From positions 167,266 through 231,265 of the forward strand of contig CACEQK010000001.1 in assembly GCA_902561585.1 (NCBI GenBank): a DNA stretch of 64,000 nucleotides, given 5' to 3'. Positions within the stretch are counted from its first letter, which is position 1, and every line of letters begins with the position of its first letter. The notes below the pieces were generated by a model. The model had not been told where the DNA came from. It saw nothing but the letters and a program-made list of their open reading frames with translations, and made no database searches. This stretch comes from an uncultured Pelagibacteraceae bacterium. GTDB taxonomy: Bacteria; Pseudomonadota; Alphaproteobacteria; Pelagibacterales; Pelagibacteraceae. Of the stretch, positions 1 through 64,000 are shown one piece after another. The position numbers were made by a program, and so were the translations under genes.

Positions 1-726
1 TCTATTAATGAACATTGAAACATAATATGCTGCTTTTTCTGGTTCTATAATCATACTTTGAAGCAATTTATTAGTTTTACTGTTGTTACCAGTCAAAGCC
101 GAATCTCTTAATAAATTAATATCATCGTCCTCTTTAAGGTTAAGAAGTTCTGTTAATTTTCTAATATCAATACTTTTATTTTGAAAATATGATTTAATTT
201 TTTTTATTTCGTTATAAAGTTTTGTTCTTTGGCAACTACAACTATCAATTATAGTACTAATTATTACGGGTGTTAAACCTGAAAACCCTTTTAAATTTTT
301 TGAAATTATTTTTTTTATCGTTAATTCATTGTCAGGATAGCAAGGAACAACGTCAACTCCTTTTTGTTTTTCAAAAAAACTTCTTAGTTTTGATCTACTA
401 TCAAGCAAATTTGAAAAAATATATAACTTGTTATCTTTAATTTCATGCAAAATTTTATTTACGAAGTTTAAGATTTTATCGTTTGCGTTTTGAATGAAAA
501 AAATTTTTTCTTCTTCAAATAATGAAAGATTTTTAATTTCATTGATTATTAAATTTTCATCTTTTAGTATATCGTCTTGTGAGTATTTAAGAACTTTATT
601 TTTTGAATTTGAATTTATTTTATTTTTAAAATCATCTAATAATCCTAAATTTTCCCCATAAAACAAAATTAAATTATTTTTTAATAATTCAATATTATCC
701 TCTATTAAATAGCTTTTATGTATCAT
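1..726 (-). CDS. holA: DNA polymerase III delta subunit (HolA), truncated by window start
   Basis: Minus-strand reading from ATG at 724-726 gives MIHKSYLIEDNIELLKNNLILFYGENLGLLDDFKNKI..., open to the window edge; lies after leuS-lptE as in many proteobacteria. Confidence 0.8.
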   Translation of the reverse strand, partial: MIHKSYLIEDNIELLKNNLILFYGENLGLLDDFKNKINSNSKNKVLKYSQDDILKDENLIINEIKNLSLFEEEKIFFIQNANDKILNFVNKILHEIKDNKLYIFSNLLDSRSKLRSFFEKQKGVDVVPCYPDNELTIKKIISKNLKGFSGLTPVIISTIIDSCSCQRTKLYNEIKKIKSYFQNKSIDIRKLTELLNLKEDDDINLLRDSALTGNNSKTNKLLQSMIIEPEKAAYYVSMFINR

Positions 727-1180
727 TTAATTGAATATTTATTTCAGATATTATTCTATTTACTAATTTCTCAGATAGAACTTTTATTAAATTTTTTTCA
801 TTATTTCTTGTTTCAGAATTTTGTGAAGAAACATCGTATACACCGGCTTCAGAGATTGTAAAATTATATTTTTTATTTTCATCAATTTTTACAACTTCTA
901 TTAAATTATTAATAACTATTTCATATTTTGTAATCTCATTTTTAATATTTTTTTCTTTTATTATTCTTTCTTTTTCAGTTTTTATAAAAACTGAAATTTT
1001 TGTTTTATTCGAATTATTTACTATCTTTTTTAAATTATTTTTAATTATATAATTTATTCTTTTTTCTCCCACTGTATTTATTTCTGCGATATTAAATTTG
1101 TTTTTTTCTGACAAATCTACAATCTTAAATCCACATCCCGTAATGATTATTAAGATTATTGTGAAAATTAAATTTTTCAT
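716..1180 (-). CDS. lptE: LPS-assembly lipoprotein LptE-like
   Basis: 154 aa with lipobox-type N-terminus (ITGCGF) between leuS and holA; assignment rests largely on synteny. Confidence 0.7.
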   Translation of the reverse strand: MKNLIFTIILIIITGCGFKIVDLSEKNKFNIAEINTVGEKRINYIIKNNLKKIVNNSNKTKISVFIKTEKERIIKEKNIKNEITKYEIVINNLIEVVKIDENKKYNFTISEAGVYDVSSQNSETRNNEKNLIKVLSEKLVNRIISEINIQLNDT

Positions 1181-1185
1181 TTATC

Positions 1186-3699
1186 TTAAATTATGTAATT
1201 TATTATTTTATTTTTCACAAATATAATTTTTTTTATTTTAAATCCAATAATGTATTTTTTAGCTTTCAAACTATTTTGAGCCAACTCCCTAACTTCTTCT
1301 TCAGATGCATCTTTATCTATTTTAACTATATCTCTTGTTTTACCATTGATTTGAACTGCTAAATTAATATTTTCATTTATACTCAAATCAACCTTTGGCC
1401 ATTGATAAATATTTTTACAGTTTAAAAGATTTAAACATTCAAATGCTATGTGTGGTGAAAATGGAATTAACAATTTCATAAATTTTATCAAATTTTCTTC
1501 TAAAATATTTTTTTCAATATTGGTCTGAATGCTCTCTTTAAATAAACTATAAAGCTGATGAAATAATGCAATGCTTACATTAAATCTAAAATTTTTAATT
1601 GAAGTATCAATTTTATATACAAAAACATCAACTTTTTTTGTAAATTCACTATCTAAACTAGTTTTGCCGATTGTTTTTTTTCTATTTAACACTGAGAAAT
1701 TTAAATTCCATAACTTCTGCAAAAATTTATTTGCCGATGCGACCCCTGTATCTGACCATTGAATATCTTTTTCAGGTGGACTATCAGATAAAATGAAAAG
1801 TCTTACCGCATCCGCTCCGTACTGATTTATCATTTGCTCTGGATCTACAGTATTTTTTTTTGACTTCGACATAGACTCTGGTGGACCAACGGTTACTTTT
1901 GATTTATCAGACTTTTTAATAAAAATATTATTTTCTGTTTTTTGCACTTCTTCTGGATATAACCAGTTTTCTTGATTATCTTTGTAAGTCTCATGGCATA
2001 CCATTCCTTGAGTAAAAAGATTTTCAAAGGGCTCTGAAATATTTATTTTTTTATTAATCTTATTAATACATTTTGTGAAAAAGCGAGCATATAGTAAATG
2101 CAAGATTGCGTGCTCTATTCCACCAATGTACTGGTCAACCGGCATCCAATATTTTGCATCATCCTCATTGAAGGGTGAAAATTTATGATTTGGTGAACAA
2201 AATCTTAAAAAATACCATGATGAGTCTACAAAAGTATCTAATGTATCAGTCTCTCTCGTAGCTTGTTTACCAGTAACTTTATGTATAGTTTTTTTCCAAG
2301 TAGGATGACTGGCTAAAGGATTTCCTTTCGATGACAAATCAACATCTTGAGGTAATTCTATAGGCAATTCACTTTTATCAACAGGCACGACTTCTCCATT
2401 TTCTAAATAAATCATCGGTATCGGACAACCCCAATAACGTTGTCTAGAAATGCCCCAGTCTTTAAGGCGAAAAAGAGTTTTCTTTTTTCCAATTTTTTTT
2501 TTCTCTATCTCATCAATAATTTTATTTTTTGCATCGTCTATGTTGAGATCATTCAAGAAATCTGAATTAATGATATTTCCATCACCTGTGTAAGCTTCTT
2601 TTAACTGATTATTATTTTTTTTACCATCAGACACTACTTTAGTAATTTCCAAATTATATTTTTTGGCGAAATCAAAATCTCTTTGGTCGTGAGCAGGGCA
2701 TCCAAAAATTGCTCCGCTACCGTAATCCATAAGAACAAAATTAGCAAAATATACAGGAAGCTCTTTATTCTTTATAAAAGGATGTTCGACTTTTAGATTT
2801 GTAAGATACCCTAACTTTTCTGCATTAGCCAAAGCTTCTTCTGTTGTTCCAAATTTATCGCACTTCTTTTTAAAATTAATAAAATCTTTTTTATTGCTAA
2901 ATTTTTTATTTAATGGATGGTCAATAGATAGTGCAATAAAACTAGCGCCAAATATTGTATCTGGTCTAGTTGTGAAAATTTTTATTTTGTCTTTACTGTT
3001 ACTAATTTTAAATTCTAGATCACAACCTACCGATTTTCCAATCCAATTTTTCTGCATTAATTTTACTTTATTAGGCCAACCTTTTAAAAGATTTAAATCG
3101 TTTAAAAGTTCATCAGAAAATTTGGTAATATTAAAAAACCACTGTGAAAGTTTTTTTCTCTCAACATCAGCATTTGATCTCCATCCTTTCCCGTTTATAA
3201 CTTGTTCATTAGCAAGAACAGTATTTTCTACTGGGTCCCAATTTACGTAAGTTTCTTTTTTAGAAACAAGACCTGCATTATAAAAATCAATAAAAAGCTC
3301 TTGTTGATGTTTATAATATTCTTTATTACATGTTGAAATTTCTCTTTCCCAATCTATAGACAAACCTAATAATTTAAGTTGTTCTTTCATTGTTTTAATA
3401 TTTTGATTTGTCCACTTACTAGGATGTAAATTGTTTAATTTAGATGCATTTTCAGCTGGGAGTCCAAATGCATCCCAGCCCATAGGATGGAGAACATTAA
3501 AACCATTAAGAAACTTATAGCGTGCTATTACATCACCAATAGTATAATTTCTAACATGACCCATATGAATTTTTCCAGATGGATATGGAAACATTTCTAG
3601 GCAATAATATTTTTTATCAGAACCTGACTTTTTAACGGAATTCACATTCTTATTATTACGCCACTTTTCCTCAACTTTATGAAAGTTGTATCTCTCCAT
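1186..3699 (-). CDS. leuS: Leucyl-tRNA synthetase
   Basis: 837 aa with class I aaRS signatures ([31 protein letters not shown]). Confidence 0.98.
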
Positions 3700-3708
3700 T
3701 ATAAGTTA

Positions 3709-4236
3709 TTATTTTTTTTTTTGTTCTTTAGACTCTTTTTCTAGACGCGCAGCTTTTCTTAGAATAGATTGACGTAGTTCTTGTTGGAGACTTGAGTCTA
3801 TTTCATTAACAGCACAATTTTGATCAGTTTTACATTTTTTATTATGAACTATTATTTTTATGCTATCCGACCTTATTTCGTTTGACAAAAAACGCACGGT
3901 TATTTTTATAGACTCATCATAATTTTGACCATCACTATACCAATCAGTAATTATTATACCTCCAGAATAATCTACCGTAGACAGAGGCATAAAATCAATT
4001 ATCTCCAAAGAAGCCCTCCATAGAGGATTTGATGTACTAAATTCATAATTTGTAGAACCTTTACCAAATGCCCCTTTCAAACTAACACCTCTTCCTTCAG
4101 TAACATTTTGACGAGCTCTCTCTTTTGCATTTATTGGCGCATTGTTTTTGACTTTGCTAGGCTTTGCAAAATCAGGGACACCACAAGATGTTATGATAAT
4201 ACTTGTGATAATTAGGAATGAACTTATTATTCTCAT
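3709..4236 (-). CDS. DUF3576-type lipoprotein
   Basis: 175 aa, lipobox ITSCG, alphaproteobacterial DUF3576-like sequence next to leuS. Confidence 0.7.
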   Translation of the reverse strand: MRIISSFLIITSIIITSCGVPDFAKPSKVKNNAPINAKERARQNVTEGRGVSLKGAFGKGSTNYEFSTSNPLWRASLEIIDFMPLSTVDYSGGIIITDWYSDGQNYDESIKITVRFLSNEIRSDSIKIIVHNKKCKTDQNCAVNEIDSSLQQELRQSILRKAARLEKESKEQKKK

Positions 4237-4448
4237 TTTTTTGGTTTTTTTTGATTAATATCTCACAATTAGATAGGTTTCACACTTAAATTAGTGGTAT
4301 AGCTCAAAAAAGTTAATAAATACAATGTTTTTAATAGTTGCAATAATACAACACTGGTAAAAAAAAGATTGTTACACAACTAAAAATTAACTTTTAGATA
4401 AGAAATTAGTCTAAAAAATAGCAGTTTAATTTAACTATAAGGAAAAAT

Positions 4449-5474
4449 ATGAAAATAACTAAAATACTAGTTGCTCTATCTTTCTTGTTCGCAATTACAA
4501 CAGCTAATGCTGGTGAATTAACTGTAACAGGTAACATGGAAACAACTTATCACGCACAAAGTGATAAAACTACTGGTAACCCATTCGGTATGGACAGAGA
4601 ATTAAAATTCGCTGCTTCTACAGAATTAGATAACGGTGTTACAGTATCTGTATTTCAAGATACAGGTGATAGTTTAACATACGGAAACTCACAAATTATG
4701 TTTGGTGGAGTAGGCGGTATGTTTGATATCTACGTTGGTTCAGACAGTGATCCAGTAGATGCTATCGATGACGTTACTCCTTCAGCTTATGAAGAAGCTA
4801 ATGGTTCAGGATCTGGTACATACACATCGAATGATATTGGTGATAATGCAGGTCAAATGGGAATTGGTTTAAAAGTTAGCTTACCAGTTTTAGGTGCTTT
4901 AAACTACAAACACTACCCTAGAGTTGACTCAACAAAAGTAGCAGACAATGCGAGTTCAGGTGATGCTAACGCAACATCTGGTTCAGCGTACTCAGCATCT
5001 TTAACAACTAACTTAGGTGAATTACCAATAGTTGGTTCATTCTTAGATGGCGCTACGTTAAGAACAGGTGTGGCTGAAAAAGATCACTCACAAGTTGCTA
5101 ACGTAGATGATGCGTACGATGCAACTGTTGCTCTTACATACAGTACAGGAAATGTATCTTTAGGTGTACAAAAGAAATTACACAACGAAGGTGAAGGTGC
5201 AACTGCTGCAACAACTGATGCAACATTCTACAAAGATACAGCGATCGGTATTGCTTATGCAATAAACGATAACTTGTCTATTTCATACAACAAATACGAG
5301 TCTTACAGACACGCAAATGCTGGTGAACCTGTACAAGAAACTGATGCATTTAACATTGGTTATACAGTAGGTGGAATGACAATTGGTTTCCAAGAAGCAT
5401 CAACCGATAACGATGATTACACTACAGACGCAAAAGATGATACTAGAACATTAGGTATCGCGGTAGCGTTTTAA
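4449..5474 (+). CDS. Outer-membrane porin
   Basis: 341 aa, signal peptide (SFLFAITTANAG), acidic beta-barrel-like sequence ending in aromatic F (GIAVAF). Confidence 0.85.
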   Translation: MKITKILVALSFLFAITTANAGELTVTGNMETTYHAQSDKTTGNPFGMDRELKFAASTELDNGVTVSVFQDTGDSLTYGNSQIMFGGVGGMFDIYVGSDSDPVDAIDDVTPSAYEEANGSGSGTYTSNDIGDNAGQMGIGLKVSLPVLGALNYKHYPRVDSTKVADNASSGDANATSGSAYSASLTTNLGELPIVGSFLDGATLRTGVAEKDHSQVANVDDAYDATVALTYSTGNVSLGVQKKLHNEGEGATAATTDATFYKDTAIGIAYAINDNLSISYNKYESYRHANAGEPVQETDAFNIGYTVGGMTIGFQEASTDNDDYTTDAKDDTRTLGIAVAF

Positions 5475-5492
5475 TTAGTAGTTCTTAAACAT

Positions 5493-6065
5493 TCAAAAAA
5501 GCCGGCTAAATATTTTAGCCGGCTTTTTTTTTATCTCAGACATTAAGGCGAAACCATTGCATTTGATCTGATTTAGATTATTCAGATTATTTAAATTTAT
5601 TCCTCCAAGAGGAACTAAATTTTTATTAGTTTTTAAAAAATTATTAAATTTAATAACCCCTAAAAAAGAAGCTTTTGGGTCATAATTTACTGAAAATAGC
5701 TTGGAAAAAATTATTGAATCACAACCTTGTTTTATCTTCATGTAAATTTCTTTGTGATTATGAGCCGATCCAATTATATCAAAATTTTTATTTTTAAAAG
5801 ATAGAGACTTTAACGATTTGTTATATGAAGATAAATAAATACCATCCGCGCTTAATTGAGTTGCTAGTTTGAAATTATTAGCCACATAAAAGTCCATTTT
5901 TTTATATTTGCAATCATTTCTAAATTTTAATAAGTCTTTCTCATTTTCAAGGGCATTTGATTTTCTATAAATAATTGAAAACTTTTTGGGTTTTTTTATG
6001 TTTTTTATATTTATATCTTTGATACTCTCTATTATTAAATAGTATTTTTTTTTGATAACAAACAT
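5493..6065 (-). CDS. Thiamine-phosphate synthase/TenI-family protein
   Basis: ADGIYLSS...IIGSAHN...IIFSKLF...VPLGGINLNN resembles ThiE/TenI; start placed at MFVIKKKYYL rather than the listed 6134. Confidence 0.7.
   Translation of the reverse strand: MFVIKKKYYLIIESIKDINIKNIKKPKKFSIIYRKSNALENEKDLLKFRNDCKYKKMDFYVANNFKLATQLSADGIYLSSYNKSLKSLSFKNKNFDIIGSAHNHKEIYMKIKQGCDSIIFSKLFSVNYDPKASFLGVIKFNNFLKTNKNLVPLGGINLNNLNNLNQIKCNGFALMSEIKKKPAKIFSRLF
5495..5532 (+). terminator. Rho-independent terminator, potentially bidirectional
   Basis: AAAAAA-GCCGGCTAAA-TAT-TTTAGCCGGC-TTTTTTTT; perfect inverted repeat at 5501-5523 flanked by A and T runs. Confidence 0.92.
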
Positions 6066-6716
6066 ATGAACACAATAATAGAAAGATATAATAAAATAAA
6101 ATTGAATATTGCTTCTGTTAAACCACTGCAGCAAGTAAATATTATAGCTGTAAGCAAAACTTTTCCTTTAGAGTATATAAATCCTTTAATTGATAACGGT
6201 CAGACACATTTTGGTGAAAATAAGGTTCAAGAAGCAGTTGTAAAATGGACGGAAGTAAAAAAAAAAAATGAAAATATTAAACTTCATATGCTTGGGAAGC
6301 TCCAAACTAATAAAGTTAGAGATGCAGTTAGACTCTTTGATTATATTCATTCGCTTGATAACCAGAAATTAGCCGATACTTTAGCTAAACATCAAATTAA
6401 TCAAAAAAAAAAATTAAAATATTTTATCCAAGTTAATATTGCAAATGAAACCCAAAAGTCTGGAATACCAGTAAATGATTTAGATCCATTTTATAATTAC
6501 TGTAAAAATGAAATAAATTTAAATATTATAGGACTTATGGTCATTCCGCCAAATGATAACAATCCTAAAAGATATTTTAAATCTTTGAATGAACTAAATA
6601 AGTCACTGGCGTTACAAGATCTTAGCATGGGTATGTCTTCTGATTATATGGAAGCCGTTGAGTACGGTGCTACTTTTTTAAGAATTGGTAGCTCTATTTT
6701 TGGGAAAAGATCTTAA
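6066..6716 (+). CDS. yggS: YggS family PLP homeostasis protein
   Basis: NIIAVSKTF, HFGENKVQEA, HMLGKLQTNK, GMSSDYMEAVEYGATFLRIGSSIFG. Confidence 0.95.
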   Translation: MNTIIERYNKIKLNIASVKPLQQVNIIAVSKTFPLEYINPLIDNGQTHFGENKVQEAVVKWTEVKKKNENIKLHMLGKLQTNKVRDAVRLFDYIHSLDNQKLADTLAKHQINQKKKLKYFIQVNIANETQKSGIPVNDLDPFYNYCKNEINLNIIGLMVIPPNDNNPKRYFKSLNELNKSLALQDLSMGMSSDYMEAVEYGATFLRIGSSIFGKRS

Positions 6717-7191
6717 CCTTTGTACTTGGATTTATCTCTTTTATAAGTTTAATTAAATTTGCTTTTTTTATTGCAACACAACCTTTAGTTTTTTTAAATT
6801 TATTTTTTGCTATATGAATGAATATAGCGCTACCTTTATTTTTTTTTACTGGATTCGTATTATAATTGAGAACTAAAATGATATCGTAAATATTTTCATG
6901 TTTATAAAGCTTTTCATGATTGTAATCAAAAGGCAATTTAACAAGTTTATTATAATAACTTGATTTAGGATCATCACACCAAACCATATTTTTTCTTATA
7001 ACCTTTTTCTCCAATTTTGTTGAGATTTTAACTCTATCTTTTCTATATAAAATATATTTGATTTTGAATTGTCCTCTTGGCGTTATTAAATCGCCTTCCT
7101 TCTTTTTAGAACCAATTCCCTTTTTTCCTATCGCACATTTTACTTTTAATTTATTATAAGTAAGGTAATTCTTATTTATTAAAATATGCAT
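6694..7191 (-). CDS. L,D-transpeptidase (YkuD) family protein
   Basis: IFIHIAKNKFKKTKGCVAIKKANL resembles the YkuD H...(S/T)xGC motif; ATG at 7189-7191. Confidence 0.75.
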   Translation of the reverse strand: MHILINKNYLTYNKLKVKCAIGKKGIGSKKKEGDLITPRGQFKIKYILYRKDRVKISTKLEKKVIRKNMVWCDDPKSSYYNKLVKLPFDYNHEKLYKHENIYDIILVLNYNTNPVKKNKGSAIFIHIAKNKFKKTKGCVAIKKANLIKLIKEINPSTKVKIFSQK

Positions 7192-7791
7192 CAATTAAAC
7201 GTTTTAATTTTGGGTCCTGTTTCATTTTCTACTACTTTAAACGAACTAAGACCTTTTTTAAAGTTCAATACTCTTAGAGGTAAGCAAACCTCTAAATTAG
7301 ATGCTATTTTATTTCATGAAGATGCTTTGAATAATAAAGAAGATAACAAAATTATTATTAATAGCAATATTATTAAAATTTGTGCTTCGACAAAAAAAAT
7401 GTCTTCAAATAATTTCGATGCATTTCTACATTTACCTTCATCTTTGGGAGAAATTAATACCGTCGTTGAAAGTGCAGCAGCAAAAAAGATATTTAGTAAC
7501 AACTCATCAATAGAAATAAAAAAATATTTATTAAATAAAAATGAAAAAAAATTATCAAAAAATGAAAATGAAATTATTCTTACAGAGAAAGAAATACAAT
7601 TATTAGAGTTGTTTTTAAATAATAAAAAGCCTTTATCAAAAAATAAAATACTTTCATCTGTTTGGAACTACTCATCGGACGCTGACACCCACACTGTTGA
7701 GACACATATTTATAGATTAAGGAAAAAAATAAATGACAAATTTTCCGATGAGAATTTTATAATTAACTCTAAAGATGGCTATTCTTTATGA
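7186..7791 (+). CDS. OmpR-type winged-helix regulator with degenerate receiver domain
   Basis: C-terminal ILTEKEIQLLELFLNNKKPLSKNKILSSVWNYSSDADTHTVETHIYRLRKKI is Trans_reg_C-like; N-terminus lacks obvious phospho-acceptor. Confidence 0.8.
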   Translation: MHQLNVLILGPVSFSTTLNELRPFLKFNTLRGKQTSKLDAILFHEDALNNKEDNKIIINSNIIKICASTKKMSSNNFDAFLHLPSSLGEINTVVESAAAKKIFSNNSSIEIKKYLLNKNEKKLSKNENEIILTEKEIQLLELFLNNKKPLSKNKILSSVWNYSSDADTHTVETHIYRLRKKINDKFSDENFIINSKDGYSL

Positions 7792-7895
7792 AGAAAAGAA
7801 ATAAATTTGCAAAAGATTTATTTACAAGTAAGTACAGAAAAAGAGTTGTTAGACCAAAAAAAGGTAAAGGAAGTTTTAAAAGGAAAAAAAAATAA
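7788..7895 (+). CDS. arfA: ArfA-like alternative ribosome-rescue factor, 35 aa
   Basis: Translated directly: MKKRNKFAKDLFTSKYRKRVVRPKKGKGSFKRKKK; resembles ArfA core LFRQRVxxxKKGKGSYxRK; ATGA overlap with upstream gene. Not in the ORF track (below length cutoff). Confidence 0.75.
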   Translation: MKKRNKFAKDLFTSKYRKRVVRPKKGKGSFKRKKK

Positions 7896-7896
7896 A

Positions 7897-8829
7897 TTAT
7901 TTGTTTATCCTTGCGCCAATTATTTGAATAACTTTTGAAGACATATTTGTTCCAGTTTCTAAGCTGTCTTTAATTGATTTTTTATTTATATGGCCATGTA
8001 AAAAACCAGCAGCAAATAAATCGCCTGCGCCGGTTAGATCTTTGATCTTAAGATTTTTTTTTGCAGAACACTCTGTAACCTCATTATTATTAATTGCTAC
8101 AGCTCCTTTATCACCTCGGGTAATTACAAGTAATCTGTTAATTTTTTTTGCAAAACTAATAACTTCTTCAAACTTTTTAACGTTAATCAATGACATGATC
8201 TCTTGTTCATTTGCAAAAGTAATATCTAATTTATTCTTCACTAGATCCAAGAAATGAGGTTTATGTCGTTCTACACAAAATAAATCTGATAATGACATAG
8301 CAACTTTATTTGAGTTATTAATTGCCTTTTCAAAAGCTTTTTTAGGTTCACCTTCATCCCAAAGATATCCCTCTAAAAATAGAATTTCACTGTTCTTAAC
8401 CGCATTAGTATCAATATCATTTTCATTAATTTTTCCTGCAGTTCCAAGAAAAGTAATCATGGTTCTCTCAGAGTCAGGTGTTATTAATATTAAACATGTT
8501 CCAGTTGGAATTACTTCCTTCTTTTTTGAATAAAAATATTTTACATTTTCTTTTTTTAAACCCTCTTCGTATTTATTACCCAGATCATCATCACTTATTT
8601 TTCCTATAAAACCCACTTTGTTTCCAAGTTGTGAGAGACCAACTATTGAGTTTGCAACAGAGCCACCAGAAACAGTTTCTTCAATTTTAAGTGTGGATAA
8701 AAGCTTCTTAAATTCAGCCTCATCTACTAGTTTCATTGTGCTTTTTGTTAAATTGTTTTGTGTAATAAAGTTGTCATCAACTTTACAAATCACATCTACA
8801 ATTGCGTTACCTATTCCTAAAATTTTCAC
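7897..8829 (-). CDS. PfkB family carbohydrate/adenosine kinase
   Basis: GIGNAIVDVICKVDD..., GGSVANS, DLTGAGDLFAAGFLHG. Confidence 0.9.
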   Translation of the reverse strand: MKILGIGNAIVDVICKVDDNFITQNNLTKSTMKLVDEAEFKKLLSTLKIEETVSGGSVANSIVGLSQLGNKVGFIGKISDDDLGNKYEEGLKKENVKYFYSKKKEVIPTGTCLILITPDSERTMITFLGTAGKINENDIDTNAVKNSEILFLEGYLWDEGEPKKAFEKAINNSNKVAMSLSDLFCVERHKPHFLDLVKNKLDITFANEQEIMSLINVKKFEEVISFAKKINRLLVITRGDKGAVAINNNEVTECSAKKNLKIKDLTGAGDLFAAGFLHGHINKKSIKDSLETGTNMSSKVIQIIGARINK

Positions 8830-8832
8830 TTA

Positions 8833-9486
8833 TTAAGCTTTTTTTGTTTTAAAAGGTTTTTTTCTATTGGGATAACAGCTTTTACAAATTTTACAAGTTA
8901 TTCCATAACAATCGCGAGCTTTACAATATTCTCTACCATACCAAATGATTTGCAAATGTAGTTTATTCCAATTTTTTTTAGGAAAAATATTTTTTAAATC
9001 TTTTTCAGTTTGAACAACATTTTTTCCACTAGTCAGTCCCCATCTTTGTGCCAACCTATGTATATGGGTATCAACAGGAAATGCAGGAAAACCAAAACCC
9101 TGAGACATTACTACACTAGCAGTTTTGTGCCCCACCCCAGGCAGTTCTTCTAATTCTTCGTAGGTTTTTGGTACCTTACCATTAAATTTATCAACTAATG
9201 TCTTTGATAAATAAAAAATACTCTTTGCTTTAATTCTAAAAATCCCAATTCGTTTTATTAATCTTTCAATCTTTTTTCTTCCAAGTTTAACAAAGTGTTC
9301 AGGTTTGTAATAATGAGGATAAATATCTTTCGTGACATTATTTACATTTACATCTGTGCATTGTGCAGAAAGCAAAACAGAAACAAGCAATGTGAATGTA
9401 TTTTTATAATTTAAAGGTGTTGGTATTTTAGGATAAGTCGTATTCAAAATTTTTTGAATTACTTTAGCCTTTTCTTTATTATTCAC
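8833..9486 (-). CDS. nth: Endonuclease III
   Basis: HhH ELPGVGHKTASVVM, catalytic FPVDTHIHRLAQRWGL, 4Fe-4S Cys cluster CKARDCYGITCKICKSC. Confidence 0.97.
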   Translation of the reverse strand: MNNKEKAKVIQKILNTTYPKIPTPLNYKNTFTLLVSVLLSAQCTDVNVNNVTKDIYPHYYKPEHFVKLGRKKIERLIKRIGIFRIKAKSIFYLSKTLVDKFNGKVPKTYEELEELPGVGHKTASVVMSQGFGFPAFPVDTHIHRLAQRWGLTSGKNVVQTEKDLKNIFPKKNWNKLHLQIIWYGREYCKARDCYGITCKICKSCYPNRKKPFKTKKA

Positions 9487-10259
9487 TTGAAATTAAGCAA
9501 ATCTCTCATTGAATAAAGCCCGGCCTTTTTTTTCATCAACCATTTTGCAGCTGTTAGCGCACCCTCAGAATAAAGAGCTCTATCAAAAGATTCATGATTT
9601 AATTTGATGATCTCTTTTCCACTAAAAAAACTTACTTCATGTTCTCCTATTACTGCACCTTTTCTAATAGAATTAAAGTTTATTTTTTTAGCGTATGGAA
9701 ATTGTTTCTTATTTAAAAATTTTTTTCCAATTATACTAAATAGATTTTTATTTTTTCCATCAGCAATTCCTTTTCCAAGCATTAATGCTGTACCTGAAGG
9801 ATAATCAATTTTATGTTTATGATGAACTTCGTAAATTTTACTCAAAAAATTATCGCCTAGAGATTTAGAAGCAATTTCAGTTAAGTACATTAATAAGTTC
9901 ACACCTAAACTCATGTTTCCAGCTTTAAGAATTGGAATTTTTCTTGAAAACCTTTTTATTAAAAGTTCTTCCTTTTTATCAAACCCAGTTGTTCCTATCA
10001 CTACCCTTTTTCTTAATTTTGTAGCTAATTTTAGAACTTCTAATGTACATTTTGGAACAGTAAAATCTATTATAACGTCAGTATTTTTAAATGAACTAAT
10101 ATCATTTAGACTTGGTTTAATTCCTAAAATTTTTTTATTAATAGCTCTACTTTCGGTTAGAGAAAATAGCTTAAATTCTTTTTTCTTTTTGGAAGATTTA
10201 ATTATTTGCTGGCCCATTCTTCCCATACAGCCAGTGATTGATAAGTTGATTTTTTTCAT
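9483..10259 (-). CDS. dapB: 4-hydroxy-tetrahydrodipicolinate reductase
   Basis: ITGCMGRMGQQII, EVHHKHKIDYPSGTAL; start MKKINLS placed at 10259 rather than 10310. Confidence 0.95.
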   Translation of the reverse strand: MKKINLSITGCMGRMGQQIIKSSKKKKEFKLFSLTESRAINKKILGIKPSLNDISSFKNTDVIIDFTVPKCTLEVLKLATKLRKRVVIGTTGFDKKEELLIKRFSRKIPILKAGNMSLGVNLLMYLTEIASKSLGDNFLSKIYEVHHKHKIDYPSGTALMLGKGIADGKNKNLFSIIGKKFLNKKQFPYAKKINFNSIRKGAVIGEHEVSFFSGKEIIKLNHESFDRALYSEGALTAAKWLMKKKAGLYSMRDLLNFK

Positions 10260-10426
10260 CCGCCTACAATGTAAATGATTACAATAATAACCAAAGTAAT
10301 TATAGTCCAAATAGATAAATTTTTTAAAAAATCCTTTATTTTATTATTTGTAGATAAAAAACCAGGTAAGATTAAAATCAAGACTGCAATCAAAAAAATT
10401 GCAGACATTATCTGCTCAGTGCTCAT
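10256..10426 (-). CDS. Small membrane protein, 56 aa, two predicted TM segments
   Basis: Translated directly: MSTEQIMSAIFLIAVLILILPGFLSTNNKIKDFLKNLSIWTIITLVIIVIIYIVGG; ATGA overlap with dapB start, 4 bp from dnaJ stop. Confidence 0.75.
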   Translation of the reverse strand: MSTEQIMSAIFLIAVLILILPGFLSTNNKIKDFLKNLSIWTIITLVIIVIIYIVGG

Positions 10427-10430
10427 TTAA

Positions 10431-11552
10431 TTATGAATTCTTCCAAAATTTCTTTGCTTTTTCAAAAAAGGTTTTAATTACAGGATCTGGTTTATTTCCT
10501 TCAATTTCATTAAACTCTTCAAGAATTTCCTTTTGCCTCTTAGAAAGTGATGTGGGAACTTGTGTATTAATTCTAATATAAAGGTCACCGAAAACACTTC
10601 TCCTTAAAATGGGCATACCTTTCCCTCTTAGTCTAAACTGTTTACCGTGTTGAGTTCCCGCAGGTATTTTTATCTTTGATTTACCACCATCAATAGATGG
10701 AACCTCAACAGAGGTACCTAAAGCTGCATCGGTAAAGGATATCGGCAATTCGTAGTATAAATTTTCTTCAGCTCTTTTAAAAATTTCATGATTATCAATT
10801 GAAACAAAAAGATATAAATCACCACTTGCACCTCCTTTAGAGCCAGCTTCACCTTTTCCTGATACTCTTATTCTTGTTCCGTCATCAACACCCTTTGGAA
10901 TTTTTACAGTAACGTTTTCATTTGCTTGAACTTTTCCGTTTCCACTACATTTATTGCACGGTTCACCAATCATTTCACCGTAACCACTACATTGAGGACA
11001 GGTTTGTTGAACTGTGAAAAAACCTTGATTTGTTCTTACTTTACCTCTACCTGAACAATAATCACATCTTATCGGCTTTGAGCCTTTCGCAGCTCCACTG
11101 CCTGAACAAGATGAACATGATTTGTAAGTTGTATACTTAACATTTTTCTCTATCCCTTTATAAGCTTCCTCTAAGTTAATATTTACATCATACCTTAAGT
11201 CGTTACCTCTATTGCTAGATCTTCTGCTTGATCCTCCGCCACCAAAATCACTGAAAAAGTCTTCAAATATATCTGAAAAAGAAGACGTATCGAATCCACC
11301 AAAACCTTGACCACCTCCACTTCCACCTTCAAAAGCAGCGTGACCAAACTGATCGTAGTTCGCTTTTCTCTTTTCATCTGAAAGAATATGATAAGCTTCG
11401 CTAGCTTCTTTAAATTTTTCCTCTGAGGACTTGTCACCTTTGGTTTTGTCTGGATGATATTTTAATGCAAGTTTTCGGTAAGCTTTTTTAATATCATCTT
11501 TAGATGCAGATCTTGGTACACCTAAGACATCATAACAATCTCTTTTAGCCAC
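10431..11552 (-). CDS. dnaJ: Chaperone DnaJ
   Basis: J domain with HPD, G/F region, four CxxCxGxG zinc repeats. Confidence 0.98.
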   Translation of the reverse strand: MAKRDCYDVLGVPRSASKDDIKKAYRKLALKYHPDKTKGDKSSEEKFKEASEAYHILSDEKRKANYDQFGHAAFEGGSGGGQGFGGFDTSSFSDIFEDFFSDFGGGGSSRRSSNRGNDLRYDVNINLEEAYKGIEKNVKYTTYKSCSSCSGSGAAKGSKPIRCDYCSGRGKVRTNQGFFTVQQTCPQCSGYGEMIGEPCNKCSGNGKVQANENVTVKIPKGVDDGTRIRVSGKGEAGSKGGASGDLYLFVSIDNHEIFKRAEENLYYELPISFTDAALGTSVEVPSIDGGKSKIKIPAGTQHGKQFRLRGKGMPILRRSVFGDLYIRINTQVPTSLSKRQKEILEEFNEIEGNKPDPVIKTFFEKAKKFWKNS

Positions 11553-11572
11553 AGGACGTCTCCTTTATTTTC

Positions 11573-13495
11573 TTAGGCGCTTTTTTCTTTATCTTCTTCT
11601 TTTACGTCTTCAAAATCAGCATCAACTACGTTGTCTTTATCTTTAGGATTAGCATCTTTTGGACCATCAGCTTTTCCAGCTTCAGGTTTTTGTTGGCTCT
11701 TATAAACTGCTTCTCCTAATTTCATTGAAACTTGGATTAAACTTTGTGTTTTTTTCTTAATATCTTCTGCATCGGTTCCTTCTAAAGATTTTTTCAGATC
11801 AGCAATACCGTTTTCAATCGCTTTTTTCTCTTCAGCTGAGATTTTATCGCCGTGTTCTTTTAAACTTTTCTCAGTAGAAAAAACAAGACTATCGGCTTGA
11901 TTTCTCACATCAACTGACTCTCTCTTCTTTTTATCTGCTTCTTTATTGGCCTCTGCATCTTTGACCATCTTGTTTATCTCTTCCTCAGATAATCCACCTG
12001 AAGCTTGAATTTGAATTTTTTGTTCCTTTCCTGTGCCTTTATCCTTTGCAGAAACATTAACTATTCCATTTGCATCAATATCGAATGTTACTTCGATTTG
12101 AGGAGTTCCTCTTGGTGCAGGAGGTATTCCTACTAACTCAAAGTTACCTAATATTTTATTATCTGCAGCCATTTCTCTTTCTCCTTGTAATACCCTAATT
12201 GATACTGCAGGTTGGTTATCTTCAGCAGTTGAGAAAACTTGGCTCTTCTTAGTTGGGATAGTTGTGTTTTTTTCAATTAACTTTGTAGACACTCCACCTA
12301 GCGTTTCAATGCCCAGAGAAAGCGGTGTTACATCTAAAAGCAAAACATCTTTTACATCTCCCTGCAAAACACCACCTTGTATAGCAGCGCCCATTGCAAC
12401 TACCTCATCAGGATTTACGCTTTTATTTGGTTCTTTTCCAAAAAAATTTTTAACTGTTTCAATAATCTTTGGCATTCTTGTCATACCACCAACAAGAACT
12501 ACTTCATTAATCTCAGCTGCAGAAAAACCAGAATCTTTCAAAGCAGTTTTGCAGGGTTCTAATGTTCTATCAACTAGGCTTTGTACAAGGGCCTCTAATT
12601 TTGCTCTAGTAAATTTTAAATTTAAATGCTTAGGGCCAGTTTTATCTGCTGTAATAAAAGGTAGGTTAATTTCAGTCTGTGCTGCAGATGAAAGTTCGAT
12701 TTTAGCTTTCTCAGCAGCTTCTTTTAATCTTTGAAGAGCAAGTTTATCTGTTTTTAAATCTATGCCATTATCTTTTTTAAATTCTGAAGCAAGGTATTCT
12801 ACTATTGCATCATCAAAATCTTCACCACCTAAGAAAGTATCACCATTAGTTGATTTTACTTCAAATACACCGTCACCTATTTCTAAAATTGAAATATCAA
12901 AAGTACCACCACCTAAATCATAAACAGCAATTTTTTTTCCGCCTTTTTTATCCAGACCATAAGCTAATGACGCTGCTGTTGGTTCATTAATAATTCTTAA
13001 AACCTCAAGACCCGCAATTTTTCCTGCATCCTTGGTTGCTTGTCTTTGTGAATCATTAAAATAAGCAGGAACAGTAATCACAGCTTTTGTTACTGCTTGT
13101 CCTAAATATTTTTCAGCTGTTTCTTTCATTTTTTGTAAAACAAATGCAGAAATTTGCGCTGGTGAATATTTTTTTCCTTTGCCTTCTACCCATGCATCAC
13201 CATTATCTGATTTAACGATCTTGTAAGGCACCTTCGAAATATCTTTTTGAACAGAAGGACCATCAAATTTTCTTCCAATTAATCTTTTTGCAGCAAATAT
13301 TGTGTCGCCTGCATTAGTTACTGCTTGTCGCTTTGCTGGTTGACCAACTAGTTTTTCCTCATTTTCAAGAAAAGCTACTACAGAAGGAGTTGTTCTGGCA
13401 CCTTCTGCATTTTCTAAAACTTTAGCTTGTGTACCATCCATTATGGCTACACAAGAATTAGTAGTTCCTAAATCTATTCCTATAACTTTGCTCAT
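11573..13495 (-). CDS. dnaK: Chaperone DnaK
   Basis: [30 protein letters not shown]. Confidence 0.99.
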
Positions 13496-13545
13496 AAATA
13501 TTCCTTATCAAATTCTATATGGGTGTTTTTTCCCTAACTACAAGT

Positions 13546-14154
13546 CTATTTTTGGTCTTTTTTTTCCTTATTTTCCTCGTTTTTAATCTCTCTTTTTTTT
13601 GCTACGCTTACTAAAGCAGGTCTTAACAATCTCTCTCCTAACATATAACCTGCTTGAATTTCTTGAATTATTGTACCTGGTTCAACTTTATCATTTTCGA
13701 TTTCAGACATTGCTTGATGAAAATTTGGATCAAACTTTTTGTTTTTAGAGTCAATTTTCTTAATTCTATTTCTTTCAAATATAGAAATTATATCTTTCTC
13801 AATTATGTTTATATTTTCTAAAAATTTATCTAAGTCTTTATTTTCCTTTAGTTTTTCGTCATTTTTTATAGCTTCCCTTGCTCTTTGAAGATTGTCTAAA
13901 GTTGCTAAATTTTCTTTGGCGAAGTTAAAAGAACCAAATTCAAATGCGTCTTTAATCTCTTTTTCAAATCTTCGTCTTTGATTTTCGATTTCAGCAAGTG
14001 ATCTTAGTAGTTTTTCCTCAGCTTCTTTTAATTTTTCTTCAATTGATTTTTCTTTTGGAGGAGTTTTCGGATTATTATCCTTGTTTGTAGCTTCGTTTTT
14101 ATTGGTCTCTGATTTATTTTGATCTGAAACTTTTTTATCTTTTTCTTCGCTCAT
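13546..14154 (-). CDS. grpE: Nucleotide exchange factor GrpE
   Basis: Coiled coil plus FDPNFHQAMSEIENDKVEPGTIIQEIQAGYMLGERLLRPALVSVAK. Confidence 0.96.
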   Translation of the reverse strand: MSEEKDKKVSDQNKSETNKNEATNKDNNPKTPPKEKSIEEKLKEAEEKLLRSLAEIENQRRRFEKEIKDAFEFGSFNFAKENLATLDNLQRAREAIKNDEKLKENKDLDKFLENINIIEKDIISIFERNRIKKIDSKNKKFDPNFHQAMSEIENDKVEPGTIIQEIQAGYMLGERLLRPALVSVAKKREIKNEENKEKKDQK

Positions 14155-14199
14155 TTGATTTGCTATATAATAAGTAGTTTTAAAATTACTAGGTTAAAT

Positions 14200-14775
14200 A
14201 TGAAAAAAATATTAGTTGGAACTCATAATAATGGGAAATTTAAGGAAATTGCTTATTTATTACCAAAAAAATACAAGAAAATTTCTCCTTTAGAGCTTAA
14301 AATTAAAAGCCCAAAAGAAACAGGAAATTCATTCAAGTCTAACGCAAAGCTTAAAGTAAAATTTTTCTCTAAGTTTGTCGATTATGCTGTTATTTCAGAC
14401 GATTCTGGACTTTGTATAAAAGCTTTAAATAACAGTCCAGGTATCTTCTCAGCAAGATTAGCAAAAAAACATGGAAGTTTTTATAGGGCAATGAAATTTA
14501 TTTTAAAAAATTTAAAAAATAAAAAAAATAGAAGTGCCACTTTTGTTTGCAGTCTTTCGTATAAAAGTGAGAAAGGAAAAATAACTACAGTTCAAGGAAA
14601 TTTAAAAGGAGAAATTTCAATGAAAATTAAAGGGAATAAAGGATTTGGCTATGACCCTATCTTTATCCCTAAAGGTAAAGCAATTACATTTGGGGAGATG
14701 TCTAAATTTAAAAAGCTAAAAATGGATCATAGATTTTTAGCGTATAAAAAACTTATAAAAAAAGTTAAAATTTAA
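14200..14775 (+). CDS. rdgB: dITP/XTP pyrophosphatase (RdgB/HAM1)
   Basis: MKKILVGTHNNGKFKEI, DDSGLCIKALNNSPGIFSAR, GFGYDPIF; start at 14200 rather than 14155. Confidence 0.95.
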   Translation: MKKILVGTHNNGKFKEIAYLLPKKYKKISPLELKIKSPKETGNSFKSNAKLKVKFFSKFVDYAVISDDSGLCIKALNNSPGIFSARLAKKHGSFYRAMKFILKNLKNKKNRSATFVCSLSYKSEKGKITTVQGNLKGEISMKIKGNKGFGYDPIFIPKGKAITFGEMSKFKKLKMDHRFLAYKKLIKKVKI

Positions 14776-15913
14776 TAAACTTTTTATTTTCAGTCTTATA
14801 AATATCTAACTCTTGGATTACTTTTTGATTTTTAAAACTGAATGTACCTATTTTTCCTTTAATTTTATTTTTAAAAGAAAAATCATTTATTGACTTAATC
14901 ATTCCATTTTTTTTCCAAGTGTAATAGATTAATCCTAAAGCATCATAGGTCAAAATAGTAATTTCGTTTGGATAAACATTAAATTTTTTAAAATAATTTT
15001 CGTTATATTTTTTAAACTCTTTAAAATTAACAGAAGGGTAATATAGATCTTTAATAGTATTTTCATAAAATATACTCTCATCAAACCATTGGTTAACAGT
15101 CGTAAATAGTACATTTTTTTGGTTTACGTCTGTGTAAACTAATGAAGTTAAAACACTTTTAAGATTATTCCCAAAATCAATTATTATGACAGAGTCGAAA
15201 TTTACGTCACCTAGAGTGTATAATTGCTCTAATCGTTCTAATTCCTTTACTGACTGATCATCTTCTTTGTCTTCGAACATTTTTTTTCTTAATTCTAAAT
15301 TTCTTTTTCTTTGAGCGTATTGAGTTAGTAATTCAATTTCGCCTGTAAGTATTTCTGGATTCGGGCTATAAATAAATGTTCTAATATTTTCGCTATTTAA
15401 ATTTTTTAGTTCTTTTTCAATCAAATCTAAAAATTGATTCTTAGGATACATTATAACTGTTTTACTTTTCTTTTGTTTCTTAATAAAATTTAGTAAGGCT
15501 AATAATTGGGACTCCAAACTAATACCAATACTTATTATATTGTCAGAAAATTTTGAATTAATATTAGATGGTGAAATAAATATTAGATCATTATGCTTTT
15601 CCGCTATTTCGAACTCTTCGTTAGTAATTGGTCCAATTACAACTTTAACATTATTTGATTTAATTTCATTAATAGCTTTATTAAGTTTTTCTTTTTCATT
15701 AAATCCAGAGTCTCTTGGAATTATTATTACATTCTCATCATTTATTTCTTCAAGAGCCAGTTGCAGAGAATAAAGCAAAGAATTACCAAGCTCACTATAT
15801 GTGCCGGTTAAAGGCGCTAACAATCCTATTCTAATAGATTTATTGTTTTCATCAGCATATAAGTTAAAATTAATTACTATTAAAAAAAAAGTAGCAAAAA
15901 TTTTTTTTTTCAT
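14765..15913 (-). CDS. Penicillin-binding protein activator (LpoA-like)/periplasmic ligand-binding protein
   Basis: Signal peptide then IRIGLLAPLTGTYSELGNSLLYSLQLALEEI; divergent from rsmI as in E. coli lpoA (yraM)/rsmI (yraL). Confidence 0.8.
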   Translation of the reverse strand: MKKKIFATFFLIVINFNLYADENNKSIRIGLLAPLTGTYSELGNSLLYSLQLALEEINDENVIIIPRDSGFNEKEKLNKAINEIKSNNVKVVIGPITNEEFEIAEKHNDLIFISPSNINSKFSDNIISIGISLESQLLALLNFIKKQKKSKTVIMYPKNQFLDLIEKELKNLNSENIRTFIYSPNPEILTGEIELLTQYAQRKRNLELRKKMFEDKEDDQSVKELERLEQLYTLGDVNFDSVIIIDFGNNLKSVLTSLVYTDVNQKNVLFTTVNQWFDESIFYENTIKDLYYPSVNFKEFKKYNENYFKKFNVYPNEITILTYDALGLIYYTWKKNGMIKSINDFSFKNKIKGKIGTFSFKNQKVIQELDIYKTENKKFIKF

Positions 15914-15914
15914 T

Positions 15915-16751
15915 ATGCAGGTTACCTCTAAAAACTTATATATTGTTTCAACACCTATTGGAAATCTAGAAGATATCACATTAAGAGCGTTGGAAGTTTT
16001 AAAAAAATCAGACATAATTCTCTGTGAAGATACTAGACAATCTATAAAATTACTAAATCATTATAAAATTAAAAAAAAATTGGTTTCTTATCATAAGTTT
16101 AATGAGAAAAAACAAACAACATCTATAATTAAATATTTTAATGACGGCAAAATTTTGTCTCTTATTTCTGATGCCGGAACTCCCTTGCTATCGGATCCAG
16201 GTCGTTTATTAGTAAATGAATGTTTGATAAACAGCATAAAAGTTACACCAATTCCCGGAGTATCATCAATAACAGCTGCGATGAGTGTATCTGGCTTTAA
16301 AGACCAGTTTTTATTTTATGGTTTTTTGCCAAAAACCATTAATGAGTTAGAAAAAGCACTTGATACACTTTCAAGTGTCAACTTCACACAAGTATTTTTT
16401 ATTCCTTCAAAAAAAATAAATTTTTATATCAATAGTTTTAAAAAATTTTTTTCTGGAAGAAAAATAATGATCGCTAAAGAAATTACAAAAGTACATGAAG
16501 AATTTTATAGAGAGGATGTTGATAAACTAAAGATGATGAATAATTCTTTAAAAGGTGAACTTACTATTATAATTTCAAATCATGACAGTAATACAAAAAA
16601 ATTTAATGAAGAAAAAATTGTTAATAAAGCAAAAAAATATTTAAAAAAATACAGTTTGAAAGATACTGTTGAATTAATTTTAGAAACAGAAAAAATAAAT
16701 AAAAAAAAAGCTTATAATTTATGCCTAAAAATTAAAAATGAAAAAAATTAA
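15915..16751 (+). CDS. rsmI: 16S rRNA 2'-O-ribose C1402 methyltransferase RsmI
   Basis: LYIVSTPIGNLEDITLRALEVLKKSDIILCEDTR, LISDAGTPLLSDPG; start MQVTSKN at 15915. Confidence 0.95.
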   Translation: MQVTSKNLYIVSTPIGNLEDITLRALEVLKKSDIILCEDTRQSIKLLNHYKIKKKLVSYHKFNEKKQTTSIIKYFNDGKILSLISDAGTPLLSDPGRLLVNECLINSIKVTPIPGVSSITAAMSVSGFKDQFLFYGFLPKTINELEKALDTLSSVNFTQVFFIPSKKINFYINSFKKFFSGRKIMIAKEITKVHEEFYREDVDKLKMMNNSLKGELTIIISNHDSNTKKFNEEKIVNKAKKYLKKYSLKDTVELILETEKINKKKAYNLCLKIKNEKN

Positions 16752-17313
16752 TTTAATTTTACTCATCTTAATATTTGCTTGCACAACACCAGTTCAGTTT
16801 GGAACAGGAGTTAATATAACCTTTGACCCAAGAACTATAGGAATGCAGATAGATGATACAATTATGCAAAAAAATCTCTCAGCAAGATTAGCTCTTGCAG
16901 ATAAAAAGTATTTTTTATCTATACAGTCAGAGGTTTTAGACGGGCAAATATTTCTATCCGGAAAAGTTGATGAACCTGAGGAGAAAATAAAGATAACTAA
17001 AATGGCTTGGGAAACTAAAGGAGTGAGGTCAGTAAAAAATGCAATTACAATTAAAGGTCAAAGTAATTTTAAAAGTACTGCAAAAGATATTTTAATTACA
17101 AGTCAATTAAGAACCGCATTAATTTTAAATAAAAAAACCAAGGCGAGAAATTATACTTTGGAAACAGTAAATAAAAATATTTATATTTTTGGTATTGCGA
17201 TGGATGAGGAAGAAAAAAAAGAAGTAATTAATGAAGCAAATAAAATTTATGATGTAAAAGAAGTTATCCCATCAATATATCTTGCAACTGAATTAAGTAG
17301 AACTAAATTTTAA
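16738..17313 (+). CDS. BON-domain lipoprotein (DolP/YraP-like)
   Basis: Lipoprotein-like N-terminus (FACTTP), two BON-like segments, downstream of rsmI. Confidence 0.8.
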   Translation: MKKINLILLILIFACTTPVQFGTGVNITFDPRTIGMQIDDTIMQKNLSARLALADKKYFLSIQSEVLDGQIFLSGKVDEPEEKIKITKMAWETKGVRSVKNAITIKGQSNFKSTAKDILITSQLRTALILNKKTKARNYTLETVNKNIYIFGIAMDEEEKKEVINEANKIYDVKEVIPSIYLATELSRTKF

Positions 17314-19592
17314 TTTGAATAATCAATAACATCAGAGGAATAAGCTGCAATTGACGCTAAATTTAAAATTTCCGATGTTGAAGCTCTAAGAGGAGCAACT
17401 TCAATGGGTTGGCCCAACCCAATTAATAATGGACCTATAGTTTTTCCTCCACCAAAAACTTTCATTAATTTAGTTGAAATTGCTGCACTGTGGAGTGCAG
17501 GCATGATTAAGATATTTGCGTTACCTACAATTTTTGAAAATGGGTAAATTTCCTTGTAAATTGGATTTAAAGCTACATCAGGCTGCATCTCTCCATCAAA
17601 ATCAAAGTCAACTTTTTCTTTTTTCAATTTTTCAATTGCTTCTCTTACGTGCCTAGTATTTCTAGAAATAGGTTTTCCAAACGTTGAGTGAGATAAGAAA
17701 GCAACTTTAGGTTCAAAACCAAACAAACGTGCGATACGCACACATGATTTAGAAATATTTACCAATCGCTCGGCAGATGGTAACTCTGTTACGTTTGTGT
17801 CTGCCACTAGAATTGTTTTTCCTCTAGAAACAATCATCGTCATACCAAAAATTTCTTCGTTTTTTCTTGCGTCTACAACTTTTTTCAATTTTTCTATTGA
17901 GGCAGCGTAATGTCTTATATTTCCAGTGACCATTGCATCAGCATCCTTACAGGCAATCATTGAAGATCCCCAAGCAATTCTATCGTTTCTTACGAGGCGA
18001 TCTACATCTCTTTCTAACTGGCCTTCTCTTTGAAGTTTTTCATAAAGATGTTTAACGTATTTCTCTCTTTTTTCTTTGTCAGTGGAATTAACAATCTCGA
18101 TTTTATAATTTTCATCTAAACCAATTTTTTTTAGTTGCTCTTTAACTCTATTTTTAGCACCGATAAGTATTGGTACTCCAAGTTTATTTTTTCCAAATTC
18201 AATTGCTGCCTTAAGCATATTTTCATCCTCTCCCTCTGCAAAAATAACTCTTTTCTGATTTTTTCTAATTTTTGCATTTATACCCTGCATAATTGACATT
18301 GAGGGATCTAACCGATTAGTTAGCTGATCCTTATACAATTGAAGATCATCAATTTTTTTTCTTGCTGCTCCACTTTTCATTGCTGCTTCTGCTATAGCGG
18401 CAGGTATTACACTTATTAATCTTGGATCAAAAGTTGAGGGGATTATGTAATTTTTTCCATATCTTGGTCTATCACCGCCATAAGCTGCTACTACTTCATC
18501 TGGCACATTTTCCCTTGCTAGCAAAGCTATAGCATTTGCTGCAGCAACCTTCATTTCCTCATTAATTGCTTTAGCCCTAACATCTAATGCACCTCTAAAA
18601 ATATAAGGAAAACCAATTAGATTATTTACCTGATTTGGATAATCAGATCGTCCTGTTGCTATGATTGCATCGTCTCTCACTTCTTCAATTAATTCTGGTT
18701 TTATTTCTGGATCCGGATTTGCACATGCAAAAATAATCGGATTTTTTGCCATTGATTTAACCATATCTTTGGAAACAACATCTTTTGCTGACAAACCTAG
18801 AAAAACATCTGCATTCTTCATAGCATCACTTAAAGATCTAAATTTTGTTTCAATAGCATGTGCTGATTTGAATTGGTCAATATTTTTTCTTCCTTTGTAA
18901 ATCACACCTTTGCTATCACACATGATAATGTTATCGCTTTTTACACCAGAACTTTTAAAAAGATTTGCGCAAGCTTGGGCAGATGCTCCTGCTCCGTTAA
19001 CGACTATTTTTACTTCTGAAATTTTTTTCTTTGAAATGTCTAATGCGTTTATTAGAGCTGCTGTAGTTATGATAGCAGTTCCGTGCTGATCGTCATGAAA
19101 AACTGGAATATCTAAAGTTTCTTTTAATTTTTGTTCGATAATAAAACAATCTGGCGCAGCTATATCTTCAAGATTAATGCCACCAAATGTTCCGCTAATA
19201 TTTTTTATTGTCTCAATAATTGAATTTGTATCTTTGTTATCAATTTCAATATCAATTGAGTCTATATCGGCAAAACGTTTGAACAAAACTGACTTACCTT
19301 CCATTACTGGTTTAGATGCAAGTGAACCTAAGTTTCCTAATCCTAAAATTGCACTTCCGTTACTGATAACTGCTACAAGATTACCTTTACTTGTATAATC
19401 GTATGCAAGATCAGGGTTATTTGCGATTTCTTTGACAGGAGCAGCAACTCCAGGTGAATAAGCTAATGATAAATCTCTTTTAGTTGTTAAAGGTTTAGAT
19501 GATCCAATCTCAATTTTGCCTGACTTTCCTTTTATATGAAAATCAAGAGCTTCTTTATCCGTGTAATGATCAATCTCTGTTTTTTTTGGCAT
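17310..19592 (-). CDS. maeB: NADP-dependent malic enzyme, MaeB-type with C-terminal phosphotransacetylase-like domain
   Basis: 760 aa; SLAYSPGVAAPVKEI, FHDDQHGTAI; C-terminal PTA-like region. Confidence 0.93.
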   Translation of the reverse strand: MPKKTEIDHYTDKEALDFHIKGKSGKIEIGSSKPLTTKRDLSLAYSPGVAAPVKEIANNPDLAYDYTSKGNLVAVISNGSAILGLGNLGSLASKPVMEGKSVLFKRFADIDSIDIEIDNKDTNSIIETIKNISGTFGGINLEDIAAPDCFIIEQKLKETLDIPVFHDDQHGTAIITTAALINALDISKKKISEVKIVVNGAGASAQACANLFKSSGVKSDNIIMCDSKGVIYKGRKNIDQFKSAHAIETKFRSLSDAMKNADVFLGLSAKDVVSKDMVKSMAKNPIIFACANPDPEIKPELIEEVRDDAIIATGRSDYPNQVNNLIGFPYIFRGALDVRAKAINEEMKVAAANAIALLARENVPDEVVAAYGGDRPRYGKNYIIPSTFDPRLISVIPAAIAEAAMKSGAARKKIDDLQLYKDQLTNRLDPSMSIMQGINAKIRKNQKRVIFAEGEDENMLKAAIEFGKNKLGVPILIGAKNRVKEQLKKIGLDENYKIEIVNSTDKEKREKYVKHLYEKLQREGQLERDVDRLVRNDRIAWGSSMIACKDADAMVTGNIRHYAASIEKLKKVVDARKNEEIFGMTMIVSRGKTILVADTNVTELPSAERLVNISKSCVRIARLFGFEPKVAFLSHSTFGKPISRNTRHVREAIEKLKKEKVDFDFDGEMQPDVALNPIYKEIYPFSKIVGNANILIMPALHSAAISTKLMKVFGGGKTIGPLLIGLGQPIEVAPLRASTSEILNLASIAAYSSDVIDYSN

Positions 19593-19662
19593 TTAATTAA
19601 ATGAGTATGTAATATAAAAAATGATAATTCACTAAAAATTTATGGCTTAATTGAGATAATTT

Positions 19663-21189
19663 ATGAACTTATTTTCTTCAGCGACATTATTTAGTTTTTT
19701 TACTCTTATCAGTAGGATTTTAGGATACCTAAGGGATATTTTGATTGCAATTTTTTTAGGAGCTTCAGTTTTTGCCGATGCTTTTTTTGTCGCTTTTAGG
19801 CTTCCAAATACTTTCAGAAGATTATTCGCAGAGGGAACATTTAATGCAGCATTTATTCCAAGCTATGCATCAGCAAAATTATCAAGCAAACAACAAGGAA
19901 AAAAATTTGCAGACGATGTATTTAGTATTTTAATATTAATTTTATTATTTTTAGTTACAATAGTTGAAATTTTTACCCCATATCTAGTCTATATAATTGC
20001 TCCAGGTTTTGTTAATAGTGGGTTAAAGTTTGAAATAGCAGTAGAATTAACAAGAATTACATTTCCATTTTTACTTTTTGTAAGCTTATCATCTTTTTTT
20101 TCCGGTATTCTAAATACCAACAATAAGTTTGCAGCTGCAGCTGCTGCACCTATAATTTTGAATATAGTTTTAATTAGCAGCCTTATCATTTCGTTTTACT
20201 TTAATTTAGATTATGCAAAACAACTATCGTATGGAGTAACTTTTGCAGGAATATTACAATTAATTTTTCTGAGTTATGTTTCATTAAAATATTATAAACC
20301 TAATTTTTCATTAAATGTTAAAATTACAAAAAAAGTAAAATTATTTTTTAAAAAACTATTACCAAGTATATTGTCATCAGGTGTAACTCAAATTAATATT
20401 TTGATTGGAACAATTATTGCTTCTTTCCAGGCTGGTGCTGTGTCTTATTTATATTATGCAGATCGAGTTTATCAGATTAATCTAGCTATCGCCGGTATAG
20501 CTGTTGGTACAGTTTCATTACCTGTACTATCAAAAGCTTTTAAGTCAAATAATATTAATAAAGTTTCTAAGATTCAAAATAATTCATTTGAACTTTCGTT
20601 GTTATTTTCAATACCTGCAAGTTTCGGTTTAGTTATAGCTTCGGAGGAGATAATAAGTGGTCTATTCGGATATGGTTCATTTTCTAAAGGTGATACACTG
20701 ATGACAGCAGCTGCACTAAAATATTTTGGTTATGGTGTACCAGCGTTTGCACTTATTAAAGTTTTGTCTAACTTCTTTTTCGCAAGAGATAATACAAAAA
20801 CACCTTTTTATATTTCTTTATTTATTGTTGTAATAAATGTTCTAATAAGTGTATCTCTTTTTTCAAGGGTAGGTTTTTTAATAATTCCTATTGCAACTAG
20901 TATATCTACATGGCTAGGCGTTTTTGCTTATCTATATTTACTAGAGCAAAAAAATTACTTACTTATGAAAATAGAGCTAATAAAAAACTCATGCAAAATA
21001 ATGATTTCAACCTTAGTAATGTCATTTATACTTATTTTTACTTTAAAAGCTTTTTCTAATAGTTTGAACTATATGAATAACTATAAGGCAGTTTATTTAA
21101 TATCAATAATAAGTTTTGTTGGTTTTATTTATTTGCTATCTTGTTACTGTTTGGGAATTTTGAATTTTAAAAAATATAAAACTAATTAA
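19663..21189 (+). CDS. murJ: Lipid II flippase MurJ
   Basis: Polytopic; [48 protein letters not shown]. Confidence 0.97.
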
Positions 21190-22193
21190 TGAGTAAAAAA
21201 AAATTAGCATTTTCAGGTGTTCAGCCAACTGGAAATTTGCATTTAGGTAATTATCTTGGCGCATTGAGAAATTTTGTATCATTACAGAATGAAATGGATT
21301 GTATTTATTGTGTAGTGGATCTTCATGCTATTACTGTTTTTCAAAAACCAAATGAACTTCATGATAATGTTTTAGAAACGACAGCAAGTTTTTTAGCAGC
21401 CGGTCTTAATCCCGACAAAAGTATAATATTTAATCAATCTTCAGTATCAGGGCATGCAGAATTAGCTTGGATACTTAATTGTGTTTCAAAAATTGGTTGG
21501 TTAAATAGAATGACACAATTTAAAGATAAAGCGGGATCAGATAGAGAGAAAGCTAGTGTAGGTTTATACATTTATCCAAACCTGATGGCAGCTGATATTC
21601 TTCTTTATAAAGCAACTCATGTTCCTGTTGGGGATGATCAAAAACAGCACTTAGAACTCTCAAGAGATATTGCTCAAAAATTTAATAATGATTTTAATTG
21701 TAAAGATTTTTTTCCATTACCAGAGCCTTTAATTTCAAAAAGTATTTCTAGAGTAATGAGTTTAAGAGATGGAACTAAAAAAATGAGCAAATCTGAAGAG
21801 TCTGACTATTCAAGGATAAATTTAAAAGATAGCGCTGATGAAATTAACAAGAAAATTAAAAAAGCAAAATCAGACTCAGAACCTATCCCTGATAACATAA
21901 AACTTTTAGAAAAAAAACCAGAGGCATTAAATTTATTAACCATTTACGCGGAATTATCAAAAACTGATTTGAAAAAAACTGTTTCTGAAATGAGTGGAAA
22001 AGAATATTCATTTTTAAAAAAAAAATTAACTGAGGTAATAACTGAAGAGATAGCTCCAGTAAGTAAAGAAATTAAAAAACTACTTAACGATAGGTCACAT
22101 TTGAAAAAAATTTTAAAAAAAGGTAGTGAAAAAGCTAATATTATTGCTGAGGAAAACCTTAAGAATATACGTGAAAAAGTTGGCTTGATATAA
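21189..22193 (+). CDS. trpS: Tryptophanyl-tRNA synthetase
   Basis: [26 protein letters not shown]. Confidence 0.98.
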
Positions 22194-22205
22194 TATAAGA
22201 CCTAG

Positions 22206-22751
22206 ATGATACAAACAGAAGCTACTCCAAACCCTGACTCACTTAAATTCTTATCTGAAAACGTAATTTCAGCTGCAGGAACCGAGGAATTTCATGAGAG
22301 TAAAAAAAATGAAATAACAAATCCATTTATTAAAGAATTATTAAACTTTGGTGGTATAGAATTAGTATTACTTTCAAAAAACTTTTTATCTGTAAAAAAA
22401 ACTAAAGAAGCTTCATGGGAAAAATTAAAACCTATGGTAATTTCACATCTAAATGACTATTTTGAAAAAAACAAGCAACCAATTTTAAAAGATAAAAGTA
22501 TAGATAGTAATGTTAACAACAATGATGAAACTGTTAATAAGATTTTAGAAGTTTTAGATACAAAAATTAGACCAGCCGTGGCAAGAGATGGTGGAGATAT
22601 CAAATTTAAGTCATTTGAAAATGGTGTTGTTAAAGTTGAACTTCAAGGGAGTTGCTCAGGTTGTCCAAGTTCATTGATGACACTTAAACAAGGAGTTCAA
22701 AATTTACTTAAGCATTATGTTAAAGAGGTTAACTCCGTAGAGGCTATCTAG
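22206..22751 (+). CDS. NfuA/NifU-type Fe-S scaffold
   Basis: N-terminal Nfu_N (TEATPNPDSLKFL) and GSCSGCPSSLMTLKQGVQNLL. Confidence 0.93.
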   Translation: MIQTEATPNPDSLKFLSENVISAAGTEEFHESKKNEITNPFIKELLNFGGIELVLLSKNFLSVKKTKEASWEKLKPMVISHLNDYFEKNKQPILKDKSIDSNVNNNDETVNKILEVLDTKIRPAVARDGGDIKFKSFENGVVKVELQGSCSGCPSSLMTLKQGVQNLLKHYVKEVNSVEAI

Positions 22752-22752
22752 T

Positions 22753-24270
22753 ATGAAAAAAAAACTAAGTTACAGAGATAAACTTATCGAACTTGCCTAT
22801 ATTTACGATGTAAAAGAAATTAAAGAATATGTGAAGAGTAGAAAAAACTTAACTACTGGACAACTTGAACTAATTTTAAAAAAAAACAAAATAATTATTC
22901 CAAAAGATTATAAGTCTAATTTTTTTAAAGATACTTTTATAAAACCAATTTCAAAAGCAAAATCAAATTTGATTGAGTTTAAAGAAGATAGAATAAAAGC
23001 AAAAAATAGAATTATAAGAAAAGCTGAGAATTTAAAACATGATACTAAAAGAAATATTAATAGATCACTACAAAGTGCATGGAATGGAATAGGAAAAATT
23101 GGATTAAATTTTTTAAACATTATTCCAGAATTAGGTAAAGTTGTTTACGCCTTTTTCGGAGATTTATTTACAAATTTATTCAACGCAATTTACAATCAGC
23201 AAATAGATCCAAAAAAAGCAAGAAATGTAATTATAGGATTCTTTGTAATCGTTTTTGCTACATCTATAACAATAAGCGCTGTTAATTACTTTGGAGACGG
23301 TGAATCGATAAAAAAAGCAGTAATTAAAAAAGAAGTTAAAAAACCAGAGGCAAAAAAACCAGAAATTCAAAAAGAAGTTAAAAAACCAGAGGTAAAAAAA
23401 CCAGAGGTAAAAAAACCAGAAATTAAAAAAGAAGTTAAAAAACCTGAATTAAAAGTTAAAAGAAAAGATGTAAACGAAGTAGTTCTTCCAAACCTAAATT
23501 TAAAAACTGAGACAGTTTTAAATCTTTTTAAAGACGTTGATTACACTTTAAGTAATGTAAGGGTACAAAAACTTGTTAAACCAATTTATTTTACACAATT
23601 TCCTAGAGACCTTGAGACTATTCAAAGTTCAAAATTAAAAAAAGAAACATTTATACAAATTGTGTTGCCTCTAGTTGTTGCGGAGAATGAGAGAATATTA
23701 GAAGATAGGGAAAAATTAAAACTTCTATCTAAGAAAAAGTTTACCACTGATTTAGAAAAACAATGGTTAAGGCAAAAGCTTTTAGAGTACAAAGTTAAAA
23801 AAGGAGATTTAAAGGAATTAATGGTAAGAATGGATATAATTCCAACTTCGATAGCTTTAGCGCAAGCAGCAAAAGAGAGCGGATGGGGAACCTCTAGATT
23901 TGCACTAGAGGGTAATGCCATTTACGGACAATGGACTTGGAGCGGGCAAGGAATTGCTCCGTTAGATAGAGACAGCAATAAAAATCATAAAATTCTTAAA
24001 TTTCCAATACTAAGAGCTTCAGTAAAAGCTTATAAAAATAATCTTAATACTCATAAAGGTTATAAAAATTTCCGCGAAAAAAGATTACAGTTAAGAGAAA
24101 AAAATAAAGAGATTAAAGGTTTAGAATTAACAGAAACACTGAAAAATTATGCCCAAACAGGATCTGAATACACAAAAATTTTAAATCAAATTATCACTCA
24201 AAATAGATTAACTGACTTTGAGCCTGTAAAATTAGTTGGGTCTGTAAAACAAATAGAGTTAAGCTCTTAA
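22753..24270 (+). CDS. Membrane-anchored Bax-like glucosaminidase-domain protein with KP-rich linker
   Basis: Basic N-terminus, one TM, KKPEVKKPE repeats, then SIALAQAAKESGWGTSRFALEGNAIYGQWTW (Bax/FlgJ-type). Confidence 0.8.
   Translation: MKKKLSYRDKLIELAYIYDVKEIKEYVKSRKNLTTGQLELILKKNKIIIPKDYKSNFFKDTFIKPISKAKSNLIEFKEDRIKAKNRIIRKAENLKHDTKRNINRSLQSAWNGIGKIGLNFLNIIPELGKVVYAFFGDLFTNLFNAIYNQQIDPKKARNVIIGFFVIVFATSITISAVNYFGDGESIKKAVIKKEVKKPEAKKPEIQKEVKKPEVKKPEVKKPEIKKEVKKPELKVKRKDVNEVVLPNLNLKTETVLNLFKDVDYTLSNVRVQKLVKPIYFTQFPRDLETIQSSKLKKETFIQIVLPLVVAENERILEDREKLKLLSKKKFTTDLEKQWLRQKLLEYKVKKGDLKELMVRMDIIPTSIALAQAAKESGWGTSRFALEGNAIYGQWTWSGQGIAPLDRDSNKNHKILKFPILRASVKAYKNNLNTHKGYKNFREKRLQLREKNKEIKGLELTETLKNYAQTGSEYTKILNQIITQNRLTDFEPVKLVGSVKQIELSS
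23332..23450 (+). repeat. Degenerate tandem repeat encoding KKPE(V/I)KK linker
   Basis: Repeated gaagttaaaaaaccagaggtaaaaaaaccagaaatt units inside the Bax-like gene. Confidence 0.9.
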
Positions 24271-25326
24271 TTATTTATCGCTAACCACAAACTGAATTCC
24301 AAGCCATCTCCAAAAACCACTAGGATCCCTAAGTGAACAATTTATTCTTCCTCGTTCTCCAATAAATTTTTCATTAATATTAATTTCTAAAGTAGTATCA
24401 TTTAAGAAATTTATTTTTGATTGTCTCCATTTATCGTTTTCATTTGAAAAACAATTTAATGATTTTAAATTTTTTATACCGTCATAAAATTCAATTTTAA
24501 CATCAGGAGGATTTTGATTTTGTAAAAGATATTTTTCTTCAGGTAGAATTTTTTTATATTTAAAAGGAAGTGTTTTCATTAAGGATTTAAATCTTGTAAT
24601 CTCACCGTACTTTTCATTAATAGGAAACCTTGGAAACTCATAGAAGTCTTTGGTTTCATCAATAACACCAGAGTGTTGTCCTAAAGCATATTTAAAATTT
24701 AAAGATTTAATTATTTTTTTAAATTCAATACTATACTCTCCAAAAGGGTAAGAAAAAAAATCAGAATTTCTACCAAGTTCTTTTTTAAAAATTGATATAG
24801 ATTTTTCAATATCATTTTGTATAAGTTCATTTTTCTCTTCAACTAAATATTCGTGTGTGTGACTATGATTTCCTATCTCTACAAAATTTTCTTTGCTAAT
24901 TTCTCTAATCTGGTTCCATGTCATATAATTAAAAGCACCAACTTCTCTTGTACTTACAAATAATATAAAAGGTATTTTTTTTCTTTTTAATATAGGCCAA
25001 GCATTTTCGTAAAAGGATGAAAATCCATCATCAATAGTTAAAAGTATTTTCCTTTGAGTTTTATTCTTCTTTAGTTCATTTTCAAAATTCTTTGGATTGA
25101 TAAAATTTATATTATTTTCTTCAATTATTTTAATATGTTCTAAAAAATCTTTAATTCTAATATTTGTGGATGGATATTTATTTTCTTCAAACCTGTGATA
25201 CATCAAAGAAATTATTCCATAATCCTCTATATCCTCAGTTGAATCACTTGAATATAAATAGCTTTGAAAAGTTAAAAAAGTTATAGATAAACTTATGATT
25301 AAAGATTTTATAATTTTAAATTGCAT
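24271..25326 (-). CDS. Secreted polysaccharide deacetylase
   Basis: Signal peptide MQFKIIKSLIISLSITFLTF; LLTIDDGFSSFYENAWPIL, EIGNHSHTHEYL, FSYPFGEYS. Confidence 0.88.
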   Translation of the reverse strand: MQFKIIKSLIISLSITFLTFQSYLYSSDSTEDIEDYGIISLMYHRFEENKYPSTNIRIKDFLEHIKIIEENNINFINPKNFENELKKNKTQRKILLTIDDGFSSFYENAWPILKRKKIPFILFVSTREVGAFNYMTWNQIREISKENFVEIGNHSHTHEYLVEEKNELIQNDIEKSISIFKKELGRNSDFFSYPFGEYSIEFKKIIKSLNFKYALGQHSGVIDETKDFYEFPRFPINEKYGEITRFKSLMKTLPFKYKKILPEEKYLLQNQNPPDVKIEFYDGIKNLKSLNCFSNENDKWRQSKINFLNDTTLEININEKFIGERGRINCSLRDPSGFWRWLGIQFVVSDK

Positions 25327-25678
25327 TGGGAAAGATGACAAAATTGGTTTGCGTATAAATGAAAATTTTTACATTCATAAATTAGACTATAAAGTTAATA
25401 AAAATGATCAACTAGTTTCAAACATATTAAATCTAGTAAAAAAATACAAAGTAAATATTGATAATAAATTTTCCATTATTATTAATGTAGGTCCAGGAAG
25501 TTTTTCTGCAATTAGAACGTCTATATCAGTTGCAAAAGGGATGAAGATAGCAAAAAAAATTAATTTATATGGATTTAAAAACTCTGATTTAAAGCAATTT
25601 GACCTTGCAAATATTGAACTTTTGATAAGTGAGAAGTTAATACAAAATAAATTGATTAAACCAATATATTTAAGTTAA
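25295..25678 (+). CDS. tsaB: TsaB-like tRNA t6A biosynthesis protein, short form (127 aa)
   Basis: INVGPGSFSAIRTSISVAKGMK matches TsaB GPGSFTGLRxGxxxAKGL; position upstream of fur-miaB. Confidence 0.75.
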   Translation: MIKDFIILNCIGKDDKIGLRINENFYIHKLDYKVNKNDQLVSNILNLVKKYKVNIDNKFSIIINVGPGSFSAIRTSISVAKGMKIAKKINLYGFKNSDLKQFDLANIELLISEKLIQNKLIKPIYLS

Positions 25679-25679
25679 A

Positions 25680-26108
25680 TTGCTTCAAATGAATGCGATA
25701 GAAGAAAAATGCTTAAAAAAAGGTGTCAGACTCACAGATCAAAGAAAAACTATTGCTAGGGTAATTTCGGAGTCCAAAGAAGTTTATGGCTCAAGAGATC
25801 ATCCTGATGTGGATGAGTTACACAAAAGAGTTACTGCAATAGATAATAAGATAAGTATAGCTACAGTTTATAGAACAGTTAAACTCTTTGAAGAAGCTGG
25901 AATCTTAGTTAAGCATGATTTTAAAGCCGGTAAAGCTAGATATGAAATCAATGACGACCATAATCATTTAATAGATATAAATAGTGGTGAAATTATCGAG
26001 TTCGTTGATAAAGACATCGAAGAACTTCAAGAAAAAATTGCAAAAAAATTAGGCTATAATCTTGTAGATCATAAACTTGAACTTTATGGTTCTAAAATAA
26101 AAAAATAA
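25680..26108 (+). CDS. fur: Fur family transcriptional regulator (Fur/Mur)
   Basis: GVRLTDQRKTIARVI, ISIATVYRTVKLFEEAGIL, HNHLIDINSGEIIEF. Confidence 0.93.
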   Translation: MLQMNAIEEKCLKKGVRLTDQRKTIARVISESKEVYGSRDHPDVDELHKRVTAIDNKISIATVYRTVKLFEEAGILVKHDFKAGKARYEINDDHNHLIDINSGEIIEFVDKDIEELQEKIAKKLGYNLVDHKLELYGSKIKK

Positions 26109-26109
26109 A

Positions 26110-27444
26110 TTGCTAAAAAAAATATTCATTAAAACTTTTGGATGTCAAATGAACGAATACGATAGCAATCGTATTTTTGATTTAACAAAAAAAATAGATT
26201 ATCTTAAAACAGAAAATTTAGATGAAGCTAATTGTTATGTTTTAAATACATGCCATATCAGAGAAAAAGCAACGGATAAAGTTTATCACGATATAGGTAG
26301 AATAAAAAAAAAATTCAGAAAAAAAATAAAGCCTATTGTATTAGTAACTGGTTGTGTGGCGCAAGCAGAAGGGGACATTTTATTAAAAAAGGAAAAATAT
26401 ATCGATGCTGTTATTGGACCACAATCATTTCACTTAATAAATAAAATTATATTAGATATAGAAAAAAAACAAAAAACAATTAATTTCACTGAATTTGATG
26501 TAATTGAAAAATTTGATACTTTAAATTCTTTAAAAAATTCGTGCAATAAAATTTCATCTTTTTTAACAATACAGGAAGGCTGCAATAAGTTTTGCAAGTT
26601 TTGTGTTGTGCCTTACACAAGGGGAGCAGAGTATTCAAGATCAATAAAAGAAATAATAGAAGAGGCAAATCAATTAGTTGATAATGGTTCAAAAGAAATC
26701 ACTCTTTTAGGTCAAAATGTAAATGCTTACAATTTTGAAGGTAAAAAACTTTCGGATTTGATATTTGAAATCTCAAAAATAAATGATTTAAAAAGAATTA
26801 GATATACAACTTCTCATCCAAAAGATTTTACACAAGATTTAATTGATGCCCACAAAGATTGTGAAAAGTTAATGCCATTAATTCATTTACCAGTTCAAAG
26901 CGGATCAAATAAAATCTTGGAGGCAATGAATAGAAAACATACAATTGAAGAATATTTAAGGATAATTGAGAGATTAAATAAAATTAATTCCAGTATAAAA
27001 TTTTCAAGTGATTTCATAATTGGATATCCCGGAGAAACTTTGGAGGATTTTAAGCAAACTGAACAGTTAATAAAAAAAGTGAAATATATAAATTCTTATT
27101 CATTTATTTTTAGTGCAAGACCAGGTACACCTGCATTTGAATTAGAAAAAATTAATAAATCTGAAGCAATAAAAAGATTAATCATTTTTCAAAGTATTGC
27201 TGAAGAAATTAAAATAAAATATAGAGAAAGTTTGATTGGCAACATATCTAATGTTTTATTTGAAAACAAAACCAAAGATGGAAATAAGTATTTTGGTAGG
27301 GATGAATATCTAAATTCAGTGATAGTAAAAAGTAAAGAAAGTTTAGTTGGGAAAATAAAAAAGGTTAAAATTATAAGTGGGAATCATAATACACTATATG
27401 GTGAAATCGATTCTTTTTTGAGTCAAAATAATTATGCAGCATAA
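26110..27444 (+). CDS. miaB: tRNA-2-methylthio-N6-dimethylallyladenosine synthase MiaB
   Basis: TFGCQMNEYDSNR, EGCNKFCKFCVVPYTRGAEYSR; alternative TTG start. Confidence 0.97.
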   Translation: MLKKIFIKTFGCQMNEYDSNRIFDLTKKIDYLKTENLDEANCYVLNTCHIREKATDKVYHDIGRIKKKFRKKIKPIVLVTGCVAQAEGDILLKKEKYIDAVIGPQSFHLINKIILDIEKKQKTINFTEFDVIEKFDTLNSLKNSCNKISSFLTIQEGCNKFCKFCVVPYTRGAEYSRSIKEIIEEANQLVDNGSKEITLLGQNVNAYNFEGKKLSDLIFEISKINDLKRIRYTTSHPKDFTQDLIDAHKDCEKLMPLIHLPVQSGSNKILEAMNRKHTIEEYLRIIERLNKINSSIKFSSDFIIGYPGETLEDFKQTEQLIKKVKYINSYSFIFSARPGTPAFELEKINKSEAIKRLIIFQSIAEEIKIKYRESLIGNISNVLFENKTKDGNKYFGRDEYLNSVIVKSKESLVGKIKKVKIISGNHNTLYGEIDSFLSQNNYAA

Positions 27445-27451
27445 ATTATAA

Positions 27452-28456
27452 ATGTCAGAAATTAGCAAATTAGAACAAAAACTAATCATAAAGAAAATTG
27501 ATAATCAGACAGTCAATATCTCAATTAATGACAACGAGATGTTAATGTCGATTGTAGGTCAGTTTGATCAAAATCTAAAACATCTTTCAAAATTAACTGA
27601 GACAGATGTATATTTTAGGGGAAATTCAATTACATGTAAGGGCAATAAAGAAAAAATTAACACTTTTTGTGAAGCAATTAAATTTTTAATTAATAAATAT
27701 ATTTTGACAAATATCTTAGAAAAAGAAGATATACTTTTGTCAGTGAAAAAAAATATAGAAATAGAAAAGTCTAATGTTAAATCTTTTAAACAGTTAATTA
27801 AAACACCTAGAAAATCAGTTATAGCTAGATCAGAAAAACAATCTGATTATATAAAAGCTTTAAAGGAAAATGATATTGTAATGTCATTAGGACCAGCTGG
27901 CACAGGAAAAAGTTTTTTAGCAGTCTCAGTGGGCGTGACTTTATTAATGGAAAAGAAAATTGATAGAGTTATATTATCTAGACCTGCAGTCGAAGCAGGA
28001 GAAAAGCTTGGATTTTTACCGGGCGATATGAAAGAAAAAGTCGATCCATATCTAAGACCCCTCTATGATGCTTTATACGAACTTTTTGGTGCAGATAAAA
28101 TAGATAAAAAAATTGAGGATGGTGAAATTGAGATCGCACCACTAGCATTTATGAGAGGAAGAACATTGAAAAATTGTTTTGCAATTCTAGACGAAGCTCA
28201 AAATGCTACAGAAACTCAAATAAAAATGTTTTTGACACGTATAGGAGAAAATTCAAAACTAGTTGTCAATGGTGATCCTAGCCAAATAGATTTGTTGAAT
28301 AAATCCCACTCTGGTTTAATTAAATCAAAAGAAATTCTTAAAAATTTGAAAGAAATAAAAATTATCGAATTTGATCATAATGATGTTGTAAGACATCCTT
28401 TAGTTTCAAAAATTATTAGAGCTTATCAAAAAAAAAGCACTGATGATAAAAGCTAA
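27452..28456 (+). CDS. ybeZ: PhoH family protein (YbeZ)
   Basis: SLGPAGTGKSFLAVSVGV, FAILDEAQNATETQIKMFLTRIG. Confidence 0.97.
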   Translation: MSEISKLEQKLIIKKIDNQTVNISINDNEMLMSIVGQFDQNLKHLSKLTETDVYFRGNSITCKGNKEKINTFCEAIKFLINKYILTNILEKEDILLSVKKNIEIEKSNVKSFKQLIKTPRKSVIARSEKQSDYIKALKENDIVMSLGPAGTGKSFLAVSVGVTLLMEKKIDRVILSRPAVEAGEKLGFLPGDMKEKVDPYLRPLYDALYELFGADKIDKKIEDGEIEIAPLAFMRGRTLKNCFAILDEAQNATETQIKMFLTRIGENSKLVVNGDPSQIDLLNKSHSGLIKSKEILKNLKEIKIIEFDHNDVVRHPLVSKIIRAYQKKSTDDKS

Positions 28457-28910
28457 TGTAATAATAAAAAACGTAAGCTGGTATAGATATATCAAAAATC
28501 CAAATAATTATATTAAAAGGCAGATTGATAAAATTAATAATAAAAATAAAAAATTAAATAAAAAAAAAATTTATTTTACACTGTTATTGTCAGGAGAAAG
28601 AGGAATTAAGATTTTAAATTGGAAATTTAGAAAAAAAAATAAATCAACAAATGTTCTCTCTTTTCCTTTTTACACAAAAAAAGAATTACACAAAAGACTT
28701 ATCGAAGAAAAAGAAATTTATCTTGGAGATATAATTATTAATTTTAATGAAATTAAAGATAAAAAAAAATTGAGGAATTTTAAAATCGAATTCAATAATT
28801 TGTGGATACATGGCCTTGTTCATTTATTTGGATATGATCATAAAAAAGAAAAAGATTATTTAGTGATGAAAAAAATTGAAAAAAAGTATTCTAGTTTTAT
28901 TAATGATTAA
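28443..28910 (+). CDS. ybeY: Endoribonuclease YbeY
   Basis: LGDIIINFNEI, HGLVHLFGYDHKKEKDYLVM. Confidence 0.93.
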   Translation: MIKANVIIKNVSWYRYIKNPNNYIKRQIDKINNKNKKLNKKKIYFTLLLSGERGIKILNWKFRKKNKSTNVLSFPFYTKKELHKRLIEEKEIYLGDIIINFNEIKDKKKLRNFKIEFNNLWIHGLVHLFGYDHKKEKDYLVMKKIEKKYSSFIND

Positions 28911-30459
28911 GAAGTTATTTGAAAAACGCTACTTTATTTTATTTATTTTCCCATTTTTAATTGGTTCTTTAACTGTTTTATCTTTTCAGCCTTTTAATTT
29001 AACAATCATTAATTTCATTATAATTCCCTTATTTTTTTTCATTATTGTTCATATTTCTAAAAAATCTCAGTCTATTTACAGAAAAAAGCCATTAAGAATA
29101 AATTTATTTTTATTTGGTTTATCTTTTGGGTTCGGTTTTTATTTAAGTGGTATCTCTTGGATTGTTAATTCATTAACATTCGATGAAAATTTTAAGATCT
29201 TAATTCCTTTTGGATTAATTTGTATTCCATTGTTTTTAAGTTTGTTTATAGCCATTCCGACTTTACTGATTGGCCAAAATCTGCGTTTAAATTTTTCATC
29301 ATTAATTATTTTTTCAGGCACTCTAGCTTTTTCAGATTATTTGAGGGCAAAACTATTAACGGGCTTTCCTTGGAATCTGTGGTCTTACAGTACATCTGGG
29401 ATAATAGAAATCGTACAAATTTTAAATCATATAGGATTCTATGCTTACAATTTAATAGTTGTGACGTTATTTACTTTGCCAATAATTTTTTTTTTTAAAA
29501 TTAGCAATATAAAGAAAATATTTACATTATTCTTTTCAGTATTATTTATTTTAAGTTTGTATATCTATGGAGACTACACTTTAAATAAAAATGAACAATT
29601 TCTAGAAACAGTAGAGAATAAAAAATTGATAAAAGTGATTTCACCAAATTTTGAATTACGATATGGTTTAAATGAAAATGAAATTAGAGAAAGGTTGAAA
29701 AAAATTATTAGATATAGTGAGCCAAATAAAGAAAAATCCACATTATTTGTTTGGCCTGAAGGTGTGTTTAGCGGTTACAGTTACAACGAAATCTTAATTT
29801 TTAAAGAACTTATCAAAAAAAGTTTTTCAAAAAACCACTTCATTATTCTTGGTTCAAATAGGTTAGATTCTAATTCAGGACAGTATTTTAACAGTATGAT
29901 GGTTTTAGACAATAATTTAGAAATTGTTGATAATTATAACAAAAGAAAACTTGTTCCGTTTGGTGAATTCTTACCATTTGAAAATTTTTTAAATAATTTT
30001 GGCCTTAAAAAAATTACTGAGGGACATGGTTCATTTTTAAAAGGCAAAACAAATAAAAATATTGTAATTGATAATTTTAATATATTACCATTAATCTGCT
30101 ATGAAATAATTTTTACAGACCTTATCCAAAAATCAAAAACAGAAACAAATTTAATTGTTAATATATCAGAAGATGGATGGTTTGGTGACACAATTGGACC
30201 TAACCAACATTTCTCAAAGTCAATTTTTAGAGCAATAGAAAATAATACTTTTTTAATAAGATCAGCTAACAAAGGAATTAGTGCCATTATTGACAATAAA
30301 GGTAATATTATCAAACAACTAGACCGAAATGAAGCTGGAAATATTGAATTAGAAATACCGTTGATAAAATCAAAAAAAATTAAAAATGATTTGATATTTT
30401 TTAGTCTTTTAATTACATATCTTTTTATCTTTTTTATTTTAAAAAAAAAAAATGTCTAA
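28906..30459 (+). CDS. lnt: Apolipoprotein N-acyltransferase
   Basis: Polytopic N-terminus plus nitrilase domain ([35 protein letters not shown]); start likely the internal [10 protein letters not shown]. Confidence 0.95.
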
Positions 30460-31615
30460 CAATAAATATTTATTTACAAGCGAATCTGTTTCTGAAGGTC
30501 ATCCCGATAAGGTATGTGATCGTATTTCTGATATGGTTGTAGACTCTTATTTATCTAAAGATCCAGTTTCAAGAGTAGCCTGTGAAACGCTTACAACAAC
30601 AAATAAAGTTGTTTTAGCTGGAGAAACAAGAGGTCCAAAAATTGAAAAAGAAGAATTAATCTCTAAAGTTAGAGATTGCATTAAAGATATTGGCTACGAT
30701 CAAGACGGATTTAGTTGGAAAACTGCTAATATTGAAACATTTCTTCACGAACAATCCAAAGATATTGCAATGGGCGTTGATTCTAAAGACAACAAAGATG
30801 AAGGAGCCGGAGATCAAGGCATAATGTTTGGATATGCCTGCGATGAAACAAAGGAACTTATGCCAGCACCAATACACTATTCCCATAAGATATTAAGATT
30901 GATGGCGGAGGATAGAAAAAAAGGAATTCTTGAAGGTATTGAACCTGACTCAAAAAGCCAAGTAACAATGTTATATGAAAATGAAAGACCAATTAAAGTA
31001 ACATCAATAGTTGTATCAACACAACATTCTAAAGATTTAAATCAGGAAAAAGTGAGAGAAGCTATTATCCCATATATTAAGAAATCAATACCAGAAAATT
31101 TTTTAAAAGAACTCGATCCTAAAGAAATTTATATAAATCCTACAGGCCAATTTATTATTGGAGGACCTGACGGCGACACTGGCCTTACAGGTAGAAAAAT
31201 TATTGTTGATACATATGGTGGTGCTGCACCACATGGTGGGGGAGCATTTTCAGGAAAAGATCCAACAAAAGTAGATAGATCAGCAGCCTATGTATCGAGA
31301 TATTTGGCTAAAAATATTGTTGCAGGGGGTGTTTCCAAAAAATGTCTAATTCAACTTGCTTATGCTATTGGAGTATCAAAACCTTTATCTATTTTTATCA
31401 AACTAGCAAATGGCGATGAAAAAAAAGTTGATAAAGTAAAAAAAATAATTGAAGATAATTTTAACCTTTCACCAAGAGGCATTAGAGAGATGTTAAAACT
31501 AAACAAGCCAATATACGAAGTCACATCGGCTTACGGACACTTTGGAAGAAACCACACAAATAAAGGTGAATTTACTTGGGAAAAGACCGATAAAAGTGAT
31601 TTATTTAAATTGTAA
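30452..31615 (+). CDS. metK: S-adenosylmethionine synthetase
   Basis: [51 protein letters not shown]. Confidence 0.99.
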
Positions 31616-31669
31616 TCTTGAAAAAACTCAAAAATTCTTCTAAATAAACATAAATAATTAAACTTTCAA

Positions 31670-31694
31670 AATGGGCTTTTGCCCATTTTTTTTT
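31670..31694 (+). terminator. Terminator-like hairpin directly upstream of nusA
   Basis: AATGGGC-TTTT-GCCCATT followed by T run, then AGGAG and nusA ATG at 31707. Confidence 0.85.
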
Positions 31695-31706
31695 AGGAGA
31701 CATATA

Positions 31707-33257
31707 ATGCTTAACAAGGGATTAGATAAACTAGAACTTTTAAGAATAGTTGAAGCTGTAGCAAATGAGAAATCCATAGACAAAGAACTTGTAATTGGAT
31801 CAATGGAAAGTGCTATTCAAAAAGCTGCATTAACTAAGTTTGGAAATGATAATAATATAGAGGTAGTTATTGATAGAGAAAGTGGAGAAATAAAGATTCA
31901 GAAAGTTTTAGAAATAGTAGAAAAAGTTGAAGATTCTGCTAGAGAAATTTCATTGGATGATGCAAAAAAAAATACCCCTGAAAACAAAAATTTAAAAGTT
32001 GGAGAAAGAATATTTGAAGAATTGCCCCAAATAGATTTTGGACGTATAGCTGCTCAAAGTGCAAAGCAAGTCATTAGCAGCAGAGTTAGAGAAGCTGAAA
32101 AAAATAGACAGTATGAAGACTTTATAGATAAACAGGAGCAAATTTTAAGTGGCATTATTAAAAGATTGGAATACGGTAATGTAATTGTAGATTTGGGCAA
32201 AGCCGAGGGTGTAATAAAAAAAGATGAGCTTATACCACGAGAAATATTGAAAACAGGAGATAGGGTAAAAGCATATTGTTATGAGGTAAGAAAAGAACTT
32301 AAAGGTCATCAGATATTTCTTTCCAGAGCTCACCCACAATTTTTAGCTAAATTATTTTTTCAAGAAGTACCCGAAATATATGAAGGAACAATTGAAATCA
32401 AGTCTGTAGCTAGAGATCCAGGTAGTAGAGCAAAAATTTGTGTTCATTCTCAAGACTCATCAATTGATCCGGTAGGAGCTTGTGTTGGAATGAGAGGGAG
32501 CAGAGTTCAAACCATTGTTAATGAATTGCAAGGTGAAAAAATAGATATTATTAAATGGACTGAGGATTTGCCAACTTTAATCTCCGAGTCTTTATCTCCT
32601 GCTGAAATTCAAAGAGTTCTTATTGATCAAGACAACAAAAGAATAGATATTATTTTGACCGAAGAAAATTTGAGTAAAGCAATTGGAAGAAGAGGTCAAA
32701 ACGTAAGATTAGCTTCTAAGCTAACTAATTATGAAATAGATATACTTACGGACAAAGAGGATTCAGAAAGAAGACAATCTGAATTTAAAGAGAGAACCGA
32801 AACATTAATTAAAAATCTAGAAGTAGATGAAACTTTGGGACAGCTGTTAGTATCAGAAGGTTTTGTATCAATAGATGAAATTGCTCAATCCAACCCAGAA
32901 GATATTTCTAAAATTGAAGCAATAGATGAAGATACGGCCAAGGAATTAATTAATAGATCAAAAGAAACTCTAATAAAAGAAAAAGAAGCGGTAGCAGAAA
33001 AATTAAAGGAGCTTGGCGTTGAGGAAAAACTCGTTAACCTCAAAGGAATTACTCAGGGAATGCTTGTTATACTTGGTCAAAAAAATATCAAGAAATTGAG
33101 TGATTTTGCAGACCTATCTTCAGATGAATTGATAGGCGGATATGACGAGATAAAAGGAAAAAAAATCAGAATAGATGGATATTTAGAAGAATTTTCACTT
33201 TCAAGAAAAGAAGCTGATGATTTAATCATGGCAGCAAGAGAAATAGCTTACAAGTAA
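31707..33257 (+). CDS. nusA: Transcription termination/antitermination protein NusA
   Basis: NusA N-domain, S1 and KH regions (VGACVGMRGSRVQTIVNELQGEKIDII); start MLNKGLDKL. Confidence 0.98.
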   Translation: MLNKGLDKLELLRIVEAVANEKSIDKELVIGSMESAIQKAALTKFGNDNNIEVVIDRESGEIKIQKVLEIVEKVEDSAREISLDDAKKNTPENKNLKVGERIFEELPQIDFGRIAAQSAKQVISSRVREAEKNRQYEDFIDKQEQILSGIIKRLEYGNVIVDLGKAEGVIKKDELIPREILKTGDRVKAYCYEVRKELKGHQIFLSRAHPQFLAKLFFQEVPEIYEGTIEIKSVARDPGSRAKICVHSQDSSIDPVGACVGMRGSRVQTIVNELQGEKIDIIKWTEDLPTLISESLSPAEIQRVLIDQDNKRIDIILTEENLSKAIGRRGQNVRLASKLTNYEIDILTDKEDSERRQSEFKERTETLIKNLEVDETLGQLLVSEGFVSIDEIAQSNPEDISKIEAIDEDTAKELINRSKETLIKEKEAVAEKLKELGVEEKLVNLKGITQGMLVILGQKNIKKLSDFADLSSDELIGGYDEIKGKKIRIDGYLEEFSLSRKEADDLIMAAREIAYK

Positions 33258-33261
33258 TGTT

Positions 33262-35448
33262 ATGGATAAAATTAAAAAAAAAACACTTACAATTTCATCA
33301 AATTTTAGAAAAAAAATAGATACTTCATCAATATCAACAGGTAGCAAAAAATCTTTTTTAGTAGACAAAAAAAAACCATACAGACCTAATAAGCAGTTTA
33401 AAAAATCAGGAGTAGCTCCTAACATTATTTTAGACAAAGATACAAAGAAAAAAAATTTTGTAAGAAAATTTGTAGAACAACAAGCTACTAAAGATTTCAT
33501 TAAAAAGGACAATAAACCTGCAGGCAAAAGTAAATTAAAACTAAAGGGTCCGGTTGACAAACGAGATTTTAAACTAACAGTCTCAAGAGCATTAAATGTT
33601 GAAGAAATAGAAATAAAACAAAGAAGTTTAGCATCTGTTAAGCGTGCGAGAATGAAAGAAAAAAAGAAACCAGATGGTGGTGTTGAAGAAAAGAAAGAAT
33701 TTAAAAAGGTTATTAGAGAAGTAAAAATTCCTGAACAAATTACTATACAAGAACTTTCAAATCGGATGGCAGAGAAATCTAGTGATATAATTAAATTTTT
33801 ATTTAACATGAAAGTTGTAGCTACGATTAATCACAACATTGATAAAGATACTGCAGAATACATAGTTAAAGAATTTGGACACAAACCTATTTTGGAGGAA
33901 AAACCATCAATAAACTCAAATAAATCAGAAAAAAAATTTATTGGTGAAGTGAAAAACAGGCCACCTGTTGTTACAATAATGGGACACGTGGATCATGGAA
34001 AAACTTCTTTGCTTGACTCACTTAGAGACACCAATGTTGTATCGGGTGAACATGGAGGGATTACTCAACATATTGGGGCATATCAAGTAAAAACTAATGA
34101 TAATAAATTAATTACATTTATAGATACACCAGGCCATGCGGCTTTTACTGAAATGAGGGCTAGAGGTTCAAAGATTACTGATATTGTAGTTTTAGTTGTA
34201 GCTGCAGATGACGGTATAAAACCTCAGACTGTAGAGGCCATAAGACATGCAAAAGCAGCTAAAGTACCAATTATAGTAGCTATTAATAAATGTGATTTGC
34301 CCGAAAAGAATATTTCTAAAATTAAGAATGAAATGATGCAATACGAATTAATCGCTGAGGATCTTAGCGGAGATACCTTATTTGTTGAAGTTTCAGCATT
34401 AAAAAAAATGAATTTAAATAAATTAAAAGAGAGTATTCTTCTACAATCTGAAATTTTAGATTTAAAAGCTTCTTTTAGTGATAAAGCTAAAGGAGTAGTT
34501 ATCGAGTCTAAAATTGATAAAGGAAAAGGTCCTGTCTCAACTATATTGATAAGTAATGGAAAGTTAAAACGTGGAGACTATTTCATTTGTGGTAATACAT
34601 GGGGAAAAATAAGAGCGATGATAAACTTTGAGGGTAAAATGGTAGATGAAGCTTTGCCATCTATGCCAGTTGAAATATTGGGAATGAATAGTTCAGCTTA
34701 CGCAGGAGCAGAATTTTTGGTAACAAAAGATGAAAATGAGGCCAAAGCATTATCTGAATATAACAAAAATATTTCAGCAAAAAATAAAGTTTTAGTAAAA
34801 GATAAAGCGACTCTATTTGAAAACGCAAATAGTAAAGATGAATTAAATATTATAATTAAATCTGATGTTCAAGGCTCGAGTGAGGCTCTAAAGATGGCTA
34901 TTAATAAAATCGAACATAAAGAGGTAGAAGCAAAAATAATTTTATCTGATATAGGCATGATTAACGAAACTGACGTGGCATTGGCAATGGCATCTAAAGC
35001 AATTTTAATTGGTTTTAATGTGAAACCTAACAGGGAAGCTAAAAAATTAGCTGAAGAACAAAAAATTGATATAAAATATTTTAATATTATTTATGAAGCC
35101 ATTAACTATGTAGAAAAATCTTTATCAGGCCTTTTAGAGCCTGACATTAAGGAAACAGTTCTAGGTAGCGCAGAAATTCAAAAAATTTTCAAAGTATCAT
35201 CAGCTGGAAAAATTGCTGGATCAAAAGTTATTAGTGGTGAAATTAAGAGTAAATCTAAAGCTAGAATTATTAGAGATGGAGTCGTTGTTTATAACGGAGA
35301 AATTTTATCAATCTTCAGAGAAAAAAATCAAGTAAAAGAGGTAGGAACTGGACTAGAATGCGGTATAAGCGTCAAAGATTTTTTAGATTTTAAAGAAAAA
35401 GATGTCATAGAATCTTATCTGTCAGAGAAAATACAAAGAACAATTTAA
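33262..35448 (+). CDS. infB: Translation initiation factor IF-2
   Basis: [41 protein letters not shown]. Confidence 0.99.
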
Positions 35449-35449
35449 A

Positions 35450-35851
35450 ATGATGAATAGTCAATTTAGGCAAAGACCATTTAGCCAAAGACAGTTACGA
35501 GTTGGTGAGTTAGTAAAGCAAAATTTGGGAGAATTATTTATTAGAAATGAAGCTAAAATACCTTCAATTAACACAAAACTAATTACAGTCACAGAAGTTA
35601 GAATGACACCAGATTTAAAAACAGCAAGAGTATACGTAATTCCTCTAGGAGGCGTTGATACTAAAGAAACAGTTAGGATCTTGACGGAGTTCTCTCATCT
35701 TGTTAGAAGAGCCTTATCTAAAAGGCTAGATATTAAGTTTCTTCCTAAACTTATTTTTGTAGAAGATAACTCATTTGAATATGCTGAAAAGATTGAAAAA
35801 ATTATAAAAGAAAATAATAAAAATGATAAAGAAAAAAAAAGATACAATTAA
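35450..35851 (+). CDS. rbfA: Ribosome-binding factor A
   Basis: RVGELVKQNLGELF, VTEVRMTPDLKTARVYV; between infB and rpsO. Confidence 0.93.
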   Translation: MMNSQFRQRPFSQRQLRVGELVKQNLGELFIRNEAKIPSINTKLITVTEVRMTPDLKTARVYVIPLGGVDTKETVRILTEFSHLVRRALSKRLDIKFLPKLIFVEDNSFEYAEKIEKIIKENNKNDKEKKRYN

Positions 35852-36083
35852 ATTTCTAGCTCTTCATGAAAAAGATGTTGGCTCTACAGAGGTGCAAATA
35901 GGTTTGCTTACAGATAAAATCATTAAATTATCTGAACACTTTAAAAAATTTAAAAAGGATAAACATTCTACTTTGGGTTTGACTAAATCAGTAAATAAGA
36001 GAAAGAAGCTTTTAACTTACCTTAAAAAGAAAAATATTGACTCCTACCAAAAAGTCATCAAACAATTAAATTTAAGGAAATAA
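35823..36083 (+). CDS. rpsO: 30S ribosomal protein S15
   Basis: [24 protein letters not shown]...[10 protein letters not shown]. Confidence 0.97.
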
Positions 36084-38155
36084 TGTTCAAAATACATAAA
36101 GAAGAATTAGAAGTTAATGGTAAAAAATTAACTTTAGAGACAGGAAAAGTTGCTAGACAAGCAGACGGAGCTATTATTGCGTCTTTAGGCGAGACAGTGG
36201 TGATTGCCACAGCGGTAGGTGCAAAAAAATTAAATGACGGGCAGGATTACTTTCCATTATCCGTTAATTATCAAGAAAAATATTATGCTGCAGGTAAAAT
36301 TCCAGGTGGGTATTTCAAAAGAGAAGCAAGACCTACTGAAGCAGAAACCTTAATTTCAAGATTAATAGACAGACCTATTAGACCTTTATTTCCTTCAAGT
36401 TTTCTTAATGAAGTTCAATTACTCCCAACTGTTTTATCTTATGATGGAGAAAATCAGCCTGATATTCTGTCGATTATCGCATCTTCTGCTGCATTAGCTA
36501 TTTCTGGTTTACCATTTCAAGGACCTATAGCTGCAAGTAGAGTTGGATATAAAGATGGTAATTATCTATTAAACCCATCAATAGAAGAGTTAAAAGAATC
36601 AGAATTAGATTTAGTAGTTGCAGGCACTAAAGATGCTGTTTTAATGGTTGAGTCTGAAACATCGGGATTATCCGAAAAAGTAATGTTAGACGCTGTAAAG
36701 TTTGGCCACGAAAAATTTATTCCAATAATTGAGTCAATAGAAAAGTTAGCAAAAAAAGCTGGTAAACCAAAATGGGAGGTGGAAGAAGTTGATCACTCAG
36801 AAGTTAAGGAGAGAATTTCCAAAAAATTTGAAACTGGTTTAAGAAGCGCATTCAAAGAGATAGATAAAAAGAAAAGGTCAACAGCAATATCTGAAATTGA
36901 ATTAAAGTGTAAAGAAATGTTTGCTGAAGATGATTCACTAACAGAAAACCAAGTAATGGCCCAACTAAAATCTTTGGAAAAGGATATAGTTAGAACTGCA
37001 ATTTTAAAAGATAAAAAAAGAATTGATGGAAGAGGTTTAGCAGATGTTAGGCAAATTAAATGTGAAGTAGGCGTCTTACCAAGAACTCATGGATCTGCAT
37101 TATTTACTAGAGGAGAAACTCAAGCACTTGTAGTAACTACATTAGGTATGTCAGACGATGAACAAAGACTAGAAAGCTTAGAAGGTATGCAAAAATCTAA
37201 CTTTATGTTGCATTATAATTTTCCACCATTTTCTGTAGGAGAGTGTGGAAGAATTGGAACAGGAAGAAGAGAAATAGGTCACGGAAAATTAGCATGGAGA
37301 GCAATAAACTCATCACTACCCAAAAAGGAAAATTTCCCATACACATTAAGAGTTGTTTCTGAGATAACCGAGTCCAATGGATCTTCATCTATGGCTACGG
37401 TTTGCGGAACTTCTTTATCTCTTATGGATGCAGGAGTCCCTATCAAAGAGCCAGTAGCTGGGATAGCTATGGGACTGATCAAAGAAGGAGATGATTTTTC
37501 TGTATTATCAGATATTTTAGGTGACGAAGATCATCTAGGAGATATGGATTTTAAAGTTGCAGGCACGAAAAATGGAATAACATCGTTACAAATGGATATT
37601 AAAATAACAGGTATTACTTTCGAAATCATGGAAAAAGCTTTAGATCAAGCGAAATCCGGAAGAGAGCATATTCTTGGAGAAATGAATAAAGCTATTAAAA
37701 CATCAAGAAAAGAATTTTCAAAACACACTCCAAAAATGGAAACAATAAAAGTAGATAAAAAAGATATAGCTACAGTAATAGGTAAAGGTGGAGCAACAAT
37801 AAGAGAGATTGTGGAAACTTCAGGAGCTAAAGTAGATGTAAATGATACAGGCGAAGTAACAGTTGCAGCTCCAGACGAAGCTTCAAGAAATAAAGCATTA
37901 GAATTTATTAAAAATTTAATTGCTAAACCTGAAATGGGAAAAACTTATAAAGGTAAAGTTGTAAAAATTATGGACTTTGGAGCTTTTGTAAATTTTTTAG
38001 GAAAACAAGACGGTTTAGTTCACATTTCCGAGTTAGCAGATAAAAGAGTAGCAAAAGTTGGTGATGTTGTTAAAGAAGGTGACGAAGTCTCAGTTAAAGT
38101 TGTTGGATTTGATAGAGGTAAAGTTAAATTATCAATGAAGCAAGCTGGAAGTTAA
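36083..38155 (+). CDS. pnp: Polynucleotide phosphorylase
   Basis: 690 aa; RNase PH repeats, KH ([13 protein letters not shown]) and S1 ([13 protein letters not shown]). Confidence 0.99.
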
Positions 38156-39102
38156 ACTATATAATCTAAATCACTATCAATATATTGAATATTATTAAAA
38201 TCTTTGCTTAAACAATTTAAAATATTTTTATCTTTTGAGTAAAATGCAAAATTGAGATTTGTTTGCCCAGGTATTAAATTATCAAAAAATCCTTTTTTAT
38301 TGGAAATAAATGCGAATAAATCTATTTCATTTTTTTTCAAAAATTTTAAAAGTACATTAGTAATTTCAGGCGTAATACCAGAAGTAGAATAGATTACATT
38401 TAAAATTTTAAAATTCTTTTTAAATCTCAAATGAGCAACTAAATATTGATCTTTAATTTTTAAAATATACATATCTTTTTTATAGGGACAATCAATTAAT
38501 CTCCATTTAAACCAATTTTCATCTCTTAGAATTCCAGAGGCTTGTCGTATTTGATTATGGTCATTTATTTCAATAATTTTACTGATTGTAGAGTTGCTCA
38601 ATTCTAAACATTGTAAATTTTCTACCTCCTTATGATTGTTAGAATAGGTAATGCTTCTAAATTTAGGTATTATATTTAAATAATTATTAAATTTTACTTT
38701 TCTAATAAATTTTTTGCTATTTATCCAGTTATACTTTCTAAAAACTCTTAAAGAGTCCTCGTTGCAAAGAGTTATTTGTACTGGACATATCTTCATCCAT
38801 TCTTCAGTGAGCAACTTTCCATATCCTTTTGATCTATAATTCGTATTAATAAAAAAGTCAGTAAACCATATAGCATTATGTATTATATTCTTAACTTTTA
38901 TTTTTGCAGGTATTAATCCGGCGTGCCCACAAATTTGATCATCAATAATTAATACTAAAGGTTCGTAATCATTAAAGCCTAGACGATATCTCCAATTAAA
39001 ATTTTCAATTACACCGCTCTCAAACCGAAAAGATCTTTTATAAAACTCAACTAATTTATCTTTATTAATTTCAGAGATTTTTTTGATATGAATTTTTTTC
39101 AC
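38152..39102 (-). CDS. GNAT-type acetyltransferase
   Basis: [24 protein letters not shown] acetyl-CoA-binding motif; specificity unknown. Confidence 0.75.
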
Positions 39103-39124
39103 AATAATTTAAGATATATTAAAT

Positions 39125-39901
39125 ATGTTCAATTCAATTAAAAAAGCAACAGACAAATATACCGGGTTACTAATAAGAATGGATGATATTACGGAATGCA
39201 TGAACTGGGAGAAGATGAATAAATGTGAGGACCTTTTTGATAAATACAAAATTAAACCTTTATTAGGAATAATCCCAATCAATAAAGATCCAGAATTATT
39301 GAAATTTCCGAAAAATATTGACTTTTGGAATAGAGTTTCTAATTGGAAAAACAAAGGTTGGGAGATTACAATGCATGGATACAACCATCTTTACACTCAA
39401 AGGTCTGACAAAAAAAAGGATTTATTTAATTATGGGGGAAACTCAGAATTTTATGGATTAGATTATAACACTCAACTTAATAAAATTAAAAAGGGTTTAG
39501 AAGAATTTAAAAAAAGAAATATCAACATAAGAAGCTTTTTTGCACCAAATCATATTTATGATGAAAATACTTTAAAAGCTCTTAAAAATTCTAATATTAA
39601 AATTATTATTGACGGTTATGGTTTATTTCCATTTTATAAAAATGATATATTATTTATTCCCCAGCTTTTTTATAAAGAAATTTTTTTGCCAATTGGTATT
39701 CAGTCAACGCAGATGCACATTAACGATTGGAACGACGAGTCATTTAAAAAATTCGAAGAATTTATTGAGAAAAATAAACCAAAAATCGTCAATTTAGATT
39801 ATATAATTGATATCGCCAGAAATAGTAGATTTCAAAACTTAACAAACTATTTCGTAGAGAAAAGTTTAAAAACTTTAAGATATTTTAGGAAATATTCTTA
39901 G
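39125..39901 (+). CDS. Polysaccharide deacetylase-like (DUF2334-type)
   Basis: LLIRMDDITECMNW, WEITMHGYNHLYTQRS, IRSFFAPNHIYDENTLKAL. Confidence 0.75.
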   Translation: MFNSIKKATDKYTGLLIRMDDITECMNWEKMNKCEDLFDKYKIKPLLGIIPINKDPELLKFPKNIDFWNRVSNWKNKGWEITMHGYNHLYTQRSDKKKDLFNYGGNSEFYGLDYNTQLNKIKKGLEEFKKRNINIRSFFAPNHIYDENTLKALKNSNIKIIIDGYGLFPFYKNDILFIPQLFYKEIFLPIGIQSTQMHINDWNDESFKKFEEFIEKNKPKIVNLDYIIDIARNSRFQNLTNYFVEKSLKTLRYFRKYS

Positions 39902-40670
39902 GATCTGGCATACCCACTTTATTATATCCTGCATCAACGTAATGAATTTCTCCAGTCACGCCAGCAGCCAAATCACTTAATAAGTATAAAGCTGAATTTC
40001 CAACATCATGAATATCAACATTTCGTTTTAAAAAGGAATGATCTTCATTCCACTTATATAAAAATTTTGCATCACCGATAGCTGAAGCAGCTAATGTTTT
40101 AATAGGGCCAGCACTTATTGCGTTAACTCTCAGTTTTTTTTGTCCTAAGTCTCTTGCTAAATATTTCACACTTGCTTCAAGTGCAGATTTACAGACACCC
40201 ATAACATTATAATTAGGGATTGCTTTTGTTGATTCATAAGTAAGCGTTAATAAACTTCCATTTTCTCTCATGATTTTTGAAGCCTCTTTTGAAACTTCAG
40301 TGAATGAAAAACATGAAATTAGCATACTTCTTAAAAAATTTTCTCTAGTTGTGTTCAGGTATTCACCTGATAATTCTGATTTGTCTGAAAATGCCACGGC
40401 ATGTACTACAAAATCAATTTGACCCCATTGTGATTTGATATCTTCGAATAATTTTATTACTTCTTCTTTTTTTTCAACATCACAACTAAAAGTAACTTTA
40501 GAATTTAGTTTTTCTGCTAAAGGTATAACTCTTTTTTTCAGAGCATCACCAAGATAAGTAAATGCTAACTGCGCACCAGCTTGTGATAATTTTTGGGAAA
40601 TACCCCAAGCTATTGAACGTTCATTAGCAACGCCCATAATTAAACCTTTTTTTCCTTTCATTAAATCCAT
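39885..40670 (-). CDS. fabI: Enoyl-ACP reductase FabI
   Basis: GLIMGVANERSIAWGISQKLS, VNAISAGPIKTLAASAIGD. Confidence 0.97.
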   Translation of the reverse strand: MDLMKGKKGLIMGVANERSIAWGISQKLSQAGAQLAFTYLGDALKKRVIPLAEKLNSKVTFSCDVEKKEEVIKLFEDIKSQWGQIDFVVHAVAFSDKSELSGEYLNTTRENFLRSMLISCFSFTEVSKEASKIMRENGSLLTLTYESTKAIPNYNVMGVCKSALEASVKYLARDLGQKKLRVNAISAGPIKTLAASAIGDAKFLYKWNEDHSFLKRNVDIHDVGNSALYLLSDLAAGVTGEIHYVDAGYNKVGMPDPKNIS

Positions 40671-40673
40671 GAT

Positions 40674-41885
40674 TTATACCTTTTCAAAAATAAGAGCAGC
40701 GTTTGTTCCTCCAAAGCCAAAACTATTTGACATAACTGTATTTAATGTTGCTCCCTTTTCAGTCTTAGAAACTATTGGAAATTTTTTTGCTTCTTCGTCC
40801 ATATCAGAAATATTAGCTGAGGCTGTGATAAAGTCATTTTTCATCATTATTAAACAGTAAATAGCTTCATGAACTGAAGCTGCCCCTAAAGGATGACCGG
40901 ATAAAGATTTTGTTGAACTAATTTTTGGTACATTTTCTCCAAAAGTTTTTCTAACCGCATTTAATTCAGTAATGTCACCAACAGGTGTAGATGTCCCGTG
41001 AGTATTTATATAATCAATTTTATTTTTTGCCGTAGACATTGCCATTTGCATACATCTAACTGCACCTTCTCCAGATGGAGCCACCATATCGTAGCCATCA
41101 GAAGTAGCACCATATCCAGTAAGTTCGGCATAAATTTTTGCACCTCTTGCTTTTGCGTGTTCGTACTCTTCTAGAACTAAAACACCGGCTCCACCAGCGA
41201 TTACAAATCCATCTCTTGTTTTATCATAAGCTCTTGAAGCAGTTTCAGGTTTATCATTGTACTTAGATGACAATGCGGTCATCGCATCAAACATCGCAGT
41301 CATTGCCCAATGAACTTCCTCACTTCCACCCGCAAAAATTACATCTTGTTTACCCATTTGAATTAATTCCATTGCATTACCGATACAGTGACCACTAGTT
41401 GCGCAAGCAGAACTCATTGTATAATTTGTACCCTTGATTTTAAATGGAACAGCAAGTGTTGCTGATGCAGTACTTGCCATTGTTCTAGGAACAATAAAAG
41501 GCCCCATTAGTTTTGGAGTTTTTGCTCTAGTTTTATCAGCAGCCAAAATTACATTCTCTATTGAAGGACCACCAGATCCCATGATAATTCCAGTTTTAAT
41601 ATTACTAACTTCACCATCCTCTAATCCAGAATCATTGATGGCTTCTTTCATAGCAACGTAGTTATATGCTGAACCCGATCCCATAAAACGAATTGATTTT
41701 CTATCTACGTGATCTGAAAGTTTAATATTTGGCTTACCATGAATATGGCTTTTTAAATTATGCTCTTTATATTCCTCACAAAAAGAAATACCAGATTTTG
41801 AATTAAGTAAAGATTGATGAACTTCTTCTTGATTATTCCCTAAACAAGAAACTATACCAAGTCCTGTAATTACCACTCTTCTCAT
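40674..41885 (-). CDS. fabB: Beta-ketoacyl-ACP synthase I
   Basis: [39 protein letters not shown]; adjacent fabA. Confidence 0.96.
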
Positions 41886-42385
41886 GATTTAAACAATCCT
41901 ACTTTTAGATTTTCTGTTTTATAAATTATTTTTCCATCTGCACTTAATATTCCATTAGCTAAACCAACACATGTGCCTTCTTTTTTTAAAACTCTTTTCA
42001 TATTTATTTCGTAGGTTGCCATTTTTACTTTTTTCAAAACTTCACCAGTGAATTTTACAGAATTTACCCCTAAAGCTCTACCTTTTCCTGGCTCGCCGAT
42101 CCATCCCAGGTAGAATCCAACCAGTTGCCACATAGCATCTAGGCCTAAGCAACCTGGCATAACTGGATCTCCTTTAAAATGACAATCAAAAAACCATAAA
42201 CTATCTTTGATATCTAGTTCCGCTTTGATAAAACCTTTTTTAAACTCTCCGGTATCATTTGTTATTTCCGTAATCCTGTCAAACATCAACATTGGAGGAA
42301 GTGGAAGTTTAGCATTTCCTTCTCCGAATAATTTTCCCTCTCCACACGAAATTAGATCGTCGTAGCTATAACTATTTTTTTGCAT
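41882..42385 (-). CDS. fabA: 3-hydroxydecanoyl-ACP dehydratase/isomerase
   Basis: [25 protein letters not shown]. Confidence 0.97.
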
Positions 42386-42437
42386 AATTTTTAGACTGTT
42401 TTACTTGATTTAAGAAAGTAATGGTATATATTTATAA

Positions 42438-42456
42438 TTTAGAATAATTATAAACT
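42438..42456. promoter_or_regulatory. Candidate Irr/ICE-like operator upstream of irr
   Basis: TTTAGAATAATTATAAACT, 17/19 identical to the site upstream of katG. Confidence 0.5.
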
Positions 42457-42468
42457 ACAATTTAATAA

Positions 42469-42882
42469 GTGAAAAAAACAAGTATTTTAAACAAATTAAG
42501 ATCTTCTGGTTTAAGACCTACCAAACAAAGAGTAGAAATAGCTAAATTATTGTTTAATAGAGACAAGACATTTCATTTTACAGTCGAGAGTTTAGGCAAA
42601 CATTTAGCAAAAAAAACTACAACAAAATTTGCTCTTGCAACAATTTATAATACAGTACACGCTTTTAAAAAAGCAGGTCACTTAAGTGAAGTACACTTAA
42701 GAGGCAAAAACAACACTACTTACTTTGATACAAATATTTCAAACCACCATCATTTTTATGACAGTGAAACATCGGAGTTGATTGATATTAATGATAACGA
42801 GATAAAATTTGATAAAATTCCTAAAGCACCTAACGGCAAAACTATAAAAAATTTAGAGGTAATCATAAATTTGAAAAACTGA
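42469..42882 (+). CDS. irr: Fur-family iron response regulator Irr
   Basis: GLRPTKQRVEIAKLLF, ALATIYNTVHAFKKAGHL, NHHHFYDSET; divergent from fabA as in many alphaproteobacteria; GTG start. Confidence 0.88.
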   Translation: MKKTSILNKLRSSGLRPTKQRVEIAKLLFNRDKTFHFTVESLGKHLAKKTTTKFALATIYNTVHAFKKAGHLSEVHLRGKNNTTYFDTNISNHHHFYDSETSELIDINDNEIKFDKIPKAPNGKTIKNLEVIINLKN

Positions 42883-42903
42883 CAGTTTGTCGCTTGGACT
42901 TAC

Positions 42904-42922
42904 TTTAGAACTATTATAAACT
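42904..42922. promoter_or_regulatory. Candidate Irr/ICE-like operator upstream of katG
   Basis: TTTAGAACTATTATAAACT, near-identical to 42438-42456. Confidence 0.5.
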
Positions 42923-42933
42923 TTAAAATATAG

Positions 42934-45114
<2,181 letters not shown>

Positions 45115-45115
45115 T

Positions 45116-45751
45116 ATGGAAATTGTTAAAACACAAAACTTAGAAAAGTTGAGTCAAAATATTAAAGATGATTTTTTTATTGTTCCAAATCTTAAATTTG
45201 ATGTTAAAAAATTAAGAACAGATTTTAATTTAATCCTCAAAAAAAAGAAATTTAACACACTTGGTATTAAAAATTTTGGTGCGATTGCTTTAAATCAAAT
45301 TCCAGGTGATAAATCTTCTATCGAAGGTCATAATGTAAGAGGCACTTATTGGACAATTCCGGATGAAGAGGGAAAAGAGATTGAGAGAGATAAACCTGTA
45401 GACGAGACAAAGTATACTGAAATAGTTCCAGAATTTAAAGGAACATATTTTGAAGAAGTCTATAATGTTATTAGTAAGCATTTTAAATTAGGACGAGTTA
45501 GAATTTTACTTAAAGAACCTAGATCAACTTTAAGCTGGCACAGAGATCCAGAACCAAGATTACATATACCAATTATAACAAATAAAGGATGCAGAATGGT
45601 TATAGAAGAGGTTTGCAGACACATGCCTGCAGATGGATCAGTAACTATCACTAATAATACAAAATATCACAACTTTTTTAACGGAGGTGAGCAAGATAGA
45701 ATTCATTTAGTTGCTTGTGTTTTGGAAAATCCTTTTAAGAAAAGCAACTAA
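45116..45751 (+). CDS. Aspartyl/asparaginyl beta-hydroxylase-like 2OG-Fe(II) dioxygenase
   Basis: LSWHRDPEPRLHIPIITNKGC...NNTKYHNFFNGGEQDRIHLV has HxD...H and R-x-H pattern of the AspH fold. Confidence 0.7.
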   Translation: MEIVKTQNLEKLSQNIKDDFFIVPNLKFDVKKLRTDFNLILKKKKFNTLGIKNFGAIALNQIPGDKSSIEGHNVRGTYWTIPDEEGKEIERDKPVDETKYTEIVPEFKGTYFEEVYNVISKHFKLGRVRILLKEPRSTLSWHRDPEPRLHIPIITNKGCRMVIEEVCRHMPADGSVTITNNTKYHNFFNGGEQDRIHLVACVLENPFKKSN

Positions 45752-45764
45752 TTAAAATAATTTC

Positions 45765-45989
45765 ATGACAGAGTTTAGTAGTGGTATATTCAAAGTTATA
45801 GCGAGCACGAGTGCCGGAAGAGCACTTGTTTACACTGTTGGACACGTCATAATAGCTATGACAGTTGTTTCTGTGCTTACAGGAGCAAGCTTATGGGAAG
45901 CAGGATTAGTAGCTTTGGTAGAACCGACTATTAATGGATTTTGGTATTATATATTAGATAAAATTTGGTCTGCGAAATTTAAAAATTAA
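45765..45989 (+). CDS. DUF2061-type small membrane protein
   Basis: 74 aa; SAGRALVYTVGHVIIAMTVVSVLTGASLWEAGLVALVEPTINGFWYYILDKIW. Confidence 0.7.
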   Translation: MTEFSSGIFKVIASTSAGRALVYTVGHVIIAMTVVSVLTGASLWEAGLVALVEPTINGFWYYILDKIWSAKFKN

Positions 45990-45991
45990 AA

Positions 45992-46435
45992 TTACAACAA
46001 TCCCCATAAGCTATCTTTCTTAACCCAACCTTTAAATTTATCTACCGTTATATTACACCATTCGCCTTTACATTTTTTTATTTTACAAAGCCGACCTTTT
46101 TTTAAAATTACTTTAGGAGTTGAATATATAGTTGGTCTATTAAAAACTAATACGTCGTCATCTATTGTTATGGCTGCTTTTTTCTTTGAAAGTTGAGAAA
46201 TATGGATCCAACCAGAATTATTTTCATGATCTCTTATTTTTCTAAAAGTATCTGATTTATCTTGAATTAGAACAGGCAAAAATTTTTTTTTGTAAAAAAT
46301 TTTTACCGGATAATCAAATGATGGCCCTTGGCGTAAATTTACTATTTCGTTTCTTAATGTTAGAAAATACTCCTCTTTTGCAAACAAATTATGTGTAAAA
46401 AAAAATAGAACTAATAAAAAAATTATTTTTTGCAT
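45992..46435 (-). CDS. Secreted bacterial SH3-domain protein
   Basis: Signal peptide; VNLRQGPSFDYPVKIFYKKKFLPVLI...GWIHISQLS...GWVKKDSLWG. Confidence 0.8.
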   Translation of the reverse strand: MQKIIFLLVLFFFTHNLFAKEEYFLTLRNEIVNLRQGPSFDYPVKIFYKKKFLPVLIQDKSDTFRKIRDHENNSGWIHISQLSKKKAAITIDDDVLVFNRPTIYSTPKVILKKGRLCKIKKCKGEWCNITVDKFKGWVKKDSLWGLL

Positions 46436-47172
46436 TTATTTTTACAGTTTTTATTGACACTTATTTTTACTGTTCTCAAGTTCATTTTAAGAGAGTTAAA
46501 TATTAACATATTTGTATTTAAATCACTTTTTAAATTTAAAACTGTTTTTAAAACTTCATTGGCTTGTAGCGAGCCCATCACACCTGCTACTGGAGAAAAA
46601 ATTCCTTCTGTTTCGCAATTGTTTTCCAAAATTGGTTGTTCTGGCATAAAACATCTATAGCACGGTCCTTTTTTTGTAAAATTGAATTTTAACAGATGTC
46701 CATCAAATCGACTTATAGCGGCAGAGATTAGAATCTTTTTATTTTTTTTACAAAAATCATTTATTAAATATCTAGTTTCGTAGTTATCGGTACCATCACA
46801 AATTATTTCATAATTCTTTAGAATAGATTTTATATTTTTAAAAATTAATCTAGATTTAAATGTTTTAATTTTTATATTTTTATTAATTTTTTTTACGTGA
46901 GCTTTAGCCTGTATAACTTTATATTTATTTAAATCACTACTATTAAATAATATTTGTCTATTTAAATTACTTAATTCGACTTTGTCAGGATCGACTATAC
47001 CTACATGCCCAATACCTGAGGCTGCTAAGTAAGCAAGTAGCGGACATCCTAAACCGCCCATCCCGATAATTAAAATTTTTGCTTTTTTAATTTTTTTTTG
47101 ACCTTGTATGCCAACTTTTTTAAGAATTATTTGTTTTTCGAATCTCTTGAATTCTTTAAAATTAAAATTCAT
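46423..47172 (-). CDS. ThiF/MoeB/HesA family adenylyltransferase
   Basis: ILIIGMGGLGCPLLAYLAASGIGHVGIVDPDKVELSNLNRQILF, CDGTDNYETRYLIND. Confidence 0.93.
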   Translation of the reverse strand: MNFNFKEFKRFEKQIILKKVGIQGQKKIKKAKILIIGMGGLGCPLLAYLAASGIGHVGIVDPDKVELSNLNRQILFNSSDLNKYKVIQAKAHVKKINKNIKIKTFKSRLIFKNIKSILKNYEIICDGTDNYETRYLINDFCKKNKKILISAAISRFDGHLLKFNFTKKGPCYRCFMPEQPILENNCETEGIFSPVAGVMGSLQANEVLKTVLNLKSDLNTNMLIFNSLKMNLRTVKISVNKNCKNKCKK

Positions 47173-47175
47173 TTT

Positions 47176-47619
47176 TTATTTGGTTCCAGTTGAACCAAAG
47201 CCACCAGAACCACGTTCTGTATCTTCTAGTGTTTTTACTTCTTTTAAATTAGCTTTAACTATAGGGCATAAGACCATTTGAGCGATCCGTGTACCATTCT
47301 CCACTAAAAAATTTTTAGCACCTAAATTAATTAAGATTACTTTTAATTCTCCCCTGTAATCAGCATCAATAGTTCCTGGGGTATTCAAAACACTTAGTTG
47401 ATTTTTTGCTGCTAAACCAGATCGTGGCCTTATCTGAATTTCAAAGTTTTTAGGTATCGAGACAGCTAATCCTGTTGGAATAATAGCTGTAGACCCAGGT
47501 TTAATCTCAATACTTTCGTTTATATGAGCCGCAAGATCTAACCCAGAAGATCCCTCTGTTTCGTATTTGGGCAATACAACTTTATTAGAAAGTCGCTTAA
47601 TTAAAATTTCTGTCATCAA
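47176..47619 (-). CDS. dut: dUTPase
   Basis: EGSSGLDLAAH, RPRSGLAAKNQLSVLNTPGTIDADYRGE, RGSGGFGSTG. Confidence 0.98.
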   Translation of the reverse strand: MMTEILIKRLSNKVVLPKYETEGSSGLDLAAHINESIEIKPGSTAIIPTGLAVSIPKNFEIQIRPRSGLAAKNQLSVLNTPGTIDADYRGELKVILINLGAKNFLVENGTRIAQMVLCPIVKANLKEVKTLEDTERGSGGFGSTGTK

Positions 47620-48823
47620 GTAATCTATCTAACAAAATTTGTGCAATTTTATTAGCTATAAAACTTTTTTTATTTTTGGGAAAATGTTTTATATTTCCTT
47701 TTTTATCAATCATTGTAACTTTATTGTAATCAGAGTTAAATCCAATATTCTTTTTAGAAACATCATTTGCAAAAATAAAATCACAATGTTTGTTTTTAAT
47801 TTTACTTAAAGAGTTTTTAGTTAAATTATCCGTTTCAGCTGCGAACCCAGCTACTATTCGAGGTCTGCTTTTATTATTTTTAGATAAAAATTCTAAGATA
47901 TCATTATTTTTTTTTAACATTATAGAATTAGATTCGATTTCATCCTTTTTAATTTTTTTATTTTTTTTAAGTATTGGTTTAAAATCTGCTACAGCAGCAG
48001 CACAAACAGCTAAATCTACTGGCAAAGATTCTTTGACATTAAGCATCATTTCATCTGCAGAAGTTACTTTTTTGACCTTAATATCTTTAGGAGTTTTGTA
48101 ATTTGACGGACCAGCAATAACTGTTGTTTTAATGCCAAGTTTATTTAATGCCACAGCTATTTCATAACCTTGTTTTCCACTAGATTCGTTTGAAATATAT
48201 CTTACCGGATCAAGATATTCTCGCGTTGGTCCTGTTGTTACTAATGCTTTTAAATTCTTTTTTTTAACAATGTCTTTTTTATCGAAATAATTCTTAAGAT
48301 AGGAAAATATCTGTCTTGGACTAGACATTTTTCCCTCACCAAATTCACCACACGCCATTTCACCTTTTTCAGGACCAATGAATAAATATCCAAAATCTTG
48401 TAAAACTTTTAAATTAGCTTGAGTGGCTTTATGTAACCACATCCTAACATTCATAGCTGGGACTAATAACACATTCTTATCTGAGGCTAGCAAAACAGTT
48501 GTTGCTAAATCTTCGGCTTTTCCAATTGTCAGTTTACTCATAAAATTGGCTGTTGTTGGCATTACAATTATTATGTCGGCCCACCTTGATAAAGCTATGT
48601 GATCAATTTCAGCTTCAGCATCTTGATCGAATATATTTTCATATGTTTTAGATCGAGTTAGGGTGGTAAGTGACAAAGGTGTTACGAATTCTTTTCCACT
48701 TTTAGTTAGAATTGTTTTTATTTCTGAGCCATTTTTTTTTAACAATCTAATGAGGTCTAAAGACTTATAGGCCGCTATTCCTCCGCCAATGATTATTAAA
48801 ATTTTCTTATTTTTTAGTTCCAT
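47597..48823 (-). CDS. coaBC: Bifunctional phosphopantothenoylcysteine decarboxylase/synthase
   Basis: GGGIAAYKSLDLIRLLKK, VPAMNVRMW, TTGPTREYLDPVRYISNESSGKQGYEIA. Confidence 0.97.
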   Translation of the reverse strand: MELKNKKILIIIGGGIAAYKSLDLIRLLKKNGSEIKTILTKSGKEFVTPLSLTTLTRSKTYENIFDQDAEAEIDHIALSRWADIIIVMPTTANFMSKLTIGKAEDLATTVLLASDKNVLLVPAMNVRMWLHKATQANLKVLQDFGYLFIGPEKGEMACGEFGEGKMSSPRQIFSYLKNYFDKKDIVKKKNLKALVTTGPTREYLDPVRYISNESSGKQGYEIAVALNKLGIKTTVIAGPSNYKTPKDIKVKKVTSADEMMLNVKESLPVDLAVCAAAVADFKPILKKNKKIKKDEIESNSIMLKKNNDILEFLSKNNKSRPRIVAGFAAETDNLTKNSLSKIKNKHCDFIFANDVSKKNIGFNSDYNKVTMIDKKGNIKHFPKNKKSFIANKIAQILLDRLLDDRNFN

Positions 48824-48830
48824 TCTGAGA

Positions 48831-50393
48831 TTAAAATACCAATAGCATAACAATTACAATACCAAAAAAACTCATAATAATGTTATTTCTAAAGTTTTTA
48901 ATTTTCATCTGTTCTAATTCTAGATTTTTATTGCTGGGTCCAACACTTATTTTTCCTTCTGCCACAAGTTTCAAAGCGTGGTTAGCTTTATCCATTAACT
49001 CAGGGAAATCAGGAATTCTTTTAATTATTTCTGCGGAAGTATTTATTGCAGTATCAATAGTCTTTTTAGGCCCTTTTAAATTCTTTAACCAGTCTTCTAA
49101 GACTGGTTTTGACACTTCCCAAATATTTGTTTCAGGATATAGTTTTCTCGCAACACCTTCTACTACTACCATATTTTTTTGAAGCAACAACAAAGATGGT
49201 TGAGTTGCCATGTTAAACTTTTCTGTTATTTCAAATAGTTGAGCTAGTAAATTTCCACCTGAAATATCCTTAATAGACTGACCAAATATAGGCTCCCCAA
49301 CAGATCTTAGAGCTTGGGCAAATTCATCTCTAGAAGCCTCTTGAGGAACAAGTCCAGCTTGAAAATGTACATCGGCAACTTTAACGTAGTCTCTTTGAAT
49401 AAATCCGTATAAAATTTCTGCTAAATATTTTCTGTTGTTTTTATCCAACCTGCCCATTATTCCAAAATCAACAGGAACAATATTTCCTTTAGAGTCCACA
49501 AATAAATTACCTTGATGCATATCTCCATGAAAGAAACCATCCCTCACAGCTTGTTTGAGAAAATGTTGTATTAAATTTTCTGCTAGTTTTTTTAAGTTAA
49601 CACCTTGTTCTTCTAATTTTTTATGTTCCCTAATAGAAATGCCTTCAACTTTATCTAATGTAAGTATTTTTTTTGTTGTGTAGTTCCAGTAAATTTTAGG
49701 AACATTAAAACCAATATCAGATTTTGTATTTTCATATAATTCATTTGCAGCAGCGGCCTCAAATCTTAAATCCATTTCAATATTAGTTATCTCTCTTAAT
49801 AAATGAACAACCTCAATTAATTTAAGTCTTTTTGCTTTTGGGATTGCATTCTCAACTATGTATGCAAACAACATGAGTGCATCTAATTCTTCGTTGAACA
49901 GTTTTTCTATTTCAGGTCTTAATATTTTTATTGCAACTTGTTTTTCTTGGTTCTCATTCTTTATTTTTGCGAGGTGAACTTGAGCAATAGATGCAGCTGC
50001 AATTGGTTCACTTATTTCAATAATATTATTAAATTGTTTTTCTCCTATCTCTTTTTTAATTACTCTCTTTGCCTCATAAAGATCAAATGCTGGCACTTTA
50101 TCTTGAAGTTTCTCTAAATCTTTAGCCATTTGATCTCCAATAATATCTGGCCTTGTAGCAAGGAACTGACCTAGTTTGATAAAAGTAGTCCCCATGCCTT
50201 GTAAAGCTAAACAAAGTTTTTCACCTGGTTTTTGATTGTTCTCAAATCGATTACTTTCTGCTCCAATTGAGATAAGGCTAAAAAATAAGTTTATTGATAC
50301 AGGAATTTGATAAACTTGATTTATAATATCAACAGCTCCCGAAGTAGATAGCCTTCTAGCAATTTGAAACAATTTAAAAACTCTCTTTAACAT
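48831..50393 (-). CDS. ubiB: UbiB family ubiquinone biosynthesis kinase-like protein
   Basis: KPGEKLCLALQGMGTTFIKLGQFLATRPDIIG, FFHGDMHQGNLFVDSKGNIVPVDFGIMG. Confidence 0.96.
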   Translation of the reverse strand: MLKRVFKLFQIARRLSTSGAVDIINQVYQIPVSINLFFSLISIGAESNRFENNQKPGEKLCLALQGMGTTFIKLGQFLATRPDIIGDQMAKDLEKLQDKVPAFDLYEAKRVIKKEIGEKQFNNIIEISEPIAAASIAQVHLAKIKNENQEKQVAIKILRPEIEKLFNEELDALMLFAYIVENAIPKAKRLKLIEVVHLLREITNIEMDLRFEAAAANELYENTKSDIGFNVPKIYWNYTTKKILTLDKVEGISIREHKKLEEQGVNLKKLAENLIQHFLKQAVRDGFFHGDMHQGNLFVDSKGNIVPVDFGIMGRLDKNNRKYLAEILYGFIQRDYVKVADVHFQAGLVPQEASRDEFAQALRSVGEPIFGQSIKDISGGNLLAQLFEITEKFNMATQPSLLLLQKNMVVVEGVARKLYPETNIWEVSKPVLEDWLKNLKGPKKTIDTAINTSAEIIKRIPDFPELMDKANHALKLVAEGKISVGPSNKNLELEQMKIKNFRNNIIMSFFGIVIVMLLVF

Positions 50394-51097
50394 TATATTT
50401 TCCAACCAGAATGGATCGCTGAAATTCCATTTGATAAATTTCTATATTCAACATTAGAAAAACCATTTTTAATCATCAACTCACACAGTTGTTTTTGATT
50501 GTAAAATGAATCTATGCTTTCCACTAGATAATCATATGGTTTAGAAGAACCCACAATATATTTACCTGCTAACGGGATAATTTTAGAATATTGCTTATAT
50601 AAAAAATTTAATGCTTCATTATCTATTTTTGAAAATTCTAAGCACATAAATCGGCCACCTGTTTTTAAAACCCTGTAAGCTTCTTTTAAAGTTTTATTGA
50701 TATCACTAACATTTCTTATCCCGTAACTTATAGTGTAATAATCAAAAGAATTATCTTTAATAGGTAAAACTTCAGCTGCAGCTTTTATCCATTCAATATT
50801 TTTATATTTTTTCAAATTTTTTTTCCCTTCCTCGAACATATCATTATTTGGTTCTACACAGGTAATTTTTGCAGAATGATTTATATAATTTGAAAACAAT
50901 TTTGCAATGTCGCCTGTGCCAGATGCAACATCAATAAGATTTGAATTTGGAGATGGGTTAAGCCAGTTAATATATTTATCTTTCCAAATACGGTGAATAC
51001 CTAAAGACATAACATCATTCATCAAATCATATTTCTTATAAACTTTTGAAAATACCGAATTGACTAATTTTGTTTTATCTTGAATATTGTTTTTCAT
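50393..51097 (-). CDS. ubiE: Ubiquinone/menaquinone methyltransferase UbiE
   Basis: YDLMNDVMSLGIHRIWKD, LIDVASGTGDIA, YGIRNVSDI. Confidence 0.97.
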   Translation of the reverse strand: MKNNIQDKTKLVNSVFSKVYKKYDLMNDVMSLGIHRIWKDKYINWLNPSPNSNLIDVASGTGDIAKLFSNYINHSAKITCVEPNNDMFEEGKKNLKKYKNIEWIKAAAEVLPIKDNSFDYYTISYGIRNVSDINKTLKEAYRVLKTGGRFMCLEFSKIDNEALNFLYKQYSKIIPLAGKYIVGSSKPYDYLVESIDSFYNQKQLCELMIKNGFSNVEYRNLSNGISAIHSGWKI

Positions 51098-51108
51098 AGA
51101 ATAATTAT

Positions 51109-51978
51109 ATGCCAGAATTACCAGAAGTTGAAGTTGTTAAAAGGTCTCTGACTAGCAAAATCCAAAAATTAGTCGTTGAGAAAATAACAGTTAAAGATGA
51201 AAAATTAAGATATAGAATAAATAAAAAGAAATTAAAAATTCTTTTAGGTCTTAAGATTATCAAAATTTTAAGAAGGTCAAAATTCTTATTATTTGTATTT
51301 GAAAAAAACACTGTGATGCTTGTGCATCTTGGTATGACAGGTAAATTTTTTTTTCTTAATAGAAATGCCAAAAAATTTAAAACAAGTTTTTACTATAATA
51401 TAGATGAGTCTAAAGATAATAAACATAATAGATTGATATTCTCATTATCTAAGAAGCAGAAATTAATTTATAATGATGTAAGAAAATTCGGTTTTATTAA
51501 AATCTTAGATAAGAGACAGCTACAAGACAATCTCCACCTTAAAAATTTAGGTCCCGAACCATTAGGTAATAGCTTTGATTTTAAATATTTTAAAAATTAT
51601 TTAATTAATAGAAACAGAACAATTAAGGATATTTTAATGGATCAAAAATTTGTATCAGGTTTGGGTAATATTTATGTGAATGAGGTACTTTTTTTAAGTA
51701 AGGTTAAACCAACAAAAAAAACTTATTTAATTAAAAATAATGAAATTCATAAAATAATTAAGAATACCAAAAAAACGTTAAAAAAAGCTATATCTTTGGG
51801 CGGTTCGTCCTTAAGGGATTTTTCTAGTAGCGATGGAAAAAAAGGTGAATTTCAACAGTATTTTTATGTTTATGGAAAGAAAGGAGATAATTGCTTAAAT
51901 AGAAACTGTAATAAAAAGATTATAAAAACGATTATAGGAAATAGAGCTACTTTTTACTGTCCGAAGTGCCAAAAATAA
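51109..51978 (+). CDS. mutM: Formamidopyrimidine-DNA glycosylase
   Basis: N-terminal (M)PELPEVEVVKRSL; C-terminal zinc finger CLNRNCNKKI...FYCPKCQK. Confidence 0.98.
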   Translation: MPELPEVEVVKRSLTSKIQKLVVEKITVKDEKLRYRINKKKLKILLGLKIIKILRRSKFLLFVFEKNTVMLVHLGMTGKFFFLNRNAKKFKTSFYYNIDESKDNKHNRLIFSLSKKQKLIYNDVRKFGFIKILDKRQLQDNLHLKNLGPEPLGNSFDFKYFKNYLINRNRTIKDILMDQKFVSGLGNIYVNEVLFLSKVKPTKKTYLIKNNEIHKIIKNTKKTLKKAISLGGSSLRDFSSSDGKKGEFQQYFYVYGKKGDNCLNRNCNKKIIKTIIGNRATFYCPKCQK

Positions 51979-52022
51979 TAAAGTTGACCGTATAAATCCA
52001 TTTCTATATACAATCGTAAAAA

Positions 52023-52283
52023 ATGCCTAACACTAAATCAGCAATTAGAAGAGTAAGAAGAGTTAAAAAACAAACTCAAGTCAATAAAATTAGAAAAAGC
52101 AAGTATAAAAATGCTGTTAAGCAAATGGAACTTTTAATTAAAAACAAAGAAAAAGATAAAGCAAAAAAATATTTTTCAAAGTTCCAATCAATTCTAATGC
52201 AGGTTGCTAAGTTAGGTATAATTAATAAAAATACAGCTTCTAGAAAAATTTCTAGAATTTCAAAAAAAATTTCTTCTAAATAA
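52023..52283 (+). CDS. rpsT: 30S ribosomal protein S20
   Basis: MPNTKSAIRRVRRVKKQT...; precedes dnaA. Confidence 0.96.
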   Translation: MPNTKSAIRRVRRVKKQTQVNKIRKSKYKNAVKQMELLIKNKEKDKAKKYFSKFQSILMQVAKLGIINKNTASRKISRISKKISSK

Positions 52284-52497
52284 CAATTTAGAGTTGTTCA
52301 TCTAAAAAAATTTAATCTACATTTAGTATCTTCTAACCAAATATAGAAACTTAAATCAGCAAGTTGAAATTTTTTTTTAATTCTATCTGAACGATTAATG
52401 TACAACCAAAAAATAATTTTATTTTCGATTACAACCTCTGCTTAGTTGCAAATAATTAGTAAAAGTCGTTTAAAAGAATCTCTTTACGAAACTCTAC

Positions 52498-53889
52498 ATG
52501 GAAAACAAAATTACAAAAAAACAAAACACGTTTATTTCTGAAGAGGAAAAAACGTTAAACTGGGAAGATATACAAGCTACCTTTAAGAAAACTTTTGGAA
52601 CAGAGGTCTATAATAGTTGGTTACAAAAAATATCTCTTGTCAAAGAATATAATGATTACTTAATTTTAGGTGTGCCTACCAGGTTTTTTAGAGATTGGAT
52701 CGTATCAAGGTACTTAGATAAAATTTTAGAACAAGTAAAAAGCTTTAAATTAAGTTTAAATAGAATTGAGTTTAAAATAATAGATGATAATAAGCAAAGC
52801 CAAGAATATTTGAAGATTACCGAGTTAAATAATGTAACTGAAATTAAAGACTCTATTATTAATTATAATAGACTAAATCCAAGTCTTAATTTTGATAGTT
52901 TTATCAAGGGAAAAAGTAATGATATTGCTTTGTCCTACTCTAAAAAAGTATGTGAGCATATAGCAAGATATAACCCGTTATATATTTGTGGTGGCGTAGG
53001 TCTTGGAAAAACTCACTTATTAAATGCTATTGGTTTAAGGTTACAAAATAATAATAACGTGATGTTTATTTCTGCAGAACGATTTATGTACCATTTTATA
53101 AAATCAATTAAAAAGAATGATATGGTTAATTTTAAAGATTTTTTCAGAAAATCTTCAGTTTTTATAATAGATGATATACAATTTATAAGTGGAAAAGAGA
53201 GCCTTCAAGAAGAGTTTTTTCATACTTTTAACAGTCTTATAGACAAAGGATCTCAAATCATAATCTCTGCAGACAGACCACCAATGAAACTTGATAGAGT
53301 GCAAGAAAGGATTAAATCTAGATTAGCCGGTGGACTTGTCGTTGACATTGATCTCCCTGACTTTGAATTGAAAGTAAAAATAATTAAAAAGAAAATTGAT
53401 GAAATTCAAAATCAATTTAAAGAGAATATTATATTGAGCGAAGATGTAATCAATTACATTGCAACTGAAAGTAAAACAAATATTAGAGAACTAATTGGTG
53501 TCCTAAACAGAGTAGTTGCTTTTAGCAGAGTCCATAATAAAGAATTAACAATCAATGACTGTAAAAATATTTTACGAGATGTCTTTAGTCAAATTAGGGT
53601 TATTACTGTAGATAAAATACAAAATGTTGTTTCAAACTATTTTAATATTGCTTTAACCGAAATGTTGTCTCAGCGAAGATCTAGACCGCTTGCAAGACCT
53701 AGACAAGTAGCGATGTATTTAGCAAAAAAAATGACAACTAGATCTTTACCAGAAATAGGAAGGAGATTTGCAAATCGTGACCATACCACGGTTATTCATG
53801 CCGTAAAAACAATTACACGTTTATCCGAACAAGATGAGGAAATGAAAAAAAATATTAATCAGATTAAAAGTTTACTTTTAGAACAATAA
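52498..53889 (+). CDS. dnaA: Chromosomal replication initiator DnaA
   Basis: ICGGVGLGKTHLLNAIG, VFIIDDIQFISGKE, ANRDHTTVIHAVKTI. Confidence 0.99.
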   Translation: MENKITKKQNTFISEEEKTLNWEDIQATFKKTFGTEVYNSWLQKISLVKEYNDYLILGVPTRFFRDWIVSRYLDKILEQVKSFKLSLNRIEFKIIDDNKQSQEYLKITELNNVTEIKDSIINYNRLNPSLNFDSFIKGKSNDIALSYSKKVCEHIARYNPLYICGGVGLGKTHLLNAIGLRLQNNNNVMFISAERFMYHFIKSIKKNDMVNFKDFFRKSSVFIIDDIQFISGKESLQEEFFHTFNSLIDKGSQIIISADRPPMKLDRVQERIKSRLAGGLVVDIDLPDFELKVKIIKKKIDEIQNQFKENIILSEDVINYIATESKTNIRELIGVLNRVVAFSRVHNKELTINDCKNILRDVFSQIRVITVDKIQNVVSNYFNIALTEMLSQRRSRPLARPRQVAMYLAKKMTTRSLPEIGRRFANRDHTTVIHAVKTITRLSEQDEEMKKNINQIKSLLLEQ

Positions 53890-53893
53890 TTGA

Positions 53894-55006
53894 ATGCAAT
53901 TCTCAATAAAAAGAGACGTTTTATTAAGATCTTTAAATTTTGTTCAGGGCGTCGTTGAAAAAAAAAATACGCTTCCAATTTTGTCCAATGTTCTTCTACA
54001 GCTAAAGGATAAAAAATTATCAATAGTAGCTACTGATTTAGATATAATATTTTACAATGAAATTCATGATGTAAAAATAGTTAATGAAGGAAGCACAACA
54101 ACATCTGCAGCTATTCTTTATGATATTTTAAGAAAGATTTCATCTAATTCTGAATTAAACTTTGAATTAAAATCTGAGAATAAGCTTAGTCTTAAAAGTG
54201 ATAATTCAGATTTTAATTTACTTTGTCTACCAACAGATAATTTTCCAACTTTTGCAGATGAATTTGAAGGCCAAGAAATCTCATTAAATAATAGTAGATT
54301 TCTAAAATTATTAAATAAAACTAAAATTTCAATATCTAATGATGATACAAGACATTATTTAAATGGAATTTTCCTCCATTTGACAGAAGCTCATGGTAGA
54401 CAATTTTTAACTGGTGTTGCTACTGACAGTCATCGACTTTCTTCAAGTAGTTTAGAAATTGATAAAAATGACTTTAATTCTTTAATTTTACCAAGAAAAA
54501 CAGTTTTTCAATTATGCTCGTTATTAGCTGAAACTTCTGATCAACTTACAATGCAATCAAGTGAGAATAAAATTAAATTCACGTTAGGTAAGATGAAATT
54601 AATTTCAAAAGTAATAGATGGAAAGTTTCCTGATTACAAAAAAGTTGTACCAACTTCAAATGATAAAATATTAAATGTTTCATCAAAGGATTTTGTCAGC
54701 TCAATAGAAAGAGTGGCGAGTGTTTCTCTGGATAGGAAAGAAGGTGTAAAACTGACAATTAATAAGGATAATGTTCAATTATCAGTTAACAGCGCTAATT
54801 CAGGAGATGGTAACGAAAAAATTAAAGCCGAATTTAGTTCTGACAGTTTAAATATTAGTTTCAATTCAAAATATTTAATAGATATTGCATCGGAAATTGA
54901 GGATAAAAATTTAAAAATTAATTTTAAAGACTCAGTATCACCTGTTCTTATAGAGGATCTTTCGGATAAAAATAGTTATTACGTTATAATGCCAATGAAA
55001 ATTTAA
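53894..55006 (+). CDS. dnaN: DNA polymerase III beta sliding clamp
   Basis: FVQGVVEKKNTLPILSNVLLQ, ATDSHRLS, ending YYVIMPMKI; follows dnaA. Confidence 0.98.
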   Translation: MQFSIKRDVLLRSLNFVQGVVEKKNTLPILSNVLLQLKDKKLSIVATDLDIIFYNEIHDVKIVNEGSTTTSAAILYDILRKISSNSELNFELKSENKLSLKSDNSDFNLLCLPTDNFPTFADEFEGQEISLNNSRFLKLLNKTKISISNDDTRHYLNGIFLHLTEAHGRQFLTGVATDSHRLSSSSLEIDKNDFNSLILPRKTVFQLCSLLAETSDQLTMQSSENKIKFTLGKMKLISKVIDGKFPDYKKVVPTSNDKILNVSSKDFVSSIERVASVSLDRKEGVKLTINKDNVQLSVNSANSGDGNEKIKAEFSSDSLNISFNSKYLIDIASEIEDKNLKINFKDSVSPVLIEDLSDKNSYYVIMPMKI

Positions 55007-55115
55007 GATTTTCAAAATTTAGAATAAAAATTTTTTTTTGCCCTAGAATTGTTGATACATAATCATTCTAAGTCATCATAGCCAACAGCTATTTTATCTT
55101 AAGTAAAAAAAATGA

Positions 55116-57197
<2,082 letters not shown>

Positions 57198-57201
57198 TTA
57201 A

Positions 57202-58488
57202 ATGGATTTTTCTACTCTCTTTAGGACAAAAGAGAATTTAAATTTAGATAAAAGCACTCTAACAATTTTAAGATATATTGCGATAATAGGCCAATTTATC
57301 GCAATAAATATAGTCTATTTCTACTTGTCCTTACCTTTTCCAATCGAACTAAGTTATTTAATAATTTTTATCGGTTTATTAACAAATATTTACCTTCAAT
57401 TTGGAATAAAAATAAACCAACTTAAAGATTTATATGCTGCTATATTTTTAATCTATGATCTTATTCAATTAAGTTTTTTGCTTTATCTAACTGGAGGAAT
57501 TTTCAATCCATTTAGTTTTTTGCTTATTATTCCAGCAATTGTTTCCTCAACTTTTTTAAGCATGGGAACAACTATAATTTTAGGTTTTGTGACCTCTTTG
57601 TTTCTTTTAGTTATTTCATTTTTTTATTTACCTTTACCAGGAGAGGACATGAATTTACTTCATTTTCCAGATTTCTATAAAATTGGTATAATAATTTCAA
57701 TTTTAATCGGTTTAATGTTTCTAAGTTATTTTGGAATTCGTTTCGCTGGTGAAACAAAAAAAAGATCAGAGGCATTAAATAAATTGCAAGAAGTCATCGC
57801 AAAAGAATACGAGCTTGAGTCTCTAGGGGGTCAAGCAGCTGCAGCAGCTCATTCATTAGGCACTCCTTTAGCAACTATTGCTGTTGTTGCAAAAGAATTA
57901 AAAAAAGAGATCGGAGATAATAAAGATATTTCAAAAGATATTGATTTGTTAATAAGCCAGACAAAAAGATGTAGCGAAATTTTAAAAAAGATATCAAAAA
58001 AACAAATTGAGGAAGACATATTTTTAAGTTCCATCAAACTAGAGGATCTACTAGAAGAAATAATAGACTCATTTAAAGAAACATCTTCAAAAAAAATAGA
58101 TTTAATTTTAGACGATGATAATAACAAGATAAATATCGAGAGAACTCCTGAAATTATTTATGGATTAAGAAATTTTATTGGAAATGCTGTTAAATTCTCT
58201 AAAAGTAAAGTTAAAATTAATTTAAAAAGTGACCCAAATAAAATTGAAATAAAAATCAACGATGACGGGCCGGGAATACCCGATGATATCATCAAAAAAA
58301 TCGGTGAGCCTTATATTAAATCTAAATCTATAGAATTAAGTTCTAACTCAGGATTAGGCCTTGGAACATTTTTGGGAAAAACACTATTAGAAAGACAAGG
58401 TGCAAATTTATCATTTAGAAGAAATAATGATCTAGGTGGAGCACTTGTAATCATTAGGTGGGATCCAAAAAAAATAATTAATTCTTAA
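57202..58488 (+). CDS. regB: RegB/PrrB-type redox sensor histidine kinase
   Basis: Multi-TM; YLTGGIFNPF quinone-box-like motif; AAHSLGTPLATIAVVAKEL H-box; NDDGPGIPDDII and GLGLGTFLGKTLLERQGA. Confidence 0.9.
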   Translation: MDFSTLFRTKENLNLDKSTLTILRYIAIIGQFIAINIVYFYLSLPFPIELSYLIIFIGLLTNIYLQFGIKINQLKDLYAAIFLIYDLIQLSFLLYLTGGIFNPFSFLLIIPAIVSSTFLSMGTTIILGFVTSLFLLVISFFYLPLPGEDMNLLHFPDFYKIGIIISILIGLMFLSYFGIRFAGETKKRSEALNKLQEVIAKEYELESLGGQAAAAAHSLGTPLATIAVVAKELKKEIGDNKDISKDIDLLISQTKRCSEILKKISKKQIEEDIFLSSIKLEDLLEEIIDSFKETSSKKIDLILDDDNNKINIERTPEIIYGLRNFIGNAVKFSKSKVKINLKSDPNKIEIKINDDGPGIPDDIIKKIGEPYIKSKSIELSSNSGLGLGTFLGKTLLERQGANLSFRRNNDLGGALVIIRWDPKKIINS

Positions 58489-59359
58489 ATTCAAAAGAAT
58501 AAGAAATAATTTTATAAGCTAATTTAGCAACAAGAAAATTATACGAGTCGAAATTTTTTATTGGAGCCAATTCGTTAATATCAGCCCCAACTACATTTGA
58601 AATCTGACAAACTTTTTTAATTATAGGCAAAACATCTTCCCATAGCATACCACCGGGCTCAGGCGTACCTGTTGCTGGCATTATGCTTGCGTCGAATCCA
58701 TCTACATCAAATGTAATATAGACAATTTTATTTTTAAAAAATTTATCTAATAGGGATAAATCCCATGTTTGCTTATCTTTTCCCCAAAATATTTCAATTC
58801 TATCTCTATTATTATTATAAAAATCCATTTCTTTTTTAGATAAATTTCTAATACCAAAAGAAACTACTTTTAAATTTTTATAATCTAAACATCTCTTAAT
58901 AGCTGAAGCATGAGAGAATTTTTCACCCTGATAGCTTTCTCTTAAATCTGCATGAGCATCAAAATGTAAGAGTATTATTTCATCATATTTTTTTGCAAAA
59001 GGCTTGATAGATCCAGGTGTTATAGAGTGTTCTCCACCAAAAACTAAAGGAAATTTATCAATTGATAGAATATCTTCATTAATTTTTGATAATTGATCTA
59101 AAGCACTTTCTATTTTATTCTTAATAGCAAAAGGTTTTAATGTTTTAATTCCTATTTCTTTATGAGGCTCCTTATTAAGTTCTTCATCAAATAATTCTAC
59201 TTGGTGAGAAGCTTTAATTATTTCTTTTGGACCATTTTTTGTACCACCTCCATAACTTACAGTTTTTTCTAGCCCAAATGGAACTACGATTACTTGAGGA
59301 GATCTACTTAGTTTAGCGTCAATACCTAAAAAACCTTTTTTGGGACTGAGGTATTTCAT
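58478..59359 (-). CDS. speB: Agmatinase/ureohydrolase family protein
   Basis: VFGGEHSITPG, LLHFDAHADLRESYQGEKFSHASAI, YITFDVDGFDASIMPATGTPEPGG. Confidence 0.92.
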   Translation of the reverse strand: MKYLSPKKGFLGIDAKLSRSPQVIVVPFGLEKTVSYGGGTKNGPKEIIKASHQVELFDEELNKEPHKEIGIKTLKPFAIKNKIESALDQLSKINEDILSIDKFPLVFGGEHSITPGSIKPFAKKYDEIILLHFDAHADLRESYQGEKFSHASAIKRCLDYKNLKVVSFGIRNLSKKEMDFYNNNRDRIEIFWGKDKQTWDLSLLDKFFKNKIVYITFDVDGFDASIMPATGTPEPGGMLWEDVLPIIKKVCQISNVVGADINELAPIKNFDSYNFLVAKLAYKIISYSFEFKN

Positions 59360-60409
59360 TTAAGATTTAAAAATGTTAGAGAAATTTCTTTTATCTCTTT
59401 TTTTCCAATTTTCTCGGTGATAGGCATCACTTGCAATCAAAGGTAACACACTTGTTGCTTCTGCAAAAACCATTTGCTCTTTTGTAATATCAACTTTACC
59501 CCACGAGCTTGCTTCTTTTAGCGTAGAACTACTACAAGCACCATCACGTGTATCTGCTACAGTAATTTGAATTGCATATTTATGCATGTCTACTTTTTTT
59601 CCTAAAAGTTCAGCACAAACGACAGTGTCTTGAATAAAATTTTTAGGTACGCCTCCACCTATCATTAGTAATCCTGATTGTTTAGATTGTAGTTTAATTT
59701 CTGTTAATTCTCTAAACTCTCTTATGGAGTCTATAGTAATATGTTTACCTGGATTTTGTTCTTGATGCATCACTAAACCAAAACCAGCAGAACTATCAGT
59801 AAATGCAGGACAGAATATTGGAACATTATAATCGTATGCAGTTTCAATTAAAGAACCTTTTTTCTTGGAATTTGTTTTTAGAAATTTCCCTAATTCCTTG
59901 ATAAACTCTCTAGAAGTATAGGCTTTTGGTTTTAATAAGTTAGCTATATTACATATTGTCTGATCACACGCTTGCAGTTCTTCTTCATCTATGTATGTAT
60001 CATAAATTCTATCAATATAGTTATTACGAAGTTTAGTATCGTCTTCAAACTGAGATCCTTGGTAATGTTTAAAACCCAATGCCTCAAAGAAATCCATGTC
60101 AATTATGGATGCTCCTGTAGCCACTATAGCATCAACCATATTATGTTTTACTAAATCAGTGTAAAGATCCATACATCCACCTGCTGAGGTAGAACCGGCT
60201 AAGGTGAGAAATATTGAGCAATCCTTATCAGCTAACATTTCATTATAAATTGCTGCTGCTCTCGCCGTATCTCTTGAAGTAAAAGACATTTTACTCATAC
60301 CTTCAATAATTTTTCGTGCATCAAACGATTTGATGTCGATGTGCTCTACCGGTGAGTTGAGAAGAGATTTTTTATTATGTCCAATATTAGGACTGTCTTT
60401 TTTTTCCAT
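59360..60409 (-). CDS. Deoxyhypusine synthase-like protein (possible homospermidine synthase)
   Basis: MIDAIVATGASIIDMDFFEALG-like; ITVADTRDGACSSSTLKEASSWGKVDI matches DHS family including SWGK lysine. Confidence 0.88.
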   Translation of the reverse strand: MEKKDSPNIGHNKKSLLNSPVEHIDIKSFDARKIIEGMSKMSFTSRDTARAAAIYNEMLADKDCSIFLTLAGSTSAGGCMDLYTDLVKHNMVDAIVATGASIIDMDFFEALGFKHYQGSQFEDDTKLRNNYIDRIYDTYIDEEELQACDQTICNIANLLKPKAYTSREFIKELGKFLKTNSKKKGSLIETAYDYNVPIFCPAFTDSSAGFGLVMHQEQNPGKHITIDSIREFRELTEIKLQSKQSGLLMIGGGVPKNFIQDTVVCAELLGKKVDMHKYAIQITVADTRDGACSSSTLKEASSWGKVDITKEQMVFAEATSVLPLIASDAYHRENWKKRDKRNFSNIFKS

Positions 60410-61590
60410 TAAGCTACTAATGATCCAACTTTTTTATCTAGATCATCGTACATGGACATAATTGGTTTGTCACTTAATTCATGAATTTCATTAGAGTAAA
60501 ATCCATTGAAGTTAGTTCTAAATGTTAAGCTGTAAGCTCCTAACTGACCTAACTCTATATAATCACCTTCTTTAATATTATTAGGTAGCAAGAAAGGCCC
60601 TTTCATATAATCTAATCCATCACAAGTTGGTCCAAAAAAACTAAACGCAGTAAGTTTTTTTGATTGAATTCTTCCTTCTGTAATCATTTTCGAAGGAAGC
60701 ACAAAGTTTGGTGCACCAGCGTCAAAAAGCGATCCATAAGTTCCATCATTAATGTAAAGATTATTTTTCTTTCTCAAAATTACTTTAACAATGGTAGAAC
60801 CACTTTCAGCCACTATTGCTCTTCCTGGCTCACAAATAATTTCAGGTAATTTATCTAACTTTAAATTATTAAGTTCTTTTTTAATCTCCATCATATAATT
60901 TGATAAAGGTTCTGGATTTAAATCTGGGTAAATGGATGGAAAGCCTCCGCCAACATTAATTGTATCTGGAATTATTTTTGTTTTTTTAATTATGTTTCCT
61001 ATTTCTTTTATCCCTTTCGAATAAGAAATTTTATGCATACATTGAGATCCTACATGAAAACTTATTCCTAATTTTTTAGCATGATGTTTACAAAGTCTTA
61101 CTAGACCTAGAGCTTCAGATGGAAGAGCACCAAACTTTCTTGATAAATCAATTTCTGCATGCTCATTAGAAATGGCTATCCTTACAAAAAGTTCCAAATC
61201 TTTTGCTTGATTTGTAGCATCCAAAATCTTTCTTAATTCATCTTTACTATCTAATGAAAAACTTTTTACATTGTATTCATTATAAGAAGATGCAATACTT
61301 TCTTTACTCTTTACAGTATGCATGAAATGGAGTTTTGCTTCTGGGTAAATTTTATTAATCAATTTTACTTCATTTATTGAAGCAACATCGAATTCGTTGA
61401 TACCACTTGCAATTATCTGTTTAATAATTTTTTCGTTAGGATTTGTTTTTACAGCGTAGAGAATTTTTCCTGGAAATTTTTCTTTAAAGAAATTTACGGA
61501 TTTTTTTATCTCGTTAGGCCGTATACAATATACGGGATAATCTGGTTTTAATGAGTTAACTAATTCGTTAACTGTTTTAAATTTTCCCAT
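60409..61590 (-). CDS. Ornithine/lysine decarboxylase, alanine-racemase fold
   Basis: ILYAVKTNPNEKII (PLP Lys), HVGSQ, VGGGFPSIYP, CEPGRAIVAESG, FGPTCDGLDYMKG. Confidence 0.93.
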   Translation of the reverse strand: MGKFKTVNELVNSLKPDYPVYCIRPNEIKKSVNFFKEKFPGKILYAVKTNPNEKIIKQIIASGINEFDVASINEVKLINKIYPEAKLHFMHTVKSKESIASSYNEYNVKSFSLDSKDELRKILDATNQAKDLELFVRIAISNEHAEIDLSRKFGALPSEALGLVRLCKHHAKKLGISFHVGSQCMHKISYSKGIKEIGNIIKKTKIIPDTINVGGGFPSIYPDLNPEPLSNYMMEIKKELNNLKLDKLPEIICEPGRAIVAESGSTIVKVILRKKNNLYINDGTYGSLFDAGAPNFVLPSKMITEGRIQSKKLTAFSFFGPTCDGLDYMKGPFLLPNNIKEGDYIELGQLGAYSLTFRTNFNGFYSNEIHELSDKPIMSMYDDLDKKVGSLVA

Positions 61591-61621
61591 TTCATGTGTC
61601 CCTCGTTAGTTAGTTTACACA

Positions 61622-61681
61622 AAGGTTTTTTAAAAAATTTAATAAAAAAAACCTTAATATTTCCGCGTTTAAGGTTTTTTT
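61622..61681 (-). promoter_or_regulatory. Switchable hairpin leader with terminator-like stem upstream of ornithine decarboxylase gene
   Basis: AAGGTTTTTT / AAAAAAACCTTAA / TTAAGGTTTTTTT: middle segment can pair with either flank. Confidence 0.55.
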
Positions 61682-61753
61682 GCCACAGTGTAAAGAAAAA
61701 AATGCCTTTCGTGAGCTGTTGTATTCACATTAATCGTGCCTATATAGGTGGTA

Positions 61754-62326
61754 ATGAGATCGCAAAAAAATTTACCAGAACAGCTAAAGTTGGCAGACTT
61801 TGCAGAAAAATCGCTGTTAATTTTGGACGATGATGATCCCTTAAGGGGGAGGCTTGCAAGAGCTATGGAAAAGAAGGGATTTCAGGTAAAAGAGGCTAAA
61901 ACGGTAGCTGAGGGACTTAATATAGTCAAATCTACCCCTCCAAGCTTTGCTTGTGTGGATCTAAGGCTAGAAGACGGTAATGGATTAGATGTAGTCAAAG
62001 AGCTATCAAAAAATAATAAAGAAAGCAGAATAGTAATGTTAACGGGATACGGGAATCTACCTACAGCTGTAGCGGCAGTGAAAGCTGGAGCGATCGATTA
62101 CATTGCTAAACCTGTGGACGCAGACGATGTTGAGTCGGCATTGCTAGCGTCTCCGGAATCAAAAGCTAAACCTCCAGAAAACCCAATGTCAGCTGACCGG
62201 GTAAAATGGGAACACATTCATAGAGTTTTTGAGTTATGCAATAGAAATGTATCTGAAACTGCAAGAAGACTTAAGATGCACAGAAGAACTCTTCAAAGAA
62301 TTCTATCTAAAAGATCACCTAGATAA
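61754..62326 (+). CDS. regA: RegA/PrrA/ActR-type response regulator
   Basis: LLILDDDDPLRGRLARAMEKKGF, CVDLRLEDGNGLDVV, C-terminal Fis-like HTH NVSETARRLKMHRRTLQRILSKRSPR. Confidence 0.95.
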   Translation: MRSQKNLPEQLKLADFAEKSLLILDDDDPLRGRLARAMEKKGFQVKEAKTVAEGLNIVKSTPPSFACVDLRLEDGNGLDVVKELSKNNKESRIVMLTGYGNLPTAVAAVKAGAIDYIAKPVDADDVESALLASPESKAKPPENPMSADRVKWEHIHRVFELCNRNVSETARRLKMHRRTLQRILSKRSPR

Positions 62327-62327
62327 A

Positions 62328-62879
62328 TTAAATAAATTTTTTTATTTTGATAATCTGATTAATTGCAAAAGTGGCAATTAAAATTTTAAAAAGTTCAGCT
62401 AAAAGAAATGGCTGAGCACCTAATTTGAATATCGGTTTGTCCCATCCAATTAAACTTCCTAACCATACCATACCCAGTAAATATATAAAACTTGTTGCAA
62501 AAGTAATTTTTAAAAAATTAGTAATTAGATTTTTACTATAGTTAAATTTACCAGCAAAAAACACGGCGACTAAAAATCCAATTAAGTAACCCATTGTTGG
62601 CCCTGTGAAATAAACAAGTCCAACTCCTTTTTCAGGTGTACCAGAAAAAACAGGCAATCCAATAATACCTTCAAACAAATATAAAGATACAGTTGCTAAG
62701 CCCAACTTCCAACCAAAGGCAGCACCTATCATTATAACAACTAAAGTTTGCATTGTCATTGGCACTGGGTAAAACGGAATTTTTACTTTTGATGAAATAG
62801 CTAATGCAATACTTCCAATCAAAGCGATGAAAGCATATTTTATAATTTTAGAAGATTTTAAACTTTTTACTAACTCCAT
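62328..62879 (-). CDS. bioY: Biotin transporter substrate-binding component BioY
   Basis: VKIPFYPVPMTMQTLVVIMIGAAFGWKLGLATVSLYLFEGIIGLPVFSG. Confidence 0.96.
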   Translation of the reverse strand: MELVKSLKSSKIIKYAFIALIGSIALAISSKVKIPFYPVPMTMQTLVVIMIGAAFGWKLGLATVSLYLFEGIIGLPVFSGTPEKGVGLVYFTGPTMGYLIGFLVAVFFAGKFNYSKNLITNFLKITFATSFIYLLGMVWLGSLIGWDKPIFKLGAQPFLLAELFKILIATFAINQIIKIKKFI

Positions 62880-62910
62880 ATTATTAATTTAACTTTTTTT
62901 TCATTAAAAT

Positions 62911-63717
62911 CTAGTGCTTTGTTAATTGAACAAAAACGTCCTCTAAATCACCATCATCTGTTGAAATATCCTCAATTTCAATATTATTTCTATTCAGATG
63001 ATTTGCGATTTCAGCAAAATCTAAAGAATTTTTTTCATAAGAAGCAGAAATTAAAGTATTAGAAATAATTTTAAATTCTATACCATCCATTGATAGTGAA
63101 GAATTAACATCAACATTTTTAACTTTAAAATTTATATTTTTAGTTTTGATCCTTGCTAAAAGTTTTTCTGTTGTATCTAAAGCAACAAGATTTCCCTTAT
63201 CAATTATTGCTATCCTGTCACACATTTCTTGAGCTTCTAAAAGATAATGAGTAGTTAGAATTACGGTAACGCCTTCTTTATTAAGCTCTTTTACATTTTT
63301 CCAAAGGTTATTTCTAAGCTCAACATCTACGCCTGCAGTTGGTTCATCTAAAATCAGTATTGGTGGTTGGTGAACCATAGCTTTAGCAATTAATAATCTT
63401 CTTTTCATTCCACCTGAAAGACTTCTAGCGTATGCGTTAGCCTTATCTTCCAAAGCAACCATTTTTAAAATTAGATCTGTTATCCTATCTTTTTTTGAAA
63501 TACCGTAGAGACCAGCTTGAAGATCAAGAAGTTTTTTAGGGGTAAAAAAAGCGTCCAAGTTCACCTCTTGAGGAACGATTCCTAAAGATGCTCTAACTTG
63601 ACGAGGATTTTTATCTAGGTCAAAACCCCAAACATCTACTTGTCCTGATGTTTTAATTACAGTTCCTCCCAGAATACTTAAAAAAGTAGTTTTGCCGGCT
63701 CCGTTAGGACCGAGCAA
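62911..63717 (-). CDS. ABC-2-type transporter ATP-binding protein, N-terminally truncated at a junction
   Basis: LGPNGAGKTTFLSILGG, SLSGGMKRRLLIAKAMV, LILDEPTAGVD; homology continues upstream in frame as NKALTNLTFEVKQGEVFGL without an ATG. Confidence 0.85.
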   Translation of the reverse strand: MLGPNGAGKTTFLSILGGTVIKTSGQVDVWGFDLDKNPRQVRASLGIVPQEVNLDAFFTPKKLLDLQAGLYGISKKDRITDLILKMVALEDKANAYARSLSGGMKRRLLIAKAMVHQPPILILDEPTAGVDVELRNNLWKNVKELNKEGVTVILTTHYLLEAQEMCDRIAIIDKGNLVALDTTEKLLARIKTKNINFKVKNVDVNSSLSMDGIEFKIISNTLISASYEKNSLDFAEIANHLNRNNIEIEDISTDDGDLEDVFVQLTKH

Positions 63718-63758
63718 GCCAAATACTTCTCCTTGTTTAACTTCAAAGGTAAGATTAG

Positions 63759-64000
63759 TCAGAGCTTTATTTTGTTTTGTGGTATTTCTGATGCTTTGTT
63801 TAGCAGATTTTCAAGGGTTTTATATTTATTAATAAGTTCTGACGCAGTTTTGATTCCTATACCAGGAACTCCTGGTACATTATCTGAGCTGTCTCCAGCC
63901 AGTGATTGAACATCGATTACTTGATTTGGTTTTACTCCAAATTTTTCAAAAACTTCTTTTTCACCTATTACTTTACTTTTCATAGGATCAAAGAGTCTTA
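63759..64000 (-). pseudogene. polA: DNA polymerase I, 5'-3' exonuclease domain fragment; gene stops early, continues beyond window at its 5' side
   Basis: RLFDPMKSKVIGEKEVFEKFGVKPNQVIDVQSLAGDSSDNVPGVPGIGIKTASELINKYKTLENLLNKASEIPQNKIKL-stop, ending inside the exonuclease domain. Confidence 0.75.

Follow-up and report, generated by a model that had tools for sequence, protein, structure and literature searches.

A very probable amplification chimera joins an inverted polA fragment to an ABC transporter gene at a SAR11 contig end

At one end of a Pelagibacteraceae contig, an inverted fragment of polA adjoins a truncated ABC transporter ATPase gene. We conclude with high confidence that this break was made in vitro, as an inverted chimera with an intervening deletion, of the type produced by multiple displacement amplification (MDA), and passed from there into the assembled contig, at its tip.

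The break at the contig end

The window, the whole 64,000-nucleotide stretch analysed here, corresponds to C1:167266-231265 of a 27-contig, 824,764-base assembly that is 71.6% complete. Its last base is also the last base of contig C1 (231,265 bp). The features around the break are as follows:

62911..63778, minus strand: ABC transporter ATPase gene, 5'-truncated (PF00005; comparison with the relative G031)
63770..63778, no strand: junction, 9-nt microhomology TTTTGTTTT, common to the ABC-side and polA-side parents
63770..64000, minus strand: inverted polA fragment, part of the 5'-3' exonuclease domain, stopping at the contig end
64000..64000, no strand: end of contig C1 (C1:231265)

The ABC ATPase gene retains residues ~21–309 of the 309-residue protein of G031, and the start codon and first ~20 codons are gone. 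Its frame has no ATG and extends back to an in-frame stop within the polA sequence. Read on the minus strand from 64,000 downwards, polA terminates in ...SEIPQNKIKL-stop at 63,759. The fragment covers residues ~158–235 of ~921, starting at residue ~235 and reaching ~158 where the contig runs out, and it forms a tip of ~230 bp whose two ends, the join and the contig end, are both artificial. The polA and ABC ATPase sequences adjoin at 63,770–63,778, and neither frame continues across. The original prediction, that a single point interrupts both genes, is confirmed, and the letters it reported are correct. On the far side of the ABC ATPase gene lies an adjoining BioY-type biotin transporter gene (window 62328–62879), in the same order as in G031.

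Alignment to both parents located the join precisely. The window tracks the ABC parent up to 63,778 and already agrees with the polA parent from 63,770 on, an overlap of 9 nt; the parents in this alignment are relatives, and the true overlap may differ from 9 nt by about one base. The polA side is clearest against the relative G019 (96% identical). The microhomology predicted at this point is thus borne out. When random inverted joins of less than 2 kb were simulated in the window's AT-rich sequence, an overlap of at least 9 nt arose by chance with a frequency of ~1.4e-4, or ~1.4 in 10,000.

polA and its neighbour in relatives

Relatives carry an unbroken ABC ATPase gene beside an unbroken polA, the two pointing away from each other (ABC<- ->polA). 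Searched against relatives, the window's ABC and polA parts hit common contigs but opposite strands. The fetched loci agree: in 77 of the 77 that were informative, meaning that both parts were found, the strands are opposite and the distance between the parts is 569–841 bp. The count is 75 of 75 without L102 and L104, which are overlapping re-fetches, and some genomes may be counted twice, under a handle and as a named record. The nearest relative, G031, is 94% identical on the ABC side and 92% on the polA side, and its join points are 808 bp apart. Its genes are arranged as follows:

L102:5375-6304, minus strand: ABC ATPase, 309 aa, complete, divergent from polA across a 43 bp gap
L102:6348-9113, plus strand: polA, 921 aa, complete, with DNA polymerase I domains present

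The two genes are therefore adjacent in nature but divergent, and not neighbours in the window's orientation. By comparison with these relatives, both genes were probably intact, adjacent and divergent in the genome of the sequenced cell as well.

No relative carries the join. Among the fetched loci, the window's own is the only sequence that spans it. With a 271-base query placed across the join, not one listed match, from 168 genomes of the genus, runs through the junction: on the ABC side the listed matches end by base 153, and on the polA side none of them begins before base 127. A continuous match over the junction would rank near the top of the matches listed. A relative aligning continuously over 63,759–63,790, which the original prediction had named as evidence against a break, was looked for and not found, either in the fetched loci or among those listed matches.

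Over a longer span, the window is collinear with the relative G021 from 47,039 to 63,786 (16.7 kb), and the strand flips only for the last ~230 bp. Further upstream, ~17 kb of the window (28382–45346) has no G021 match longer than 150 bp at E <= 1e-20, and its flanks are collinear stretches lying on different G021 contigs. This segment is possibly a variable genomic island.

We also considered whether the fragment could be an exonuclease-only PolA, as the original prediction proposed should the break be real. By sequence the fragment is bacterial DNA polymerase I: over 76 residues, its amino-acid identity to a SAR11 relative reaches 99%. It retains just ~78 of the ~921 residues of the full protein, with no natural gene end at either side. 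Like a stand-alone 5'-3' exonuclease (ExoIX/Xni-like), it carries part of PF01367, the exonuclease C-terminal domain; unlike one, it is a piece cut from a full-length polA and not a complete exonuclease gene. A natural exonuclease-only gene would hold complete nuclease and SAM-fold domains and no polymerase domain, whereas the stub holds only positions 1–57 of the 97 in PF01367. With that partial domain cut by the join and the contig end, and with full-length polA in relatives, the proposal finds no support.

The original prediction also suggested searching the genome for the missing polymerase domain. That search was run, and PF00476 has no match in the 71.6%-complete assembly. Comparison of a relative's polA region with the assembly returned nothing outside the two known pieces save a weak 55-bp match on contig C2. 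The exonuclease piece occurs only once in the assembly, and the 568-bp ABC–polA spacer and the remainder of polA are absent from it. Across 121 sampled same-genus genomes, the polymerase domain occurs in 93 and is missing from 28, the assembly under study included; all eight of the sampled genomes that are at least 90% complete have it. These counts rule out loss of polA from the lineage. The domain is missing here because the assembly is incomplete at this place.

An amplification chimera and its rivals

Among the top matches to polA, most are Pelagibacteraceae records named in the AG series, which we take to be single-cell isolates. The shortest contig in the assembly is 2,001 bp, and a single-cell pipeline is described that trims 100 bp off contig ends and keeps contigs >2,000 bp (PMC5519541). 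From these two observations, together with a further probable chimera in contig C15 (below), we infer that the source DNA was amplified, or of single-cell origin.

Chimeras formed by MDA have a characteristic structure. Lasken and Stockwell (2007) found that >85% are inverted with an intervening deletion, and that the segments lie mostly <10 kb apart and share 2–21 nt of complementarity; they arise when a 3' end, once displaced, pairs with another displaced strand close by and is extended from there (PMC1855051). The polA/ABC join resembles these chimeras in each of these sequence features. Its second segment is inverted relative to the genome, the two parts lying on opposite strands at every informative locus. 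The segments are close (808 bp in G031, <10 kb) and the spacer between them is skipped and absent from the assembly, although this absence alone cannot separate an artefact from a rearrangement at 71.6% completeness. The complementarity, at 9 nt, falls within 2–21 nt, and the join is absent from independent genomes among the matches listed for the 168. It differs in that it was seen in an assembled contig, whereas the published chimeras were reads mapped to a known reference (PMC1855051).

On this model, MDA of a SAR11 (Pelagibacteraceae) cell with a phi29-type polymerase would have generated the chimera. A 3' end growing through the ABC gene would have been displaced at TTTTGTTTT and would have re-annealed ~0.8 kb ahead, within polA, where the complementary strand, itself displaced, offered the matching bases. 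The re-annealed end would then have been copied back toward the start of polA, with the contig stopping ~230 bases later.

Contig C15 (11,325 bp; L215) holds another inverted join, built like the first. It switches strand internally, near C15:3677-3694. Against the relative G022, it follows one strand up to the join, jumps 4.6 kb ahead, and then runs back 3.7 kb to the contig end, at 95% identity on one side of the join and 86% on the other. Both parents have TTTTT where they meet, and a search of the assembly for the 858-bp spacer found nothing. The join disrupts a 440-aa glutamate-cysteine ligase-like (GCS2-like) gene and a 293-aa EamA transporter gene. A real inversion in C15 is also improbable: a single artefact process is far likelier than two gene-breaking inversions of one form that both happen to have the second breakpoint concealed where the contig stops.

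We compared the ends of all 27 contigs with G021. The ends that match are mostly collinear, and several have no G021 match. Among the assembly's own contig ends, a search for foldback repeats turned up nothing beyond a near-palindrome of 35 bp in C10 and one direct repeat, in C13. In addition, a ~650-bp stretch that lies inside the C9-matching region of G021 is absent from C9 (L218, near 5470-5499). It occurs instead at the 5' end of C21 (L216, 1-731), where it borders sequence from which 144 kb separate it in G021. Four relatives that have both this stretch and its C21 neighbour sequence carry them on separate contigs. The C9/C21 arrangement represents either a gene relocation or another chimera.

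Could the break instead be genuine? A microhomology-mediated inversion in the cell's genome would also leave microhomology at the junction, small inversions do occur, and the C15 join is open to the same reading. It would, however, require two independent gene-breaking inversions in one streamlined genome, one through polA and the ABC gene and one through the glutamate-cysteine ligase-like and EamA genes, with the contig happening to end before the second breakpoint in both cases. The lack of the join in the fetched loci and in the matches listed from the 168 genomes, and the retention of polA by all eight of the 121 sampled genomes that are at least 90% complete, also weigh against a real inversion, which we regard as very unlikely. 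That the cell truly carried a polA-inactivating inversion with the spacer missing, and was alive or dying without polymerase I and the ABC transporter, is highly improbable. A simple deletion that fused the two genes and left PolA with its exonuclease alone would break both frames at one point, as seen. The natural genes are divergent, however, and a deletion cannot bring both onto one strand; the stub, moreover, holds only part of one exonuclease domain. The opposite orientation of the two genes in relatives refutes this explanation, and the chance we leave it is vanishingly small. Of the two origins in the original prediction, a microhomology deletion or a misjoin, the misjoin is supported; the deletion fails, since polA here runs opposite to its natural orientation.

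A misjoin could also have come from the assembler or the library preparation rather than the amplification enzyme, and the location of the join at a contig end fits such an origin. Assembly k-mers are longer than 9 nt. An overlap shorter than the k-mers requires a physical chimeric molecule, which argues against the assembler. Library preparation does yield chimeric read pairs, but in amplified endosymbiont DNA same-strand (inverted) pairs rose 10–20 fold specifically in amplified samples, and departures from the reference lay chiefly at contig ends (PMC3842359). We therefore consider a misjoin from either of these steps extremely doubtful.

Reading contig tips of amplified genomes

The polA/ABC junction is almost certainly not a real genomic feature. 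The last ~230 bases of C1, and C15 beyond its join, are unfit as evidence for gene loss or fusion. More broadly, contig tips of amplified genomes may bear short inverted chimeras that mimic truncated or fused genes, and such tips call for caution.
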